A program made the translations under genes and the position numbers. 64,000 nt of DNA from Subtercola endophyticus (GTDB lineage Bacteria; Actinomycetota; Actinomycetes; Actinomycetales; Microbacteriaceae). Location: NCBI RefSeq assembly GCF_021044565.1, contig NZ_CP087997.1:3658001-3722000 (forward strand), written 5' to 3'. Below are positions 1-64,000 of this stretch, in pieces. Numbering within the stretch: the stretch's first letter is position 1; each line of letters opens with the position of its first letter. Below the pieces are notes generated by a model, which was not told the origin of the DNA, ran no database searches, and worked only from the letters and a program-made list of their open reading frames with translations.

Positions 1-2
1 AG

Positions 3-302
3 CGCCCGGTGTCGGTCGAGGAGCAGAATCTGCTGCGCACTCTCGTGCGGCGTTACGTGCCCGCCGCCGACGGCGCGGTCGAGGATTCGCTCTCGTGCCG
101 GTACACCATGGCGCCGAACAGCCGCTTCGCCGTGGGTGCCGTTCCGGGCCGCGAGAACGTGCTGATCGCGGCCGCGTGCTCAGGCCACGGCTTCAAGTTC
201 GGCCCGGTGCTGGGAGAAGCGCTGGCGGATCTCACCGTGGGAGTGCCTCGACCCGACACCGCTTTTCTCGCGCCCGAGCAGATGCTGAGCCCGGCCGGCT
301 GA
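3..302 (+). CDS. FAD-dependent amine oxidase, C-terminal fragment (sarcosine oxidase type)
   Basis: This is the last ~99 codons of a gene that begins before the window; the frame is open from base 3, so the GTG at 9 is an internal codon. The segment SLSCRYTM, a stretch ending NSRF and the motif CSGHGFKFGP match the C-terminal part of monomeric sarcosine oxidase/N-methyltryptophan oxidase proteins. In that family a Cys in this position carries the covalent flavin and the SGHGFKF loop lines the FAD site. The enzyme would oxidise a secondary amine to an imine with release of H2O2. It sits beside a convergent GntR regulator and the amine catabolic cluster, so a related substrate is plausible. The substrate cannot be read from the fragment. 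Confidence 0.8.
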   Translation, partial: RPVSVEEQNLLRTLVRRYVPAADGAVEDSLSCRYTMAPNSRFAVGAVPGRENVLIAAACSGHGFKFGPVLGEALADLTVGVPRPDTAFLAPEQMLSPAG

Positions 303-369
303 TTCGCCGCGAGGGTGCCCGGCCCCACCGCGAAGGATGCCAGATCCCGCCGCGAAGGGTGCCCGGCGG

Positions 370-1089
370 TCAGCCCGTGAAGACGGTCGAGGAGCGCCGC
401 TCGTACCAGTGCGCGATCTGCTCGCCGGCACTGATGACATGGGCGCGCATCTCGGCTCTCGCCGCGGCCGTGTCGCCATTCGCCAGTGCTTCGACGATGC
501 GGCCGTGTTCGCGATAGTTCTCGTCGCGATGACGGGGATCGTTCTGCAGAACCAGGGCCGACACGTTGCGGGGAAAGGTCTCGTTGATCTCGTTGATGGC
601 GCGGGTCAGGCGCAGGTTCGCCGAGGCCGTGTAGATCAAGGTGTGGAACCGGTCGTTCTCGCCGCCCTGCGCCGGCAGGCCGTCGCGGCCCTCGGCCTGC
701 GCGAGCGAACGCTGGTACATCTCGTCGTTGACCACCCGCAGCTGGGCGATCTCGTCGTCGGTGACCCGAGATACGGCACGCTCGGCGGCGAGGGCTTCGA
801 GTTCGGCGCGCACCTCGTAAGCCTCGCGCACCTCCCACGGTGCGGGCACGCGAACCACCGCACCACGGTTGGGTACGACCTCGATCAGGCCACCGACCTG
901 CAGCTGGCGCAGCGCTTCGCGCACCGGAGTGCGGCTGACGCCGAACGATTGGGCGAGTTCTGCCTGCCGCAATTGGGCACCGATCGGAATCTCTCCCGAC
1001 ATGATGAGGGCGCGGATGCGCGAAGCGGTCTCGTCGACCAGGGCATTGCCTGACGCGGGCACCGATGGCGGCGTAGTCGTCGATGTCAT
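370..1089 (-). CDS. GntR-family transcriptional regulator, FCD (FadR/VanR-like) subfamily
   Basis: A 239-residue protein of usual length for the family. Residues ~17-80 form the winged helix-turn-helix, with the recognition segment SRTPVREALRQL at 52-63 and the wing NRGAVV at 74-79. Residues ~90-230 form the all-helical FCD ligand domain. His149, His195 and His217 sit where FCD proteins bind a metal. ATG at 1089 follows a GAGGAG ribosome site. It is divergent from the copper amine oxidase gene. The 188-bp space between them holds three candidate half- or full operators of the TTGGATCCAA type, which recur ahead of the other catabolic operons. It is therefore the likely local, autoregulated repressor; the inducer is unknown. 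Confidence 0.93.
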   Translation of the reverse strand: MTSTTTPPSVPASGNALVDETASRIRALIMSGEIPIGAQLRQAELAQSFGVSRTPVREALRQLQVGGLIEVVPNRGAVVRVPAPWEVREAYEVRAELEALAAERAVSRVTDDEIAQLRVVNDEMYQRSLAQAEGRDGLPAQGGENDRFHTLIYTASANLRLTRAINEINETFPRNVSALVLQNDPRHRDENYREHGRIVEALANGDTAAARAEMRAHVISAGEQIAHWYERRSSTVFTG

Positions 1090-1141
1090 CTGACGGGTTT
1101 CTCCTCACCCCAAGAACACTCGGGACACAATAGAAGCCCCT

Positions 1142-1242
1142 TTGGATACGACCGTATCAGGTGGCGGCTGCTCCCTGACCGACCAACTCCCCAAAACGAG
1201 GGTGTCGAGGTGTGGATACAGAAATGTTATTATGGGATCCAA
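1142..1242. promoter_or_regulatory. Divergent promoter region with GntR-type operators
   Basis: TGGGATCCAA at 1233-1242 and GTGGATACAG at 1212-1221 lie 21 bp apart centre to centre, upstream of the amine oxidase. A third related site, TTGGATACGA at 1142-1151, lies nearer the regulator start and overlaps a short GATAC/GTATC inverted repeat. The spacing matches the paired sites at 8.4 and 13.1 kb, so this is likely the same operator, placed for control of both genes. Binding by the adjacent GntR protein is inferred. Confidence 0.7.
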
Positions 1243-1276
1243 TTGACACTGAACGATAAACCGGAGCCCGTTCCTC

Positions 1277-3334
1277 ATGACAGACACTCACCAGCTGACA
1301 CCCACGTCGAAGACTCACCCTCTCGACCCGATCACGGCAGGTGAGATGAGCTCGGCGATCGCGCTGCTCAGGAAGGATGATCGGCTCAGCCCGCTCGTGC
1401 GGTTCTGGGGTGCGACCCTCGACGAGAACCACGCCCGGGCTGTGCTGGCCGAAACGGAGCAGCCGGGCATCCGCAAGCTGCAGATCGTCGCCATCGACAG
1501 CGGAAACCGTGCGGCGTGGGAGGTCGACGTGTGGCTCGGCGGTGCGCACGAGCGCCTGGAGTGGAAGGAGATCGACTTTCGGCGCCCGGGAATCACCTCC
1601 GAAGAGGCGCGGGCCGCGGCGCATGCGTGTCGAGAGAGCCCGGAATTCCAGGCCGTGATGGCCAAGCGGGGCGTCACCGACATGTCGTCGCTCGTCATCG
1701 ACGCGGAGTCGATGGGCGGATTCGTGCCCGAGAAGTACGCCGACCGCCGCGTGACGTGGGGAACCGTGTGGTACCGCACCAGCATCGAAGACAACGCGTA
1801 CGCTCGGCCGGTTCAGGGCGTCGTGCCGATCATCGACATGACCACGATGGAGATTCTCGAGGTCGAAGACCACGGCGTGGTGCCGATCTCCGACGAGGCC
1901 GGAGGTATCGAGCCGGGCGATTGGGGAGACGACCGACCCGGTCTGAAGGCGCTCGACATCGTGCAGCCCGAGGGGCCGAGCTTCGACGTCGACGGTCATG
2001 CCGTCACGTGGCAGGGCTGGAGCTTTCGAGTGGGGTTCACTCATCGTGAGGGTCTCGTGCTGTACGACCTTGCCTTCAAGGGCCGTTCGGTGCTGAAGCG
2101 CGCGGCGTGCAACGAGATGTACGTGCCTTACCTCGATTCGAATGCAACGCAGTACCGCAAGAATTTCTTCGACTGGGGCGAGTACGGCGCCGGCCCGCTC
2201 ACGAACTCGCTGGAGCAGGGCTGCGACTGCCTCGGTGTCATCCGCTACCTCGACGGAATCGTGCTCGGTGGCGACGGCTCACCGCGCACCATTCCGCAGG
2301 CGATCTGCATGCACGAAGAAGACGACAGCGTGCTCTGGAAGCACATGGATCTGCGCCGCGACGTGGGCCAGGTGCGGCGCTCGCGCCGGCTCGTGATCTC
2401 GAACTTTCAGACCGTGGCGAACTACGACTACGGCTTCTACTGGTCGCTCTATCAAGACGGCCGTATCGAGCTCGAGGTGAAGCTCACCGGCATGCTCTCG
2501 GCCTCGGGCTTCGAAGACGGTGACGAGGTGCGTTATGGCCGCGTCGTGTCGAAGAACGTGCAGACGCCGACGCACCAGCACTACTTCGGAATCCGTCTCG
2601 ACGCGGCGGTCGACGGAGAGAAGAACCGGCTGGTCGAAGAGCATGCAGAGGGCGAGACCGACGAATCCCTCGACCCGTACGGCAACGCGGTACGCAACGT
2701 GCGGGTTCCGCTGCTGAGCGAGAGTGTCGCGGCGCAGCGGGTCGATCCCTCGATTGCGCGGCGCTGGCGCATCGAGAGCGCGGATGCGGTCAATCGCTAC
2801 GGTGAGCCGACCGCCTACCGGCTGAGCCTGCCCAACACCGTGCGCTCGTACAGCCGCCCGGGTTCGGTGATGGCCAGGCGTGCGCCGTTCATCCACCAGC
2901 ACCTGTGGGCCACCCAGGCAGACCCGAGCGAGAACTTCATCGGCGGGCAGTACCCGAACAACGCCGAACCCGGCGAAGACGGGGTGCACGTCTGGCAAGA
3001 GCAGAATCGCTCGCTCGACGGCGAAGAGATCGTGCTCTGGGCGGTTATCGGCACCCATCATTTTCCGCGCCCGGAGCAGTGGCCGGTGATGCCGGTGGAT
3101 CACGTCGGGCTGTCGCTCGAGCCCGACGGGTTCTTCGACCGCAACCCCGCGATGGACATCGCCGCGCCGGCGCACGGCGCGCATGGTGCGCACGGCGCCG
3201 ACAGGTGCGCGCACGACGCGTCGAGCCACGCCGGGCACGATCATGCCGGGCACGACAACGTTGGGCACGACCATGCAGGCCAGGACCACTCAAGCCACGA
3301 CCACGCCGCCGGCGGGCACGACGGTGGCCACTAA
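1277..3334 (+). CDS. Copper-containing (TPQ) primary amine oxidase with histidine-rich tail
   Basis: 685 residues. It oxidises primary amines to aldehydes, releasing NH3 and H2O2. The motif NYDY at 382-385 contains Tyr383, the expected precursor of the TPQ cofactor. The FFDWGEYGAG segment supplies the catalytic-base Asp299. Copper ligands are His433 and His435 (HQH) and His594/595 before PRPEQWPVMP. No signal peptide is visible, so it is probably cytoplasmic. Residues ~631-685 form an extra tail with 15 His in 55 residues, built from degenerate HDHAGHD units, absent from typical bacterial enzymes and suited to binding or storing Cu. ATG 1277 follows the GntR operators. The next gene starts inside the tail, implying translational coupling. 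The amine substrate is not determined. Confidence 0.95.
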   Translation: MTDTHQLTPTSKTHPLDPITAGEMSSAIALLRKDDRLSPLVRFWGATLDENHARAVLAETEQPGIRKLQIVAIDSGNRAAWEVDVWLGGAHERLEWKEIDFRRPGITSEEARAAAHACRESPEFQAVMAKRGVTDMSSLVIDAESMGGFVPEKYADRRVTWGTVWYRTSIEDNAYARPVQGVVPIIDMTTMEILEVEDHGVVPISDEAGGIEPGDWGDDRPGLKALDIVQPEGPSFDVDGHAVTWQGWSFRVGFTHREGLVLYDLAFKGRSVLKRAACNEMYVPYLDSNATQYRKNFFDWGEYGAGPLTNSLEQGCDCLGVIRYLDGIVLGGDGSPRTIPQAICMHEEDDSVLWKHMDLRRDVGQVRRSRRLVISNFQTVANYDYGFYWSLYQDGRIELEVKLTGMLSASGFEDGDEVRYGRVVSKNVQTPTHQHYFGIRLDAAVDGEKNRLVEEHAEGETDESLDPYGNAVRNVRVPLLSESVAAQRVDPSIARRWRIESADAVNRYGEPTAYRLSLPNTVRSYSRPGSVMARRAPFIHQHLWATQADPSENFIGGQYPNNAEPGEDGVHVWQEQNRSLDGEEIVLWAVIGTHHFPRPEQWPVMPVDHVGLSLEPDGFFDRNPAMDIAAPAHGAHGAHGADRCAHDASSHAGHDHAGHDNVGHDHAGQDHSSHDHAAGGHDGGH

Positions 3335-4295
3335 CGCCGAGGTCGCCGCCCGTCTCGTCACCGTGACGGGCCGGCGTCAAGAGAGTTCGCGGGTCGTCTC
3401 GCTCACCGTTCGGGCGACCGGCGGCGGGTTGCTGCCCGAGTGGCAACCCGGCGCCCACGTGGCCGTCGAGATTCCCGACGGCTCGGTGCGGCACTATTCG
3501 CTCTCGGGCTGGCCCGGGCAGCGTAACGAGTACCGCATCGCGGTTCTGCACGAGCCCGACGGGCGCGGCGGCTCGACGTATCTGGCCGAGAACGTCGCCG
3601 TCGGCGACACTCTCACCCTGCGCCAGACGGCGAACCATTTCGCTCTCACCCCCGCTTCCGAGTACCTCTTCATCGCCGGCGGCATCGGCATCACCCCGCT
3701 GCTGCCGATGATCTACGCGGCCGAGGCGCAGGGCAAGCCGTGGCGACTGGTCTACTACGGGTCGTCGCGCGAGCATATGGCCTTTCTCTCCGAGCTCGCG
3801 GTCTTCGGCGACCGGGTCGAGATCGTCGCGAAAGACGAGGCGCCTGCCGCCTCGACGCGCGTCGAGGCTCTTGTGGAATCGGTCGCGCCGTCGACGCAGG
3901 TCTATCTCTGCGGCCCGCAGCGCCTGCTCGATGCCGCACGGGAGGCGATGGCGACGCAGGGCACCGCGGGGCGGCTGCGCTTCGAGCTCTTCGAGGCCCC
4001 CGACGCGGCGGCAGAGGCCGTCGACGACGGGTCGTTCGAAGTGCACCTTCAAACGTCAGACCTCACGGTCACGGTCGGGCCGGAGCAGAGCATCCTCGAG
4101 GCCGTTCGCGAGGTGGGCATCGACGTGCTGAGCGACTGCGAAGAGGGCATCTGCGGCAGCTGCGAGACCGCGGTGGTGTCGGGTGAGGTCGACCACCGTG
4201 ACTATGTGCTCACGCAGCAGGAGAAAGATGAGAACCGCTGTTTGATGATCTGCGTGTCGCGTGCGGCGTGCCCGATTCTCACCCTCGCCTTGTGA
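3324..4295 (+). CDS. FMN/NAD(P)H and 2Fe-2S oxidoreductase (VanB/phthalate dioxygenase reductase type)
   Basis: 323 residues from GTG 3324, which overlaps the amine oxidase stop by 11 bases. Longer in-frame starts near 3183 would only read the His-tail DNA in another frame as low-complexity Thr-rich protein. Residues 56-60 (RHYSL) fit the flavin site and GGIGITP at 119-125 the nucleotide-binding loop. The C-terminal plant-type ferredoxin has Cys272, 277, 280 and 310, the expected CX4CX2CX29C spacing. Such proteins pass electrons from NAD(P)H to a Rieske oxygenase, but no oxygenase gene is visible in the window. Its partner may be elsewhere or a different redox enzyme of this operon. Confidence 0.9.
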   Translation: MATNAEVAARLVTVTGRRQESSRVVSLTVRATGGGLLPEWQPGAHVAVEIPDGSVRHYSLSGWPGQRNEYRIAVLHEPDGRGGSTYLAENVAVGDTLTLRQTANHFALTPASEYLFIAGGIGITPLLPMIYAAEAQGKPWRLVYYGSSREHMAFLSELAVFGDRVEIVAKDEAPAASTRVEALVESVAPSTQVYLCGPQRLLDAAREAMATQGTAGRLRFELFEAPDAAAEAVDDGSFEVHLQTSDLTVTVGPEQSILEAVREVGIDVLSDCEEGICGSCETAVVSGEVDHRDYVLTQQEKDENRCLMICVSRAACPILTLAL

Positions 4296-4305
4296 GTGCC
4301 GTCGG

Positions 4306-5028
4306 GTGAGCGCGATGGATGCCCTCTCTGCCTTCTCCGTTCTTTTCGCCGTGACGGCGGCAGTGCTCGCCGTCTGCGCGGCCATGCAGGCCCCGATGAC
4401 TCGACGCTCGAGGTCGGCCTTGCTCGTGCCCGCCGCGGTGATGGCGCTCGCGATGGCCGACTCGGCGCGCGGCGCAGAGGCGTCGATGGCGGCGGCAGGA
4501 TGGTCGGCGGTGCTCATCGCGACCGCCTTCGTCTCGCTGGCCGCCGCCCGCAGGCCGTCGCCCGAACGTCATGTCATCGTGCACCGTGCGCTGCTGTCGA
4601 TTCTGATGGCCGGGTTGCTGCTCGTGGCTGCCCCCGGTACGAGCTCGGCGGTCACGGGTATTGCCGGTGCACACGCCGGGATGAGCTCCGCCGGTTCGTC
4701 GTTCGCCTCACCGGTCTCGACCCTCGACGCGATGTTGGTACTGGTGCTGGGCGGAGGAGTGGCGGTCTGCTCGGGCTATTGTGTGCGTGAGATCGTGCGG
4801 GCGCGCACCTCGCGCACCTCGCGCACCGCCCGCACCTCGCGCACTCTGCATACCTCGCGCACTCCGCATACCCCGCGCACAGTGCGGGTCGCGACGATCG
4901 CGGCGAGTACCCCACTCGCGCACCGCGGCGGCACCGTGGCGCTCGCCGAAGTCTCGTTCATGACGCTCTCGGTGATCACGATGGCCGGCATGGCTGCGAC
5001 CGCCCTCGTTGCGGGAATGTCGATGTAA
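4306..5028 (+). CDS. Multi-pass membrane protein of unknown function with TSR-rich loop
   Basis: About 240 residues, starting at GTG 4306 or ATG 4315. Six or seven hydrophobic segments are visible. A cytoplasmic-looking loop after the fifth consists of nine tripeptide repeats of the type T-S-R / T-x-H. The layout (short helices, Met- and Ala-rich, next to a copper enzyme) is reminiscent of DUF5134-type actinobacterial membrane proteins, but I cannot assign that family firmly. The stop codon overlaps the start of the GMC oxidoreductase by one base (TAATG), placing it in the same operon. A role in metal supply or redox coupling is only a guess from position. Confidence 0.65.
   Translation: MSAMDALSAFSVLFAVTAAVLAVCAAMQAPMTRRSRSALLVPAAVMALAMADSARGAEASMAAAGWSAVLIATAFVSLAAARRPSPERHVIVHRALLSILMAGLLLVAAPGTSSAVTGIAGAHAGMSSAGSSFASPVSTLDAMLVLVLGGGVAVCSGYCVREIVRARTSRTSRTARTSRTLHTSRTPHTPRTVRVATIAASTPLAHRGGTVALAEVSFMTLSVITMAGMAATALVAGMSM
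4807..4887 (+). repeat. Nine 9-bp coding repeats (Thr-Ser-Arg units)
   Basis: Units of ACC-TCG-CGC and variants run in frame through the membrane-protein gene, encoding TSR, TAR, TLH, TPH, TPR and TVR. The first units are almost identical and later ones diverge, as in a slipped-strand expansion that has aged from one end. Unit loss or gain would keep the frame. Confidence 0.85.
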
Positions 5029-6584
5029 TGCACGAGACTGCAGATGTCGTCATCGTCGGCGCGGGCCCGAGCGGTGCGGTCGCCGCGCTGCGGCTGGCGC
5101 AGGCGGGGCTCGACGTGCTCTGCCTCGAACAGGGCGACTGGCCGCCGCAGAGTGGGGTCGGTGCGTCGCAGCAGTGGGAGCTCGCCGGCCGTGGGCCGGC
5201 CCACTTCAGCCCCAACCGCCGGGCGACCCCGACAGACTTCGCCATCGACGACCGCGACTCCGACATCGACGTATTGAACTACACGGGGGTCGGCGGGGGA
5301 ACAGTGCTGTGGGGCGCGCAGTGGGAACGGTTTCTGCCCTCCGACTTTCGGGTGCGCACCCTCGACGGTGTCGCCGACGACTGGCCGCTCAGCTTCGACG
5401 ATTTCGCTCCGTACTACGCGCGGCTCGATCGGCAATTCGGGGTGGCAGCAGAGCCCGGAGATCCCGCCTTTCCGCTCGGCGGCGACGCGCCATACCCGGC
5501 GCTGCCGATCATGCCCCTCGGCGAGAAGATCGCCCGCGCCCACAATCGGCTCGGCTGGCACTGGTGGCCCGGCCCGAATGCCGTCGGCACTCCAGAGCAG
5601 ATGGCGGATGCCCGGGCCAACGGCTACCCGCCGAGCCTTCGTGCCCGCGTCGGCGACACGCACTGGCCGCTGGCCGTCGCCGCCGGTGCGAACCTGCGCA
5701 CAGGCGCAGCGGTGCAACGAGTGCTGCTCGACCGGGCAGACCACGCCACCGGAGTGCTCTGGCGTTCGCGCGACGGCCGCGAACACACGGTCGCCGCCGG
5801 CACGGTGCTTCTGGCGGCCGGAGGTATCGGCACGCCGCGGCTGTTGCTGGCCTCGGCCGGCGCCGAGCATCCGCAGGGCCTCGGAAACAGCTCGGGGCTC
5901 GTCGGCCGGCGCCTCATGCTGCACCCCTTCACGCGCGTGGTCGGCCTGTTCGACGAGCCCTTCGACGAGGTGCAGGGGTATTGGGGGCAGCTCGTGCACA
6001 GCCTCGAATTCGCCGAGACAGACCGCTCGCGCGGCTTCGTGCGCGGCACGAAGTGGAATCTCGGGCAGGGTTTCGGGCCGGTGGTGGCGGCGCTTCATCC
6101 GTGGCCCGACGCGCAGAGCTGGGGCCCGGCCGTCGCCGAGCACGTGCGGCGTTGGTCGGGTCGGGCCGGCATCTGGGGCATCACCGCCGACGACCTGCCC
6201 GACGAGAACAACCGCGTCGAGCTCGACCCCGTGCGGTGCGCGGCTGACGGGTTACCCGTGCCGGTCATTCGCTACACCGCGCCGGCAGATGCGCTGCGGG
6301 CGCTCGCCTACAGCACCGAGCGCGCAGCCGAATCGATGCGCGAGGCGGGAGCGACAGAGGTTCTGACCACGGGGCCACTGCGCGGGTTCGGCTGGCATCA
6401 GCTCGGTACGGCCCGAATGGGCGATGATTCGGCGTCGTCGGTCGTCACCAGCGAGGGGCGACTGCATGACGTGCCCAACGTGCTGGTGATCGACGCGAGC
6501 GTGTTCGTGACAGGCTCGTCGCTGAACCCCACCTTGACCAGCTCGGCGTTCGCGCTGCGTGCGGCAGAACGGATGCTCGCATGA
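5028..6584 (+). CDS. GMC-family FAD oxidoreductase
   Basis: 518 residues. The ADP-binding motif GAGPSG is at 11-16. The C-terminal catalytic pair of the glucose-methanol-choline family is present: His457 in GWHQLGTARMG and Asn500 in SSLNPTLTSS. A flavin-proximal segment GGGTVLWGAQWER fits the group that includes gluconate and sugar dehydrogenases. It would oxidise an alcohol to a carbonyl. The next gene encodes a small protein overlapping by four bases, as with the flavin and small subunits of gluconate 2-dehydrogenase-like enzymes. No export signal is seen on either protein. Substrate unknown. Confidence 0.9.
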   Translation: MHETADVVIVGAGPSGAVAALRLAQAGLDVLCLEQGDWPPQSGVGASQQWELAGRGPAHFSPNRRATPTDFAIDDRDSDIDVLNYTGVGGGTVLWGAQWERFLPSDFRVRTLDGVADDWPLSFDDFAPYYARLDRQFGVAAEPGDPAFPLGGDAPYPALPIMPLGEKIARAHNRLGWHWWPGPNAVGTPEQMADARANGYPPSLRARVGDTHWPLAVAAGANLRTGAAVQRVLLDRADHATGVLWRSRDGREHTVAAGTVLLAAGGIGTPRLLLASAGAEHPQGLGNSSGLVGRRLMLHPFTRVVGLFDEPFDEVQGYWGQLVHSLEFAETDRSRGFVRGTKWNLGQGFGPVVAALHPWPDAQSWGPAVAEHVRRWSGRAGIWGITADDLPDENNRVELDPVRCAADGLPVPVIRYTAPADALRALAYSTERAAESMREAGATEVLTTGPLRGFGWHQLGTARMGDDSASSVVTSEGRLHDVPNVLVIDASVFVTGSSLNPTLTSSAFALRAAERMLA

Positions 6585-7009
6585 CAGTCGTCACGCTGCG
6601 CAGCCGTGTGGCGGCCGTTCTCATCCCCGCCGGCGCCCGACTCGTCGGGGCCGGGGAACTCGACATCGATGCCCGTATCGGCGCCGTGCTCACGGCCATT
6701 CCGGCGCTGGTCGCTCCGTTCGACCGGGCGCTTGCGACGGTCGCGGCCGCTGCGGGGGCGGGGGCGGGGGCCGCGGCGGCCGAGTCGCTCTCGCCGGCCC
6801 TCGCCGCGCTCGAACGAAGCGACCCGGCGGCCTTCGCCGCCCTGCGCGAGGTGACCGTCATCGCGTGGGCGACCAGCGACGACGTGCAGCACGCTCTCCC
6901 GCTCGCGCCCCGAGTGCCGCTCGACGTCGAGCGCTGGCGGGCATCCGACGACCTGCTCGACCCTGTACGCCGACGAGGCGCCATCTGGCGCAGAGAAGAG
7001 CCGTTATGA
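6581..7009 (+). CDS. Small partner protein of the GMC oxidoreductase (gluconate dehydrogenase subunit 3-like, tentative)
   Basis: 142 residues, starting with an ATGA overlap with the GMC gene. It is Ala-rich and helical, with a run of alternating Ala/Gly near residues 58-67. The C-terminal half (DVERWRASDDLLDPVRRRG) resembles the small subunits that accompany membrane or soluble GMC dehydrogenases. The usual Tat leader of subunit 3 proteins is absent. The assignment rests mainly on gene order, with weak sequence resemblance. Confidence 0.55.
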   Translation: MTVVTLRSRVAAVLIPAGARLVGAGELDIDARIGAVLTAIPALVAPFDRALATVAAAAGAGAGAAAAESLSPALAALERSDPAAFAALREVTVIAWATSDDVQHALPLAPRVPLDVERWRASDDLLDPVRRRGAIWRREEPL

Positions 7010-7401
7010 AAGCCGCCAAAGCCGGAATCGACCTGGGTATTGTCGTGACCGATCACGAACCGATGCTCGCCTTCTATTCGGGGGTGCTCGGCCTCGAGGT
7101 CGTCGGCGAACGCACCACGGGGTGGGGAACGATGGTCGAGCTCGCCTTCGGCGAGACAGTGCTGCGGCTGTTGAAGCCCGCAGCCGACGCCGCACCCTCT
7201 GACGGAGGCATGCTCGCGGTGACCGGCTTTCGTTACCTCACCTTTCCGATCGAACCCGGTGATTTCGACGCCACCCTCGCAGCCTGTGTCGCTGCCGGGG
7301 CGCCGGTCACGAGCGCCGAAATGCGTGCCGGGGAGGTGCGCTTCGTCATCGTGGCCGATCCCGAAGGCAATAGCGTCGAGCTGCTGAGCCGGGGCGCGTG
7401 A
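7006..7401 (+). CDS. VOC-fold (glyoxalase/dioxygenase superfamily) protein
   Basis: 131 residues starting at ATG 7006, overlapping the previous stop (ATGA). It has the two beta-alpha-beta-beta-beta modules of the vicinal oxygen chelate fold. MLAFYSGVLGLEVVGE (residues ~17-32) is the first-module signature and DPEGNSVELL near the C-terminus is the second, with Glu as a typical metal ligand. Members isomerise, cleave or bind small molecules. A role on a reactive aldehyde or keto intermediate would fit the operon but is not shown. Confidence 0.85.
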   Translation: MKAAKAGIDLGIVVTDHEPMLAFYSGVLGLEVVGERTTGWGTMVELAFGETVLRLLKPAADAAPSDGGMLAVTGFRYLTFPIEPGDFDATLAACVAAGAPVTSAEMRAGEVRFVIVADPEGNSVELLSRGA

Positions 7402-8414
7402 TGCAGACGCGCGCGCTCGGCCGCACGGGTATGCAGGTCACCCCGCTGAGTCTCGGAGCCATGATGTTCGGGCCGACCGGCAATGCCGATCGCGAGGAGT
7501 GCGTCACGATCATCCACCGTGCGCTCGATGCCGGTATCAACTGCATCGACACGGCCGACCTGTACTCGCGGGGCGAATCCGAGCGCATCGTGGGGCAGGC
7601 CCTCGCCGGTGGCCGGCGGCAGAACGTGGTGCTGTCGACGAAGTTCCACGGGCCGATGGGCGACGACCCGAACATGCGCGGGGCGTCGCGCCGCTGGATC
7701 GCCCGCGCGGTCGAAGACAGCCTGACCCGGCTCGGTACCGACTACCTCGACGTGTACTACGTGCACCGGCCCGATGCCGACACCGACTTCGACGAGACGC
7801 TCGGTGCGCTGAGCGACCTTGTGCACAGCGGCAAGATCCGGGCGATCGGCACCTCCACGTTCGCACCGTCGGCCATCGTCGAGGGCCAATGGATCGCCGA
7901 GCATCGCGGCCGTGAACGCGTGCTGGTGGAGCAGCCGCCGTACTCGCTGCTGACGCGCGGCGTCGAAGCGGAGGTCTTGCCGGTGTGCGCCGAGTTAGGT
8001 CTCGGTGTCACGGTCTGGGGCCCGCTGGCCGGCGGTTGGCTCTCGGGTCGCGCGGTGCCCACCGACTCGTCGCGGGCCGCACGTTTTCCCGACCGGTGGG
8101 ATCCGTCCGTGCCCGCCAACGCCGCCAAGCTGCGGGCGGTGGATGCCCTGGCCACTCTCGCCGCGGAGGCAGGGCTTTCGCTCATCCACCTGGCCCTCGC
8201 CTTCGTGCTCGAGCACCCGGCGGTGACCTCGGCGCTCATCGGGCCGCGCACCCTGCAGCACCTCGAGAGTCAGCTCGGGGCAGCGGAGGTTCGGCTCAGC
8301 ACCGATGTGCTCGACGCCATCGACACGATCGTGGCGCCCGGCACCACGTTCAACCCCGCCGATCTCGGTGTCGACGTGCCGGGCCTCGCCGTCGCGGCGC
8401 GCCGCCGCCGGTGA
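7401..8414 (+). CDS. Aldo/keto reductase
   Basis: 337 residues from ATG 7401; the GTG three bases earlier is an equally coupled alternative. It starts LGRTGMQVTPLSLGAM, typical of the family. The catalytic tetrad can be followed: Asp and Tyr in IDTADLYSRGESE, Lys in VLSTKF and His in VYYVHRPD. It reduces aldehydes or ketones with NADPH. It is the last gene of the operon beginning at 1277. The next operator-bearing promoter starts 12 bases after its stop codon. Confidence 0.92.
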   Translation: MQTRALGRTGMQVTPLSLGAMMFGPTGNADREECVTIIHRALDAGINCIDTADLYSRGESERIVGQALAGGRRQNVVLSTKFHGPMGDDPNMRGASRRWIARAVEDSLTRLGTDYLDVYYVHRPDADTDFDETLGALSDLVHSGKIRAIGTSTFAPSAIVEGQWIAEHRGRERVLVEQPPYSLLTRGVEAEVLPVCAELGLGVTVWGPLAGGWLSGRAVPTDSSRAARFPDRWDPSVPANAAKLRAVDALATLAAEAGLSLIHLALAFVLEHPAVTSALIGPRTLQHLESQLGAAEVRLSTDVLDAIDTIVAPGTTFNPADLGVDVPGLAVAARRRR

Positions 8415-8425
8415 TCACGATCAGA

Positions 8426-8472
8426 TTGGATCCAAAGTTGGGTAGGAGTGGATCCAAGATGTAGGATGAGGC
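8426..8472 (+). promoter_or_regulatory. Paired GntR-type operators and probable leaderless promoter
   Basis: TTGGATCCAA (8426-8435, perfect palindrome) and GTGGATCCAA (8448-8457) are 22 bp apart centre to centre. A candidate -35 TTGGGT (8438-8443) and -10 TAGGAT (8462-8467), 18 bp apart, would start transcription at or beside the A of ATG 8473, giving a leaderless mRNA. The AGG at 8469-8471 is too close to the ATG for a normal ribosome site. The operators flank the -35 box, a repression geometry. Confidence 0.7.
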
Positions 8473-10230
8473 ATGACCGAATCGCCCGCCACTCACGAAT
8501 GGTTAGCCCCGCGTAAGACGCTGTACGGCACGAAGCACGCCGTCTCATCGGGGCACTACCTGGCGTCGGCGGCCGCGTTCGCCATTCTCGAAGCGGGCGG
8601 CAACGCGGTCGATGCCGGATGCTGCGCGGGCATGGCGCTCGCAATTCTGCATGCCGATGAGGTCAACTTCGCGGGCGTGGCGCCCATCATGATCCGTCTC
8701 GCCGACGGCACCACGGTGAGCCTCGACGGGCTCGGCGTGTGGCCGGCGAGCATTCCGGCCGACCTGTTCATGACCGATTACGACGGAACCATTCCCACCG
8801 GCATCTTGCGCACGGTCGTGCCGGCGGCGCCCGACGCCTGGATCACGGCGCTACGCGATTACGGCACCCTGAGTTTCGCGCAGGTCGCCGAGGCGTCGAT
8901 CCGGCTGGCCCGAGACGGGTTCGCGGCCTTCGAACTGCTGGTCGAGGGCATCTCGAAGCGGCACCGCGGGTATCGCAAATGGCCCGCCAACGAGGCCATC
9001 TACCTGCCGGGCGGCGAAGCACCGGCGATCGGGGATCGGTTCGTGCAGACCGACCTCGCCCGCAGCATCCAGCTGATGGCTGACGCGGAGACCGCCGTGC
9101 TTGCCGAGGCTCACGCTGACGGCGACGTGGATGCCCGGCTCGCCGGCCTCGAAGCGGCCCGCGCCGTGTTCTACGACGGCGAGCTCTCCGAGATGATCGT
9201 GAACTACCACGAGCAGAACGGCGGCTACCTCAGCCGCGACGATCTGAAGTCGTTCCGCAGTCGGTACGAGAAGGTCTACTCGACCACCTGGCGCGACCTC
9301 GAACTGCTGACCTGCGGGCCGTGGTGCCAGGGGCCGAGCCTCGCTCAGGCGCTGCTGATTCTGGAGGAGGTGGGGCTCGACGGGCTCGAACACAACAGCC
9401 CCGAATACATTCACACCGTGGTCGAGGCGCTCAAGGGCGTCTTCAGCGATCGGGAACATCTGTACGGCGACCCCGCCTTCGTCGACGTCGACATCGACCG
9501 GCTGCTGTCGACCGAGCACGCGGCGGCGCGCGCCGCACAGATCGACCCCGCACGCGCGAACCCGGGGCTGCCCGACCTCATCTTCGGTACGCCGCAACCG
9601 CTGCCGGAGCCGCAGTCGTACGACGAAATACCCATCGTCGGCGAGGGCGGCACCTCGTATGTCTGCGTGGTCGATCAGTGGGGCAACGCCTTCTCGGCGA
9701 CACCGTCGGATGGAGCATCCACCTCTCCCGTCATCCCTGGAACCGGCTTCGTTCCGTCGTTGCGCGGGTTGCAGTCGCGGCCCGATCCGAAGCACCCGTC
9801 GGGTGTCGCCCCGGGCAAACGGCCGCGGCTCACGCCGAACCCGGCGATCGTCGTCACGGCCGACGGATCGGTGATGCCGTTCGGCTGCCCGGGCGGCGAC
9901 ATGCAGGTGCAGGCCATGCTGCAGGTGTTTCTCAACTACTTTCACTTCGGCATGGAGCTGCAAGAGGCCGTGAACGCGCCGCGATTCTCGACCTGGAGCT
10001 TTCCGAACTCGTTCGCCCCCTTCGACTATCTGCCCTCGCGGCTCATTCTCGAAGACCGTTTCGCCGACGAGACCATCGCCAGCCTCCAAGCCAAGGGGCA
10101 CGACGTGCGACGCTGGCCGGCGTATACCCGAGAGGCAGCCGCTGTGGAGGCGATTCTGAAGAACGCTGCCACCGGATTTCTCGAAGCCGCCGCCGACCCG
10201 CGTCAGCCCGCCACCGCCTACGTCGCCTGA
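8473..10230 (+). CDS. Gamma-glutamyltransferase-family Ntn hydrolase
   Basis: 585 residues. The N-terminal half has the GGNAVDAGCCAGMALAI segment of the family. Autocleavage would occur before Thr394 in GEGGTSYVCVVDQWGN, which becomes the catalytic nucleophile of the small subunit. FSATPSDG and PNPAIV follow as in the family. There is no signal peptide, unlike periplasmic glutathione-degrading enzymes, so it may act on an imported gamma-glutamyl amide or a cyclic imide/amide. It begins the second operator-controlled operon with an amidohydrolase and an amidase, supporting a role in stripping an acyl group from the amine substrate. Confidence 0.9.
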   Translation: MTESPATHEWLAPRKTLYGTKHAVSSGHYLASAAAFAILEAGGNAVDAGCCAGMALAILHADEVNFAGVAPIMIRLADGTTVSLDGLGVWPASIPADLFMTDYDGTIPTGILRTVVPAAPDAWITALRDYGTLSFAQVAEASIRLARDGFAAFELLVEGISKRHRGYRKWPANEAIYLPGGEAPAIGDRFVQTDLARSIQLMADAETAVLAEAHADGDVDARLAGLEAARAVFYDGELSEMIVNYHEQNGGYLSRDDLKSFRSRYEKVYSTTWRDLELLTCGPWCQGPSLAQALLILEEVGLDGLEHNSPEYIHTVVEALKGVFSDREHLYGDPAFVDVDIDRLLSTEHAAARAAQIDPARANPGLPDLIFGTPQPLPEPQSYDEIPIVGEGGTSYVCVVDQWGNAFSATPSDGASTSPVIPGTGFVPSLRGLQSRPDPKHPSGVAPGKRPRLTPNPAIVVTADGSVMPFGCPGGDMQVQAMLQVFLNYFHFGMELQEAVNAPRFSTWSFPNSFAPFDYLPSRLILEDRFADETIASLQAKGHDVRRWPAYTREAAAVEAILKNAATGFLEAAADPRQPATAYVA

Positions 10231-10245
10231 GCAGAAGGGCCTTTC

Positions 10246-11640
10246 ATGCCTGTCGTCCCCGAATTCGACTCCACCCCCGCTGCCTACCGCATCGTGGCGG
10301 GAGCCGTGCGCACGATGAACCCCGAGCAGCCGACGGCCGCGGCCCTCGCGCTCCGAGGCGACCGCATCGTGGCGGTCGGCTCGCTGGCCGAGGCCACGGC
10401 GGCGTGCCCCGTCGGCACCCCGGTCGAAGACTTCGGCGACGCCACGATACTGCCGGGCTTCACCGACGCCCACCTGCACATGCAGCGCGGCGGTCTGAAG
10501 CTGCTGCTCGAGATGGGTGATGCCGAGCACAGCCTCGACGACTTCATCGCGGTGATGAACGAGACCGGGCTGAAGTCCAGCCCCGGTGACGACGTCGAAC
10601 CGACGATGGATGCCCGGCTGACCGGCCTGCGCCGCATTCAGCCGTTGCTGCACTCGCTCGGTTTCACGGGCATCATCGACCCCGCGGCGACCGACCTCGA
10701 GCTCGCGGGCTACGAGCGCGCCTATGCCGAGGGTGTGCTCACGATGCGGGTTCTGGCCATGCCGTATCCGAACGTCGGAGACGCAGACAACCCCACGATC
10801 GACGCCGCCATCGAGCGATTGCGAGGGGTGGGCATCCGCACCGGTTTCGGCGACGATATGTTGCGCATCGGCGGCATCAAGATCTACTTCGACGGCGAGG
10901 GCATGAAGGGGGAGGCTTTGCTGCCCGAGCCGTGGCCGGAATCGGGCGAGGTCGGGGTGCAGCGTATTCCGACTGCTGACTTCGAGAAGCTCGTGGAGTT
11001 CTGCGCGGCCAACGGCTGGTCGGTCGGCGTGCACGCTGTCGGTGGCGCGGCAAGTGCCGCCGTGGTGCGAGCGTTCGAGAAGGCCGATGCGATCAGCCCC
11101 ATCGCCGGGCGGCAGTGGCAGGTCATCCATGCCTATCTCGAGACGAGCGATGACACCATGACACGCGCGGCCGCGATCGGCGCCGTGGCCAGTGTTCAGG
11201 CGTCGATCGCGCTGCGCAATGCTGCGGGGCTGGTCGGCAAACTAGGCTCCCGAGCGGAGCGCGTGAACCCGCTCCGCTCGTGGATCGACTCCGGCGCCGT
11301 GGTGGCGCTGGGGTCGGACGGACCGTTTTTTCCGTTCGACCCGCGCGAACTCATGTGGTCGGCGATCACACGCCGCATGCGCGGCCGCGACGAGCAGTTC
11401 GCGCCCGACGAGGCCATCACCGCCGAAGAGGCGCTGCGCGGCTATACCGTGAACTCGGCGATCGCGGCGTTCGCGGGCGACCGGCGAGGCCGGCTCGTGC
11501 CGGGATGGCTCGCCGACTTCACCGTGAGCGACGCCGATCCGCTCGCGGTGGAGCCCGAGCAATTGCTCACCGCCCGCACCCTGCACACCACGGTCGGCGG
11601 CCGCACCGTGTTCACCGCGGCTACAGCACCGCGCTCGTGA
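10246..11640 (+). CDS. Amidohydrolase, YtcJ-like (metal-dependent)
   Basis: 464 residues. ATG 10246 follows a GAAGGGCC ribosome-site-like stretch. The N-terminal beta sandwich leads into DAHLHM (74-79), the first metal-binding HxH. HAVGG and VIHAYL supply later His ligands and GSDGPFFPFDP the catalytic Asp region. The C-terminal GYTVNSAIAAF and RLVPGWLADF strings are typical of YtcJ-like and imidazolonepropionase-type proteins. It hydrolyses a C-N bond in an amide, imide or ring. A paralogue with the same layout lies at 18757-20391 in the same regulon. Confidence 0.88.
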   Translation: MPVVPEFDSTPAAYRIVAGAVRTMNPEQPTAAALALRGDRIVAVGSLAEATAACPVGTPVEDFGDATILPGFTDAHLHMQRGGLKLLLEMGDAEHSLDDFIAVMNETGLKSSPGDDVEPTMDARLTGLRRIQPLLHSLGFTGIIDPAATDLELAGYERAYAEGVLTMRVLAMPYPNVGDADNPTIDAAIERLRGVGIRTGFGDDMLRIGGIKIYFDGEGMKGEALLPEPWPESGEVGVQRIPTADFEKLVEFCAANGWSVGVHAVGGAASAAVVRAFEKADAISPIAGRQWQVIHAYLETSDDTMTRAAAIGAVASVQASIALRNAAGLVGKLGSRAERVNPLRSWIDSGAVVALGSDGPFFPFDPRELMWSAITRRMRGRDEQFAPDEAITAEEALRGYTVNSAIAAFAGDRRGRLVPGWLADFTVSDADPLAVEPEQLLTARTLHTTVGGRTVFTAATAPRS

Positions 11641-13091
11641 TCGACACCTCGGTCTGCGAGCTGTCTGCCGTCGATCAGGAGCGGGCGCTGCGGCGCGGCA
11701 GCATCACGGCCGTGGGTCTGATGGCGGCCTTTCTCGAGCGCATCGCGTGGCTGAACCCGGCGATCAACGCCATCGTCTCGCTCGACGTCGATCGGGCGAT
11801 CGAGTCGGCAGAGAAGGCCGACGCCGCGGCGGCCGGCGGTGAACCGCTCGGCCTGCTGCACGGTCTGCCGCTGGCCGTGAAAGACCTCATGGATACCGCG
11901 GGCCTGCGCACCACGTACGGTTCGCCGATCTACGCAGACCACGTGCCGACGACAGACAGCCTGCTCGCCCAGCGACTGCGCGACGCCGGCGGTCTGATCA
12001 TTGCAAAGACGAACGTGCCCGAATTCGGGGCCGGCTCGCACACCTTCAACCCGGTGTTCGGCGTCACGCGCAATCCGTACGACCTCGGCCGATCGGCCGG
12101 CGGCTCGAGCGGGGGAGCGGGGGCAGCGCTCGCGGCGCGCCTGCTGCCGGTCGCCGACGGCTCAGATCTCGGCGGTAGCATTCGCAACCCGGCCTCGTTC
12201 GCCAATCTGTTCGGTCTGCGCCCCACCGCCGGGCGCGTGGCGTCGGCCCGGCCCGGCAACGCTTACGACCCCGCTTCTGTGCTCGGGCCTCTCGCCCGCA
12301 GCGTCGAAGACCTCGCCCTGCTGTTCGATGCGATCGCCGGGCCAGATGATCGGGCACCGCTTTCGCTCGCCGACGAGCGGCCGTTCTCCGGCCGGCCCGC
12401 GATCAGCCTGCGGGGCGCGCGTGTCGCCTTCTCGTACGATGTCGGCGGGCTCCCGGTCGAGGCTTCGGTGCTTTCGGTGATGCAGCAGGTGCGCGTGCGC
12501 CTCGAGGCAGAAGGAGCCGAGGTCACCGACGTCGAGCTTCCGCTTGCCGACGCCGACTTCGTGTTCGAGACCTTTCGATCGCTCGAGTTCTTCGACGAGC
12601 ACCGAGAACACCTCGCGCAGCACGCGCAGCTGGTGAAGCGGGCCGTGCGGGATGACGCGGGCTGGGGAGCAGCGCTGACGATAGACGACATCACCCGTGC
12701 CGGCACCGCACGCACCAGCTTGTATAGGGGAATGCAGACGCTTTTCGGCAGGTTCGACCTCGTGGTCGCCCCCACCTCGCAGGTGACCCCCTTCGACGCC
12801 GACATCGAATACCCGACCGAGATTGCAGGCCAAGCGCTCGACCGGTATTACGAATGGCAGCGCTCGTGCAGTCGAATCACCGCGACCGGCATGCCGGTGC
12901 TGGCGGCGCCGGGCGGATTCACCGACGACGGGCTGCCGGTGGGCATCCAGTTCGTCGGCCCTGCTCGCGCGGAAGCCAGGTTGATCGGGTACGGTGTCTC
13001 GTGGCAGCGGGCCATCGCCGACGTGCTGGCTCGAAAGCCCACCTTCAGAAGCGCACGGGCGAAGCGCCAGAACCCGCACAGTCAGCGTTAA
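11637..13091 (+). CDS. Amidase (amidase-signature family)
   Basis: 484 residues from GTG 11637, which overlaps the amidohydrolase stop by four bases (GTGA). In-frame sequence upstream to 11280 is the shadow of the previous gene. The Ser-cisSer-Lys triad is visible: Lys82 in AVKDLMDTAG, Ser157/158 in GGSSGG and nucleophile Ser181 in SDLGGSIRN. It hydrolyses an amide to acid plus ammonia or amine. It is the third and last gene of the operon started at 8473. The specificity for an aryl, alkyl or glutamyl amide cannot be told. Confidence 0.93.
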   Translation: MIDTSVCELSAVDQERALRRGSITAVGLMAAFLERIAWLNPAINAIVSLDVDRAIESAEKADAAAAGGEPLGLLHGLPLAVKDLMDTAGLRTTYGSPIYADHVPTTDSLLAQRLRDAGGLIIAKTNVPEFGAGSHTFNPVFGVTRNPYDLGRSAGGSSGGAGAALAARLLPVADGSDLGGSIRNPASFANLFGLRPTAGRVASARPGNAYDPASVLGPLARSVEDLALLFDAIAGPDDRAPLSLADERPFSGRPAISLRGARVAFSYDVGGLPVEASVLSVMQQVRVRLEAEGAEVTDVELPLADADFVFETFRSLEFFDEHREHLAQHAQLVKRAVRDDAGWGAALTIDDITRAGTARTSLYRGMQTLFGRFDLVVAPTSQVTPFDADIEYPTEIAGQALDRYYEWQRSCSRITATGMPVLAAPGGFTDDGLPVGIQFVGPARAEARLIGYGVSWQRAIADVLARKPTFRSARAKRQNPHSQR

Positions 13092-13118
13092 CGAGTACGA
13101 AACATCGCCGTAACGTTA

Positions 13119-13171
13119 TCGGATCCAGAGTTATATAGATTGGATCCAAGTTGCGACGGGCCCGTCGCAAC
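13119..13171 (+). promoter_or_regulatory. Paired operators plus a 22-bp perfect palindrome upstream of the transporter operon
   Basis: TCGGATCCAG (13119-13128) and TTGGATCCAA (13140-13149) are 21 bp apart, like the other regulon promoters, with AT-rich TTATATAG between them. Directly after, 13150-13171 is a perfect palindrome (GTTGCGACGGG followed by its exact reverse complement). In RNA it would be a stem without room for a loop beyond its centre; in DNA it is an ideal dimer site. It ends 14 bases before the GGAGG of the first permease gene. Confidence 0.75.
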
Positions 13172-13199
13172 GAGACTCCCTCGAAGGAGGATAACTCTC

Positions 13200-14114
13200 G
13201 TGAGTGTCTCAGCTGCTGTGCTCCCCGAAGTGCTACCGCGTGCCGAGATCGAACCGCCCGTCGCCGGACCGACCCGTCGTCGGCTCGCACGTATTCCCGG
13301 TTCGAAGGCCGAGCGACGCTGGCTGCTCTGGCCGCCGCTGATCTTCTTCATCGTCGCCCTGCTGCTGCCGATGATCGCCCTGGTCGGCCAAGCGCTCAAC
13401 GGTAAGAAGGGCAACGCCTTCGCCGAAGCGCTGTCGATGTCGTCGTTCACCGATGCCGTTGTGCGCACCGTGCTTCTCGCGGCGATCGTCACCGTCATCA
13501 CAGTGATCGTCGGGTATGTCTACGCCATGGGTGTGGCGACCGCGCCGAACTGGCTGAAGGCCGTTCTGATGGCGGGGCTGCTGCTGTCGCTCTGGACCTC
13601 GATCATGGTGCGTTCGTTCGGCTGGATGCTCATCGAGTTGCCTAAGGGCGCCATCTACTGGTTCATGGGCCTGTTCGGTCTGGCCGACAAGCCGCTCGAG
13701 CTCTACCAGACGACCTTGGCGATGTACCCGGCCATGGTCGCCGTGATGCTGCCGTTCGCGGTGCTTCCTCTGCTCTCTGCCATCAACGGACTCGACCGCG
13801 AGCAGCTGAACGCCGCCACCGTCTTCGGTGCCGGCCCGCTGCTGACTTTTCGCAAGGTGATTCTGCCCTCGGTCGCACCGGCCGCCATCAGCGGCGGAGT
13901 ACTCGTCTTCGTAATGTCGCTCGGCTTCTACGTCACGCCGCTGCTGCTGGGCGGGCCGAAGAACATGACCGTTTCGGTGATCATCAACACTCAGCTCAAC
14001 ACGGCGAATCGGCCAGACCTGGCAGCGGCCATGAGCATCTTGCTCGTGGGCGGAACGATCGTGATCTACCTGATCGCCGACAAGTTGTTCAACGTGAGCG
14101 AGAAGTGGGGCTGA
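13200..14114 (+). CDS. ABC transporter permease (PotB-like, spermidine/putrescine type)
   Basis: 304 residues from GTG 13200. The GAAGGAGG ribosome site ends nine bases before it, which decides this start over the upstream in-frame codons. Six hydrophobic segments follow a ~45-residue cytoplasmic N-terminus. The EAA loop that contacts the ATPase is seen as GAGPLLTFRKVILPS. Cognate second permease, ATPase and an unlinked substrate-binding lipoprotein of the same family are present in the cluster. Inner-membrane half of the amine importer. Confidence 0.92.
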   Translation: MSVSAAVLPEVLPRAEIEPPVAGPTRRRLARIPGSKAERRWLLWPPLIFFIVALLLPMIALVGQALNGKKGNAFAEALSMSSFTDAVVRTVLLAAIVTVITVIVGYVYAMGVATAPNWLKAVLMAGLLLSLWTSIMVRSFGWMLIELPKGAIYWFMGLFGLADKPLELYQTTLAMYPAMVAVMLPFAVLPLLSAINGLDREQLNAATVFGAGPLLTFRKVILPSVAPAAISGGVLVFVMSLGFYVTPLLLGGPKNMTVSVIINTQLNTANRPDLAAAMSILLVGGTIVIYLIADKLFNVSEKWG

Positions 14115-14118
14115 GCCG

Positions 14119-14964
14119 ATGACCGATGTTTCTCTGCGGCGGGCGATCGGCCCGTTCCGCTCGCCCCTCTTGATTCTCGCGATTCTCGCGAGCCTGCTGT
14201 TTTTCATTCCTTTCTTCGTCGTCATCGCTACCTCGTGGACGAGCGGGTCGTTCCTGCTGTTTCCGCCCACGGGCTTCTCGCTGCAGTGGTACGAATCGGT
14301 GATCGGCGACAAGCTCTGGACCGACCCGTTCAAGCTGTCGCTACTGGTCTCGCTCATCTCGACGGTCATCGCCGTCGTACTCGGCACCCTCGGTGCCCTC
14401 GCACTGCGGCGCATCCGAAGCCGAACCGGTGCCCGGCTGCTTCGCACCATGTTCATCGTGCCGATGGCGCTGCCGCCCGTCGCGTACGCCGTCGGCCTCT
14501 ACTCGGTCAACAGCACTGTGCGTATCTTCAAGCCCACCCTGACCGCGATGATCGTCGGCGAGGCGTTGCTCGTCATGCCGTACGTCTTCGTTCTGGTCTC
14601 GACCGCGCTCGGCAACAGCGACCCCGCTCTGCGGCCGGCGGCCGCCACGCTCGGTGCATCGTGGCCGTTGATTCTGTGGCGGGTCGAACTGCCCCCGGTG
14701 CTGCCGAACATTCTCGCCGGCGCCGTCTTCGCGTTCAGCGTCGCCTTCGACGAAGTCGTGCTGCCGGTGTTCCTCACGCCGGTGGGTCAGGTCACTCTGC
14801 CGCTCAAGATGCTCACCGCATCACAAGAGGCATTCTCGCCACAGCTCACGGCGGCCTCGACCCTCATTTCGCTGCTCGCCCTGATCGTGCTGGGCGGCGT
14901 GAACCTGTTCTCCAACCGACGTGCCCGACGGGCACGCGCTAGCGCAAAGGCGAAACTCGCATGA
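14119..14964 (+). CDS. ABC transporter permease (PotC-like)
   Basis: 281 residues, four bases after the preceding permease. Six membrane segments. The EAA loop is seen in TLGASWPLILWRVELP. It is the heterodimer partner of the product of 13200-14114. Ends with an ATGA overlap with the ATPase gene. The RRARRARASAKAK tail is basic and cytoplasmic. Confidence 0.92.
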   Translation: MTDVSLRRAIGPFRSPLLILAILASLLFFIPFFVVIATSWTSGSFLLFPPTGFSLQWYESVIGDKLWTDPFKLSLLVSLISTVIAVVLGTLGALALRRIRSRTGARLLRTMFIVPMALPPVAYAVGLYSVNSTVRIFKPTLTAMIVGEALLVMPYVFVLVSTALGNSDPALRPAAATLGASWPLILWRVELPPVLPNILAGAVFAFSVAFDEVVLPVFLTPVGQVTLPLKMLTASQEAFSPQLTAASTLISLLALIVLGGVNLFSNRRARRARASAKAKLA

Positions 14965-16031
14965 CCGTCGCTCTCTCGATTCAGGATGTTCGGGTCACCC
15001 TCGGCCACAACGAGATACTCAAGGGTGTCAGCCTCGATGCTGCGCCCGGCGAGTTCGTCACGCTGCTGGGCGCGAGCGGCAGCGGCAAGTCGACGTTGCT
15101 CAACGTCATCGCCGGGCTTCAGGCGGTGAACGGCGGGCACGTCACGTTCGACAGCAAGAACGTCGAGAAGATGCCGCCGCGCAAGCGCAAGGTCGGCGTG
15201 GTGTTTCAGTCGTATGCGCTCTTTCCGCACATGACCGTCGGTGAGAACATCGGTTTTCCGCTGCTGGCGGCCAAACGCCCGGCCGCCGAACGGCGTCGGG
15301 TCGCGCAAGAGATGCTCGACCTCGTGCAACTCTCGCCGATGATCGACCGCGAGCCTGCTTCGCTCTCGGGCGGCCAGCGTCAGCGCGTCGCGCTGGCCCG
15401 TGCGCTCGCGTCGAACCCGGGCATCCTGTTGCTCGACGAGCCGATGGCCGCACTCGACAAGCAGTTGCGCGAGCAGATGCAGGTCGAGATCAAGCGCATT
15501 CAGCAGCAGGTCGGCATCACCACCCTGTCGGTGACGCACGACCAGGCCGAGGCGATGACCATGTCAGACCGGGTCGCCATTATGCACGAGGGCCAATTCG
15601 TGCAGGTCGATACTCCGGAAGACCTCTATCGTAAGCCGATCAATATCTACGTCGCCGGCTTCTTGGGGGAGGCGAACCTGTTCCCCACGGTCGGCCGCGA
15701 TCTGCTGCCCGATGGAGTGCGTGCCGGCCAGACGGGCACCGCGGTCATCCGGCCCGAAGACCTGGCCGTCATCGACTCCGGTGTGTCGACCAGCCGCTGG
15801 GTGGTCGAAGGCCAGCTGCGCATCCTGAGTTTTCAGGGCAACCGATTCCGCCTCGAGCTCACCACTCCGAGCGGAAACCGCATCGTCTGCTCGCTTCCGC
15901 CGCACGCCGACGTGACCGGTCTCGTGCCCGGTTCGACCGTTCGGCTCGGCTGCGTCGACCCCGACCGCATCCACATCATCTCCACCACCGAAACCCGCGA
16001 GATCGTGCCCGCTCTGGAGCACGCCGCATAA
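14961..16031 (+). CDS. ABC transporter ATP-binding protein (PotA-like)
   Basis: 356 residues. Walker A is GASGSGKST (~36-44), the signature LSGGQRQRVALARAL and Walker B ILLLDEPMAALD. A C-terminal TOBE-type regulatory domain occupies ~240-345. The length and TOBE domain match polyamine, iron and molybdate importers rather than sugar importers. It energises the two permeases upstream. The gene overlaps the permease by four bases. Confidence 0.94.
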   Translation: MTVALSIQDVRVTLGHNEILKGVSLDAAPGEFVTLLGASGSGKSTLLNVIAGLQAVNGGHVTFDSKNVEKMPPRKRKVGVVFQSYALFPHMTVGENIGFPLLAAKRPAAERRRVAQEMLDLVQLSPMIDREPASLSGGQRQRVALARALASNPGILLLDEPMAALDKQLREQMQVEIKRIQQQVGITTLSVTHDQAEAMTMSDRVAIMHEGQFVQVDTPEDLYRKPINIYVAGFLGEANLFPTVGRDLLPDGVRAGQTGTAVIRPEDLAVIDSGVSTSRWVVEGQLRILSFQGNRFRLELTTPSGNRIVCSLPPHADVTGLVPGSTVRLGCVDPDRIHIISTTETREIVPALEHAA

Positions 16032-16043
16032 CAAAGGAACATC

Positions 16044-17498
16044 ATGCGCAACACCCTTCCCGCCTTGGCCGACGCCCAGCAGCTGTTCATCGACGGGAGG
16101 TGGGTGCAGGCGGAGGGCCGTGAGCTCTTCGATGTCATCGATCCGGCGACCGAAGCGCTGCTGACTCAGGCGGTTCAGGCGACGGCCGCGGACGTCGACG
16201 CGGCCGTCGCCGCCGCTCACCGTGCGTTCGTCGATCGGCGCTGGAGCGGGCTGGCTCCCGTCGACCGCTCACGCATCATGACGCGTATCGCCGACCTGAT
16301 CGAGCTGAACGTCGAAGAGCTCGCCGTTCTCGAAACCAGAGACAACGGCAAGCCCATCGAACGCTCGCGGGCCGACACGCAGAACGCAGCCAACGCGTTC
16401 CGCTACTTCGCGGGTGCACCGAGCCGACTGGTCGGCAAAGTGATTCCCATCGACGGCGGCGCGAACCTCGCCCACACGCTCATCGAGCCCGTGGGTGTTG
16501 CGGCGCTGATTCTGCCCTGGAACTTTCCCATCATGACGGGCAGCTTCAAGATCGCGCCCGCTTTGGCCGCCGGATGCCCCGTGGTGGTCAAACCCGCCGA
16601 ACAGACTCCGCTCACCATGCTGCGGCTGGCGCAACTGATCAGCGAGGCGGGAGTTCCCGACGGGGTGTTCAACGTGCTGACGGGTGACGGTCGCGTGGGC
16701 GCGGCGCTCACCGAGCATCCGGATGTCGCGAAGATCTCGTTCACCGGATCGACGCTGGTCGGCGGCATCGTGGCGCAGGCGGCGGCGAAGTCGTTCAAGC
16801 GCGTCACGCTCGAACTCGGCGGCAAGAGCCCGAACATCATCTTCGCCGATGCCGATCTCGACTTCGCCGTCGCCACCGCCATGCGGGCCTCGTTCGGCCA
16901 CTCCGGTCAGATGTGCACGGCGGGCAGTCGCCTGCTGGTTCAGCGCTCGGTTCTCGAGGAGGTCACCGCGCGGCTGAAGACGGCCGTCTCGAACGTGCGC
17001 ATGGGCGACGGGCTCGCTGGTGGCATCTCGGTCGGCCCTCTTGTGTCAGAAGAGCAGCGCCAGCAGGTGCTCGGGTACATCGAGGCGGGCAAGTCTGACG
17101 GCGCGACGCTGGTCGTCGGCGGAGAGGCGCCGGAAGGGCCGGGGTATTACGTTCAGCCGACTCTGTTCACCGGAGTGCGCAACGACATGGTGATCGCCCA
17201 GGAGGAGATCTTCGGGCCGGTCGTCGGCGTCATTCCGTTCGACGACGAGGCCGACGCCGTTCGCATCGCCAACGACACCCGCTACGGGCTCGCTGCGGCG
17301 GTCTGGACGACGGATCTCGCCCGCGCTCATCGCATGGCCGCCGCGATTCGCGTGGGCACCGTGTGGATCAACACGTACAACATCTTCGATGCCGCGCTGC
17401 CCTTCGGCGGAGTCAAAGAATCGGGCCTGGGGCGCGACCTCGGTGACGACGCGCTGCTCGCGTTCACGGAAACAAAGGGCGTCGTTATCGCTTTGTAA
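16044..17498 (+). CDS. NAD(P)-dependent aldehyde dehydrogenase
   Basis: 484 residues, the usual length. PWNFPIM carries the oxyanion Asn, Glu257 in TLELGGKSP is the general base and Cys291 in HSGQMCTAGSR is the nucleophile. FGPVVGVIPF and PFGGVKESGLGRD are family motifs. It oxidises the aldehyde made by the amine oxidase to an acid. ATG 16044 follows AAAGGAACATC. Last gene of the transporter operon. Substrate likely an amino- or aryl-alkyl aldehyde, inferred from context. Confidence 0.94.
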   Translation: MRNTLPALADAQQLFIDGRWVQAEGRELFDVIDPATEALLTQAVQATAADVDAAVAAAHRAFVDRRWSGLAPVDRSRIMTRIADLIELNVEELAVLETRDNGKPIERSRADTQNAANAFRYFAGAPSRLVGKVIPIDGGANLAHTLIEPVGVAALILPWNFPIMTGSFKIAPALAAGCPVVVKPAEQTPLTMLRLAQLISEAGVPDGVFNVLTGDGRVGAALTEHPDVAKISFTGSTLVGGIVAQAAAKSFKRVTLELGGKSPNIIFADADLDFAVATAMRASFGHSGQMCTAGSRLLVQRSVLEEVTARLKTAVSNVRMGDGLAGGISVGPLVSEEQRQQVLGYIEAGKSDGATLVVGGEAPEGPGYYVQPTLFTGVRNDMVIAQEEIFGPVVGVIPFDDEADAVRIANDTRYGLAAAVWTTDLARAHRMAAAIRVGTVWINTYNIFDAALPFGGVKESGLGRDLGDDALLAFTETKGVVIAL

Positions 17499-17504
17499 TA
17501 CAGA

Positions 17505-17574
17505 TTTGTTCAAAACGGATCCATAAATTGGACTTAGGATCCCAAACCCAATAATGTGGATCCAAATTGTTCAA
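17505..17574 (+). promoter_or_regulatory. Triple GntR-type operator and promoter of the binding-protein operon
   Basis: ACGGATCCAT (17515-17524), TAGGATCCCA (17535-17544) and GTGGATCCAA (17556-17565) have centres 20 and 21 bp apart, so all three face the same side of the helix. A promoter TTGGAC (17528-17533), 18-bp spacer, TAATGT (17552-17557) sits across them. The triplet is flanked by two copies of TTGTTCAA (17506-17513 and 17567-17574). The layout predicts strong repression. Confidence 0.72.
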
Positions 17575-17625
17575 GTGACAATCCGCGGCCACACCTGCGC
17601 CGCGATAACCCGGGAAAGGGACGCC

Positions 17626-18741
17626 ATGCCTGCAGCATTCGTACGCACCACCCGCACCACAGCCCGACGCCGCCGGCGCGGGATCGTCGCCGCCGCGATT
17701 TTCGCGGTCGGCGCCCTCGCTTTGTCTGCCTGTTCGAGCGACGGTAACGCGGCGGTCTCTACCGCAGCCGGTTCGTCGAGCGCGGCCGCCCTCAGCGGCC
17801 AGGTCGTCTGGGCCGACTACGGCGGACCGACGAACAAGGCGCGCTACACCTCGTACTTCGACGACTTCACCGCTTCGACCGGAGTGTCCGTCACGTCGGA
17901 GGTGATCAACGACGCCACGATGAACACCATGCTCACCGGCGGCGAGGGTGAATACGACGCCATGCACGTGGGCCTCGACAGCGTTTACAAGTACCAAGAC
18001 AACCTGCAGCAATTGCCTGCCGGTACAACGCTCGACGACGCTATTCCCTCTGACATCAACCAGTACGCCTTCGGCACCTTCATCGTCGGTCACGCTCAGG
18101 GGTACCTGACCAGCACCTTCCCGAACGGCGGCCCGAAGACCTGGGCGGACTTCTTCGACACCAAGAAGTTCCCCGGAAAGCGCGCGTGGCCGGGCAGCCC
18201 CGGCAGCTACGACAGCACGTGTGAAGTTGCACTGCTCGCCGACGGCGTGGCGCCGGCCGACCTCTACCCGCTCGACCTCGCTCGTTGTGACAAGAAGATG
18301 GACACGATCAAGGACGACATGGTGTTCTACACCTCGTACCCCGAGATCCAGACCCTGCTCGCCTCAGGCACCGCTGCGATCGCGATGGGCCCGAGCGGCC
18401 AGTTCGCGGCACTGCGCAACTCCGGTCAAGATGTGACCGTTTCGTGGGATCAGGCCATCGCCTCACCGAACACCATCACCATTCCGAAGACCGCGCCCGA
18501 CAAGGCCAACATCTTCGCTCTGGCGCAGGCGATGAGCGACCCGAAGGCGCAAGCTGCCTTCGCGAAGCTCACGAACTACGGCCCCGGAAACACGAAGGCG
18601 TTCGACTACATGGATCAAACGACGAAAGACAACGTCGTGAACTCTCCGTCGCACACGAACATCGTGTTCCAGAATTCCAAAGCGAGAGCGGCCCAGACCG
18701 ACGAACTGCTGGCGAATTACACCAAGTGGCTCGGCCAGTAG
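17626..18741 (+). CDS. ABC transporter substrate-binding lipoprotein (PotD/PotF-like)
   Basis: 371 residues from ATG 17626 after an AAAGGGAC ribosome site. The N-terminus has basic residues, a hydrophobic core and the lipobox LSAC with Cys36 as the lipidated residue, so it is tethered outside the membrane. The mature part (VVWADYGGP, later WPGSPGSYDS and YTSYPEIQTLL) fits the extracellular solute-binding family of polyamine-type importers. It is separated from its permease operon by the aldehyde dehydrogenase but shares the operator. Likely ligand: a cationic amine or amide. Confidence 0.9.
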   Translation: MPAAFVRTTRTTARRRRRGIVAAAIFAVGALALSACSSDGNAAVSTAAGSSSAAALSGQVVWADYGGPTNKARYTSYFDDFTASTGVSVTSEVINDATMNTMLTGGEGEYDAMHVGLDSVYKYQDNLQQLPAGTTLDDAIPSDINQYAFGTFIVGHAQGYLTSTFPNGGPKTWADFFDTKKFPGKRAWPGSPGSYDSTCEVALLADGVAPADLYPLDLARCDKKMDTIKDDMVFYTSYPEIQTLLASGTAAIAMGPSGQFAALRNSGQDVTVSWDQAIASPNTITIPKTAPDKANIFALAQAMSDPKAQAAFAKLTNYGPGNTKAFDYMDQTTKDNVVNSPSHTNIVFQNSKARAAQTDELLANYTKWLGQ

Positions 18742-18756
18742 CACCACGCTGAACAC

Positions 18757-20391
18757 ATGCCCTCGACACCTCCCTCCGAAGACGAACTGACCCTGGTTCT
18801 CGGGTCGATCAGAACGCAAGACCCTGATCGGCCCCAGGCCTCGGCCATGCTCGTCCGCGGTGACCGGATCGTCGCGATCGGCTCTCTCGCCGACGTGGCC
18901 CCGGCAGGTGTCGAGGGCATTCGTGTGCACCACGCCATCGGTACCGTGGTGCCCGGATTCATCGACTCGCACGTGCACACCATGATCGTCGGGCTCGAAC
19001 GGCGCCGGCTCACGGTTTCGGAGGCCGGCTCGATCGCCGAGGTGGTCGAACTCATTCGTCTTTACCTCGCGGCGAATCCCGATCTCGACTGGGCCGTGAT
19101 CGGCGCACACTTTCACGAAGAAGACCTCGCCGACGGTCGACTGCCGAACCGCCACGATCTCGACGCGGTGTCGGGAGGTGTCGCGCTCTATCTCGACCGG
19201 CGCACCCACGACGCCATCGTCAACACTGAGGCGCTGCGCCGTGCCGGGATCACGGCCGAGACGCCCGACCCGGAAGGCGCCTCGATCGAGCGGGAGGCCG
19301 ACGGGCATCCGTCGGGCATCTTGATCGAACGACCGGCCGCCGACCTGGTCTTCTCGCAGATTCCTGCCCTCACACCGGAGGAGATGCGGGTAGCGCTTCT
19401 CGAGGCGCAGAGCTATCTGCATTCGCTCGGCATCGTCGGCGCCAGCGAGCCGGGGCTGGTAGCTGCCGAGATCGCTGCCTACCAGAACCTGTGGGCCGAA
19501 GGGCTGCTGTCACTGCGCACGATGGCCATGCCGCTCGGCGACACCTCTCTTGCGCCGGACACGTTCATGGACGGTCTCGAGGGCCTCGGTGTACGAACCG
19601 GTTTCGGCGACGAGACGTTGAAGGTCGGCCCGCTCAAGATCTACCTCGACGGCACGGGTGGCTTCAGCACGGCGCTCCTCTCGCGCGACTGGCCCGGGCT
19701 CCCCGGTTATCACGGCACTCAGGTATGCCCGCCAGAGACGTTTCGGGGCCTCGTCGACCGGTGCGCCGCCGGAGGCTGGTCGGTTGCGGTGCATGCCGTC
19801 GGTGACGAAGCCGTGCGTTTCGCCCTCGAGTGTTTCGCCGAGGCCGACAAGCGCCGGCCGATCGCGCCCTTGCGATTCTCGATCATGCACGGCTATCTCT
19901 GGCCCAGCCACGAGAGCATGGCCGAAGCTGCGCGGCTCGGTGTGACCCTGTCGACACAACCCGCCATGCAGTGGCGGGTCGGCGCGGGCATCCAGCACCG
20001 GTTCGGCCAGATCGCCGAAGACACCGCGCCGCTTCGCGACTGGTTCGACGCCGGCGTCGAGGTGGCCGCCGGCTCTGACGGCCCCGATTTTCTGATGGCG
20101 CCGCTCTTCGGTATGTGGCAGGCCAGGTCGCGTCGGGTGCGCGGGCTGGATGCTCCGCTCGGCCCCGCGCAGGCGGTGACGGCCGAAGAGGCTTTCGCCA
20201 TGTACACGACTTCGGGCGCACGTTATGCGTACGCCGAAAACTCCCGGGGGCGCTTGGCACCCGGATACCTCGCCGACTGGGTCGAGCTCGCGCTCGACCC
20301 GGTGACGGCCACACTAGACGAACTCGAAGAGAAGAAGGAGCATGCCGTGAAGCGGACTGTTGTGGGCGGACGTGTTGTTTATGGCCAGTGA
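18757..20391 (+). CDS. Amidohydrolase, YtcJ-like (second copy)
   Basis: 544 residues, 80 more than the paralogue at 10246. SHVHT at 71-75 is the HxH metal site. WSVAVHAVGDEA, MHGYLW and GSDGPDFLMAP give the remaining metal and catalytic positions. The C-terminal GRLAPGYLADWVEL is typical of YtcJ-like N-substituted formamide or amide hydrolases. It follows the binding protein by 15 bases and runs into the GMC oxidase gene with an overlap. Confidence 0.88.
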   Translation: MPSTPPSEDELTLVLGSIRTQDPDRPQASAMLVRGDRIVAIGSLADVAPAGVEGIRVHHAIGTVVPGFIDSHVHTMIVGLERRRLTVSEAGSIAEVVELIRLYLAANPDLDWAVIGAHFHEEDLADGRLPNRHDLDAVSGGVALYLDRRTHDAIVNTEALRRAGITAETPDPEGASIEREADGHPSGILIERPAADLVFSQIPALTPEEMRVALLEAQSYLHSLGIVGASEPGLVAAEIAAYQNLWAEGLLSLRTMAMPLGDTSLAPDTFMDGLEGLGVRTGFGDETLKVGPLKIYLDGTGGFSTALLSRDWPGLPGYHGTQVCPPETFRGLVDRCAAGGWSVAVHAVGDEAVRFALECFAEADKRRPIAPLRFSIMHGYLWPSHESMAEAARLGVTLSTQPAMQWRVGAGIQHRFGQIAEDTAPLRDWFDAGVEVAAGSDGPDFLMAPLFGMWQARSRRVRGLDAPLGPAQAVTAEEAFAMYTTSGARYAYAENSRGRLAPGYLADWVELALDPVTATLDELEEKKEHAVKRTVVGGRVVYGQ

Positions 20392-21919
20392 GATGAGCGA
20401 GCCCGTGCTGCCGGCCGAAGCCGAGTACATCGTCATCGGGGGTGGAACCGCCGGTAACGTGGTCGCCGCGCGACTGGCCGACGACGGCGCCGACGTGCTG
20501 GTGCTGGAGGCCGGCCCCGATTTCGGCCCGTTCGGTTCGGCCGACTGGCCCGCCGATATTCTCGACGCCACCCGCCTCGGCCACAGCAACGACTGGGGCT
20601 ACGATTCGGGCGATACCCTGCCCGAGAAGGTCGCCTTCGAGCGGGCCCGCGCCATCGGCGGAAGCTCGGACTTCAACGGAACCACTCAGACCTGGGGCCA
20701 CCGGCTCGACTACGACGGCTGGGCGGCCGCCGGAAACGACGGCTGGTCGAGCGACGACCTCACGCCGCTGTTCGACGAGGGCACTCGAAAGATGCGGGTG
20801 AAGCGGTACACGGCCGCCGAACTCACGCCGTGGCAGTACGCCTGGTACGACGGAGGCACCGAGATCGGGCTGCCGAAGCTCGAGACGCTCAACAACCTCG
20901 ACGAGACGGTCGGATTCGCCCCCGAAGACAACAACATCGTCGACGGAATCCGGTACAACACCGCGTTCGCGTACCTCGATCCGGTGCGGGCGCTGCCGAA
21001 CATCCGCATCGTCGGTGAGGCCCACGTCGCCCGCGTGCTCATCGAACACGGCGCGGTCGTCGGCGTCGAAGTGCACTGGCGTGGTGACGTTCACATCGTG
21101 CGTTCGAACAAGGTCGTCGTCGCGGGCGGGGCGTACAACTCGCCGCAGGTGCTGCAGCGTTCAGGCCTCGGGCCGGCGGCGGTGTTGAGCGGGTTCGAAA
21201 TCCCGGTCATCCAGCAGCTGGCGGGCGTCGGCGAGAACCTTCACGATCAGCCGTTCGCGCTGATGAGCTGGGCGGGCAGCGACCGTATGGAGGCCGACAT
21301 GCAGAAGCTGCGTGACACCGGCTGGGCGCCCGACGAGCAGGCCATGGCCAAGGCTGCGTCGAGCTTCGATCCCGACGTGTTCGACATGCACTTTCTGCCC
21401 TACAGCCCGAGCCACCTCTTCAACCGCAAACGCTGGAGCTGCGGCGTCGGGGCGCTGCTGCCGGAGTCTCGCGGCTACGTGCGCATCACGAGCCGCGACC
21501 CCGAGGCGAAACCCGTGATCGATCACCGCTTTCTGAGCGACCCCGAGGGTCAGGATGCCCGCGTGCTCGCCGAGGGAATGCAGCAGTTGCGCGCCATCGC
21601 CGGAGCCCCGCGGAATGCCGCACTGTTCGGTGCGGAGATCTATCCGGGCCCGGAGGTGGGCAGCTACGAGGCGCTCGTCGCCCACGTGAATGCGAACCCC
21701 GACAACTACTGGCACCCGGTGGGCACCTGCAAGATGGGGCCGGCGAGCGACCCGACGGCTGTCGTCGACAACCGCGGAAAGGTACACGGCATCGAAGGGT
21801 GCTGGGTGGCCGACGCGTCGATCATGCCGCGCATTCCCCGCGCGACGACCGCGATGCCGGTCGTCGTCATCGGTGAACGGATCGCCGCCTTTCTGCTCGA
21901 AGATCGGAAGGCGCGCTGA
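20381..21919 (+). CDS. GMC-family FAD oxidoreductase (choline dehydrogenase-like)
   Basis: 512 residues from ATG 20381, overlapping the previous gene by 11 bases; ATG 20393 is an alternative. VIGGGTAGNVVAARL binds FAD. GGSSDFN and PQVLQRSGLGP are GMC signatures. YWHPVGTCKMG carries the catalytic His. The second catalytic position, usually His or Asn in GNTN, reads RATTAM here, so it appears to be Thr. Oxidises an alcohol or amino-alcohol. Last gene of the operator-linked block. Confidence 0.9.
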   Translation: MASEMSEPVLPAEAEYIVIGGGTAGNVVAARLADDGADVLVLEAGPDFGPFGSADWPADILDATRLGHSNDWGYDSGDTLPEKVAFERARAIGGSSDFNGTTQTWGHRLDYDGWAAAGNDGWSSDDLTPLFDEGTRKMRVKRYTAAELTPWQYAWYDGGTEIGLPKLETLNNLDETVGFAPEDNNIVDGIRYNTAFAYLDPVRALPNIRIVGEAHVARVLIEHGAVVGVEVHWRGDVHIVRSNKVVVAGGAYNSPQVLQRSGLGPAAVLSGFEIPVIQQLAGVGENLHDQPFALMSWAGSDRMEADMQKLRDTGWAPDEQAMAKAASSFDPDVFDMHFLPYSPSHLFNRKRWSCGVGALLPESRGYVRITSRDPEAKPVIDHRFLSDPEGQDARVLAEGMQQLRAIAGAPRNAALFGAEIYPGPEVGSYEALVAHVNANPDNYWHPVGTCKMGPASDPTAVVDNRGKVHGIEGCWVADASIMPRIPRATTAMPVVVIGERIAAFLLEDRKAR

Positions 21920-21947
21920 CGAGCCCTGATGGCGCGGGCGGCTGACC

Positions 21948-22814
21948 GTGTCGAGAATGCTCGCCGTCGTGAGCGCCGAGCCCCTCGGGCTCGAGGCGGC
22001 GGTCGGGCCGCAGATCGCCCATGACTTCGAGGCGCTTTCGGCACTGCACGCCGACGGCTGGGGTGAGGCGTGGCTCAGTGACGACACGCCCCCCGGCGTG
22101 CGGGGCCGAGTTCGGCTCGACCGCTACGCCGACCGGTCTGCCGACCGCTCTGCCGGTCTGCCGACGGGTTGCGCCGCCGATCGTTCTGCCGCCGGCGACG
22201 GGCCCGCGAGCCGGGCCCGGCTGCTGTACCTGCGCTTCGCCAGTCGTGGGTCTGCCGTCGAGCGGGCGAACGTTCAGCCCTTCGTCGCGTCTGGGCTGGC
22301 CTTCGCTCACAACGGCGCCCTGCCGCGACCGGATGCCCTGCGAAAGTTGCTCACCCCCGAAAGCAGCGCCGGCCTGACGGGTACGACCGACAGCGAGCTG
22401 TACTTCGCGCGGCTCCGAGAGCACGTGGCTCGCGGCGACGGCGCTCGAGCTGCTCTCGCCGCGGCGATCAGGCAAACGGTCGCTGAGCTGCGTGGGCTCT
22501 ACCCCGAGGCCTGCCTCAATACGATGCTGCTCTCACCCGACGCCCTCTTCGTGGTGCAGTCGGCCGGCTCTGTTCCCGTGCCCCTGGGGGCCTTCGCCGC
22601 TCGCGGCGCGGCCGGCGAGAGCCTGCCACCCGAGCACGACCACCGCTACAACAGGCTGGCGTGGTGTCGACGCCCGCCCGCTGGGCCGACTCGTACCGGC
22701 TCTGTGGTGGTGGCGACGGCGGGCGTGAACACGCAACGCTGGCTCCATTTCACCGAGAACACCGTCACGGTCTTTCCGTTCGATCAGAGCGAGCCACGCA
22801 CCTCCGACCTCTGA
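21948..22814 (+). CDS. Class II glutamine amidotransferase-like protein with Ser at the nucleophile position
   Basis: 288 residues from GTG 21948. The start M-S-R-M-L-A-V-V-S aligns with the M-C-R-L-L start of EgtC-type class II amidotransferases, where Cys2 is the N-terminal nucleophile; here the codon is TCG. Other family features remain: LYLRFAS, FVASGLAFAHNGAL and TGTTDSELYF, which hold glutamine-binding residues. A repeated ADRSADRSA stretch at ~60-75 is an insertion. Ser can act as an Ntn nucleophile in relatives, so the enzyme may be an amide hydrolase rather than a glutaminase, or inactive. No partner synthetase adjoins it. Confidence 0.75.
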   Translation: MSRMLAVVSAEPLGLEAAVGPQIAHDFEALSALHADGWGEAWLSDDTPPGVRGRVRLDRYADRSADRSAGLPTGCAADRSAAGDGPASRARLLYLRFASRGSAVERANVQPFVASGLAFAHNGALPRPDALRKLLTPESSAGLTGTTDSELYFARLREHVARGDGARAALAAAIRQTVAELRGLYPEACLNTMLLSPDALFVVQSAGSVPVPLGAFAARGAAGESLPPEHDHRYNRLAWCRRPPAGPTRTGSVVVATAGVNTQRWLHFTENTVTVFPFDQSEPRTSDL

Positions 22815-22916
22815 CGGCCCTTTTCGCTTTCATTGGAAGCTCAAAGAATGTGCCAAGTGCGCAGATAGCCGGGTGGGGTGTTCTGGGTAGACGCGATTCT
22901 GAGAAGAGGTACAGAA

Positions 22917-23870
22917 ATGTCCGAACGAAACCGACCCGGCCCGGCCGAACCCGAGCAGCGCGACGACGCCGAGCAGCGCGACGACGCCGAGTGGCGCGAC
23001 GCCGACGGCAACGAGATCGATGAAGACGACCGGGGTCTCGTCTACGACATCCGCACCCTCGTGAACCGGCGCCGGGCTCTCGGCCTCTTCGGCGGAGTCG
23101 CGATGGTTTCGCTGCTCGCGGCGTGCGCCACCGATTCGTCGTCGGCGAGCTCGACCGGCGCAGCCACAGCCACGGGCACGGCGACGGCGACGCCGACGCC
23201 GAGTGCGTCGAGCTCGGCGAGTGCGAGCGCCACTGCGACCGCCGATCTCACCGAGGTGCCCGATGAGACGGCCGGTCCGTACCCGGGTGACGGGTCGAAC
23301 GGCGTGAACGTGCTCGACGATTCGGGAATCGTGCGCAGCGACATCCGCTCGAGTTTCGGGTCGTCGACGACGACCGCCCCGGGGGTGCCGCTGAACATCC
23401 AGCTGACCGTGCGCGACGTCTCCACCGGCAACGCCCTCGCGGGTGCGGCCGTGTATCTCTGGCACTGCAACCGTGACGGGGAGTATTCGCTCTACGGCTC
23501 GGGAGTCACGAACGAGAACTATTTGCGTGGCGTGCAGCAGGTCGATGCGAACGGAACCGTGACCTTCACCTCGATCTACCCGGCCGCCTACTCGGGGCGC
23601 TGGCCGCACATCCACTTCGAGGTGTACAAAGACGTCGCAACGGCGGTGGCCTCGGGGCCCATCGTCAAGACCTCGCAGATCGCGATGCCCAAAGAGGCCT
23701 GCGACCTGGTCTACGCGACGACAGGATACGAGCAGAGCGTGCGCAACCTGGCCTCGACCAGTCTCGCGAGCGACAACGTCTTCGGCAACGACAGCGGTAT
23801 CCACCAGATCGCGAGCATGTCAGGATCGGTCGCCGCCGGCTATACGGCAGCTCTCACCATCGGGGTGTGA
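22917..23870 (+). CDS. Secreted intradiol ring-cleavage dioxygenase-like lipoprotein
   Basis: 317 residues from ATG 22917 with AGAAGAGG upstream. A 48-residue acidic N-terminus precedes a twin-arginine-like leader (NRRRALGLFGG) ending in lipobox LLAAC, Cys70. A Ser/Thr/Ala linker follows. The catalytic domain carries all four non-haem iron ligands of intradiol dioxygenases: Tyr190 in DGEYSLYG, Tyr225, His231 and His233 in WPHIH. LRGVQQVDANG is also conserved. Such cell-surface proteins are common in actinobacteria and are usually of unknown substrate. It is monocistronic by position. Confidence 0.88.
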   Translation: MSERNRPGPAEPEQRDDAEQRDDAEWRDADGNEIDEDDRGLVYDIRTLVNRRRALGLFGGVAMVSLLAACATDSSSASSTGAATATGTATATPTPSASSSASASATATADLTEVPDETAGPYPGDGSNGVNVLDDSGIVRSDIRSSFGSSTTTAPGVPLNIQLTVRDVSTGNALAGAAVYLWHCNRDGEYSLYGSGVTNENYLRGVQQVDANGTVTFTSIYPAAYSGRWPHIHFEVYKDVATAVASGPIVKTSQIAMPKEACDLVYATTGYEQSVRNLASTSLASDNVFGNDSGIHQIASMSGSVAAGYTAALTIGV

Positions 23871-23945
23871 CCGAGGCCTCGTCTGTGCGAACTGCCCCTT
23901 GTACCGGGCGGATGCGCGTGACAGGCTCGCATCAGAAGGAACACC

Positions 23946-24494
23946 ATGAACGCTTCACTCTCGCCCGACGCTGCGGCAGACGGCGGTGCATCCAGTGCAC
24001 CTGTGATCGTCGTGGGAGTCTCGCCGCACGTGCCGAATGCTGTGCTGGAACAGGCCGTCGTGTTCGCGGCGCACTTCGCAGCGATTCTGGTCTTCGTTTA
24101 CGTCGATGCGGGCCGTTACGTCGTCGCGGTCGGTGCTGACGGCGTCGAACTCACCGAGCCGATCGACCCCGACCTCGGTGACGACGAGGCGCAGGGTTTT
24201 CCTGCCGAGTTACGCGTTCGTCTCGAGAAGAGTTGCGCCGACGCCGGCCTGCCGTGGCGAACGGCCGTGTCTGCGGGTGACCCTGCCGACGCGCTCGACC
24301 GCGCCGCGCAGGCACTGGATGCGGTTGCGATCGTGGTGGGAACGCACCGCGCCAGCATGCGGTCGACCGTGGCCGAGTTCTTCACCGGCTCGGTCGCCGT
24401 GCACCTCGCCCACCGGCAGGCTCGCCCGGTGATCGTGGTTCCCGTGGTGGTCGCGGCGTCGAACGACGCGCTTCCGTGGGTGACCGAGGGGTGA
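23946..24494 (+). CDS. Universal stress protein (UspA family)
   Basis: 182 residues, one Usp domain. VIVVGVSP begins the first strand. VVGTHRAS followed by FFTGSVAVHLAH and PVIVVP is the ATP-binding G-2X-G-9X-G(S/T) motif. The ribosome site AGAAGGAACACC precedes ATG 23946. Cytoplasmic nucleotide-binding stress protein; no operon partner. Confidence 0.9.
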   Translation: MNASLSPDAAADGGASSAPVIVVGVSPHVPNAVLEQAVVFAAHFAAILVFVYVDAGRYVVAVGADGVELTEPIDPDLGDDEAQGFPAELRVRLEKSCADAGLPWRTAVSAGDPADALDRAAQALDAVAIVVGTHRASMRSTVAEFFTGSVAVHLAHRQARPVIVVPVVVAASNDALPWVTEG

Positions 24495-24618
24495 CCGAGT
24501 TCTGATCTGCTCCGGCCATCCGGGCGACGGGAGTCGGTAGAGTCGGGTAGCCGGAAACGTGGTCGGCGGCGTGGTCGGCAACACGGTCGGCGACGGGTTC
24601 AGGCGCGAAGGGGCAAGC

Positions 24619-25581
24619 GTGACGGCAGAGCAGGGTGAGGCGGTTCTCGCCATCGACCTCGGTGGAACGAAGGTCGAGGCGGCAGTCGTCTGGGCCGACG
24701 GCAGCATCGCCGACGGCACCCGGCATCGTGCGCCGACGGGCGCCGACCGTACCCGTGAGCAGATCGGCGACTCGATCGCCGAGGTCATCGCACGCGCTCT
24801 CGCCGCTTCGCCGGCACCGGTCGTCGGTGTCGGCATCGGCTCGGCCGGCCCGGTGTCGCTCGCTCACGGCACCATTGCTCCGGTGAACATGGTCGCCCTG
24901 CACGGCTTCGACCTGATGGGCTTCGTGCGCGCACAGGTCGACCTCGGCCGACCGGATGCTCTGCCCATCGTTCTGCGCCTCGACGGCACTTGCATCGCCC
25001 TCGCCGAGCACTGGCTCGGCGCCAATGCCGGCATCGACGACTGCATGGCCATGGTCGTGTCGACCGGTGTCGGTGGGGGAATCGTCTCGGGCGGGCGCCT
25101 CGTGGCGGGCAACAGCGGCAACGCGGGGCACATCGGCCAGCTGCAGGTCGCGCGCTTCAGTGGAGTGCACGGTGACCCCTCGCACACGCTCGAAGCGCTG
25201 GCCTCCGGCCCGCGGTCGGTGGCCTGGGCGCAGGGTCAGGGCTGGGGCGGAACCACGGGTGAGGATCTCGCTCGCGACTACGCCGCCGGCAATGAGGTAG
25301 CGGTGGCGGCGGTGCACCGCTCGGCGGCGGCGGTCGGTGAGGCGATTGCCAGTGCATCCACTCTTCTCGACCTGAAGCAGGTCGCCATCGGTGGGGGCTT
25401 CTCGCGCGTCTCGGCCGACTACGTCGAACTCGTGGCGGCCGCGGCCCGCTCGGCGGCCTTCCTCGGTTACGCCGCCGACGTGCGCGTGGTTCGGGCGGCC
25501 CTGGGCGACGACTCCCCGCTCATCGGTGCGGCCGCCCTCGTCTTTCGCGCCGACGTGGTCGCGTCTGCTCCCGCGCCGTGA
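24619..25581 (+). CDS. ROK-family sugar kinase lacking the zinc-binding cysteines
   Basis: 320 residues from GTG 24619, preceded by AAGGGGC; in-frame upstream codons to 24559 read only repetitive VGG sequence. The phosphate loop is AIDLGGTKVEAAVV. MVVSTGVGGGIV and GNSGNAGHIGQ match the ROK second and third motifs. The CxCGxxGCxE zinc site that normally follows is missing, replaced by a stretch ending HGDPSHTLEALASG. Phosphorylates a hexose such as glucose or N-acetylmannosamine in known relatives; without the zinc site the specificity is uncertain. The last base of its stop codon lies in the inverted repeat that follows. Confidence 0.87.
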   Translation: MTAEQGEAVLAIDLGGTKVEAAVVWADGSIADGTRHRAPTGADRTREQIGDSIAEVIARALAASPAPVVGVGIGSAGPVSLAHGTIAPVNMVALHGFDLMGFVRAQVDLGRPDALPIVLRLDGTCIALAEHWLGANAGIDDCMAMVVSTGVGGGIVSGGRLVAGNSGNAGHIGQLQVARFSGVHGDPSHTLEALASGPRSVAWAQGQGWGGTTGEDLARDYAAGNEVAVAAVHRSAAAVGEAIASASTLLDLKQVAIGGGFSRVSADYVELVAAAARSAAFLGYAADVRVVRAALGDDSPLIGAAALVFRADVVASAPAP

Positions 25582-25648
25582 AAACGGCGGAGATTCCGGC
25601 CCGGTGCCCGGCTATAGCGACTGCCCTGGCGAAATCTCCGCCGTTTTC
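25580..25648. terminator. Bidirectional terminator-like inverted repeat
   Basis: GAAAACGGCGGAGAT (25580-25594) pairs exactly with ATCTCCGCCGTTTTC (25634-25648), a 15-bp stem, with one more pair inside and a loop of about 37 bases. The A-tract on one side and T-tract on the other fit termination in both directions. It lies between convergent genes. The loop is long for a terminator, so a mobile repeat remnant is an alternative. Confidence 0.65.
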
Positions 25649-25670
25649 GCGCGGGGGCGGCAGGCGGGGG

Positions 25671-25982
25671 TCAGGCGGTGCCGATGAAGGAGCGCAGCTC
25701 GCCCGCGACTTCGGCGACGTCGGTGTCGCGGGCCTCGGCGAGGCGGCTGATGAGCCACGAAGTGAGCACGATCGAGGCGCCCACGAGGTCGCTGGCATCG
25801 ATGATCGAGTCGGGGTGGCGCTCGCCGTCGTAGGTCTCGAGGTCGTCGGGCTCGACGAGTAGGGCGAGCGCGAGGTCGAGGGCGAGCCGGTTCTCGTCGT
25901 CGCTCTTGTCGGGGCTCTGCGACACGACCGCGTCGAGCAGCACGGACGCCGCGAGGCGTCCGGATTCGGGCATCGCAGCCAT
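25671..25982 (-). CDS. Small acidic helical protein, function unknown
   Basis: 103 residues. ATG 25982 is chosen because AAGGGGAACAC lies just before it; earlier in-frame codons to 26036 have no ribosome site. The protein is acidic and predicted helical (LAASVLLDAVV, NRLALDLALALL, VGASIVLTSWLISRLAEA). No motif is recognised. Monocistronic, convergent with the ROK kinase. Confidence 0.7.
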   Translation of the reverse strand: MAAMPESGRLAASVLLDAVVSQSPDKSDDENRLALDLALALLVEPDDLETYDGERHPDSIIDASDLVGASIVLTSWLISRLAEARDTDVAEVAGELRSFIGTA

Positions 25983-26089
25983 GTGTTCCCCTTCACAGAG
26001 TTGCATTTTCGTTCGAGTCGGTGCACGCGCTCTCACCCATTATGGCACCACCTCGGGGGGCGAAATGTGCCGAGGAGGCCGGCGTTACC

Positions 26090-27028
26090 TCAGGTGACGC
26101 GATTTGTGAGTTCGCCACCGGTTCGCAGCGCCCGCACGTTCTCGAGCACGAGCCGGCTGGCCCCCTGAGGCCGCCCGCCAGCGATGTGCGGGGTCAGAAT
26201 GACTCCGGGCGTCTCCCAGAGCGGGGAGTCGGCGGGCAGCGGTTCGGTCTTTGTGACGTCGAGCGCGGCGACGCGCAGGCGGCCATCCGTCAGCGCCGCG
26301 ATCAGAGCAGTTTCGTCAACCGTTGCACCCCGCCCGGCGTTCACGAAGACCGCCCCCGGCTTCAGGGCGGCGAAGAATGCGGCGTCGTACGTGTCACGCG
26401 TTTCGGGCGAGCCGGGCAGCAGCGACACGAGCACGTCGGTTCTGCCGAGCAGATCGCCTAGAGCATCCGCTGCCACCACGTCGAAGCCGTAACGGATGCC
26501 CGCGGTGTGCGCTACTCCGGTCACGTCGGCCCCGAGCATCCGGAGCAGCGGCGCGAGCCGGCCCGCGATGGAGCCGAAGCCCCACACCACCACGGTGGCG
26601 CCGTCGAGCGTGAAGTGCTGATGCGTGCCGGGGGCGGCCTGCGCTCGGGCGTAGTCCGAGAGCCAGGTGTGCTGCTGCTGCGCCTCGAAGAGTTCATCGA
26701 AGCGGCGTACTGCGGCGAGGATGAGCGCGAGGGTGTGCTCGGCGACGGGCCCGTCGTGCAACGAGCGGCCCGAGGCGATGGCCACATCGTCGCCGAATCC
26801 CGCAGCGACGACCGCGTCGGGCCCGGCGGCGAGGGTCTGCACGAGCCGCAGCTTGTGCAACCTCGCAGCGGCGTCGGCGAGGTTGTCGGCGCTGTTGTTC
26901 CAGGCGATGAGCACTTCGGCGTCGAGCTGCCCGTCGTCGAAGGGCTCGCTCGGGTCGTAACCGACCACCTCGAGGTCGGGGTCAGCGGCGAGGTCGAGGG
27001 TTGTGGAGGTGGGCACGAGAATCTTCAT
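26090..27028 (-). CDS. D-isomer-specific 2-hydroxyacid dehydrogenase
   Basis: 312 residues. The NAD-binding glycine motif is in VVWGFGSIAGRLAPLL (~150-165). The catalytic Arg-Glu-His set is present: Arg in LVSLLPGSPETR/NAGRGATVDE, Glu in KTEPLPADSP and His in ILTPHIAGG. It reduces a 2-keto acid or oxidises a 2-hydroxy acid. Length and motifs fit the glyoxylate/hydroxypyruvate reductase-like group. Unlinked to its neighbours. Confidence 0.9.
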   Translation of the reverse strand: MKILVPTSTTLDLAADPDLEVVGYDPSEPFDDGQLDAEVLIAWNNSADNLADAAARLHKLRLVQTLAAGPDAVVAAGFGDDVAIASGRSLHDGPVAEHTLALILAAVRRFDELFEAQQQHTWLSDYARAQAAPGTHQHFTLDGATVVVWGFGSIAGRLAPLLRMLGADVTGVAHTAGIRYGFDVVAADALGDLLGRTDVLVSLLPGSPETRDTYDAAFFAALKPGAVFVNAGRGATVDETALIAALTDGRLRVAALDVTKTEPLPADSPLWETPGVILTPHIAGGRPQGASRLVLENVRALRTGGELTNRVT

Positions 27029-27086
27029 TCCGTTCAGCCTAGCGAGGGGGGGGGCGGTCGCGCGGTGGCGCTCAGGTTGCGGATCG

Positions 27087-27123
27087 CGAAGGAGGGCCCC
27101 ACCATCGGTGAGGCCCTCCTTCG
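27087..27123 (-). terminator. Strong hairpin downstream of the ferritin-like gene
   Basis: CGAAGGAGGGCC (27087-27098) pairs perfectly with GGCCCTCCTTCG (27112-27123), a 12-bp GC-rich stem with a 13-base loop. It lies 60 bases beyond the stop of the ferritin-like gene on the minus strand. No long T-tract follows. Confidence 0.7.
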
Positions 27124-27125
27124 TC

Positions 27126-27191
27126 GAGGTGCCGGCTAGCGCGAGGTGCCGGCTAGCGCGAGGTGCCGCTAGAGCGAGGTGCCGCTAGCGC
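27126..27191. repeat. Four tandem 16-17 bp repeats
   Basis: Units begin GAGGTGCCGGCTAGCGC at 27126 and 27143, then shorter variants at 27160 and 27176. The last unit runs seven bases into the 3' end of the ferritin-like gene, whose stop lies in it. Each unit carries CTAG, so stops recur in several frames. Confidence 0.85.
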
Positions 27192-28135
27192 GAGGCGGCG
27201 GCCCCGCCGCTGGTGTTCAGCGTGCCGTTGACGCCGCCCGGAAAGAATCCGCCGCTGGTGACCGCGTTCGGGTTCAGGTACGCGATGTTCAGCACCTGAC
27301 CCGGAGTGCGGCTGAAGGTGATGCCGTTCTTGTCGGTCGGTACCAGGTTCGCGACGCCGTTGATGGTGATGCCCTGGTCGAGGTCGGTGGATCCGTCGAG
27401 GCTGTCACGGGCATCCGAGATCTTGTTGGCGATTCCCTGCGCCTCGACGCCCTGTGCATAGAGGGTCGTACGCACGATGCCGGCGTGGTACGCCTCCACC
27501 GAGAGGATGCCCGCAGCGGCTTCGAGGTAGGTCTTGTTGGTGATCAGCGGTGCCGCTCCTTTATATGCGGTGACTCCGACGTCTTCGAAGATGAAGGCGC
27601 CGAGCAGAAAGTGCAGATCGTCGGCGTACGGGTCGAACGTCTGACCGGCCGTGATCACGCCGGCCGCCATTGCTGCGGCCGTGAAGGCGTCGGAGATGTT
27701 GATCGCCGGCCGAGCCACGGCAGCCGAACCGAGGGCGGCACGCAAGAACGCGACGTGGGCTTTCTCGTCGGCGGCGATCTCGGCCGCATACGCCTTGACG
27801 GCTGGAATCTGAAAGTCGACCTGCCGGCCGCCGGTGACGGCTCCGGGGGTGCCTTTGCCCCCGATGAGGCTCGACGGCAGGCCCGATCCGGTGACGGCCC
27901 GCAGGTAGAACTCGGCTTCGAGGTATTCGAGGTTCAGCGCGAAGTTGAGAATCGAGCCGTCGCTGATCGGCGCGGCCGCGGCCTGGGTGACCGCGGCGGC
28001 GCCCATGGCGGGCAGCAGCACAGCGGCTCCCACGCCGGCGGCACCGAGTCCGGCCGCCGTCAGCAGAGCGCGGCGGTCGAGCTTGGTTTCGGCGCTTCGG
28101 TTGATGGCGTTGGTGATGAATTTATCGTCGAACAT
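27185..28135 (-). CDS. Tat-exported ferritin-like (Ferritin_2/PCC13-62-like) protein
   Basis: 316 residues. [21 protein letters not shown] is a twin-arginine leader, so it is exported folded. The four-helix domain shows paired metal-ligand segments: [32 protein letters not shown] and [11 protein letters not shown]. This fits the ferritin-like proteins related to plant desiccation protein PCC13-62, whose precise role is unknown. ATG 28135 follows TCTGGAGCAATC. It lies directly downstream of an anchored surface protein on the same strand, with a weak hairpin between them. Confidence 0.87.
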
Positions 28136-28162
28136 GATTGCTCCAGAATGTTGTTGTTTCGC

Positions 28163-28182
28163 GATGCTCCTGCGCGAGCATC
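28163..28182 (-). terminator. Short hairpin between two minus-strand genes
   Basis: GATGCTC (28163-28169) pairs with GAGCATC (28176-28182) around a six-base loop. It follows the LAXTG protein gene and precedes the ferritin-like gene. A seven-pair stem without a T-tract is weak evidence. Confidence 0.4.
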
Positions 28183-28247
28183 CTTGTCAGGATTCGTTCT
28201 GCGGGGATTCGATCGGTACAGCAGTGAAACGGATGAAGCGGGTCTGG

Positions 28248-29558
28248 CTAGACGTTGGCCTTGCGACGCCGGGCGAGGAACAGACCTGCGCCAGCGAGAA
28301 GCAGAACTCCCGCGATCGACCCCATGCCCACGCCGTCGAGTCCGGTCGAGGCGAGCTGGCTGGTGTTCGAACCCGTGCCGGTGCTGCCGGTAGTCGAACC
28401 CGCACCGGCGGCCGTGGTGGTCGTCGGAGTCGGGGTAGGCGTGGGCGTCGGATCGGCGGTCACGGCGAACGTCGCGGTGCTGGTGCGAGCAGAGCGAACC
28501 CCGGTCAGCGTCACGGTGTAGGTTCCGGCGGCCGCACTGGCCGGCAGAATCAGGGTATCGGCGTAGCTGCCATCTGTTTCGGCGGCGAACAGCTGGTCGG
28601 GGCGCGTGCCGCCGAGCGTCACAGGGGCGCCCGACGGATCTGTCACGGCGAGCGTGAGCTCTTCAGAGGGGCTGTAACCGGCGGCCGTCAGGGCGACTCC
28701 GGCCGCGGCGCTCGCCGTGACCGTCTCCGTGGTCGGGGCGAGGGTCAGGCTCAGCGGAATGAGCGGCACGGGGGGCGTCGCGAAGAAGAACGCTACGGCC
28801 TGCCGGGTCGCGCCGGGCAGCTCGTTACCGTCGGCATCGGTCTGGTAGACCAGCACGCGAACACCGTCGAACGGGCTCTCAGAGGTCGCGGTGCCGCCGC
28901 CGGGTTCGTAGTCACTGAAGTCTGTGGTGATGCTGAAGGTGCCGTCGGCGAGAATCGTTCCCGTTCCGGCGGTGTCGTTGTGACCCGAGCGCCCGGTGTA
29001 CTGAATCTCTACGGTGCTGCCGGGTGTGCCGGTGCCCTCGAAGGTCGGCGTAGCGCTGTCGACAGTGCTGCCCACTTCGGGCGACGTCACCGCGAACGGA
29101 GTCAGCGGCACGGCCGGGTTCGCGAGCGTGAACGTGACGGGCACGGTGCTGACCACGGTGGCCGCATCGTCGTCGGTGACCTCTTCGACAGCCACGGTGA
29201 CAACGGTCTGGCCGGGTGCCAGGTCGCCGAAGTTCGCGGTCGTCGACCAATTGCCCGAGGCATCCACATCGGCCCCGCCGAACACGGCGGGCTGGTCGGG
29301 GCCGCTGACACCCGTGTAGAGAATCTGCACGGTGTCACCGGCGGCGAGGCCTGCGCCGGCAAAACCGACGAGGTTCGGCACACCGCCGTCGGGCACATTC
29401 GTGTCACCGTTCGCCGGTGTCGTCACCGAGAACGCGTCTGCAGCGAACGCAGCGGGTGCGAACGCGAGGGCCGGAACGACGGCGATCGAGGCGGATGCAC
29501 CCACGATCATCAGGCGGGTGAACAGCTTTTGGGGGCGCGGCAGAGATCTCTCTCGCAT
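28248..29558 (-). CDS. Secreted Ig-like-repeat surface protein with LAXTG sorting signal
   Basis: 436 residues from ATG 29558, preceded by AGGAGCCCCCG. A signal peptide ends at AAFA before ADAFSV (~39). Two or three beta-rich repeats of ~90 residues follow (for example FAVTSPEVGSTVDSA), like bacterial Ig-type modules. A Thr/Pro-rich linker leads to LASTG, a membrane helix and the RRRK tail. LAXTG is the motif class E sortases use in actinobacteria, so the protein is probably wall-linked. No sortase gene is in the window. The adhesion or structural role is inferred. Confidence 0.88.
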   Translation of the reverse strand: MRERSLPRPQKLFTRLMIVGASASIAVVPALAFAPAAFAADAFSVTTPANGDTNVPDGGVPNLVGFAGAGLAAGDTVQILYTGVSGPDQPAVFGGADVDASGNWSTTANFGDLAPGQTVVTVAVEEVTDDDAATVVSTVPVTFTLANPAVPLTPFAVTSPEVGSTVDSATPTFEGTGTPGSTVEIQYTGRSGHNDTAGTGTILADGTFSITTDFSDYEPGGGTATSESPFDGVRVLVYQTDADGNELPGATRQAVAFFFATPPVPLIPLSLTLAPTTETVTASAAAGVALTAAGYSPSEELTLAVTDPSGAPVTLGGTRPDQLFAAETDGSYADTLILPASAAAGTYTVTLTGVRSARTSTATFAVTADPTPTPTPTPTTTTAAGAGSTTGSTGTGSNTSQLASTGLDGVGMGSIAGVLLLAGAGLFLARRRKANV

Positions 29559-29740
29559 CGGGGGCTCCTGGGTTTGTAGGCGACAAAGGAAGAAGCGCCC
29601 CCTGCGACGGCGGCTCACTGCTGAAGGTATCCCAGAAGCTGTGAATTGTCGATGGAATTCTCACGATCGGGCGAGCGGATACTCGGAGAGGCCCCTTCGC
29701 AAAGGGGGTGTGTCTCGCGCCGTTCTCGTGATTTGCTTTA

Positions 29741-32700
29741 ATGAGACTTGCTCGACTAGTGTCTCTTTCGGGGGTCGGCCGTGTTATCGGCAGGTCGCTT
29801 CGAGTGCGGGGTTCTGTGCCGGTGTTGTCGGGGTTTGGCGTTTCTCGGTCTGTCTTTTCTGGGGTGCTGTCTGTTGTTGTGGCGACAGGCTTGATTGTCG
29901 GCGTGGCGGTGCCTGCACAGGCCGACGACGACTCGACGGGTGGTGCGGGGGCGTCGTCGCAGCCGGTCGCGCCGGTTGAAGATTCGGCGGCTCCTGTTGC
30001 GGTGCCCGCGCAAGTGCCATCGACCGAGGTGTCGGATTCGCCGACGGATTCTGCGGCTCAAGAGGTGACTCCGGCTCCGGTCACTGACCCGTCTGACCCG
30101 TCTGGGGCGGCCGGCGCGTCTGGCGCATCTCCCTTGGGCGGCGGGGTTTTCGACCCGGATGGTAAGCCGATCGTGGGGTCGGATGAGTTCTCGACGACAT
30201 ACGCGGCTGGTCCGGCGGGATCGAGGGTGACGGTCGTGTCTGCGGCGCCGGTGAATGTGCAGGATGAGTCGGGTGCGTGGGTGCCGATTCAGACCGACCT
30301 GCAGTCGACGGGTGCGTGGGGGTGGCTGGGGCAGGGCGGTGCGACGGTGCGGGCGCATCCGTTGCATCCGGTGTTCTCGCAGTACGCGTCTGACCAGAAC
30401 GTGCTGAGTGCGACCAAGAACGGGCACACGATCGGGTTCACTCTTTCGGGCGCGGCGCAGAGTGTGTTGCGGCGGGATGTGTCGCCGTGGTATGAGACGA
30501 AGAATCATCTCGAGTACGAGAACGTGTTTCCGGGTACCGATTTGACGTATGACGTGACGGATTCGGCTGTGAAGGAGGTCATGCGGCTGGATGCTCGGCC
30601 CGCTACGACGCCGACGTGGACGTGGGTGGTCGATGCGCCGGGGCTTGTGGCGACGAACGACACCGATGGTGGCATTACCTTCTCGGACTCCACTGGTGCG
30701 CCAGCGTTTTCGATTCCGGCGCCGGTGATGTGGGACTCCTCGGGCGTTGACGGGCAGAAAGGCGACGCGTACGCGGCGGCGCACCTGGCGCTGCTGCAGG
30801 AGGGCGACCACTATCTGGTGAGTGTGCAACCGGATGCCGCGTGGCTGAGTGACCCGGCGCGGGTGTTCCCGGTGTCGGTGGATCCGACGCTGGGTTCGAG
30901 TGACAGTGATTCGGAGCTGGCCTACAAGTCGAATGGTCTGACGAACACGAACAATCACGCGTGGGTCGGTAACTCGAACAACGGCGGCGTGTGGCGCACG
31001 ATCGTTCACTACAACTACGAGCAGTTCTTCGGTAAGCAGGTGCTGCAGGCGCAGATCGGTGTGACGGGTGTCAGCACGGGGTATAGCGGCGACGCGTACA
31101 CGGGCGGTATTTTCACGGTGCGGTGTCACGGCTTCGATTGCGCGGGTGACAGTGTCGGTGCGTTGAATGTCGGGGCCGGTGGTGGGGCGACGGATCCGTC
31201 GGACGCTCGCCTCTCGAGCACGATCGCGGGGTGGGTGCGTAACCATAACTCGGGCTACGAGCTCATGCTCGGCGGTGACGAGACCCCAGACACGTACACG
31301 TTGAAGGTCATGGATACGGCCCTGTATGTGTGGTGGAAGGATTACCCGACCACGGGAAGCACGCCGTCGCCGGCGAATGGTGCGACGAATCAGTCGTTCA
31401 TTCCGACCCTGCAGGTATCAGGGGCGACAGACCCGGAGGGCACGGGGTTGGCGTATTACTACCGGTTGGGTACGAACCCGAACCCGGAGGTCTCGCCGAT
31501 CATCGACACGGGCTGGATCTCGAACTCGTCGTTCCAAGTGCCGAACAGTTATCTGCCGCCGAACACGACGTATTACTGGAAAGACTATGTTCACGACGGG
31601 TACGACGGGTGGTTAGGCGGTTCCGGGCTGGCGTGGTCGCCGGTCTATAGCTTCACGACGGCGAATCCGGCTGTGCCGTCGAAGGCGTCGGCGGTGCCTG
31701 TCGATAAGGCGATCGTGACGACGACGCAGCCGACGTTTAGCGTCGCGGCGGCGGTGCATCCGAACGGGTTGGCGTTCACGTACGCGTTCCGGGTGACGAC
31801 CTCGGCCGATGCGTCGTCGGGTCAGGTGCTGCAATCCGGCTGGCAGTCGGGTACGTCGTGGACTCCGCCAGACGCGACGTCGTTGCAGGACGGCTCTACG
31901 TATTGGTGGTCGGTGCTCACGAAAGACAGTGCGGGGCAGTGGGGCCCGCAGTGGGTGAACAGTTTCACGATCAATAAGCGGGTCGGTTCCGGCGGCCCGT
32001 CGCCTGTTGATAGTGCGGGGCCGGTGTCGGTGAATTTGGCGAACGGTAACGTGAACATGCAGTTCACCTCGCCAACGGTCTCGACTGTTGGCGGGCCGAT
32101 GGGGATGTCGTTCAGTTACAACTCTCAGGCCCCGTCGAACGCGGGCCTTACGGGTAAGTACTACAACGCGAACTTCACCGGCCCGGCGACGGCCACGTCG
32201 TTCGATATGACGGGTAAGCAGCCGGTGTTGACCCGCACGGATCCGGCGATCAATTTCAACTGGGGTACCGGTTCGCCGTCCGCGGGAATGGTCGACAAAG
32301 ACCACTTCATGGTCGATTGGTCGGGCTTCATCAAATCGCCCGACTCTCCGGCAGCCGCTTACCAGATCGGATTCCTGCGCGACGACGGGGTCAAGGTCTG
32401 GGTGAACTCGGGCCTGCTCATCGACAGCTGGAACGATGCGTCGGAGACGAGCTGGGGTGCGGGCACATGGTTGTCGACGACGCCGGTGCCGATTCATGTG
32501 CAGTACTTCGAAGACACCGGCGGCGCGGCCCTGAACCTCATGGCCCGCCCGGTGGGGAGTACCGGGTCGGGGTTCGTGATCCCGTCCTCCTGGTACCAGA
32601 AGAGCATCGATACGCTGCCGACAGGGTGGTCGTCATCGACCCCGCTCGCGGGCCCTTCCGGGTTCTACTCCTCAGCGCAGGTCGACGAGGGCTCCGTGGT

Positions 32701-35700
32701 GCTCACCGATGCGGGCGGGGCGAAGCACTCTTACGCGAAGAAATCTGCTGGCGGGTACACGCCGCCTGCGGGGGAGAACGGCATCCTCACCGTCGACGGG
32801 AGCGGCCAGGTGTCGTTGACCGATGAGGCGGGCACCGTCTATCTGTTCAACAAAGACGGCAAAGTTTCGCAGGTCTCCTCGCCTGACGACGTGAAGCACC
32901 CGGCCGCGCCGGTGGTGTCGTTCCGATCATCCACGGGCGCGGTCGATACGATCAGCGACCGGCTCTCCGCCGTGTCAGGTTCGTCGCCTGTTACGTACTC
33001 GCGGCAGGTGAAGTTCGTGTACACCACCGACACGCCAGCATCGGTCGGGATGGCGGCGGCTGATCAGGTCTCGGGGCGGGCGTGCAAGACGGATCCGTCG
33101 TCGTTCACGGTCTCCGCCAAACTGATCACCGGCCCGCTGCTGTGCCGCATCATCTACCCCGGGCATGTCGCCGGAGCCGCAGACATGACCGATATCGAGT
33201 ACGACACCAACGGCAACCTGATCCGCATCACGAACCCCGGTAACGCGCAGACCTCGTTCTCGTACGACGCGGCGGGTCGGGTCGTGACCGTCAGGAACGT
33301 GCTCGGTAACGACTGGCTGCTCGCCGACACCAGCCGCACCCCGACGAACGCGAACCGCACCGACATTACTTATGACACCAAAGGCAGGGCGATCCAGGTC
33401 GCTTTGCCCGCCCCTGACGGGGTGACCGCGGCCGATAAGCCGACGAAGAAATACACCTACGGCGACACCCTGACCGCACCGGTCGCGAACACGACCTACG
33501 TCGACGTCGTGACCTACACGACCGGCGCGACAGGCACCCCACTGACCGGTTCCGTCGTCGGTTCGGGGCATGCGCAAACGGTGACGTATGACGCCGCGTA
33601 CCGCACGCTGACATCGACCTCGGCGTCGGGGCTCGTCTCCTCGGCGGTGTGGAACGCGAAAGACGAGACCCTGTCGGCGACGAACGCGCAGGGCCTCGAG
33701 TCGACGACGTTGTACGACTCGCAGGATCGGGTGACCGACACCTACGGGCCTGCGGTCGCGTCGTGTTTCGCCGCGGACCGCACCCCCACGAGCGCCTGCA
33801 CGTCGTCGACGGCGCACTCGCACACCGGTATCGATGAGGGCCTGAACAGCCTCAACGTCGGGTACTACACGAACGGTTCCCTCTCGGGGGTGCCGGCCGC
33901 GTATGGTCTTGGCGTCGGTGGCGCGGGAGGCAGCATCGTCAGAAACTGGGGCACCACGCTGCCCGACCGGGCCATCACCTCCGCCGTGTGGTCGGCGAAC
34001 CTCACCGGCACGATCACGTTCCCGCAGACCGGTACGTACGCGTTCCAGACCTACGCCGACGACGGCACCAAAATCTGGATCGACAACACCCTCCTCGTCG
34101 ACAACTTCGTTCTGTCAGGCGATCACTGGTCACCCGTCGGGTGGATCACTGCCACCGCGGGCCAGACCCTCCCGATCCGGGTGGGCTACGAGAACGCCGG
34201 CGGTTCGAACGCCCACCTCGAGCTGCTCTGGGCCACCCCTTCAACCTCGCTGGCCGCGATCCCCGGGTCTGCGATGAAACCGAACTACGGCCTCACCACC
34301 TCGACCACAACCTCCGACTCGGCCCCGACCGGAATAACCGGCATCAGCAACGCGCAAGTTCCCTCGCTGACCACATCCACCAGCTACGGATCCTCGCCGT
34401 GGCTGGGCCAGGCCGCATCGACCAGCGTCGACCCGGCCGGCCTGAACCTCACCACACAGACCGCATACGAGACATCCACGGCCGGGTACCAACGCAGGGT
34501 CAGCTCGAAACTTCCCGCAGCAGTCGCTTCCGGCGCTGCGAACGCGGCGACAACGTATGGGTATTACTCCGACCAGTCGGGTTACGAAACCTCGTTCAGC
34601 CCGGCGCTGACCACCCCGGTATGCGGTGTACCCCTCGGCACCAAGCAGTGGGGCATGCCGATGACGACCACCACCCCAACCCCCGGCACGGGCACTCCGA
34701 TCACGTCTCGGGTCGTGTACGACGCACTCGGCAGGGTCGCGGGCACCAAAGCGTCGACCGACACCGACTGGCAATGCACCACCTACGATTCGCGTTCGCG
34801 GGTGACATCCGTTGCCTATCCCGCGTACGGCGGCCAGCCCGCCCGTACTGTCACCACGAGTTACGCGGTCGGCGGCAACCCGCTCGCCGGCAGCGTGACC
34901 GACAACTCCATCGCGGCGACAACAACGAACGCGGGCACGATCAGCACCTCGATCGATCTGCTGGGCAGGCAAGTCAGCTACACCGACGTGTGGAATACCG
35001 TTACCACGCCGACATACAACGCACTCGGTCAGGTCACGAAAACTGTTATCGCAGCGAACAGCTCGTCCGCGACGACGACAGAAGAATTCACCTACGACAT
35101 CGAGGGCAGGGTCACGCAGCAGAAAGACAACGGGGCCGTCATCGCCACCCCGACCTACGGCACCGCCGCGGGTGTGACCCTCGGCCAGGTCACCGCCGTG
35201 TCCTACCCCTCCGGTGTTGGCGGCGCTGGCAACGGCTCGAGCGTTGCCATCACCAGAGATCCGAACACGGGCGCTACGACTGGTGAGGCGTGGGCGTTCC
35301 CGACCGGGCAGCCCGGCGTCACCGACACGGTGATCCGTTCGCAATCGGGCAGGATCCTCCGAGACAGCACGCAGGATGGCACGGCGGCAGTGCAAGACAC
35401 CACGTACTCCTACGACGCCGCAGGCCGCTTGGTCACGGCCCTCCTTCCGGGACACACGCTCACCTATCGGTACGCGGCGTCGGGTGGTTGCGGTGTGAAC
35501 GTGAAGGCCGGCATGGACGGCAACCGCACCTCCAGCACCGATGTTGCCGCTGGTCTCACCACGACGAACACCTACTGTTACGACAACGCCGACCGCCTCA
35601 CCTCGTCAACCGTCACCTCGCCCGCCGCAGGGGCGAATCCGGTCAGCGCCGGCATGACGCCCGCGCAGCTTGCCTATGACAGTAACGGCAACACCACGAC

Positions 35701-36814
35701 ACTCTCGGACCAGACCCTCGGCTACGACGCCACTAACCGGCACATGAGCACCGCCCTCGCCTCCGGCACCACCATCACCTATGCGCGTGACGCGACCGAC
35801 CGTGTCATCTCCCGCACCACGGTGGTGCCCGGCACGGGCCCAGGCACCGGAACCTCCACCGTCTACTACCTCTACGACGCGGGCGGTTCCCCCGTGATGG
35901 TGAAAGACGGCGCCGGTAGCCCCTCGAGGATGCTCGCCCTTCCCGGCGGCGTCAGCGTGGTGGTTCCCCCGGCGGGTGACCAGTCGTGGTCGTACCCGAA
36001 CATCCACGGCGACATCATCGTCACCGCCAACCAGGCTGGCACCCGCTCTGCGCAATACCGATACGACCCCTTCGGCCAACCCATCACCCCCGCCGGAGTC
36101 ATCGGCACCACCACCGCAGACGACACCGTACCGTCCAACCTCCCCGGCACCGCCGACTACGGCTGGCTAGGCAGCGCCGACAAGCTGTACGAGCACGAAG
36201 GCAGCACCGCGACCATCGAAATGGGCGCCCGCCAATACGTCCCCGCCCTCGGCCGCTTCCTCGGCACCGACGCCGTCGAGGACGGCAACTCCAACGCCTA
36301 CAACTACCCCAACGACCCCATCAACAAAACCGACCTCAGCGGCAATCGCCAAGACTGCGGTTCGACCTGCAGTCCCGCGGCCGTTATGGCTGGATTGGCC
36401 GTCGGTTCTAGCCCTTTGGCTACCTCGCTGAGGAACGGACCGGTAGCCAAAGAGCGACTGAAGGAATCGCTCGAGGGCCCCTATTCCTTGCCGAACCCAA
36501 AGTTCATCTCGGGTGCAATCAACCTGGTCTGGGGCGGTTACAAGGTGTTAGTCGGATTGGAAGTAATTGCCTACGGCGTGGCGGCCGATGCAACAATCGT
36601 TGGAATACCGATTGGCGGGGCTGCCGATGTGGTTGGGGGCTACAACATATTAACCGGTGGATTTCGCATGCTTCGCGGGGCAAATCAGCTAAGCGATGCC
36701 TTTAGCGAGCCGGAAGTGGTCGAGGAAGATCGACTCAAGTATGGTCTTGACATCTTCTGGGGCATCTCTCCGAATTTTGACAAGATCGAGAACTTCCTCG
36801 GAGGCTTATATTGA
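29741..36814 (+). CDS. Giant secreted RHS-repeat protein with two PA14 domains, polymorphic toxin candidate
   Basis: 2357 residues. A signal peptide runs to VPAQA (cleavage after Ala61), followed by a Pro/Ser/Ala-rich linker. Beta-rich domains occupy ~100-790. PA14 domains, a carbohydrate-binding fold, lie at ~800-950 and ~1373-1515. RHS/YD repeats (YDAAGR, YDTKGR, YDALGR types) surround and follow the second PA14. The RHS shell ends with ALGRFLGTD then [14 protein letters not shown] at ~2188. The remaining ~150 residues are the variable tip. It has no recognised catalytic motif; residues ~2254-2316 are hydrophobic and Gly-rich, which could form or cross a membrane. The stop overlaps the next gene (TTGA), the arrangement expected for toxin and immunity gene. 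Codon third positions change from G/T-rich before ~32.3 kb to C-rich after it. Confidence 0.9.
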
Positions 36815-37203
36815 AACCAATTGACTTGGGCGTTCTCGGCACCGTTGTCTTTCTGCTCATCCGCGGAGTCCTGATGTGGGTCCTTGTTCCGCTTGGCGTA
36901 GTTATCTGGCTCGTAAGCTCTCCGTATTTGCTGTGGCGCGGGGCAGGGCTAGGTCGGTTCTTGGGGTGGTTAGACGCCAACTTTATCGTTCTGCTCTTGC
37001 GCACACTCTTGCGGCCATTCGCTGATTCGGAGCTACCCCGTTGGATTCCGTTCAGGGACATCAGGTTAGTCAGGCACCGGATCGGACTCGCGGGGCCCTG
37101 GAAGCCGGCGCGCTGATGGGAAGTGCTAACCAAGGCGGTCCCGTGAGCCGCGTACCTGGTCGCGGCCGGCAAATTATCGGGCCACGACCCTGGTCCAGGA
37201 GAT
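36799..37203 (+). repeat. 0.4-kb direct repeat, copy 1
   Basis: From the GGAGG near the end of the RHS gene to about 37203 the DNA matches 39628-40036 at roughly nine in ten bases. It includes the last RHS codons, the TTG start and most of the small membrane gene. Copy 1 lacks one C after GGAC near 37085, which shifts the frame. Confidence 0.85.
36811..37116 (+). CDS. Candidate immunity protein of the RHS toxin, frameshift-shortened copy
   Basis: 101 residues from TTG 36811. GGAGG lies six bases upstream and the RHS stop codon overlaps the start (TTGA), so translation is coupled. Two membrane helices ([14 protein letters not shown] and [11 protein letters not shown]) precede a basic tail ([11 protein letters not shown]). 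The paralogue at 39643 reads on for 65 more residues. Here a single missing C near 37085 ends the protein at PWKPAR, and a second in-line TGA would follow soon after the shift. Position argues for immunity; the membrane location fits a pore-forming or membrane-targeting tip. It may be functional despite truncation. Confidence 0.6.
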
Positions 37204-37365
37204 GACCTCTCTCCATACGCCGGCGCGTATGGAGAGTACAGTCCGGCCTCCAATGCTGGACCCGGAGGTTGGGTGCAGGAGCCCAATCCGGCAGCTCGGC
37301 GTCGAGAGGTTACACGTTTTGAGCGGCTGGGTAATCGCGAAATCGGAGGAGACAAAACGTCATGA
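37147..37365 (+). pseudogene. Start-less open frame, possible orphan toxin-tip remnant
   Basis: A 72-codon open frame without a usual start codon follows a stop at 37144. It reads AAYLVAAGKLSG, then DDLSPYAGAYGEYS and NPAARRREVTRFE, and ends with TGA overlapping the ATG of the next gene (ATGA). The same frame in the second repeat copy also stays open (AAYLIAAGKSSG, DDRASYDAFPQM). Coupling to a small membrane gene is what a toxin tip and its immunity gene would show. Without a start or homology this stays speculative. Confidence 0.3.
37209..37236. repeat. Perfect 12-bp hairpin
   Basis: CTCTCCATACGC and its exact reverse complement flank the loop CGGC. No T-tract follows, so it is not a standard terminator. 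It lies just after the end of the direct repeat and could mark the breakpoint of the duplication or act as an attenuator. Confidence 0.6.
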
Positions 37366-37604
37366 CAGCTTCAAATTGGGCGGGTCTCATCGTGGGGGTC
37401 GTCGTAGTCCTTGGAGGATTCTTGCTAGCGCGATTTCGCGAACAGTATGCGAAGTTCAACGCGACATCGCAGAGATTTTTTGGCCCCGTAGGTCGCCCGG
37501 CCGCACGGGCCTCTACTCCTGGACTTTATCTCGTTTTAGGGATCTTGATCATGGCTTTTGGCGTTGCGATTGGAGTCGGAAGTGTCGTCACGGCCAACCA
37601 GTAA
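37362..37604 (+). CDS. Two-helix membrane protein, family member 1 (candidate immunity)
   Basis: 80 residues. ATG 37362 follows GGAGGAGAC. Helix 1 (WAGLIVGVVVVLGGFLLA), a basic loop with AKFNATSQRFFG and the string AARASTP, then helix 2. Paralogues at 40604 and 40901 share the helix-basic loop-(N/A)STP-helix plan and the G-rich second helix. All three lie downstream of the RHS gene. A family of small two-pass proteins repeated behind a toxin gene suggests immunity proteins to alternative tips; no known family was recognised. Confidence 0.7.
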   Translation: MTASNWAGLIVGVVVVLGGFLLARFREQYAKFNATSQRFFGPVGRPAARASTPGLYLVLGILIMAFGVAIGVGSVVTANQ

Positions 37605-37971
37605 TGACGTTCGGCTACACGACAGCAGCTCCAGCGCCATTCTGTTCGCGGTGGGGGGTTGCTCGTCATTTAGTTCCGAGGCTTCGTACCGCTTGATCAA
37701 TGCGGCTCCGTCTCCATACCTCGACAACAGCGGCACCGTGGATGTTACAACGACCGCGACGTCTGTGAAGTTTGTGGTGACCGGCTTCTTCGGCGGCCCA
37801 GGATCTACGATCACCTTCACTCCCGTCGCAGCGAATGGCCAGATATATCTACAGCAGGACGCTTGGGTCACCAGGTCGGACTTCGCCGTGGTAGAAGGCG
37901 TCCTTCTCAACGGGGCTCAAGGAAAGTGGAGTGAGCAAGCTCAGAACCTAAGGATCCTTCTTGGTCAATAA
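37582..37971 (+). CDS. Hypothetical protein with C-terminal beta-rich segment
   Basis: About 129 residues from GTG 37582; TTG 37558 is another start. It overlaps the end of the preceding small gene and is overlapped by the next. The middle has a possible lipoprotein-like stretch (ILFAVGGCSSFSSEASYRLI). The rest is Thr/Val-rich (VDVTTTATSVKFVVTGFFG), suggesting strands. No family recognised. The start is uncertain and the gene may be a remnant. Confidence 0.5.
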   Translation: MSSRPTSNDVRLHDSSSSAILFAVGGCSSFSSEASYRLINAAPSPYLDNSGTVDVTTTATSVKFVVTGFFGGPGSTITFTPVAANGQIYLQQDAWVTRSDFAVVEGVLLNGAQGKWSEQAQNLRILLGQ

Positions 37972-38425
37972 AGATAGGCGAGCGCGATCAGACAGTGCGG
38001 TTTCACCCGCGCTACCTAAGTTCCTACTGTTGTGCGGGGGCGCCGTTTGCGGGGTCATGGCGGGAATTTGCTTCGGGCTCCTGATCGTCTATTCCGATCC
38101 ATACGCACAGAAGACGCCTGGTACGTCACTCATTTACGCGATCATCAACGCCTTGATACTGGGATTCGCAGGCGCCTTCGCGGGATGGATCGTTGGGCTA
38201 TTGACGTATTTCGTTCAGCGGCCGATCTCCCACCTCCGAGCCAACAGCGTGGTCGGAGCCTTATTGGTTGCCGGATCATCTGCGCTAATCACCGCTGGAG
38301 CATTCCTACTCGGGGAAGCGATTTTCCCCGGGTTGGGGCCGTTCGGGTACGTCGGCGGAATTCTCGTCGCAGGAGATTTTCTGATTGTCGCGACTCTGGT
38401 TTTCGTCAAGCAGCCGGGGTGTTAA
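37961..38425 (+). CDS. Four-helix membrane protein, function unknown
   Basis: 154 residues from TTG 37961, inside the preceding gene. Four hydrophobic helices (LLLCGGAVCGVMAGICFGLL, an AIINALILGFAG helix, VVGALLVAGSSALI, GILVAGDFLIVATLVFV) follow a short basic N-terminus. The layout resembles the protein at 39126-39605, suggesting duplication. Stops three bases before the next ATG. Confidence 0.65.
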   Translation: MVNKDRRARSDSAVSPALPKFLLLCGGAVCGVMAGICFGLLIVYSDPYAQKTPGTSLIYAIINALILGFAGAFAGWIVGLLTYFVQRPISHLRANSVVGALLVAGSSALITAGAFLLGEAIFPGLGPFGYVGGILVAGDFLIVATLVFVKQPGC

Positions 38426-38427
38426 CC

Positions 38428-39135
38428 ATGGTGGATCGTAAAAGTCGGTGTTTCGGCTTGTCAGTGAAGCGCAGAGTGGCGATTCCCGGGATGCTGATCA
38501 ATCTCGGCGTCATCGTCGCGTACCTGGGCGGTGTGCTATTCGTCTGTCTTCGACTACTGAGAGCCGCTTCCGATGGCCGAGAGGGTGTCGCCGTATGGAC
38601 TGCCGCGGTGATCGTGGTCATCGGCGCGGGAACACTGTTTGCGTTCCTCGTGCCGCTCCTGCGACGAAACCGCAAGTTGAGGCGACGCCATCCGGAGTCG
38701 CTGGTCTTTACGGCGCTCCTCGAGGGACCGACCCGAGCTGGTCTCAATCAGATTGCGGCGACACGAGGTGAAAGTTCATTTCCGCCACGTGGCGGATATC
38801 CATGGCTCTCAGTTCTCGTCGATCGAGGCGGAGTAAGCATTCGGGGAACCACTTCGACAAATCTGAGCGACCCAGACGTCTACCTACCCGTCGAGGTCAT
38901 CACGGCTGTCGACGTGTCAAAGTTTCGTAGCGTGGGAGTGATCGAATCCGGAGTGCTGCTGAGCTATCGGGGCGCCGATGGCCTGACTGCTCAGCTGGTC
39001 ATTCGCCCGGCCTCTCGAATCTTCTGCCTTTTGTCGGGGTCGGGGAGCCGTGCAGCGAAACGCCTGCGTGTGCGCATCGAGGAAACCCTTGGGTTGTGCT
39101 CGCCAAGCGAGGGGGGAACTCGATCATGGGATTGA
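38428..39135 (+). CDS. Membrane-hairpin protein with soluble PH-like domain, member 1
   Basis: 235 residues from ATG 38428. Two helices (LINLGVIVAYLGGVLFVCL and TAAVIVVIGAGTLFAFLVPLL) are followed by a basic stretch RRNRKLRRRHP and a ~140-residue soluble domain of alternating strands (LSVLVDRGGVSIRG, VYLPVEVITAVDVSKF) ending in a helix. The plan matches the 41441-42031 protein and resembles bacterial proteins with a membrane hairpin and PH-like domain. Function unknown; possibly tethers or senses at the membrane in the toxin locus. Confidence 0.6.
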   Translation: MVDRKSRCFGLSVKRRVAIPGMLINLGVIVAYLGGVLFVCLRLLRAASDGREGVAVWTAAVIVVIGAGTLFAFLVPLLRRNRKLRRRHPESLVFTALLEGPTRAGLNQIAATRGESSFPPRGGYPWLSVLVDRGGVSIRGTTSTNLSDPDVYLPVEVITAVDVSKFRSVGVIESGVLLSYRGADGLTAQLVIRPASRIFCLLSGSGSRAAKRLRVRIEETLGLCSPSEGGTRSWD

Positions 39136-39605
39136 GCTGGAAGATAAATGAGCACGCACACGTTCGTCTTAGGTCCCGGCTCGTTCCCTATTCCGCTGTG
39201 GCCGGAACCTTGCTCGCTGCACTGCTGGGATTTCTGCAGGTAGCCAACACGTTCACCCCGGATAACGCGAAGCTCTTCTTAGGCTACGCAGTCATCTTTG
39301 GCGCGCTCTGTGCGCCGTTGGGACTACTTTCCGGCCTCGTTGCCGGCATCTTTGCGGGTCTTGTCTTCACGCGGGTTCGCCCATTGCGGCGCTCCTATCG
39401 TGAGTTCGTCGTCGTGTCAGGATCGCTGATTGTTGGCAACGTGCCAGGTCTTATCGCCGCGATTTGGCTATCCGGGATCTTCGCACTAGAGACGAAGTCT
39501 CCGTCAGGGCTTCTTACTGTGGAATTGATCTTCGCGACAATGAGCCTCGCCGTAGGAGGTGCGGTTTGGGTGCGAAGAAATGAAACGTCTCTCAACAAGA
39601 GCTAA
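39126..39605 (+). CDS. Four-helix membrane protein, second copy
   Basis: 159 residues from ATG 39126, just after AGGGGGGAACTCG and overlapping the previous gene by ten bases. Four hydrophobic segments (YSAVAGTLLAALLGFL, FLGYAVIFGALCAPLGLLSG, LIVGNVPGLIAAIWLSGI, LIFATMSLAVGGAVWV) and a basic loop VRPLRRSYRE parallel the 37961 protein. The gene ends 22 bases before the second direct-repeat copy. Confidence 0.65.
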   Translation: MGLSWKINEHAHVRLRSRLVPYSAVAGTLLAALLGFLQVANTFTPDNAKLFLGYAVIFGALCAPLGLLSGLVAGIFAGLVFTRVRPLRRSYREFVVVSGSLIVGNVPGLIAAIWLSGIFALETKSPSGLLTVELIFATMSLAVGGAVWVRRNETSLNKS

Positions 39606-39627
39606 TGGCTACTCCGACGCGCACTCT

Positions 39628-40036
39628 CTTCGGAGGGTTGTGTTGAAACCAGTGCACTTGGGTGTTCTCGGCACCGTCGTCTTTCTGCTCATCCGCGGAG
39701 TCCTGCTGTGGGCCCTTATTCCCCTTGGCGCAGTTGTCTGGCTCGTAAGCTCTCCGTATTTGCTCTGGCGTGGAGCAGGGCTAGGTCGGTTCTTGGGGTG
39801 GTTGGACGCCAACTTTGTCGTCTTGCTTGTGCGCACACTCTTACGGCCATTCGCCGATTCGGAGTTACTCCGTTGGATTCCGTTCAGGGACATCAGGTTA
39901 GTCAGGCACAGGATCGGACCTCGCGGGGCCCGGGAGGCCGGCACGCCTATGGGAAGTGCTACCCAAGGCGGTCGCGTGAGCCGCGTACCTGATCGCGGCC
40001 GGCAAATCATCGGGCCCGGACCCTGGTCCAGGAGAC
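39628..40036 (+). repeat. 0.4-kb direct repeat, copy 2
   Basis: Matches 36799-37203. Its first bases read L-F-G-G-L-C-stop in the frame corresponding to the RHS end (L-G-G-L-Y-stop), so the duplication carried over the last toxin codons. GGAGG and the TTG start keep the same six-base spacing as in copy 1. Confidence 0.85.
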
Positions 40037-40143
40037 GACCGCGCTTCATACGACGCTTTTCCCCAGATGCACTGGTCGAGTTTCGCCGGAATAACGGCCA
40101 GCTACCTGACCCGCTGGACGTTCGAAGCAGAGGTATCGGTTGA
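39643..40143 (+). CDS. Candidate immunity protein, full-length paralogue of 36811-37116
   Basis: 166 residues from TTG 39643, the position conserved in both copies; GTG 39640 is too near the GGAGGG. The first ~90 residues are nearly identical to the copy next to the RHS gene, with two helices and the [16 protein letters not shown] segment. The basic C-terminal part (RRRPRFIRRFSPD) is lost from copy 1 by frameshift. There is no toxin gene directly upstream, so it looks like an orphan immunity gene. It overlaps the next gene (TGATG). Confidence 0.65.
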   Translation: MKPVHLGVLGTVVFLLIRGVLLWALIPLGAVVWLVSSPYLLWRGAGLGRFLGWLDANFVVLLVRTLLRPFADSELLRWIPFRDIRLVRHRIGPRGAREAGTPMGSATQGGRVSRVPDRGRQIIGPGPWSRRRPRFIRRFSPDALVEFRRNNGQLPDPLDVRSRGIG

Positions 40144-40472
40144 TGCCAAATCAAAGAAAGAGATTTTTGCGTCTGTGGGCCGTCATCGGATTAGCAGCGC
40201 TGAGCACCGTTCTGTCGACTACTGCCCTGTACGCAGGCGGCAACCTGAGCGTCCTCTTGCTGTCAGCCATTCTCGTTTTTCCCTTCAGCCCTTTCCCGCT
40301 GATTGTCATTTTCTTCCTTTCGGTACCCCTGATATTGATCTTCGGACAGACGACTGGCCTAGTTCTCCTTCTTCTATTTCTTTTCGCAGCGAACCTGCTC
40401 GCCGCCGGGCTCCAGCTCGTGCTCTTACATGCGGTACGCAAGCGCTGGATGAAAGCTCGGTCGAAGTTGTGA
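40143..40472 (+). CDS. Small three-helix membrane protein
   Basis: 109 residues from ATG 40143, coupled to the preceding gene by a TGATG overlap. Three hydrophobic stretches (LWAVIGLAALSTVLSTTAL, FPFSPFPLIVIFFLSVPLIL, GLVLLLLFLFAANLLAAGL) between basic ends. Lower GC than the backbone. No family recognised. Confidence 0.6.
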   Translation: MPNQRKRFLRLWAVIGLAALSTVLSTTALYAGGNLSVLLLSAILVFPFSPFPLIVIFFLSVPLILIFGQTTGLVLLLLFLFAANLLAAGLQLVLLHAVRKRWMKARSKL

Positions 40473-40603
40473 GCATCATGAAGCGCTTCGATCGAGACCC
40501 GCCGCAGTACACGACGACCGGATGCAACGCGTCTTCATCACCAACGTGCCGAATGAGTTCTGACTAGTGCGAAGCTGTTCGGCTCGCAGAAACGGAGGAT
40601 GCC

Positions 40604-40849
40604 ATGGTTCTAATCGGAATCATAAAAATTGCCATTGGTTTGGTTGTGTTGGCTATCAGCATCGCGGTCTACCGACATCGGAAGTTCATAGCGAACGCAA
40701 ACGCAACCGCTCTCACGAACTTTTTCGGCAAGCTCGGTGCTGCACCTGCGAAGGCCTCAACGCCAAAATGGATTGGATTTACCTCGATAGGTGCAATGAT
40801 CGTTGGCTCAATATTCATCATCCAAGGAATATCCAACCTTGTCTCCTAA
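40604..40849 (+). CDS. Two-helix membrane protein, family member 2
   Basis: 81 residues. ATG 40604 follows CGGAGGATGCC. Helix 1 (GIIKIAIGLVVLAISIAVY), basic loop with ANANATALTNFFGKLGAAP, then KASTP and helix 2 (IGFTSIGAMIVGSIFIIQG). Aligns with the 37362 and 40901 proteins through the A-N-A..FFG..G..A..ASTP pattern. Candidate orphan immunity protein by context. Confidence 0.65.
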   Translation: MVLIGIIKIAIGLVVLAISIAVYRHRKFIANANATALTNFFGKLGAAPAKASTPKWIGFTSIGAMIVGSIFIIQGISNLVS

Positions 40850-40900
40850 CTACGGATTCCTGTCGTCGCGTAGCTGGAGTCCTATCGATGGAGCGCCTGG

Positions 40901-41143
40901 ATGATTAGCGGTAACTGGACAGGACTCGTTGCTGGCATTCTCATCGTGCTCGCCGGGATCGTCATGGTCTTTGGTCGGAAAAGGGTTGCTAAGTGGAATG
41001 CGGAGCAGCTTCGTGCTTCCCGTGCGCCGACCCGCGAGGCGGCTGCGAAAAACTCGACGCCCGAGCGTTTTTTGCTCATAGGGATCGGCTTCATCGTCTT
41101 CGGTGGCGTCACCGCGTGGTCCTGCATCGTAGCCTTACGGTGA
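40901..41143 (+). CDS. Two-helix membrane protein, family member 3
   Basis: 80 residues. ATG 40901 has GGAGCG upstream. NWTGLVAGILIVLAGIVMVF is close to helix 1 of the 37362 protein (NWAGLIVGVVVVLGG). The loop AKWNAEQLRAS and AAAKNSTPERF match the family plan. Directly follows member 2, as a tandem pair. Confidence 0.65.
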   Translation: MISGNWTGLVAGILIVLAGIVMVFGRKRVAKWNAEQLRASRAPTREAAAKNSTPERFLLIGIGFIVFGGVTAWSCIVALR

Positions 41144-41324
41144 ACCCGTCGGGCCACGTAGATTCAGGGCACAGGGTGACAGATCTCTATCCACGGCTAC
41201 GGTCATCACGACAATCCTCGTCGTCGACAACGTTGAATCGTAGTGGGGAGACTGCTGAAGGATCTCGGCGTAGCGAAATCAGCGCTCAGCGCAAGCATCG
41301 TGGTGAGTTTGAACAAAGGACTCG

Positions 41325-41439
41325 CATGCAGATAAGCCACGTTCCGATGCTCGTTGGCGGAATCGTCCTGGTCATATCAAGCGTCCTGATCATTCGCCCG
41401 GCCTCGCCGGTGCCGGTCTTCCAGGATAAGGATCATTGA
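41325..41439 (+). CDS. 37-residue single-helix peptide
   Basis: ATG 41325 follows AACAAAGGACTCGC. The peptide has one hydrophobic helix (MLVGGIVLVISSVLII) and a short polar tail. It stops one base before the ATG of the next membrane protein, suggesting cotranslation. Small membrane peptide or remnant of a two-helix gene. Confidence 0.45.
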
Positions 41440-41440
41440 C

Positions 41441-42031
41441 ATGACCGCATTCAGGCGAATCATCTGGTGCCTCTTGGCAGTAGCCGTATTGGGTTTGGTT
41501 GTTAGGGCAATCGCCAGTCCCGATCCGGGTTCCGTTGGTACTTTTTCGAGTCTCCTTGGAGCGCTCGGATTAGTTGCTCTCGTCGTCGTCGCGGCCGCTG
41601 CAGGGTCGTCAATCAGAATTGCATCACAAAACCGGTCGCTGGAAGACCTTAAGGCGACGACGCGTTCACCGTTCGGATTCGTAGCGCGTCTCAGGTCTGA
41701 GACATACACGACGATCAAGGCGTCGAGGGCGGCCTTGAAAAGGCCGATTGGCTCGAGTGCTCTCAACGTCGTAGCGTCCGAAGAAGCTCTCGAAATGTAT
41801 TGGCCTTTCCGGTCCTCGCCGCAGCAACATTTTTTATCGCTGGCGTGGGACGACATTGTCCAGATTTCGTCGATTCGCCATTCGCTTTTGTTACCTGGCG
41901 AGATCGTAATTTTCGTCTCTGATTTCGTGGAACCCATCAGCCTGCTTGTCGTGTCTAGGTCACTTGTGAGGCGCCAGTCAGAAATTGATCAAGTAGTGGC
42001 TACGCTCAAGACTTTTGTGCACACCCATTAG
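41441..42031 (+). CDS. Membrane-hairpin protein with soluble PH-like domain, member 2
   Basis: 196 residues from ATG 41441 with AGGATAAGGATC upstream. Two helices (IIWCLLAVAVLGLVVRA and LLGALGLVALVVVAAAAG) precede a soluble domain (NVVASEEALEMYWP, FLSLAWDDIVQISSI) with the same order of strands and final helix as the 38428 protein. Paralogous by architecture; function unknown. Confidence 0.6.
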   Translation: MTAFRRIIWCLLAVAVLGLVVRAIASPDPGSVGTFSSLLGALGLVALVVVAAAAGSSIRIASQNRSLEDLKATTRSPFGFVARLRSETYTTIKASRAALKRPIGSSALNVVASEEALEMYWPFRSSPQQHFLSLAWDDIVQISSIRHSLLLPGEIVIFVSDFVEPISLLVVSRSLVRRQSEIDQVVATLKTFVHTH

Positions 42032-42108
42032 GTCGTCTCTCAGGCGGAGGAGTGCTTGCGTTCGCATGAGTTCAATTCGCGACTGGGGAAGCACTTCCGC
42101 ACATACAC

Positions 42109-42267
42109 ATGACGAGGAGCTTGAGAAGGCGGGGAAACGCCTTCACCGCCATCCGGGTGGTCGACGGCGGCTTCTATTGCTGGGCTCGCCGACAGAGGGA
42201 GCTTGTCCGCGAAGTGCGAATGGTAATAGAGGAGGTGGCGCGTGGCACGAGTCCTGATTCCAGGTAG
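42109..42267 (+). CDS. Possible 52-residue ORF, function unknown
   Basis: ATG 42109 to TAG 42267. The protein is basic then helical (AFTAIRVVDGGFYCWARRQ, ELVREVRMVIEEV). There is no clear ribosome site and it overlaps the next gene by 26 bases. It could be a short gene or the end of a decayed one. The flanking 42032-42241 stretch holds nothing else recognisable. Confidence 0.25.
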   Translation: MTRSLRRRGNAFTAIRVVDGGFYCWARRQRELVREVRMVIEEVARGTSPDSR

Positions 42268-42703
42268 GTCGGCGGGCGCGCTGGCCGTGACGCAAAACAC
42301 TCTCGCCTGCATGACGTTGACTCTTTACGCTGCTCTGATCTTCGCCTTCATTCTCGATGCACAAAACTACAAGCCGCTCGGGTTGATCGTCGTCTTCTTT
42401 TTCCTCATTTCGGGGGCGTTGTGCGGGTTTGCGACGCTCATTCTGAGCGTCGTTGTTTCCTACCGAGCATCGAATGAGATCAGCTATGGGTATACGACGC
42501 TACCGAGGCGAAACCGACACGTTGAACAGCTCGATCCTGCGACCGGGCGAACAATAAGCGCAGCCGGAGAACCGTTTCTCGACTCCGCAACTAGTAGGCA
42601 ACGCATTGCTTCGGGGTTTGATTTGTCTGCTGACGGGCGCGCGCCAATCATTCCGGCGTACACAAGCACCCGCCGGTCTTGGTGCAGTATGTGGCGACCG
42701 TGA
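42242..42703 (+). CDS. Membrane protein with probable C-terminal frameshift
   Basis: 153 residues from GTG 42242, after GGAGGTGG. Two helices (LACMTLTLYAALIFAFIL and GLIVVFFFLISGALCGFA), then a soluble part with SNEISYGYTTLP. The read frame ends RRSWCSMWRP. A shift of frame near 42655 continues as HKHPPVLVQYV and a further hydrophobic helix (TVISALGAILVVLVRLG) to TGA 42756. The intact form was probably ~171 residues with a third helix. Last gene of the low-GC array. Confidence 0.55.
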   Translation: MARVLIPGRSAGALAVTQNTLACMTLTLYAALIFAFILDAQNYKPLGLIVVFFFLISGALCGFATLILSVVVSYRASNEISYGYTTLPRRNRHVEQLDPATGRTISAAGEPFLDSATSRQRIASGFDLSADGRAPIIPAYTSTRRSWCSMWRP

Positions 42704-42850
42704 TCTCTGCCCTCGGCGCGATTCTCGTCGTGCTTGTCAGGCTGGGGATCATGTGACCATCAACAGAACCCGTCATGCTCTAGATTCGACCGGGACCTGC
42801 CCAAGTAGGCTTGCCAGGGGCACAGAAACACCTCGAGTGAAAGTCAGGCG

Positions 42851-43639
42851 ATGAGCGACGACAAGGCGGGCAAGCGCGAGAACGCTGCGCGGCAGGCCGC
42901 CGACAAGGCCGCGAATAAGAAGGCCGCGCGTCAGAAGGCGAAGCGCGAAAAGGCGGCTCGCGCGGCGTCGAAGAGCGCTTCGAAGAACACAGCGAAAAGC
43001 ACCTCGAAGAAGGGCGCCAGCAAGCGCGCCCGGCGCTCGTACTTTCCCGTGGATGCCCCCACCGTCGCCCGGGCGGTAGAAGAGGGCGTGCTCATGTCAC
43101 GCACGGCCCTCACGATGGCCACGATGAACCACATCATCATCGGCGCCGTGCGAGACAAGGTCGACTACGACTCCGCCGAGGTGCGCCGGTTCGTCGAGGC
43201 CGAGTTGCATTCGCTCGCGCTCGAGCAGGCGGGGCTGGCCGAGCACATGAAGAACCTGCAGCTGGAGTTTCCGCCCATGCCGAAGAAGTCGCGCACGGTC
43301 GCCGACTACCAGTGGCTCACGCAGCGAAGAGTCACGTACTCGGCACTCTCCTCTGAACTCGCGCAGCTGCAGCACGACGACGCCTTTCTCGACGAGGCGG
43401 TCGACGCGTCGCAGAAGTGGGCGTGGTCGGAGCTGAGCCGTGCCATCGAAGGCCAGCTGGATGTCACGGCCGACCTGCGCTCCTCGCCCGACTATGCCGC
43501 CGAACGCGAAGAGCGTATGCGCGAGCTGCGTGAGGTCGACCTCGCCGCGCTGATCGCCGCGGCCGAACTGGATGCTGCTGCCGGCCCTCTCACGATAACG
43601 CCAGAGCCGAAGCGCAAGCAGGGCAGAATGGAGCCATGA
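42851..43639 (+). CDS. Conserved-looking protein with Lys/Ala-rich N-terminus, function unknown
   Basis: 262 residues. The first ~62 residues are a basic Lys/Ala/Arg tail of repeated AAR, KAA and SKS units, like histone-tail or nucleic-acid-binding extensions. The rest is helical and charged (HSLALEQAGLAEHMKNLQL, EREERMRELREVDLAALI). High GC and C-rich codons mark a return to backbone. ATG 42851. The stop overlaps the start of the hydrolase gene. I do not recognise a family. Confidence 0.7.
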   Translation: MSDDKAGKRENAARQAADKAANKKAARQKAKREKAARAASKSASKNTAKSTSKKGASKRARRSYFPVDAPTVARAVEEGVLMSRTALTMATMNHIIIGAVRDKVDYDSAEVRRFVEAELHSLALEQAGLAEHMKNLQLEFPPMPKKSRTVADYQWLTQRRVTYSALSSELAQLQHDDAFLDEAVDASQKWAWSELSRAIEGQLDVTADLRSSPDYAAEREERMRELREVDLAALIAAAELDAAAGPLTITPEPKRKQGRMEP

Positions 43640-44433
43640 CCGCACCGTTCGCTGCGCCCCTGTCTGAACCCCTCGAATCACTGCTCGCTGCGCAGCCTGA
43701 GAACGATCCGGTCTCGGCGCAGGCGGTCGCGTTCCGCGCGGGTGACGTCGATTTCGGGTCGTTCGTGGCGAGGCCGAGCGACGATAGCGCCACGGCAGAA
43801 TTACGGCCGGCCGTGCTCATCATCTCGGACTGGTCGGGGCTCAACGACCACGCGCGGGCGCGGGCCGTCATGCTCGCCCGGCTCGGGTACATCGCCATGG
43901 CGGGCGACGTTTACGGCGGCGGGGTTCAGCTGCCGCCCAATGAGGCCGGCCCCGCGGCCGGAAAGTTCTACGGCGACCCCGAGCTGTTCCGCGCGCGCAT
44001 GCTCGCCAACCTCGAACAGGTGCGCTCGCTGCCCGGGGTCGATCCTGACCGCATCGCGGTGATGGGGTACTGCTTCGGCGGATCCGGATCGCTCGAGCTC
44101 GTCCGTACCGGAGTAGAGCTGGCGGGCGTGGTCAGCTTTCACGGGCGGCTGCAGTCGGGCATCCGCGCCGGCCTGGGTGACGTGCGCACACCGATTCTCC
44201 TGCTGACCGGGGCGAACGACCCCGTGGTTCCCGACGACTCGGTCATCGATTTCGAGAACGAGATGCGCGAGGCCGAGGCTCCCGACTGGCAGGTGGTGAG
44301 CTACAGCGGAGCGATGCACGCGTTCACCATGCCCGAGGCGAACGCTCCGGATCACGGTGCCACGTTCAACGCCCGCGCGAACGAGCGCTCATGGCAGGCC
44401 ATGCGGGCGTTCTTCGACGAGATCTTCGCCTGA
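43636..44433 (+). CDS. Dienelactone hydrolase-family protein
   Basis: 265 residues, alpha/beta hydrolase. VMGYCFGGSGSLE carries the Cys nucleophile used by dienelactone hydrolases, LTGANDPVVPDD the acid and GAMHAFT the His. The start overlaps the previous stop (ATGA). The TGA stop is also the first unit of a hexanucleotide repeat. Hydrolyses an ester or lactone; no aromatic pathway genes adjoin it. Confidence 0.9.
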   Translation: MTAPFAAPLSEPLESLLAAQPENDPVSAQAVAFRAGDVDFGSFVARPSDDSATAELRPAVLIISDWSGLNDHARARAVMLARLGYIAMAGDVYGGGVQLPPNEAGPAAGKFYGDPELFRARMLANLEQVRSLPGVDPDRIAVMGYCFGGSGSLELVRTGVELAGVVSFHGRLQSGIRAGLGDVRTPILLLTGANDPVVPDDSVIDFENEMREAEAPDWQVVSYSGAMHAFTMPEANAPDHGATFNARANERSWQAMRAFFDEIFA

Positions 44434-44502
44434 CGCTGACACTGACGCTGACGCTGACGCTGACGCTGACGCTGACGCTGACGCTGACGCTGACGCTGAT
44501 AC
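44431..44502. repeat. Twelve-unit hexanucleotide repeat (TGACGC)n
   Basis: Ten exact TGACGC units and two variants (TGACAC second, TGATAC last) run from the hydrolase stop codon to just before the MBL gene end. Every unit supplies a TGA in the hydrolase frame. The opposite strand reads Ser-Val repeats with no gene. It lies between convergent genes. Confidence 0.95.
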
Positions 44503-44510
44503 TGCGGCGC

Positions 44511-45557
44511 TCAGCGCGCCCGCTCCATGTGCCACGCGGTCTGCGCCAGCGCCGACCGCAGCATCGGCCCCTGGAGGTTGTTCCAGCCGGCGGTCCAGTG
44601 CAGTCGTGACGCGACGCTCCACACCGAGGCGGACGGGTCGTCGGCCAGTACCGCTGCCGCCTCGCGTGATCGGCGCAGGTGGTGCTCGGCGAGCTCGGCC
44701 CGCCGCTCGGCAAGCCCGGTGAACCGGTATCCGTGGCCCGGCAGAACCTCGTAGTCGTCGTAGATCGCGATGGTGTCGAGCGCCTCGAGGTAGTCGGTGA
44801 CCGGGTTGCTGGGCGTCTGGGCGCCGAGCCCCAGGCCCGAGAAGATGGTCGGCAGCACGTGGTCTCCGGTGAAGAGCACCTTCTCGCCCGGCAGCGCGAG
44901 GCAGACCGATCCGCTCGTGTGCCCGGGCGTCAGAACGACCCGGATGCCCGTCGAATCGGTGCCGAGGCCGTCGCCGGGATGGGTGCCGAGGCCGTCGCCG
45001 GGATGGTCGCCGAGGTCGATGCCGAGATCGTCGCCCTCATCCAGCAGCACATCGGACTGCAGCGGAGCCTCAACAGGCGCGGACTCAGCCTCGGCGCCGA
45101 AGTTCACGTCGAGTTCGGCTCGCCGATCATCCGGAACCCCCCACGAATCGACCTGCACGCGCGCCGCGCGAAGCGCCTCGCGCGGGTCGACATTGAGGGC
45201 GAGCTGGTCGATGCGCGAGAGCTGCAGCCGCGCGGGGGTTTGTGCGCGATAGCGCGCGGCCATTCCGATGTGATCGCGGTGCAGATGGGTGATGGTGACC
45301 GAGACGACGCGCGAGGGTGAACTGCCGAGGTGTTCGAGCGCGTCGAGCACACGCTGCCAGTTCTCGTCGGAATCCCAGCCCGGGTCGATGACGTGCACGC
45401 CCCCCGACACGTCGACGACCAGGTAGCTCAACACGACCGGCAGATGTTTCATCGGCATCGCCAGTGGCAGCGCCCACACGTTGGGTCTCACCTGTTCGAA
45501 CGGGGCCAGCGTGCCGGCCCCCTCGGCCTCGAAAAGTGCTGTGCTGGTTGCTTTCAC
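44511..45557 (-). CDS. MBL-fold metallo-hydrolase
   Basis: 348 residues from GTG 45557 (AGAGGCGAGG upstream). THLHRDHIG is the metal-binding HxHxDH motif, TPGHTSGSV and FTGDHVL give the next ligands, and PGHGYRFTG the last His. Resembles the glyoxalase II-like/MBL hydrolases with a C-terminal helical extension. An acidic insertion of 8-residue units (GDGLGTHP, GDGLGTDS) at ~200-215 comes from a 24-bp tandem duplication. Substrate unknown. Confidence 0.9.
   Translation of the reverse strand: MKATSTALFEAEGAGTLAPFEQVRPNVWALPLAMPMKHLPVVLSYLVVDVSGGVHVIDPGWDSDENWQRVLDALEHLGSSPSRVVSVTITHLHRDHIGMAARYRAQTPARLQLSRIDQLALNVDPREALRAARVQVDSWGVPDDRRAELDVNFGAEAESAPVEAPLQSDVLLDEGDDLGIDLGDHPGDGLGTHPGDGLGTDSTGIRVVLTPGHTSGSVCLALPGEKVLFTGDHVLPTIFSGLGLGAQTPSNPVTDYLEALDTIAIYDDYEVLPGHGYRFTGLAERRAELAEHHLRRSREAAAVLADDPSASVWSVASRLHWTAGWNNLQGPMLRSALAQTAWHMERAR
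44958..45005. repeat. 24-bp tandem duplication inside the MBL gene
   Basis: GGTGCCGAGGCCGTCGCCGG plus GATG occurs twice in a row (44958-44981, 44982-45005), with a decayed third copy after it. The frame is preserved, adding eight residues per unit. Confidence 0.85.
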
Positions 45558-45581
45558 GCCTCGCCTCTCTGCACAAGCACT

Positions 45582-46997
45582 CTACGCCGAGCCACCCGCG
45601 GCGACCGCCCCACTGCCGCTCGCTGGGGCCCCCACCGTGTCGCCAGGTACGTACTTGCCCAGCATCTCCGGTGCCCGCGACACCATCAACCACACCGGCA
45701 GAATGACCACGCAGAGCAGCCCGAGTATCGTGACGTCGCCCACGACGCCCACCGCGACGAACAGCGCCAGCCAGCCGTCGCGAGCAACGGCGAGAACGAC
45801 CCCGAGCACCCCGCCGGCGATCGCCAGCGTCACCGGGATGCCGGGGAACAGCGCGCTCGCCATGAGCCCGACCGCCACCCCGATGAACACCGAAGGAAAG
45901 ATGCGGCCACCGCGAAAACCGGCAGCCGCGGCAATGACAAGTGCGGCCGCCTTGACCAGCGTGATGACCGTCAGCTGGCCGAAATCGTAGTTGCCCCGAT
46001 CATCTACCAGCGTCGCCATCTGACTCAGCCCCTTGAACAGGGTGATCTGGCCGCCGATCGCGCCGAGCACACCCAAGATGATTCCGCCGAGAGTCACATA
46101 CACAATCGGGTACTTGAGTGAGTGAAAGAACCGGTGGATGTGCGGAAACACGAACACCATCACCAGCCCGAGCACGGTGGCTGCCACCGCGACCCCGAGT
46201 GCTTCGACGAAGTAGATCGGCTGCATGTCGCCCAGCTTGGGCACGTTCACCGTGAGCGAGGTTCCGCCGAGAAATCCCATGGTGAGGGCGCCCGCTCCGG
46301 CGGCTGCCAGGGGCAGAAAGAGGCGATCCCACAGCGCGCCACCCGATTTCAGGGCGGCGACCACCCCGGTGAACAGCAAGGCCGCGGCGACGGGGGTGCC
46401 GAACAGGGCCCCGATGGTTCCGGCCGCTGTCATGAGCAGAATGAGGTCGGCGGGCACCTTCGGCATGAGGCGCGCGAGCAGCGCAACCAGCACGGCGGTG
46501 TTGATGGCGATGATCGGGTTCTCGGGCCCGAGGCTCACGCCGCCGGCCAGCGCGAGCACCGTCACGAGAATCAGGCTCGGGATGACCGCGAGCTTCAACG
46601 GCGGAGCGATCAGTTCGGTCGTGGCGGAGTCACGCGCGCCGTGGCCGGGTACGAGCCAAATCACCAGACCGATCGCGACACCCGACAGCGTGAGGATCGT
46701 GAAGATGAACCAGCCGTTGTCGGGGTTCAGGCCCGTCGCTGCGGGAAACGTCGACCAGACGTAGTGCTCGAGCCGGTCTGACACCCACTCCAGCGCCCAC
46801 AAGATCAGCGCGGAGACGACCCCGATGATGACGGCAGGAATCGCCAACAGGGCCAGGGTGCGAATCGGGGGTACGCCCGCCGCGTTCGGGGCTGCCGCAG
46901 TGCCGGCGGAACCCCGTGCATCCGGTGCCGCAGTCTGCGGCTGGGCGTGCGGCTCTGATTTCGGCTCTTCGTGCGGCGCCGGCTCGGTCGTGCTCAT
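45582..46997 (-). CDS. ClC-family chloride channel/transporter (YfeO-like)
   Basis: 471 residues. The ~45-residue hydrophilic N-terminus is Pro/Ala-rich. About 10-12 membrane segments follow. GGVSLGPENPI is the selectivity-filter segment corresponding to G(K/R)EGP in classical ClC proteins, here with GPEN as in YfeO-type members. FRGGRIFPSVFIG is the second conserved filter segment. Moves chloride or fluoride across the inner membrane; which ion and whether channel or exchanger is not clear. ATG 46997 follows CGAGGGGCAG. Confidence 0.88.
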   Translation of the reverse strand: MSTTEPAPHEEPKSEPHAQPQTAAPDARGSAGTAAAPNAAGVPPIRTLALLAIPAVIIGVVSALILWALEWVSDRLEHYVWSTFPAATGLNPDNGWFIFTILTLSGVAIGLVIWLVPGHGARDSATTELIAPPLKLAVIPSLILVTVLALAGGVSLGPENPIIAINTAVLVALLARLMPKVPADLILLMTAAGTIGALFGTPVAAALLFTGVVAALKSGGALWDRLFLPLAAAGAGALTMGFLGGTSLTVNVPKLGDMQPIYFVEALGVAVAATVLGLVMVFVFPHIHRFFHSLKYPIVYVTLGGIILGVLGAIGGQITLFKGLSQMATLVDDRGNYDFGQLTVITLVKAAALVIAAAAGFRGGRIFPSVFIGVAVGLMASALFPGIPVTLAIAGGVLGVVLAVARDGWLALFVAVGVVGDVTILGLLCVVILPVWLMVSRAPEMLGKYVPGDTVGAPASGSGAVAAGGSA

Positions 46998-47239
46998 CTG
47001 CCCCTCGATCCCGAGTGCGTGATCGCCCGCACCTGAGTTGAACTTTAGGGCATCGGTGCGCGCCGATTCGGTTTCACGACGTCAGTCCTACTGAAGGGAT
47101 GATTCGCTTGCTGCCGCGTTGACGTGCCGCCTCGACGACTCCACACTCTGGAGTAGTCCTCTACCAGTCGGGATCCGTCGTGAGCAGTGTCGCCCGTTTC
47201 GCCCTTGGTACCCGTGCCGAAGCGATCGGGTGCCCGGAT

Positions 47240-47629
47240 TCAGGCCTTCGGCGTGCCAGAAAGCGCGTGCGCCTTGAGGCTCTCGTACTCGGCCTGAGTG
47301 ATAGCGCCGGAGTCGAGCAGCGTCTTGGCCTTTGCGATGTCGTCAGTCGGAGTCGTGCCCGCGACCTGGCGAATGTAGCTATCCGCGGCCGACTGGGCCT
47401 GCTGCTGAGCCTTCTGCGACCGTTCGGCCATGCCTCGGCCGCGCGCGATCAGGTACACCAGAGCGGTCAAGAACGGCACGAAGATCAGGAACAGAACCCA
47501 GATCGCCTTGAACCAGCCGTTCAGCTTGTGGTCGCGAAAAAGGTCTCCGATGATCGCGAAAAGCGCGAACAGGTATGCGATGAACGCGAACGACCAGAAG
47601 AACGTCTCGACGATGCCCCAGAAATCCAT
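47240..47629 (-). CDS. Membrane protein with SHOCT domain
   Basis: 129 residues from ATG 47629 (AGAGGG upstream); longer in-frame starts read through low-complexity Gln/Arg sequence opposite the divergent gene. Two helices (IVETFFWSFAFIAYLFALFA and FKAIWVLFLIFVPFLTALVY) match phospholipase D N-terminal-like membrane hairpins. The C-terminal IAKAKTLLDSGAITQAEYESL is a SHOCT motif, typical of small oligomerising membrane proteins. Function unknown. Confidence 0.85.
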   Translation of the reverse strand: MDFWGIVETFFWSFAFIAYLFALFAIIGDLFRDHKLNGWFKAIWVLFLIFVPFLTALVYLIARGRGMAERSQKAQQQAQSAADSYIRQVAGTTPTDDIAKAKTLLDSGAITQAEYESLKAHALSGTPKA

Positions 47630-47736
47630 GAACGTAACCCTCTCTGCATGCGGCCGACCCCACGGGCTGCCTTTCAGGCTCGAATCTAGCGTATTCACGA
47701 CTCCTCCCGCCCGCCCTCGTAACGTAAGGAACAACC

Positions 47737-48483
47737 ATGACCGATTCACCCGAACAACGCCCCGCTGAACCTGCGCCTGAGTCCGCTTCTGCGTCGGCTG
47801 CTGGGCCTGCTTCTGGGCCCGCCTCTGCGCCTGCAGTTGCGCCTCCTTCTGCACCCGCGCCGCAGCCCGGCGTCAGCCGTGGACTCTTGATCGCGGTCGC
47901 TGTTATCGTCGTCGTTCTGGCATTCGGCGCATCCTTTCTCGGCGCGTCTCTGGCCAACCGCAGCGCCACGGTCGCCGAACCTGCTGCGGTCACGGTCACC
48001 CCGACCGCCGAGCCCAGCATCAGCGCCGATGAGGCCGCCGTGATCGCCGAGGTGCTTCCGGCGGGTGCGGATGTTCGGGCCGGAACAGGCACGCCCGCTG
48101 CGACTGCTGGCGCCGACGGTGACGTCTACATCGACATCTCGAATGCGAACGTCTACATCAACCGCGACGGATCGTGGGTTCTCGCGGGCAACATTCGCAC
48201 CTCGGCGGCAGAGAACCTCGCGGGGGCCGATGGCGCCGCGGGGGCCGATGGCACACACGGTACCGACGGTGCCACGGGTGCGACCGGCGCCACTGGCGCG
48301 ACCGGCGCTCCGGGTGCGACCGGTGCCGCAGGTGCCCCGGGAACCAGCGTCGCACTCGGCACGGGAGCCCCGACGCCGAAAACCTGCACCACCGACGGTG
48401 ACATCTACGTCGACACTCTCGTTCCGACCTTCTACGACTGCACCGCAGGTGTCTGGACGAGCTTCGGCCCCGCCGCCGAGTAG
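47737..48483 (+). CDS. Membrane-anchored protein with collagen-like Gly-X-Y repeats
   Basis: 248 residues from ATG 47737, AAGGAACAACC upstream. A Pro/Ala-rich cytoplasmic N-terminus, one helix (GLLIAVAVIVVVLAFGASFL), an extracellular stalk, then ~14 Gly-X-Y triplets (GADGAAGADGTHG, GATGATGATG) at ~165-205. The C-terminal VYIDISNANVYIN and DGDIYVDTLVPTFYD motifs flank the repeats like the trimerisation-type ends of bacterial collagen-like proteins. Two Cys at the end may form a disulphide. Probably a trimeric surface protein. Confidence 0.8.
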   Translation: MTDSPEQRPAEPAPESASASAAGPASGPASAPAVAPPSAPAPQPGVSRGLLIAVAVIVVVLAFGASFLGASLANRSATVAEPAAVTVTPTAEPSISADEAAVIAEVLPAGADVRAGTGTPAATAGADGDVYIDISNANVYINRDGSWVLAGNIRTSAAENLAGADGAAGADGTHGTDGATGATGATGATGAPGATGAAGAPGTSVALGTGAPTPKTCTTDGDIYVDTLVPTFYDCTAGVWTSFGPAAE

Positions 48484-48500
48484 CCGCCCCGACCCGATGG

Positions 48501-48524
48501 GCGCCGGCGATATAACGTCGGCGC
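48501..48524 (+). terminator. Short hairpin after the collagen-like gene
   Basis: GCGCCG (48501-48506) pairs with CGGCGC (48519-48524) around 12 bases. Located 18 bases after the stop codon and 36 before the tRNA. Six GC pairs, no T-tract. Confidence 0.4.
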
Positions 48525-48559
48525 TCATTCGGCTATGATTGCTGAGGTTGTAAAACCAA

Positions 48560-48649
48560 GGAGCTGTCGCATAGTTCGGCCTAGTGCACCACCCTGCTAA
48601 GGTGGAGTGCCCTTAATGGGCACCGTGGGTTCAAATCCCACCGGCTCCG
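48560..48649 (+). tRNA. tRNA-Ser (anticodon GCU)
   Basis: The acceptor GGAGCTG (48560-48566) pairs with CGGCTCC (48642-48648) including one G-U. The anticodon stem CCACC/GGTGG (48589-48593/48601-48605) encloses the loop CTGCTAA, anticodon GCT at 48596-48598, reading AGC/AGU. A long variable arm (GTGCCC/GGGCAC) confirms the serine class. The T arm is GTGGG-TTCAAAT-CCCAC. Discriminator G at 48649; CCA is not encoded. Confidence 0.97.
48627..48645. other. Putative attachment site, left (within tRNA-Ser 3' end)
   Basis: GGGTTCAAATCCCACCGGC in the T arm and acceptor stem matches GGCTTCAAATCTCACCGGC at 60775-60793 in 17 of 19 positions. tRNA 3' ends are standard integration targets. Confidence 0.65.
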
Positions 48650-48990
48650 CTCGTAAAATGCCTGATCAGGGCGCCGGTTCGTGCTCACACGGTCGAGTCT
48701 GCCCGCAACTCAACCACTTCATGTGATTCATTCGCTTGTTTGATCGCGACCAGGCTGTGCATCTCGGGGCTCTGGCTCCGCGGCTCGGCGAGATCAATTC
48801 TTGTGTCTCAAGAAGTCCTCTGGGTGAGCGTGAGACGCGCCGGTCTACGAGACGAGATTTCGAGACATCAGCACCGGCCCAATCTCGGGTGACTTTACCG
48901 CGAAGATCAGGTGCCCCCGATGACTCATAATCCATTAGGTTTTCGAGACAGCCCGCAACAACTAGAACGTAGCGCGAACCGCGCTGCTTG
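48650..48990. other. Left island junction without a recognisable gene
   Basis: 341 bases between the tRNA and the end of the DUF262 gene. The sequence has several GAGAC/GTCTC-type words (for example GTGTCTC, GAGACGCG, GAGACGAG, TCGAGAC) but no ORF with a credible start, no RNA structure I can support and no integrase remnant I recognise. Confidence 0.5.
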
Positions 48991-50736
48991 TCATTTGGGG
49001 TCGCGCGGCCAACACAGAATGGCAAGTGCCGCCAGACCACTTTGACGATCGGCGATGCTCTTTTCGGTCCAGTCTGCCCAGACTGACGCCTCGTTAGTTA
49101 ACTCAATAGATGACGACGCCAAAATGGGCTGCTTCGCTGCCCAAGCCTTGTTCCCAATTCGGGCGTTCTTCCCCCTCTGAAGCAGGGCATGATTTCCCAC
49201 CCGATCGACCCAAAGCTTCTTGCCGTCGGCAGTGAAGGACGGCCACTCCGCTTGTTTCGCGTTCTTGGGGAGAATGTGCTCCAGATTAACCGCGTCAACG
49301 TCCGCGTTCACGACCAGTTCAGGGTCAAAGTCACCCCTCTTTTGAAGCTCAAGCGCTCGGAGAAGGTAACGCGAAAGCTTGGCCGTCGTTTTCCATTCAG
49401 CAAACTCAGCTCGGAATAGTTCATCGGAGGGAATGAGCGATCCGATCTTTGTCTTGGTTAGCAACTCCGCCGTCGAGGTAACGGATTTTTTGCGGACCTC
49501 TAAAGCCGCTTCACAGAACGCCGCCTCAGCCACACCTCCACTCAAGCTCCCTGCGCACAACATACGCACAGACCACGAAACGAGAGTGGTCATGAACTTC
49601 TCGATTTCCTTCGTCGAGAATGTCGGAATGACGGCCATAATGAGTGGCCGATAGCGTTCGATTTGTAGGTCAGCGATCACATCAGCAGCATTGGCTACTT
49701 TCGCTGAATAATCTCCCCAGAAGTCACTATCGGAGTGCAAGATGGCGTAATAGAGTCTCGATGCGGTCTCAAGCTCCAGGGTGAATTGCACGGCGGACGC
49801 CGAGTCGAACACGATGCTCTTCAGCTTGCGATAGACGTCACGTTCACGAACGAGACCATACTTTGAACTGAGCAGATGGCGGGCAAAGTTAGTGAAGGAT
49901 TGATTTCCCACTTTCTCGATCCCCAGGTTACTGAGTGTGAGGCTCCAGTTTTTTTGTACCTCCGCCAGGCGCTGGTCACCCGCTTGGCTGAACAGATAGT
50001 TTTTGAGCAGGTCGGCGACCGTTAGATCAGCGCCTCTATCGTTCAGCGTTTCGAAGATCGAGAAGGCGTCTGACTCGCTGGGCACGGTGATTGCGACGAC
50101 CTGCACTTGCTTGTCGAGCCACGTCTCGAGTTCCGCGAGCTTCGGCTCCCAACTGGTGCCGTGTGCCTTTGCGAACTCGTCGACGCGATCTCGCAAATAC
50201 AAATATGCAGATTCGATGAGGTTCTGGCTGAACCCGACCGGCGTGACGTCCTGCCTTCGCACAACCCGGTTCTCGTAAAACTCTCGGTCGTCGGTATTGA
50301 GGATCAATTTTGGTTGGTCCTTTTTTGCTACCTTGTCGTACTTTCCGAGGTAATCGGATTGAGTCGATGCCGCTGCGGCCGGCTCGCCGCCGGACTCACA
50401 TTTGTCGCGAATCGCTGCCAACAGCAGCGATGCAGTGGCGAGACGCTGTTGCCCGTCGATGATCAAGTCACGACCAGCCCCACCGACTCCATCCGCGGCA
50501 ATCACGACCGTTCCCAAGAAATAGCCGGCCTGATTGTTGAAACTTGCGTTCAGGTCTTCCCAGAATTCCACGACTTGGAACTTGTCGTCGGGGCCGATGC
50601 TGGAGGCTGCGTCTTTCTGGGCAGTAACCCACGAATAGGAACGCTGATAGATCGGGACAGCGAGAGATCGAGTACGTAAGAGCTCGGCAACGCCGAGGGC
50701 CTTGTAGTCTAAGAAGTTTTCTTGAGGCACAACCAC
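48991..50736 (-). CDS. DUF262/DUF1524 (GmrSD-like) defence nuclease
   Basis: 581 residues from GTG 50736 with TAGGAG upstream. The DUF262 domain has VPIYQRSYSW (~27-36) and IDGQQR (94-98 DGQQR), the ParB-like nucleotide-hydrolysing signature. The C-terminal DUF1524 domain carries NLEHILPKN with His487, the His-Me-finger nuclease motif, and NHALLQRGKN. Single-chain fusions of this type include type IV restriction enzymes that cut modified phage DNA, such as GmrSD and BrxU. It lies at the tRNA-proximal end of the island. Modified-DNA specificity is inferred from family. Confidence 0.87.
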   Translation of the reverse strand: MVVPQENFLDYKALGVAELLRTRSLAVPIYQRSYSWVTAQKDAASSIGPDDKFQVVEFWEDLNASFNNQAGYFLGTVVIAADGVGGAGRDLIIDGQQRLATASLLLAAIRDKCESGGEPAAAASTQSDYLGKYDKVAKKDQPKLILNTDDREFYENRVVRRQDVTPVGFSQNLIESAYLYLRDRVDEFAKAHGTSWEPKLAELETWLDKQVQVVAITVPSESDAFSIFETLNDRGADLTVADLLKNYLFSQAGDQRLAEVQKNWSLTLSNLGIEKVGNQSFTNFARHLLSSKYGLVRERDVYRKLKSIVFDSASAVQFTLELETASRLYYAILHSDSDFWGDYSAKVANAADVIADLQIERYRPLIMAVIPTFSTKEIEKFMTTLVSWSVRMLCAGSLSGGVAEAAFCEAALEVRKKSVTSTAELLTKTKIGSLIPSDELFRAEFAEWKTTAKLSRYLLRALELQKRGDFDPELVVNADVDAVNLEHILPKNAKQAEWPSFTADGKKLWVDRVGNHALLQRGKNARIGNKAWAAKQPILASSSIELTNEASVWADWTEKSIADRQSGLAALAILCWPRDPK

Positions 50737-50867
50737 GAGAACTCCTACCGTTTCGGTAACGACCTACCCGACAATAGCGCTTCTGGTAGTTCATTCGCTT
50801 TCGTTCAAAGGCGGTTAGGGGGCCCCGTAGACCCTTCGCACCTCGGCCCCGCCTGTCCCGTAAGAAG

Positions 50868-51866
50868 TCATGACGCGGAGTCACCCTCGACTGGGCCACC
50901 TTCAACTAACTCAGTGAGACGGCGCAAGACGGCCACAAATTCGCTTTCGCGAAAGGAGTCGCGGATCGTGCTTGTTCTCGTCAACGCGCGGCCGATCGCG
51001 GCATCGACGTCACCCGAACTTGCGTTGTCCGAGTATGTCTTGAAGAAGGACACCCAATGTTTGGCCTCTATGCCCGCAACGACAGTGCCGAGCATCTGTT
51101 CGCAATAGTCCTTCATAAGGCCGGGCACGCGGGCTATCCGGCCGAAATTGCCGCCGCCGTCGTTCTTCGGCTTGTCCGACATGTTCGTCTTACCCGCAGG
51201 GTATGGGACGACGTCTGGCGGGGAGGTGATGCCATTGTCGCCTGTAGCTTTCGAACCTCTCAGATTCTCCCAGTAGTGGTTTCGAAGGTCTGCAGCGTGC
51301 TGGGCCTGTTCGATGAATGGCTCGTACACGACAGGAACTCCTGAGAGCACGTTTGAGAGCCGCCACGGAACCACTACCAGCAAGTCGTATGGCGTCGCTG
51401 CGTTTCGGGTCGCCGTATAGCGGAACGAGGGTTCTCCTTCTTTGCTGAGCAGGTACCAGCCCTTTAGTTCGATCCCGAGCACTGGTGATGGCTCGCCTGC
51501 CGATCGGCTCACCAGGCGAACGTCGGGGAAGGACTGACTCGAACGTTCGAACCCGTACTCGTCCCATTCGTTGTCGGGGTCCCACACCCCGCGGATTCGA
51601 TTCAACGTCGAGACAGTCTGGACCTCAATCGTGCCGCCCAGAACGCTGTTCAATGAGAACAGGTCGCCTGCCTCGAGCCCCTCGATGGAGGTTGTGGTCT
51701 GGAAATAGATCGGGAGGGACAACAAGGCATCGCGAACGTTGCCGACCAGCTTCTCGCGCTTTGGGTCGTCGCCCGGGAACTCGACTCTGGTTGGCCTGGC
51801 CACAGTTGCTGCGTGAACTGCCGGCGGCAACACTGAATTGGACGCGGCAGCGTCCGATCCAGTCAC
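50868..51866 (-). CDS. Restriction endonuclease-like protein (PD-(D/E)xK)
   Basis: 332 residues from GTG 51866, which overlaps the methyltransferase stop by four bases (GTGA). SFPDVRL (Pro114-Asp115) and GIELKGWYLL (Glu133-Lys135) form a PD-x17-ELK active site in a strand-turn-strand context. The C-terminal half is helical. Gene order and coupling to a DNA methyltransferase make it the nuclease of a type II system. No catalytic residue is missing, which is notable because the partner gene is interrupted. Confidence 0.78.
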   Translation of the reverse strand: MTGSDAAASNSVLPPAVHAATVARPTRVEFPGDDPKREKLVGNVRDALLSLPIYFQTTTSIEGLEAGDLFSLNSVLGGTIEVQTVSTLNRIRGVWDPDNEWDEYGFERSSQSFPDVRLVSRSAGEPSPVLGIELKGWYLLSKEGEPSFRYTATRNAATPYDLLVVVPWRLSNVLSGVPVVYEPFIEQAQHAADLRNHYWENLRGSKATGDNGITSPPDVVPYPAGKTNMSDKPKNDGGGNFGRIARVPGLMKDYCEQMLGTVVAGIEAKHWVSFFKTYSDNASSGDVDAAIGRALTRTSTIRDSFRESEFVAVLRRLTELVEGGPVEGDSAS

Positions 51867-52903
51867 GCGTTCACCGCTGTCAGTACCGTCGAACTATTTG
51901 CGGCAGCGCGTAACCGGCCTTCGGCAAGATCCTGGAATGACTTGTGGATCTCGGCTACGTAAGCGCGACGGCCAAGAGTTACTGCCGCTACTGACGCGGA
52001 CGCCAGGCCCCCGAATGGTTCCCAAACAACGTCTCCAGCGTTGGTGACGGCCCCGACTTGTCGTTCCATGAATTCGAGCGGTTTTTGATTCAGGTGCGCG
52101 GCGGAAGCGAGAGAGGGGTTGTGAACGCGTGGCGCAGACCGCTCCATGTTCCCCTTAACCCGTTCTGAATCGTGCAAAGAAGGACGCGACCACACGTTTG
52201 TAAGCCCGTGTGCGTGATTCCATGTATATCGAAGGGCGTCCCACTCGGGCGCAGTCACTGCGTTTTCTCCGTCGATGGAGAAATATGGGCGGCCATCGCG
52301 GTTACCGTGTTCGAGCGCGTACGCGGCCAGTTTTTCGACCATGGCGCCTGGTGGCCAATACCACAGCCAGTCCTGAGTCAAATATTTCCGAGTCGCCGCG
52401 TTCTTCACCCCGCATGCCTCGTTCGCACGATTGAGCGCGAGGCCCGCGCGCTGCCATTCGTGCCTCAACCAAACTTTCGGGCTCATCGGCCCTTCGGGTG
52501 CGTCGATCATGAATCGCCGCTGGTACAGAACCAAGACCTCCGACACAACGGGCATGCGCCGAATGGTCTTGCCGTTGACGTTCCCAGCGATGTGGGATAC
52601 ACCCTTATCCCAGGTGATGGTCTGCACGTACTCCCAACCGTGAGCAACTAGCAGTGGGTGGACTGTTGCCCAGCCGATCTCGGTATTCCAGAACCACAGG
52701 GTGCTCGCCGGGGTGGCAGCCATATCCCAGGCCGCGACGTGAGGGCGGTACCAATCGACGAGGTCATCTACGCCAGTGGTGTCTCCGTGAAACCCACGGA
52801 CCCCATACGCACCGTCTGAGATGATCGTGGCGGGCGCCGGCCATGACGAATACGCCTACAGGACGTTCCCTCGATACAGTTCGAAAGGTTCTCTTAGATT
52901 CAC
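51863..52903 (-). pseudogene. DNA methyltransferase with in-frame amber codon
   Basis: The gene starts at GTG 52903 behind AGGTGG and reads MNLREPFELYRGNVL, then TAG (52856-52858, codon 16), then continues in the same frame as AYSSWPAPATIISDGAYG to 51863. Motif IV is DGAY (codons 30-33), motif I-like EPFGGLASASVAA is near the C-terminus, and LNQKPLEFMERQV is motif X, so it is an N4-cytosine/N6-adenine type enzyme. The first in-frame ATG after the amber is codon 61, beyond motif IV, so reinitiation would give a defective protein. Either a nonsense mutation, a sequencing error or readthrough. Confidence 0.8.
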
Positions 52904-53020
52904 GACTACCACCTAATTAGAGTAGCGACGAAGCACCGGCGTTAGGCGGCCCGGCTCGCCGCCACATTGATGTGACCTGGGCTAAGGGGCGGGTCTGTGG
53001 AACTAGGACCGATTTTCGGC

Positions 53021-53587
53021 TCAGCGGGTGAGGCGAGTGCCACAGCCTACGCAAATCACGGCGCTGAGGGTGCAGTCTCGACCACAGCCATTCCAATCCC
53101 TGCAGGTGTGACACTCTTCCTTATCGTGCTCACTGCCCGCAGCTTTCCAGCACCCGTTGCAAATCCACGAACCCCCACTATTTCTCCACGGCGGTGCGTG
53201 CTTTTGACTCCGGAGGTGGAACGGATCGATTACGTGGTAAGAACCCCACGATGTGTAAAGGCTGCCGCCAGACTCAACGTGCAGACGATGCTGCTCGTAC
53301 TCGGCGCTGATCCAATCAAGCTCAGCTTGGGCTGCGGCATGTTTGCCCAACGCTGCTTCGAATGCGTCCGCGTCGACGAGCCACCGGTTGCCGATTTTCA
53401 GGATCGGCACACTCGTAGATTGGCCTCCGACGAGCTGCCGGGTATCGCCGAAGTCTGCTTGACCCCGCCGCTGAGCTGCGCTACGCCACCAGTCGTAAGA
53501 ATTACGCGGTGAGCCAGGCTGTCGTTGAAACCGTTCTAAGGCATCGCGCAACGGAATCGTTGTGAGGCCACCAGACACCAAGCCCAT
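53021..53587 (-). CDS. Zinc-ribbon protein, function unknown
   Basis: 188 residues from ATG 53587; ATG 53671 would add 28 residues of unusual Cys/Arg-rich sequence. The N-terminal part (IPLRDALERFQRQPGSPRNSY, VPILKIGNRWLVDADAFEAAL) looks like a small DNA-binding or excisionase-like helix-turn-helix unit. The C-terminal part has Cys pairs CNGC, CHTC, CGRDC and CVGC, enough for two zinc ribbons. Lies in the island, facing away from the ApeA-like gene. Might regulate the island; not shown. Confidence 0.6.
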   Translation of the reverse strand: MGLVSGGLTTIPLRDALERFQRQPGSPRNSYDWWRSAAQRRGQADFGDTRQLVGGQSTSVPILKIGNRWLVDADAFEAALGKHAAAQAELDWISAEYEQHRLHVESGGSLYTSWGSYHVIDPFHLRSQKHAPPWRNSGGSWICNGCWKAAGSEHDKEECHTCRDWNGCGRDCTLSAVICVGCGTRLTR

Positions 53588-53803
53588 CGCTTCATCCAAT
53601 CGTTTCGCCAAGCATAGATTCTGCGTCCGACACTGACGGGGCACAGACCTCACCGGGCAATGGGCCCTCATGGGTGATCTTCGAATTCTTTTCGGACATC
53701 CTGCTTCGGGTGAGAGTCGCTGACGTCAGTCCGCCGGCGATTCCTTCTTGTGCATCACACCTGCCAAACTCACTACAAATGAGAAAATGATTGGAGCGCA
53801 ACT

Positions 53804-55195
53804 GTGCAGCGCTTATACGGTCTGTGGTGGGAGCCCGGCAGCAACGACAAGGTACCCGGCGTCCTCACGGTGCACGACGACGGTGGCGGCGAACTCGAAC
53901 TGGTCGGTGGCTTCGTACTGCGCGAATTCGAGGAACCCGTGCCTGGCATAACTACCTGGCCTAACAAGCGCCGTGATACTCCTGTGCTTCTCGGCGACGC
54001 CGACGGGAAGCGAATCACGCTCGTCAACTGTATTCCCACTTTGACCCGAGGCGGACTCGGCGATACCCCAACGTTTCAACGGTTCCTAAGTGACCAGGTA
54101 CTGATCGGCGCCTGGCTCGAGGCTCGAGACGAGCCCGCCTTTCGTGACGCCTACATCAGACTTGAAAACCTCACCGCGTGGAGCGCACTCAAGTCACTCT
54201 CTTACACCGTGGATCGATCGAAGGAGAATGGTTCAACAGCCACCATTCGGCCAAGCGAAGAGGAATCCGTCGAGGTCGACGGGTGGAAATACACGTTATC
54301 GATGTCGGAGCGAGGTTTTCGGTACATGCGCACACGGCAGACCACCACTGTGTCAGGCGACGTCACTGCACGAGTCGTCGTACAGCCGCCCGACGGCACG
54401 TCAATGATGGAGATCAACCACCGCGTTCACGAGCTTTCAGACCTACTAACCCTAGCGACGGGTAAACCGAGCGGACTCATCTCGCTCACTTTGACGCACA
54501 TGGAAGCCGATGAGTGGACAGAACCACGAGGGTCGGACACTACTATCCACAAACTTCCCATCCCGGTCGAGGTGTTCGGCCGACGCATCTACGACGCGTC
54601 TCCAGACGAGCCGGCACACCCGACCCACGAATTCCGCTTCACACTTGACGACATGCCTTTCGCAGAACTGATGCCACGATGGCTGAAGATCCGACGTGAA
54701 AGCCCCGCCGCCTGCAACGTGTACTTCGGTTCTGAATACGCGCCTGCCACATACACCGAGATGCGCTTGTTTTCGATGGCGGTCTCCGCCGAGGCGCTGC
54801 ATCGTTCGTCCTTCGGCGAGAAAGGCGCCGACGCTTCCGACAGCTTCGTCACTGAAGCACGCAGCATCATCAAGAAGTCGTTCGAAAAGGGACCCCTCCG
54901 CGAGTGGGTGTTGCAACGCACGCAACCTGGAGCAACTTTCAAGGAACGAATGCACTACCTCGCCGCGGTACCCGATGCCCAGGCTGTTGCAACCCTGATA
55001 CCCGACATCCCAGACTGGGCTCGGAAGCTGACCGCAGCTAGAAACGGTGTGGCACACAACGCTGGAGAAAAAATTACCCCCGAGGCCAACCGGCTTTTTG
55101 CACAAACACGCAATCTAATCGCGCTCGTCATGATGAGCCGGCTCGGGTTGCCCGCTGCGACCCAGCTCCGGGCGGCGACCGAAACCATGCTCTAA
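53804..55195 (+). CDS. ApeA-like anti-phage HEPN protein
   Basis: 463 residues from GTG 53804 with TTGGAGCG upstream. The N-terminus (LYGLWWEPG, VPGVLTV, GELELVGGF) matches the ApeA N-terminal beta domain. The C-terminal helical domain ends with the HEPN ribonuclease motif RX4H: Arg413 and His418 in RNGVAH. Single-gene ApeA proteins protect bacteria from phage by abortive RNA cleavage. No partner gene is needed, and here it stands alone between divergent or convergent genes. Identification rests on both end motifs and length. Confidence 0.8.
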   Translation: MQRLYGLWWEPGSNDKVPGVLTVHDDGGGELELVGGFVLREFEEPVPGITTWPNKRRDTPVLLGDADGKRITLVNCIPTLTRGGLGDTPTFQRFLSDQVLIGAWLEARDEPAFRDAYIRLENLTAWSALKSLSYTVDRSKENGSTATIRPSEEESVEVDGWKYTLSMSERGFRYMRTRQTTTVSGDVTARVVVQPPDGTSMMEINHRVHELSDLLTLATGKPSGLISLTLTHMEADEWTEPRGSDTTIHKLPIPVEVFGRRIYDASPDEPAHPTHEFRFTLDDMPFAELMPRWLKIRRESPAACNVYFGSEYAPATYTEMRLFSMAVSAEALHRSSFGEKGADASDSFVTEARSIIKKSFEKGPLREWVLQRTQPGATFKERMHYLAAVPDAQAVATLIPDIPDWARKLTAARNGVAHNAGEKITPEANRLFAQTRNLIALVMMSRLGLPAATQLRAATETML

Positions 55196-55250
55196 TCGCC
55201 CAGGGCGTTGATCCTCGTTGTGCCGTTGACTTGAAGTGGTGCAAGCGTTG

Positions 55251-56117
55251 TTAAAGATCATCGTGGATAGGGCTGAAAGCAGTAAGGCCCGACTTCCGAG
55301 CTCGGAACAACATCGCCTGATCGTAGGTCGCCAGGGCGACGTTCTTAGCGTAAGCCTGAAGTTCTAACGCGCGATCGATGATTTCGAGGTCCGCGCTGTG
55401 GAGCCGGATATGGTCTGACTCGTCGATCAACAGAGTCGCATAAAGGTTGACTGACTCCACGCCTGAGCCGATCGTCTCCAGGGTGGTGAAGGTCGACTGG
55501 CCCGTGAATTCGCGGTCGAGCATCTTCAGTGCTGTGCGAGCAAGCGCACGCGCTTGCAGCTTGTCGCCATTCACATACATTGCGTTGTTGCTGTTCTTGA
55601 GTCGATCTAGCTCTTCCACCACGATTATCGGAATAGCTAGTGCGACTCCTTCGTGCGGGAACGCATCTACTGCACCATGCCAGGGGACGCTAGCAAGGTC
55701 CCCCGAATGCCGGAGAAGCGTATTCGTGTCGAGCACTATCGCCTGTTGGGCGGCGCCCGCCATTCCGAACTGGTTGATGGCCCACGATTGTGATCTTCGC
55801 CTTATCGAGTCGGCGGCAGCCTCGAAATCAGCTATCCGTTCCTGAACCTCCAGGGTGACGATCCCGACCAAAACTTGGCCACCAACTGCAGAAGTGTTCA
55901 CAGAAAGAAGGGACCAGTACCTTTGGGTGGTAATTAGCGAGTCCACTGACGACGGAGTGATATAGCTTGCTAGCACGCGCGCGTGTCGAGTTGCCCACTC
56001 TTGATACTCGCTGATCACCCTGCCGCCGCCCCCGAGCACGTTATTTGCTTCTCGCAGAGCTTCGGCAATCGCCTCGAGCAGTGACGTGGCCCGGATTCCC
56101 GGGCGAAGTTGAATCAT
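55251..56117 (-). CDS. PIN-domain protein with N-terminal helical extension
   Basis: 288 residues. Residues 1-~120 are helical, without recognised motif. The PIN nuclease fold follows with its acidic residues: Asp130 in IVLDTNTLL, Glu169 and Asp171 in VVEELDRL, Asp243/Asp248 in SADLEIIDRA and Asp266 in ATYDQAML. All four acidic positions of an active metal-dependent RNase are present. No small antitoxin gene adjoins it, so it is not an ordinary VapBC pair. It converges on the ApeA-like gene; a defence role is plausible. Confidence 0.8.
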   Translation of the reverse strand: MIQLRPGIRATSLLEAIAEALREANNVLGGGGRVISEYQEWATRHARVLASYITPSSVDSLITTQRYWSLLSVNTSAVGGQVLVGIVTLEVQERIADFEAAADSIRRRSQSWAINQFGMAGAAQQAIVLDTNTLLRHSGDLASVPWHGAVDAFPHEGVALAIPIIVVEELDRLKNSNNAMYVNGDKLQARALARTALKMLDREFTGQSTFTTLETIGSGVESVNLYATLLIDESDHIRLHSADLEIIDRALELQAYAKNVALATYDQAMLFRARKSGLTAFSPIHDDL

Positions 56118-56172
56118 ATTTAGACCGTAGCGTTACCCAGACGTCATCGAGCCAGCTCATTCCGAGACATGT

Positions 56173-56451
56173 CTAGTCCGGGAATGGCGGCTCATCTCCG
56201 TAAATCGCTGACGCCACCCGACGAGACGCCGCCATTCCTGCACGTCTGGACGAACTGGATGGGCTGCCAATTCGAGCCGAATTCGTCGATCGGTAGACAA
56301 CTCGATCTCGAATGATCGTGCCGGCGTAACGGCCAGCTGGATCGAACACCCGACCGCCGCGAATGCGGCCAAGGTAGATGCCCGAACGTGAAAACAACCG
56401 GTCGCCGTCCCGCTTGAGCGGTCGGCCCTGTTTCGTATATAGACGTTCCAT
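56173..56451 (-). CDS. Small beta-repeat protein (4-fold beta flower-like)
   Basis: 92 residues. The first ~56 residues show four short G-x-x-(L/V) strand-turn units (LYTKQGRPL, LFSRSGIYLG, VFDPAGRYAG, RVVYRST), the pattern of small beta-flower proteins. The C-terminus is Ser/Arg-rich. ATG 56451 has no strong ribosome site. Function unknown in any organism I recall. Confidence 0.5.
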   Translation of the reverse strand: MERLYTKQGRPLKRDGDRLFSRSGIYLGRIRGGRVFDPAGRYAGTIIRDRVVYRSTNSARIGSPSSSSRRAGMAASRRVASAIYGDEPPFPD

Positions 56452-56624
56452 TCTACGATCATGCTCCTGGCCACCGACACCCCTCAGACGTCGCGTGCTG
56501 TCGGGCCTTTAGTAGTGCCTGCCGTTTCGTATTTATTGTGAATCATGAAATCAGGCTCTTGACATAATCCCCGGTATCGGGCCTTCAACTGTGTGGTCTG
56601 ATTGCGGTGATGACGGACCATACG

Positions 56625-57056
56625 TCAAGTGCTCCTGAATGCCCTACCTTTGTCGGCGACGATGAGTGGGAGGCGGCGCTGCTCACGCGGCGGTGCCGGC
56701 CGCTCTCGCGGGTTTGGTTTGCTCCGCTGCCTGAGACGTCCGGCTGGGTGAACCGTCCCGGTTTTCATACCGACATTTGAAGCATAGTATCGCCGTCCGT
56801 AGTGCTCGAGGCTGTGAAACTCGAGGTAGATGTGCAGCCGGTCGTTGTTGTGCCCGTCGAACGGTGATCCTTTGGCTATTGCTTCGTTCTTATGCAACCC
56901 CATCGCGGTTTCCGCGGCGGCGTTGACATATCCTCGTATGAAGCTGGTCGGGATCAGCCGGTCAACTCGGGGGCCAAATCGAAGATTCGTGGCGGCGTCG
57001 ATTGCGGCCTTGTTCGAATGCAAATTCAGCGGATCACTGTATCGACGCATGGGCAC
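56625..57056 (-). pseudogene. IS3-family transposase remnant
   Basis: The frame contains GYVNAAAETAMGLHKNEAIAK, GSPF and NNDRLHIYLEFHSLEHYGRRY, recognisable as the end of the DDE domain of IS3/IS481-type transposases (usual form YxNAxAEx..GLxKxExI and YNxxRLHS.LGxxxPxEyE). About 20 residues between SPF and NNDRLH are deleted, the first part is scrambled and the N-terminal domains are absent. No terminal inverted repeats are visible. A dead insertion sequence inside the island. Confidence 0.75.
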
Positions 57057-57295
57057 CTGCTCCGGCCGAACTCGTCTTCGGGGTTGGAGCCGGATCTAGC
57101 GCGGCGAGGACAGGGCTGCGCGGGAGCTCCGAATCCTGATCACGCTCGTCTTATCACCTTCGTCTGTGTCGAATTGCGTCGGCACGTCAAATAGATTTCT
57201 TGACGACGTGGGGTGAAAAAAGCCATCATGATCGTTGGTGTGCCACGAGGCAATCGGATCTCCTCGGGCGGAGAACTTCGAAGCCGGAGGTAATA

Positions 57296-58666
57296 ATGCA
57301 ACGCTCTGACGCGGTGCTCTTCTCTGCGGCACACGGCTTCTACAATTTCGCTGTTTCGCGCAACACTTTCGACCGCAGCCTCTATTACAACTTGCTGCTG
57401 CAACCCGCACTCGCCATACCCGATCACTACTTTCTGCAAAAGTCATGGGTAGGAGCTCACCTCACCGAATACCGTAGCCGAGACTCGTGGATCGAGGTCG
57501 GGCTTCGTGGCGGATTCATTCAGCCCTACTTCAGGCGAGAAGGCAGCTCTTTGACATCCCTGCTTTCCGAGATGGAACGGACGGATCGGCGAGGGTTTGA
57601 CGATGCCGCCGAAGATATCGCCGACCGGTTAGACCGGACTTCGTTTCAGCCACTTCACTGGTCCTCAGGGACTAACTCGAAGACCTTTGGAAGTTCGCTT
57701 CAACGGTTTCTCGCTTACGACGAACCACCGGCTCTGGAATTTCAGGCCGACCCCGCCGATTTCAGAGGGTTCTGGTCGCGGAGCCGAGAATGGATTAGCG
57801 AGGAGCTCGACAGTGCAGCAGAGCGATCGTCCGGATTGCTGCAAGGCGACGGTATTCTCCTCAGTCAGCTGATACAAGTCGCTGGCGAACGCTTGCTGGG
57901 ACCGGACTGCGGACGAATTTCGAGTGTGGATGCGTTACTCACGTTGGTGCGTGAACGGGTCGGATACCAAGCGGCGCAGGATCTCAGGGTCTACCTGACT
58001 TGCGCTTGCGAACTTTACAACCGAAGCTTGGCCGACACGATCCTGACCGCGCCGGGTAGCCCGAGGTGGAGCTACTACGTCGCCGCGATGGACCTCTGGC
58101 TGGACGATGTTTCAACTATCCAGGAGGACATTGACCAGGAGGACCCCGAATCCCCGCATGTCTTCGATGTTTCAATTCAGCTGCCTCATGTCCAGCATCT
58201 CCGAAACGTCAGCGGCGACACATTGCTCGCAATCCGGAAGACAGCAGCTTGCGAACGCTACCTCGAGTCTTTGGCGTATTGGCGGTCAGCTCCGAAGAAC
58301 CAAACGCTTCAGAACGAGCTCGTAGAAACCCTCCATCGCTACACGATGGAGATCAAGAAGCTCGTCGGAAAAGAGGTCGGAGCTTTTGCGCTGAAGCCGC
58401 AATTCATATCGAACGCCATCGATGTCAGTCGGGTATTCAAAAAAGTTCCGAATGTGCTTCAGGGCTTTCTCGCGGTCTCCGTACCAACAACCAGCGCTGC
58501 CGCAGCCAGCGGACTCGCTTCCCCCTACCTGCCTGCTGGCCTTGCCACTCTTTTCGCGCTGCAAACCATCGTCAAGAATCGATCCCCAGCGCAATCTGTG
58601 GAGATAATGCTGTCCGATCTAGACGGAGCCAGAATGTACCCCGACGTGACCATCAGTCGCGCATAA
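57296..58666 (+). CDS. Unknown 456-residue protein, first gene of a three-gene operon
   Basis: ATG 57296 follows CCGGAGGTAATA. The N-terminus (FSAAHGFYNFAVSRNTFDRS) and centre are mixed helical and aromatic (SRDSWIEVGLRGGFIQPYF, FRGFWSRSREWISEEL). Residues ~390-425 are hydrophobic (VLQGFLAVSVPTTSAAAASG, YLPAGLATLFALQTIV) and could bind or cross a membrane. No motif of a known nuclease, kinase or effector is apparent. It is followed by a phosphatase-fold gene 28 bases on and a P-loop kinase, all on the + strand. Position in a defence island suggests the effector or sensor of an unrecognised system. Confidence 0.75.
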   Translation: MQRSDAVLFSAAHGFYNFAVSRNTFDRSLYYNLLLQPALAIPDHYFLQKSWVGAHLTEYRSRDSWIEVGLRGGFIQPYFRREGSSLTSLLSEMERTDRRGFDDAAEDIADRLDRTSFQPLHWSSGTNSKTFGSSLQRFLAYDEPPALEFQADPADFRGFWSRSREWISEELDSAAERSSGLLQGDGILLSQLIQVAGERLLGPDCGRISSVDALLTLVRERVGYQAAQDLRVYLTCACELYNRSLADTILTAPGSPRWSYYVAAMDLWLDDVSTIQEDIDQEDPESPHVFDVSIQLPHVQHLRNVSGDTLLAIRKTAACERYLESLAYWRSAPKNQTLQNELVETLHRYTMEIKKLVGKEVGAFALKPQFISNAIDVSRVFKKVPNVLQGFLAVSVPTTSAAAASGLASPYLPAGLATLFALQTIVKNRSPAQSVEIMLSDLDGARMYPDVTISRA

Positions 58667-58694
58667 TTTGATTCTGACTGACGCGACCTCGACG

Positions 58695-59360
58695 ATGACG
58701 ATTGCACGCCTGACATCCCAGACCACGGAACTCATTCTCGTGCGTCACGCAGCCAGTACGCGGGCACAGGTCGGCATCTGGGGCAGGCTTTATGATGCTC
58801 CCCTCGCCGAGGGGTTTGAGTCTCAGATGGCCTTAACGCGAAGTAAGGCCGACTTGCAATTCTTGAGCCGAGACCGGATTATTTCCTCGCCTCTTCGGCG
58901 ATGTCTCGAGACTGCCGCCTTCATCTTTCCTGGAACGGCGCCAGAGGTAGTTCCAGAATTTCGGGCATTTCACTCCGGAGATTTTGAGGCGGTAAGCGAG
59001 TCGTTCATCCAGCTCAACTACCCTGAGTACCTCGACATGACATTTCGGGGCAGGTTCTTGAACCCGAGACACGGCGAGGAGAGCATCGAAGCTCAGGTAA
59101 GACGCATTGCTCGCGGACTCGCGCGCGTCCTTGCCGATCACGACACAACTATAGTGATTGTTACTCATTATAGTTGTTTGAACATCATCGCCAACCTCGG
59201 TGTTCGGAACTGGGATATCAATAGCCATGCCGATGGCAAATACGACGTTGCCCTGGGTTCCTACTTCCGGCTCACTATTGATCCGGTGGCGGTTCTCAGT
59301 GACATTGAAGATCAACTGGCGGATGTCAGCGATGAGTACACAGAAGGGTTGTCACTATGA
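58695..59360 (+). CDS. Histidine-phosphatase-family protein
   Basis: 221 residues from ATG 58695; TTG 58668 is another start, neither with a good ribosome site. LILVRHAAST carries the Arg17-His18 of the phosphohistidine motif, but the usual RHG reads RHA. SSPLRRCLETA supplies the second Arg and VTHYSCLN the second His. The fold family includes phosphoglycerate mutases, SixA-type protein phosphatases and nucleotide phosphatases. Its stop overlaps the kinase start (ATGA), so kinase and phosphatase are produced together. Confidence 0.85.
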   Translation: MTIARLTSQTTELILVRHAASTRAQVGIWGRLYDAPLAEGFESQMALTRSKADLQFLSRDRIISSPLRRCLETAAFIFPGTAPEVVPEFRAFHSGDFEAVSESFIQLNYPEYLDMTFRGRFLNPRHGEESIEAQVRRIARGLARVLADHDTTIVIVTHYSCLNIIANLGVRNWDINSHADGKYDVALGSYFRLTIDPVAVLSDIEDQLADVSDEYTEGLSL

Positions 59361-60001
59361 CGGTGGATGAGTTGTTCGAGAGTCCTAGTCGGAAGTTCGT
59401 CGTGTTCGAGGGGTACGACGGTTCCGGCAAGTCGACCTTGATAAATGCCCTCGTCTCGTCCGAAGCGACCGGGTCGGTTCGGGTCGTGGGTCGGAAGAAA
59501 GAGTCGGAGCTCGTGGAGATCGCGAAGGTGTTGGAGCGAGACGATCTCCGGCCGGATCCGCGCGCTGAGATGCTTCTCCGAATTGCGGTGGAGGTGGAGC
59601 GACTGAACATTATTTCACGATCGCTGCTGACGCATGATGTTGTCGTGTGCGACCGAGGGCCGATCAGCATGATCGCCTGGTTTAGATACTTGGAGGTCCC
59701 TTCCAAGGCGTATGAAGGGCTCCTCGAAGAACTCTGGAGCTTTTACCGCGACTCGGTCACGGTCGTGTGCCGGGCAGATTTCGCTACATGCTGGCAGCGC
59801 TCGTCTGGCAGATTAGGTCAATCCCGCAAAGACCGACTAGGTGAGGACGCTAACCGGCGCTTCTTTGACCAGTATCAAGAGACCGTCACGTCCTCGGGCG
59901 CGTCGATCGCATTGATCGACATTGACACCGTGAATGCGGATGTCTCTACATCGCTGGACGAGGTACTCGAAGCGATGAGATCAAACGGCATTACTTCATA
60001 G
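59357..60001 (+). CDS. P-loop kinase (thymidylate kinase-like)
   Basis: 214 residues starting in the phosphatase stop codon. FEGYDGSGKST (17-27) is a Walker A of the deoxynucleoside monophosphate kinase type. VVVCDRGPISM (DRG 99-101) matches the DR(Y/G) substrate-binding motif of thymidylate kinases, and SRKDRLG resembles the lid. The host must have its own tmk elsewhere, so this copy is an accessory kinase. It may phosphorylate a nucleotide, a small signal or the partner protein. Confidence 0.83.
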   Translation: MTVDELFESPSRKFVVFEGYDGSGKSTLINALVSSEATGSVRVVGRKKESELVEIAKVLERDDLRPDPRAEMLLRIAVEVERLNIISRSLLTHDVVVCDRGPISMIAWFRYLEVPSKAYEGLLEELWSFYRDSVTVVCRADFATCWQRSSGRLGQSRKDRLGEDANRRFFDQYQETVTSSGASIALIDIDTVNADVSTSLDEVLEAMRSNGITS

Positions 60002-60196
60002 GCGGTCTGCAACGTTTTTGAGCGAGGCGACTGGGCAACGGCTGCGTTTTGCACGCACGCAGTTGTTCTGGCGATGTACAGCCTCTCAGGCATTCACTCC
60101 GACCACATGCAGCTTAAAGTCTTGAGGCTCATTTGCGCTGATAATCTATATTACGTCTCCATTGCGGAGAATCCGCGACGGTCGTGCGAGCAATGC

Positions 60197-60457
60197 CTAG
60201 TAGTGATCGCGGGCCTGGAGGATGACGATGTGGTTGTCTGTGACGTAGTAGACGAGCCGGTTTGCGTCGTCGATGCGCCGGGACCAGGCACCGCTGAGGA
60301 TGTGTTTCAGAGGTTCGGGTTTGCCGATGCCCGCGAACGGATCGCGGAGCGTGTCCGCGATGAGTTGATTGATCCGCTTCAGCGTCTTTCGATCCTGGGT
60401 CTGCCAGTAGACGTAGTCTTCCCACCCGTGTGCGTCAAAGGCTAACTCGCGGCTCAC
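60197..60457 (-). CDS. yoeB: YoeB-family mRNA interferase toxin
   Basis: 86 residues, the usual length. WEDYVYWQTQDRK and INQLIADTLRDPF are YoeB signatures. The C-terminal ARDHY keeps the catalytic His-Tyr end of the family. It would cut mRNA in the ribosome at start codons. The start overlaps the antitoxin stop by four bases. Confidence 0.93.
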   Translation of the reverse strand: MSRELAFDAHGWEDYVYWQTQDRKTLKRINQLIADTLRDPFAGIGKPEPLKHILSGAWSRRIDDANRLVYYVTDNHIVILQARDHY

Positions 60458-60705
60458 GCGTCAAGGAGGTCGTGCTTTTCGAACTCGCCTCGCCTGGCGC
60501 GCTCGATTGATTCGAGCAAGCGTTCCGCATTTGCTGGGTTGCGCAGCAGGTAAGCGGTCTCGGTCATGGCGTCGTAGTCGTCTTTCGACATGAGCACAGC
60601 GTTGCCATGCTTGGATACAACTTCGACGGCCGTGTGATCGTCGTTGACTTGCTGAATGAGCCCGAACAAGGTCTTACGTGCTTCCGTCGCGGTCAATGCG
60701 GTCAT
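60454..60705 (-). CDS. yefM: YefM-family antitoxin (Phd/YefM)
   Basis: 83 residues. TATEARKTLFGLIQQVNDDH is the DNA-binding Phd/YefM N-terminus and GNAVLMSKDDYDAM the second conserved segment. It neutralises YoeB and represses the operon. Upstream, GTAC-TGAATAGC-GTAC (around 60725-60740) is a probable autoregulatory palindrome. The module sits at the right edge of the island, where it would punish loss of the element. Confidence 0.93.
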   Translation of the reverse strand: MTALTATEARKTLFGLIQQVNDDHTAVEVVSKHGNAVLMSKDDYDAMTETAYLLRNPANAERLLESIERARRGEFEKHDLLDA

Positions 60706-60774
60706 GGTGTCTCCAAAAGTAATGTACTGAATAGCGTACCACTCAGTGTGATGTGCTAGGTCGGCTTAGTTCTA

Positions 60775-60793
60775 GGCTTCAAATCTCACCGGC
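60775..60793. other. Putative attachment site, right (degenerate tRNA-Ser 3' end)
   Basis: GGCTTCAAATCTCACCGGC matches 17 of 19 bases of the tRNA-Ser T arm/acceptor at 48627-48645. It lies between the toxin-antitoxin module and the terminator of the backbone gene beyond. Confidence 0.62.
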
Positions 60794-60796
60794 GCA

Positions 60797-60846
60797 CGAC
60801 AACCCCCGCACATCCCCGTGAATACAGGGAAGTGCGGGGGTTGTCG
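60797..60846 (-). terminator. Strong terminator of the binding-protein gene
   Basis: CGACAACCCCCGCAC (60797-60811) pairs perfectly with GTGCGGGGGTTGTCG (60832-60846), a 15-bp stem; the loop contains a further TCCC/GGGA pairing. It is 22 bases past the stop of the minus-strand gene. First backbone element after the island. Confidence 0.88.
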
Positions 60847-60868
60847 CTCTCGCGCTGAGGGCTCGGCC

Positions 60869-62050
60869 TCAGAAGCCGATCGAGGGGTCGATGAACTTGT
60901 TCGTCACGATCGCATCGGGTGTAAGCCCCGGAGCAACCGCTTTGCCTTGTGCCGCGAAGAGTGGCGTCGTGATGTCGATGATCTTCTGCACGCGGTCGAG
61001 GTCGAAGTTGCCGACGGTCTTGTCTGCACCGTCGCCGACCAGGCCGAGGTCGACCTGGGCCTTGGCCGAGTAGGCGGCGACACCGGCGCTGTAGACCCAT
61101 CCGTTGTTGAACTCGCTGACCGCTTTCACGATGAGGTCGTTCGTGGCGGCGGGGTCTTTGTAGTAGTCGACGGTTGCCTGCTGGAGCACGGGAACGAGCT
61201 TCGTGAGGCACGGTGACATTTTGTCGAGGTCTCCGGTGCGAATCGAGAGAGCCGATGCGTAGATCGGGTATCCGGCGTCATTGATGAGTTGGAAGGCGAC
61301 CGGTTTGTCCCACGCATCGACCTCGTGCTGGTACACGTAGGGCTCGACGGTCGCGAAGCCCTGCTGGGCATCCTTACCGCCCGCGGCCACGAAGTTGGCG
61401 GGCGTGCCGTCGTAGCTGCCGTCGACGTTGGCTGCTTTGAGGATTCCGCTGCCGGTCAGGTAGTCCATATAGGTGGCGCCGCCGAAGTAGCGCACGACGG
61501 CGTCGGTCTTGCCGAGGTCGGCGATGGTCTTGACGTTGGGGTAGGTGGCCGGATCCCACATGATGATCTGCGGCCCGACCTCGAACGGAGCGAACACTGC
61601 GGTGGTCGGTTGGTCGGCAGAGAGCTGAACGGCCTCGTCGGTGTTCGCGTAGCCGAGGGTGATGGTCGGATCCGCGTATTGCTGGCTCGTCACAGATTGG
61701 AACCCGATCGCGGGCCCGCCGGAGCGCACCTCGACATTCACGCCGGTGTATGCACCGCTGGCGTAGAGCGGGCCGGAGACAGCCTTCTTGTTCGAGTCGA
61801 TGACGGCGCCGGGGCCGATCAGCTGATAGAGGTCGCCCTGCTCGGCTTCGGGGTTCCAGTCGGTCTGAATGACGATGTTCGCCGGGCAGACGCCGGAGAG
61901 ATCGACGGCGCCGATGGCAGCGTCAGAGGTGGCGGAAGCGGATCCTGCGGGCGTGGCGCTTGTTGCGCAGGCGCTGAGAGCGACGGATGACGCGAGTAGC
62001 ACCGCAGCTGCGGCCGATGCGCGCAGGAGGGGTGTGCGGGTGGTGCGCAT
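60869..62050 (-). CDS. ABC transporter substrate-binding lipoprotein (nitrate/sulfonate/taurine type)
   Basis: 393 residues from ATG 62050, with AAAGGAGCCCCACC upstream; open frame further upstream is a low-complexity Thr/Pro reading of the leader. Signal peptide with lipobox LSAC, Cys28. The mature part (IVIQTDWNPEAEQGDLYQLIG, ADQPTTAVFAPFEVGP, YPNVKTIADLGKT) fits SsuA/TauA-like binding proteins. No permease or ATPase gene is in the window. The two genes upstream on the same strand suggest a pathway for a small nitrogen compound, as binding proteins of this class accompany DUF1989 genes. Confidence 0.87.
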   Translation of the reverse strand: MRTTRTPLLRASAAAAVLLASSVALSACATSATPAGSASATSDAAIGAVDLSGVCPANIVIQTDWNPEAEQGDLYQLIGPGAVIDSNKKAVSGPLYASGAYTGVNVEVRSGGPAIGFQSVTSQQYADPTITLGYANTDEAVQLSADQPTTAVFAPFEVGPQIIMWDPATYPNVKTIADLGKTDAVVRYFGGATYMDYLTGSGILKAANVDGSYDGTPANFVAAGGKDAQQGFATVEPYVYQHEVDAWDKPVAFQLINDAGYPIYASALSIRTGDLDKMSPCLTKLVPVLQQATVDYYKDPAATNDLIVKAVSEFNNGWVYSAGVAAYSAKAQVDLGLVGDGADKTVGNFDLDRVQKIIDITTPLFAAQGKAVAPGLTPDAIVTNKFIDPSIGF

Positions 62051-62051
62051 G

Positions 62052-62110
62052 GTGGGGCTCCTTTGGGTGGGGGTGGTCTCGGTGGTGGTAGTAGTGGCGA
62101 CGGTGGTGGG
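62052..62110 (-). promoter_or_regulatory. C-rich, G-poor leader
   Basis: On the minus strand the ~60 bases before the ribosome site are repeats of CCACC and ACCACC with very few G. Such C-rich, unstructured RNA is the composition Rho binds. It may allow Rho-dependent attenuation of the binding-protein gene; no riboswitch fold was seen. Confidence 0.3.
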
Positions 62111-62160
62111 CAAGGAGTCGAGCGGTTCGCGCCGCGGTGTCGCGTGCTGATGCGGATGTG

Positions 62161-62805
62161 TCAGAGGCGGTCGATAATCGTCGTCGCCGAGGCGCTTCGC
62201 GAGCCGTCGTGATCGATCAGAAATCTGTCGCGGGTCGTCGTATAGAAGCTGGCGCCGAAGCGCGCGACCGGAAAGTACTGTGACAGGTTCACTCGCCAGA
62301 GGTCGGTATCGATCAGGTCGTCTCTCGTGTGCAGCGAAACGATTCGGCCGATGAAGATTTCGCGGCTGGTCGTTTCGATTTTCTCGTGCAGCACACACTC
62401 GAATGCGACCGGAGCCGACTGGATGGTGGGAGCGGAGACGACACGTGAGGCGATGGTGCCGAGGCCGACGGCATCGAGTTCGCTCGTTCCGTGCGGCATG
62501 GTCTCGCTGCACCGGTCCGCGGTGTGGGCGAGGGCCTCGTCGACCATGTGCACGACGAACTCGTTTGTGAGGTCGATGTTCTGCGCGGTGTCTTTCTGAC
62601 CGCCTCCTGCGGTTCTGTTGAGACTGATGAGCAGCAACGGGGGTTCTTCGCCGAGCATGCAGAACATGCTGAACGGGGCGGCGTTGACGACCAGGTCGGC
62701 GTCGACGGTGGTGACGAAGGCGATCGGACGCGGCACGATGAGGCTGGCCATCAGCTTGTATCGTTCGTACTCGCCGATCTTGTCGAAGTCGATGTCCATG
62801 GTCAT
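62161..62805 (-). CDS. Flavin reductase-like domain (DIM6/NTAB) protein
   Basis: 214 residues from ATG 62805, which overlaps the DUF1989 stop (ATGA). LIVPRPIAFVTTVD and NAAPFSMFCMLGEEPPLLLIS are the FMN-binding signatures of the split-barrel flavoproteins. RTAGGGQKDTAQNI and EFVVHMVDE follow as expected. This branch (LIVPRPIA) includes flavoproteins of unknown electron acceptor rather than the classical HpaC reductases. Co-translated with the DUF1989 gene. Confidence 0.9.
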   Translation of the reverse strand: MTMDIDFDKIGEYERYKLMASLIVPRPIAFVTTVDADLVVNAAPFSMFCMLGEEPPLLLISLNRTAGGGQKDTAQNIDLTNEFVVHMVDEALAHTADRCSETMPHGTSELDAVGLGTIASRVVSAPTIQSAPVAFECVLHEKIETTSREIFIGRIVSLHTRDDLIDTDLWRVNLSQYFPVARFGASFYTTTRDRFLIDHDGSRSASATTIIDRL

Positions 62806-63923
62806 GCCGAGTGTGCCGTGGCCCACCATGCGAAGACGACGTCGCGAAGCGCATCGCCCGCAGTGAGGTAGAGGTCGCGGCGCCAGAGCGTGTCGAGTCT
62901 GCGGTGCGTTTCTTCGTCGAGAATGACTTGCAGCTCGTCGTAGACGATGGGGTCGTTCGTGAATGCCGGCACGTATGACTCGTCGCGGGCCAGTTCGCGG
63001 TCGAGACGGATGTTCGGCTGCCTGAATTGTGCCGGAGTGCGCTGGGTGTCATAGGCCAGGAGTTCGGGTACGGCATCCAGATCGGCGCTCGAGGCCTGAA
63101 ATCGCTGGATCTTCAGGGGTTTGATCGCGAAGTTGCTCGTCTTCATCACGTCGGCACCGCAGACATTCGGTACGGCCAGCACATCCATGACGGCGAGGAG
63201 CTCGACGTAGTCGCCGGCGACCGATGCCTGGCGGCCGATGCGGGGCAGGCCGTCGACGACTTCAGTGCTCATGAAGAAGTTGAAGGAGTCGTGCACGTCG
63301 TCGGGCGTGAGGCCGTATTCTCGCTGCGCTTCGGCCTGGATGTCTGCGCAGTTTGTGTGGGCTGCGTAGCCGTACACCGTCTCATAGAGGTTCGCGCTGC
63401 AGCGAGGAAACACGACATCGTTGCAGTGCGCCGTGTCGGTGAGCAGGTACATCATTGCGCGTTCGCGCGGGGGAGACGACCACAGGAAATCGCCGGCACC
63501 TGGATTGATGCCGTGCAGAGTGCGTGTGCGGCCGGTGTGGAAGAACTCGCGATAGTCGTGCAGATTGAAGCAGTTGAAATCTACGCACTGCGCCCCGGCG
63601 ATCTGCTCGATGCGCAGCACCTCGCCGGCGGCGACCTCGATCGCCTTGCCCGTTCCCGGTCGCAACACGAACTCGTCGAGCAGCAATCGGGTCGATCGCT
63701 CGGTCGCAGAAAGCCGGCTTCGCCACTCGAATGGGCGACCCGACACCGAGGGCACGGTCAGCGTGCTGAACTCGCCCGAGGAGGTCTCTGCGACGGCGCG
63801 TCGCACCAGCAGGTCGATGGAGGGGGCTTCGCCTACGGCGACCGAGCGCGTCAGCAATGCTCGTTGCTGCTGATTCAGCGAGACGGTAACGGTGGGAGAA
63901 GTGGATTGAAGCGCAGAGTGCAT
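62802..63923 (-). CDS. DUF1989 (urea carboxylase-associated) family protein
   Basis: 373 residues from ATG 63923; GTG 63938 is an alternative. An N-terminal ~85 residues without motif precede the DUF1989 domain: LRIEQIAGAQCVDFNCFNLHD, RTRTLHGINPGAGDFLWSS, TDTAHCNDVVFPRC and GLTPDDVHDSFNFFM, with several conserved Cys and His that probably bind metal. Relatives are found beside urea/guanidine carboxylase genes and ABC transporters of the same class as the one here. Longer than typical members. Transcribed towards the flavin protein and binding protein. Confidence 0.85.
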   Translation of the reverse strand: MHSALQSTSPTVTVSLNQQQRALLTRSVAVGEAPSIDLLVRRAVAETSSGEFSTLTVPSVSGRPFEWRSRLSATERSTRLLLDEFVLRPGTGKAIEVAAGEVLRIEQIAGAQCVDFNCFNLHDYREFFHTGRTRTLHGINPGAGDFLWSSPPRERAMMYLLTDTAHCNDVVFPRCSANLYETVYGYAAHTNCADIQAEAQREYGLTPDDVHDSFNFFMSTEVVDGLPRIGRQASVAGDYVELLAVMDVLAVPNVCGADVMKTSNFAIKPLKIQRFQASSADLDAVPELLAYDTQRTPAQFRQPNIRLDRELARDESYVPAFTNDPIVYDELQVILDEETHRRLDTLWRRDLYLTAGDALRDVVFAWWATAHSA

Positions 63924-63924
63924 G

Positions 63925-63986
63925 GTTTCAGTATGCACTATCGACGGTTTCGGTATACGTAAACACCATGTTTCGCATACGTTACG
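63925..63986 (-). promoter_or_regulatory. Three direct repeats in the DUF1989 promoter
   Basis: GTTTCAGTATGCAC (63925), GTTTCGGTATACGTAA (63947) and GTTTCGCATACGTTACG (63970) are spaced 22 and 23 bp, two helical turns. Each contains a near-palindromic TAT(A/G)C or ATACGT core. They start right at the start codon and probably bind a regulator cooperatively; the regulator gene is outside the window. Confidence 0.6.
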
Positions 63987-64000
63987 AACAGAATTCGTCG

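Follow-up and report, generated by a model that had tools for sequence, protein, structure and literature searches.

What would a protein without recognizable domains, a histidine phosphatase and a P-loop kinase do together, encoded side by side among defence genes? The question is raised by three same-strand genes at positions 57296–60001 of a 64,000-nt stretch of Subtercola endophyticus DNA, which at its full length we call the window; their products are named P1, P2 and P3 in gene order. A preliminary description of the locus had proposed a kinase/phosphatase switch controlling an effector against phage. Judged by comparison of sequences, the three genes are a dedicated unit, and together they likely form a unit of phage defence.

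Organization and conservation of the three genes

Gene 1 (57296–58666, plus strand) encodes P1 (456 aa) from an ATG start, with the likely ribosome-binding site GGAGG at 57286–57290 on the same strand; the mechanically called ORF opens further upstream, at TTG 57200. Gene 2 (58695–59360, plus strand) encodes P2 (221 aa), and its ATG at 58695 was preferred over the alternative TTG at 58668 because ATG is the commoner start codon. Gene 3 (59357–60001, plus strand) encodes P3 (214 aa), and the gene 2 stop and gene 3 start overlap within ATGA. The ORF coordinates thus confirmed the operon as first described, and the residue numbers given at that time for His18 of P2 (in the 221 aa numbering) and Lys25 in the P-loop of P3 were right.

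Relatives of P1 with readable surroundings were found on a Streptomyces plasmid (L002), in Kocuria coralli (L003) and in Streptomyces tauricus (L004), the last two from a collection covering 84,980 species. Genes 1, 2 and 3 lie in identical order in the window and in these three loci. The overlap of genes 2 and 3 is also present in L003 and L004, and in L002 only if gene 3 begins at a GTG; from a later ATG, the L002 gene 3 would instead follow gene 2 after a short gap. All three genes are under purifying selection, with dN/dS values of 0.17, 0.18 and 0.22 for genes 1, 2 and 3, respectively, between L002 and L004, the sole pair in which dS is unsaturated for every gene. P1 was the slowest-changing of the three proteins in this pair, and comparison of the window with its three relatives gave 58–59 % for P1, 51–53 % for P2 and 48–52 % for P3.

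Properties of the two enzymes

P2 matched Pfam His_Phos_1 (PF00300) at 8.5e-21 (74.9 bits against a cut-off of 21.7) and carries the Arg-His motif, second Arg and second His of the branch-1 histidine phosphatases (CobC, PhoE and PspA-like proteins), to which we assign it. R17, H18, R69 and H158 are invariant in all four copies. The preliminary description had correctly noted that the RHG motif reads RHA, as it does in three of the four copies, L004 having RHG; as a sign of a dead enzyme, this reading did not hold. A dead phosphatase was rejected, and since none of the four copies has lost a catalytic Arg or His, P2 should be catalytically active. The best NCBIfam match was the alpha-ribazole phosphatase model ribazole_cobC (3.1e-19) and the best PDB matches were CobC proteins, but P2 scored below every NCBIfam cut-off given (69.1 bits at best, against 162.9) and is therefore too far from the CobC type to be given a substrate name.

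P3 matched Pfam Thymidylate_kin (PF02223) at 4.9e-9, which like the family match of P2 is well beyond chance, with both PF02223 and PF13521 above their cut-offs, while it scored 45.8 bits against the 83.25-bit cut-off of the dTMP kinase equivalog TIGR00041. The residues expected of a P-loop kinase are in place, K25 and R100 in all 28 operon kinases and D99 in 27 of them. Glu18, Asp21, Lys25, Arg46 and Arg100 are invariant in the 28 and common to the host dTMP kinase, which has the same P-loop (EGYDGSGKST), Asp21, Arg46 and DR motif as P3. Every one of the 28 operon kinases also carries R75 and E79, in columns that are Y and R in the host dTMP kinase; in the dTMP kinases 4dwj, 3ld9 and 3lv8, the first column holds F, F and V, respectively, and the second R in all three. 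We take these two columns to be positions that line the thymine pocket of dTMP kinase. The change in a third pocket column, that of a Gln, is less certain (Phe, Leu or Pro in one alignment, gapped against the host kinase in another). We infer that P3 has retained the handling of phosphate while its base recognition has been altered.

A normal dTMP kinase gene (tmk) lies elsewhere in the host genome, which makes P3 an extra kinase. Because the host has its own enzyme and two pocket columns are changed throughout the 28, dTMP is probably not the substrate of P3. Of the original view of P3 as a redundant dNMP kinase, its being surplus to the host's needs stands, whereas a role on dTMP has become unlikely with the replacement of two base-pocket residues. 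In public records, relatives of P3 are named dTMP kinase, thymidylate kinase or AAA family ATPase.

Properties of P1

No significant match to P1 was found in Pfam, NCBIfam, PADLOC, PHROGs or PDB sequences, in agreement with its first description as a 456-residue protein of no recognizable domain. When all 43 members of the P1 family were compared with Pfam, nine families were listed, the best at E 0.038, which is chance level. AlphaFold predicted a mostly helical domain over residues 1–360 (pLDDT 83, pTM 0.81). Foldseek returned nothing significant for the whole model against PDB and BFVD, nor for the 1–360 domain against PDB; a structural match of P1 to a metabolic enzyme, named in the preliminary description as a result that would speak against its proposal, was therefore not found at significance. 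VIA-align of the full P1 model listed mainly one helical region (304–370), which has little meaning.

Across the family D97, R98, R99, E198, R199, E239, N242, R243, D308 and R314 are invariant, a set of polar residues such as an enzyme or a ligand-binding protein may have; an enzyme that makes something could equally account for them. The hydrophobic stretch described earlier is present, at about residues 386–426, but is weak in the window copy, with a best 19-residue mean of 1.23. In 43 of 43 P1 proteins the most hydrophobic 19 residues fall in this C-terminal segment (aligned to 380–430), with the mean reaching 1.6 in just 20 of them, and AlphaFold confidence over the segment is mostly below 50. 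A membrane hairpin at the C-terminus of P1 is possible.

Genomic setting

Low in GC and rich in defence genes, the stretch that contains the operon (48651–60800) has a tRNA-Ser (gct) gene (48560–48650, plus strand) at its left edge. Directly past this gene, GC content per kb drops from 0.64, the value of the whole window, to 0.54–0.60, and the low-GC stretch ends near 60.8 kb. GC content alone is not an island marker here, because the window is similarly low at 38–43 kb. The right edge is approximate and cannot be fixed by comparison, since only two of the 29 other genomes searched have the DUF1989 gene that flanks the stretch on the right. Pfam and PADLOC confirmed the defence-rich setting that the preliminary description had reported: the stretch holds a GmrSD-type nuclease (PADLOC HEC-06, 2e-149), a restriction endonuclease/methyltransferase pair (the endonuclease called by PADLOC only, 5.7e-7), an ApeA-HEPN protein (PDC-S58, 5e-28), a PIN protein and a YoeB/YefM pair.

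All 12 genomes compared within the genus, that of the window among them, have retained the tRNA-Ser gene. In alignments longer than 100 bases, with the regions of G788, G795, G796 and G797 shortened by contig ends, similarity to the window ended within two bases of the tRNA-Ser 3′ end in 9 of the 11 other genomes; in the remaining two it ran 30 bases past the tRNA-Ser in one and to 48939, on a 3.4-kb contig, in the other. By these alignments, the 3′ end of the tRNA-Ser is a variable junction. Insertion at the tRNA-Ser is suggested by the junction alone, since the window holds no repeat of the tRNA-Ser of at least 13 bases and no att repeat was seen in it; none of the genes scanned encodes an integrase.

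Distribution and co-inheritance

P1 is rare. Among 5.8 billion proteins, 49 clusters were found, including the query and two fragments, a count that may miss some as only candidates sharing most words were scored. The protein occurred in the window's own genome only among 394 genomes of the class, and at the L004 locus only among 392 genomes of the L004 genus, and it was absent from the viral contigs (scanned with P1 and with the family profile) and from the phage collection. The kinase profile, at E<=1e-13, likewise detected only the window's own genome among the 394. The kinase subfamily comprised 27 rows below 1e-27, followed by a gap to 3.6e-4, and is about as rare as the P1 clusters. Where bearers of the unit are named they are actinobacteria, and it was found in few, scattered bacteria.

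For 13 of 26 kinase clusters the longest contig was equally long for the kinase and for a P1 cluster, and on contigs of at least 4 kb this was so for 13 of 20, the window pair included; equal longest contig is an indirect criterion of pairing, and the Kocuria kinase (L003), which is outside these counts, was paired by direct reading. P1 and the kinase co-diverge: their distance matrices were correlated over 16 pairs, 13 of them paired through equal longest contig (r 0.755, with none of 5000 permutations as high; r 0.716 without L004).

Apparent mobility of the unit

Homologues occurring mostly as single genes in housekeeping contexts had been named as a second result that would speak against the proposal, and this is not the case, as all three other loci hold the whole unit. 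Apart from the three genes, the only ORFs of at least 80 aa in common among the four loci (47–64 kb of the window, about 10–12 kb on each side elsewhere) were an IS110 element, found in both L002 and L004, and antisense shadows. A 2,895-bp segment that opens some 200 bp ahead of gene 1 and stops just short of the end of gene 3 is 88.8 % identical between L002 and L004, with flanks that do not match; their only other blastn match was the IS110. In L002–L004, GC3 of the operon was 0.58–0.70 versus 0.76–0.89 in the directly adjoining ORFs, with genes called by a simple GC rule. Transposases lie on either side of the operon in L002 and L003, with a small HTH ORF in between in L003; a TrwC relaxase is encoded 2.1 kb beyond the operon in L003, and a resolvase gene follows gene 3 in L004. 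Because the flanks are unrelated and GC3 is low, movement as a unit may be inferred, and the natural reading is that the three genes travel together as a mobile unit.

Only at one of the four loci, that of the window, are the surroundings clearly those of defence genes, and at a second this context is weak. In L004 a caspase-like gene lies 6 kb from the operon, the only nearby gene of the kind in L002 is a helicase with generic restriction and PbeA matches, and the three neighbours scanned in L003 gave no defence match.

Possible function

Taking context, mobility and composition together, phage defence is our best guess for the role of the unit, which is probably a new defence cassette. A kinase/phosphatase switch is plausible. 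As mechanism we prefer, tentatively, a mobile defence cassette in which such a switch governs P1 as the effector. The kinase would add, and the phosphatase remove, a phosphate on one small, probably nucleotide-like molecule, the level of which would switch P1; on infection, with this balance disturbed, P1 is predicted to damage the cell membrane by means of its C-terminal hydrophobic segment. The shared substrate, the effector role of P1, its action on the membrane and the defence against phage would each be steps of this proposal. What has been defined is a self-contained three-gene unit that includes a protein family without a recognized relative, and its enzyme pair could set the level of a phosphorylated metabolite; should the unit protect against phage, the molecule that its kinase handles would be novel, either as an antiviral nucleotide or as a signal of immunity.

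The same genes could also defend the cell by synthesis, a possibility that we rate only slightly below the preferred mechanism. P1 would convert a nucleotide-like substrate, which the phosphatase would trim and the kinase re-phosphorylate, yielding an antiviral nucleotide analogue, as has been proposed for viperin and its partner kinase. The stronger conservation of P1 than of P2 and P3 agrees with this, as do its many invariant polar residues and the match of P3 to PADLOC VakA (1.5e-6), which we take to be the viperin-associated kinase. P1 showed, however, no resemblance to radical-SAM or other enzyme families and no significant fold match, and its hydrophobic tail would be left unexplained.

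A bolder form of the preferred mechanism, which we consider rather unlikely as a whole, is that the operon represents a new class of immune signalling. Here the phosphate written by the kinase and erased by the phosphatase would sit on a non-standard nucleotide, and this nucleotide would restrain a membrane effector of new fold, so that a phage disturbing nucleotide metabolism would fire the effector; other cassettes would draw on the same clade of kinases, for example the virus-borne set L009 described below.

It is unlikely, again, that the unit is an addiction cassette of mobile DNA with no anti-phage role, P1 being the toxin and the phosphatase and kinase its antidote. A self-contained 2.9-kb unit of overlapping genes, without fixed neighbours and of rare, scattered occurrence, could be of that kind; three genes with two enzymes nevertheless exceed what an addiction pair needs, and the copy in the window has defence genes around it. 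Because the named hosts are antibiotic-rich actinobacteria and the base-pocket columns of the kinase are changed, the two enzymes might instead inactivate a nucleoside-type antibiotic or antimetabolite, with P1 helping at the membrane; we regard such self-protection as improbable, as the stretches around the four copies share no biosynthetic or transport genes. Ordinary nucleotide salvage genes that came to lie in the island by chance are very improbable: both enzymes do come from large housekeeping superfamilies, with relatives of the kinase carrying dTMP or thymidylate kinase names, but the unit was seen in just one of 394 genomes of the class, its copies are scattered among unrelated neighbours, a separate dTMP kinase is encoded by the host and the pocket columns are changed.

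Comparison with known systems

No description of such an operon was found among the matches listed in the literature searched, which was mostly open-access. The proposed cassette resembles the KKP module in control by a balance of phosphorylation and in carriage on mobile elements: in KKP, that balance controls toxicity and phage defence, and the module is carried by prophages (PMC11341870). KKP uses Ser/Thr protein kinases, in contrast to the nucleotide-kinase and histidine-phosphatase folds found here, and none of P1, P2 and P3 had a protein-kinase match in Pfam or NCBIfam. The likeness to Clover, a dNTPase with a nucleotidyltransferase (PMC12265719), lies in nucleotide-centred control of an effector; neither an HD dNTPase nor a nucleotidyltransferase was found among P1, P2, P3 and the scanned neighbours. 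Among the nucleotide-modification defence systems validated in the DefensePredictor study are some that carry domains of thymidylate synthase, dNMP kinase and 5-hmdU kinase, but the accessible text mentions no histidine phosphatase or P1-like protein (PMC13092281).

In PADLOC, P3 also matched PDC-M51B (6.7e-8), a model of the candidate system PDC-M51, while no other operon protein matched the PDC-M51 models and neither P1 nor P2 matched any PADLOC model. By Pfam and NCBIfam, no radical-SAM viperin is encoded by gene 1, gene 2 or the neighbouring genes scanned.

A related kinase on a viral contig

A distant relative of the operon kinases (28 %) was found on the viral contig L009, scoring 76 bits against the operon-kinase profile, with which the host dTMP kinase scored 26 bits and two other thymidylate-kinase-like proteins 42 and 49 bits. 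It is encoded by the last of three genes, after those for a PEP-utilizer-like enzyme and for a protein whose C-terminal part has two hydrophobic segments, with means up to 3.1. Searches with the L009 kinase gave no phage match, no match in 296 genomes at E<=1e-10 and one plasmid match, which is the L002 operon itself; the protein with two hydrophobic segments found only itself in the viral contigs. In combining a phosphate-handling enzyme, a hydrophobic-tailed protein and this type of kinase, the L009 set parallels the operon; the parallel, seen in a single example, would fit a reusable module. By eye, the opposite-strand ORFs around the L009 set resemble phage head genes.

Neighbouring genes and the tRNA-Ser junction

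The genomes of the genus diverged at the tRNA-Ser junction (window 48560-48939). In G788, one of the 11 other genomes compared at this tRNA, 289 bases past the junction were common with the window and lay near the end of the G788 contig, suggesting that a similar island may exist in that genome. To the left of the tRNA-Ser, a second low-GC stretch was observed at window 38000-43000 (GC 0.54-0.59 per kb).

Within the defence-rich stretch that holds the operon, the DNA methyltransferase at window 51863-52723 matched the N6_N4_Mtase profile in its second half only (positions 123-220 of 221), and its N-terminal half looks either absent or highly divergent. Two other ORFs in this stretch, at window 53021-53671 and 56625-57056, had no match in Pfam, PADLOC or PHROG. 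The ApeA-NTD1/HEPN protein encoded at window 53804-55195 matched the PADLOC candidate PDC-S58, and its gene is possibly a separate single-gene defence system.

At the Streptomyces tauricus locus L004, an alpha/beta-hydrolase-like protein followed by a caspase-like one (Peptidase_C14, 8.8e-8; PADLOC caspase, 8.2e-15) is encoded at L004:17658-20083, roughly 5-6 kb away from where the operon lies in this locus. The viral contig L009 carries a three-gene cassette (L009:5894-8600) coding for a PEP-utilizer-like enzyme, a two-TM protein with a weak PADLOC match to RexB (0.0084), and a kinase of the EGYDG type, distantly related to that of operon gene 3. The ORFs surrounding this cassette are on the opposite strand and, judged by eye, look like phage head genes.
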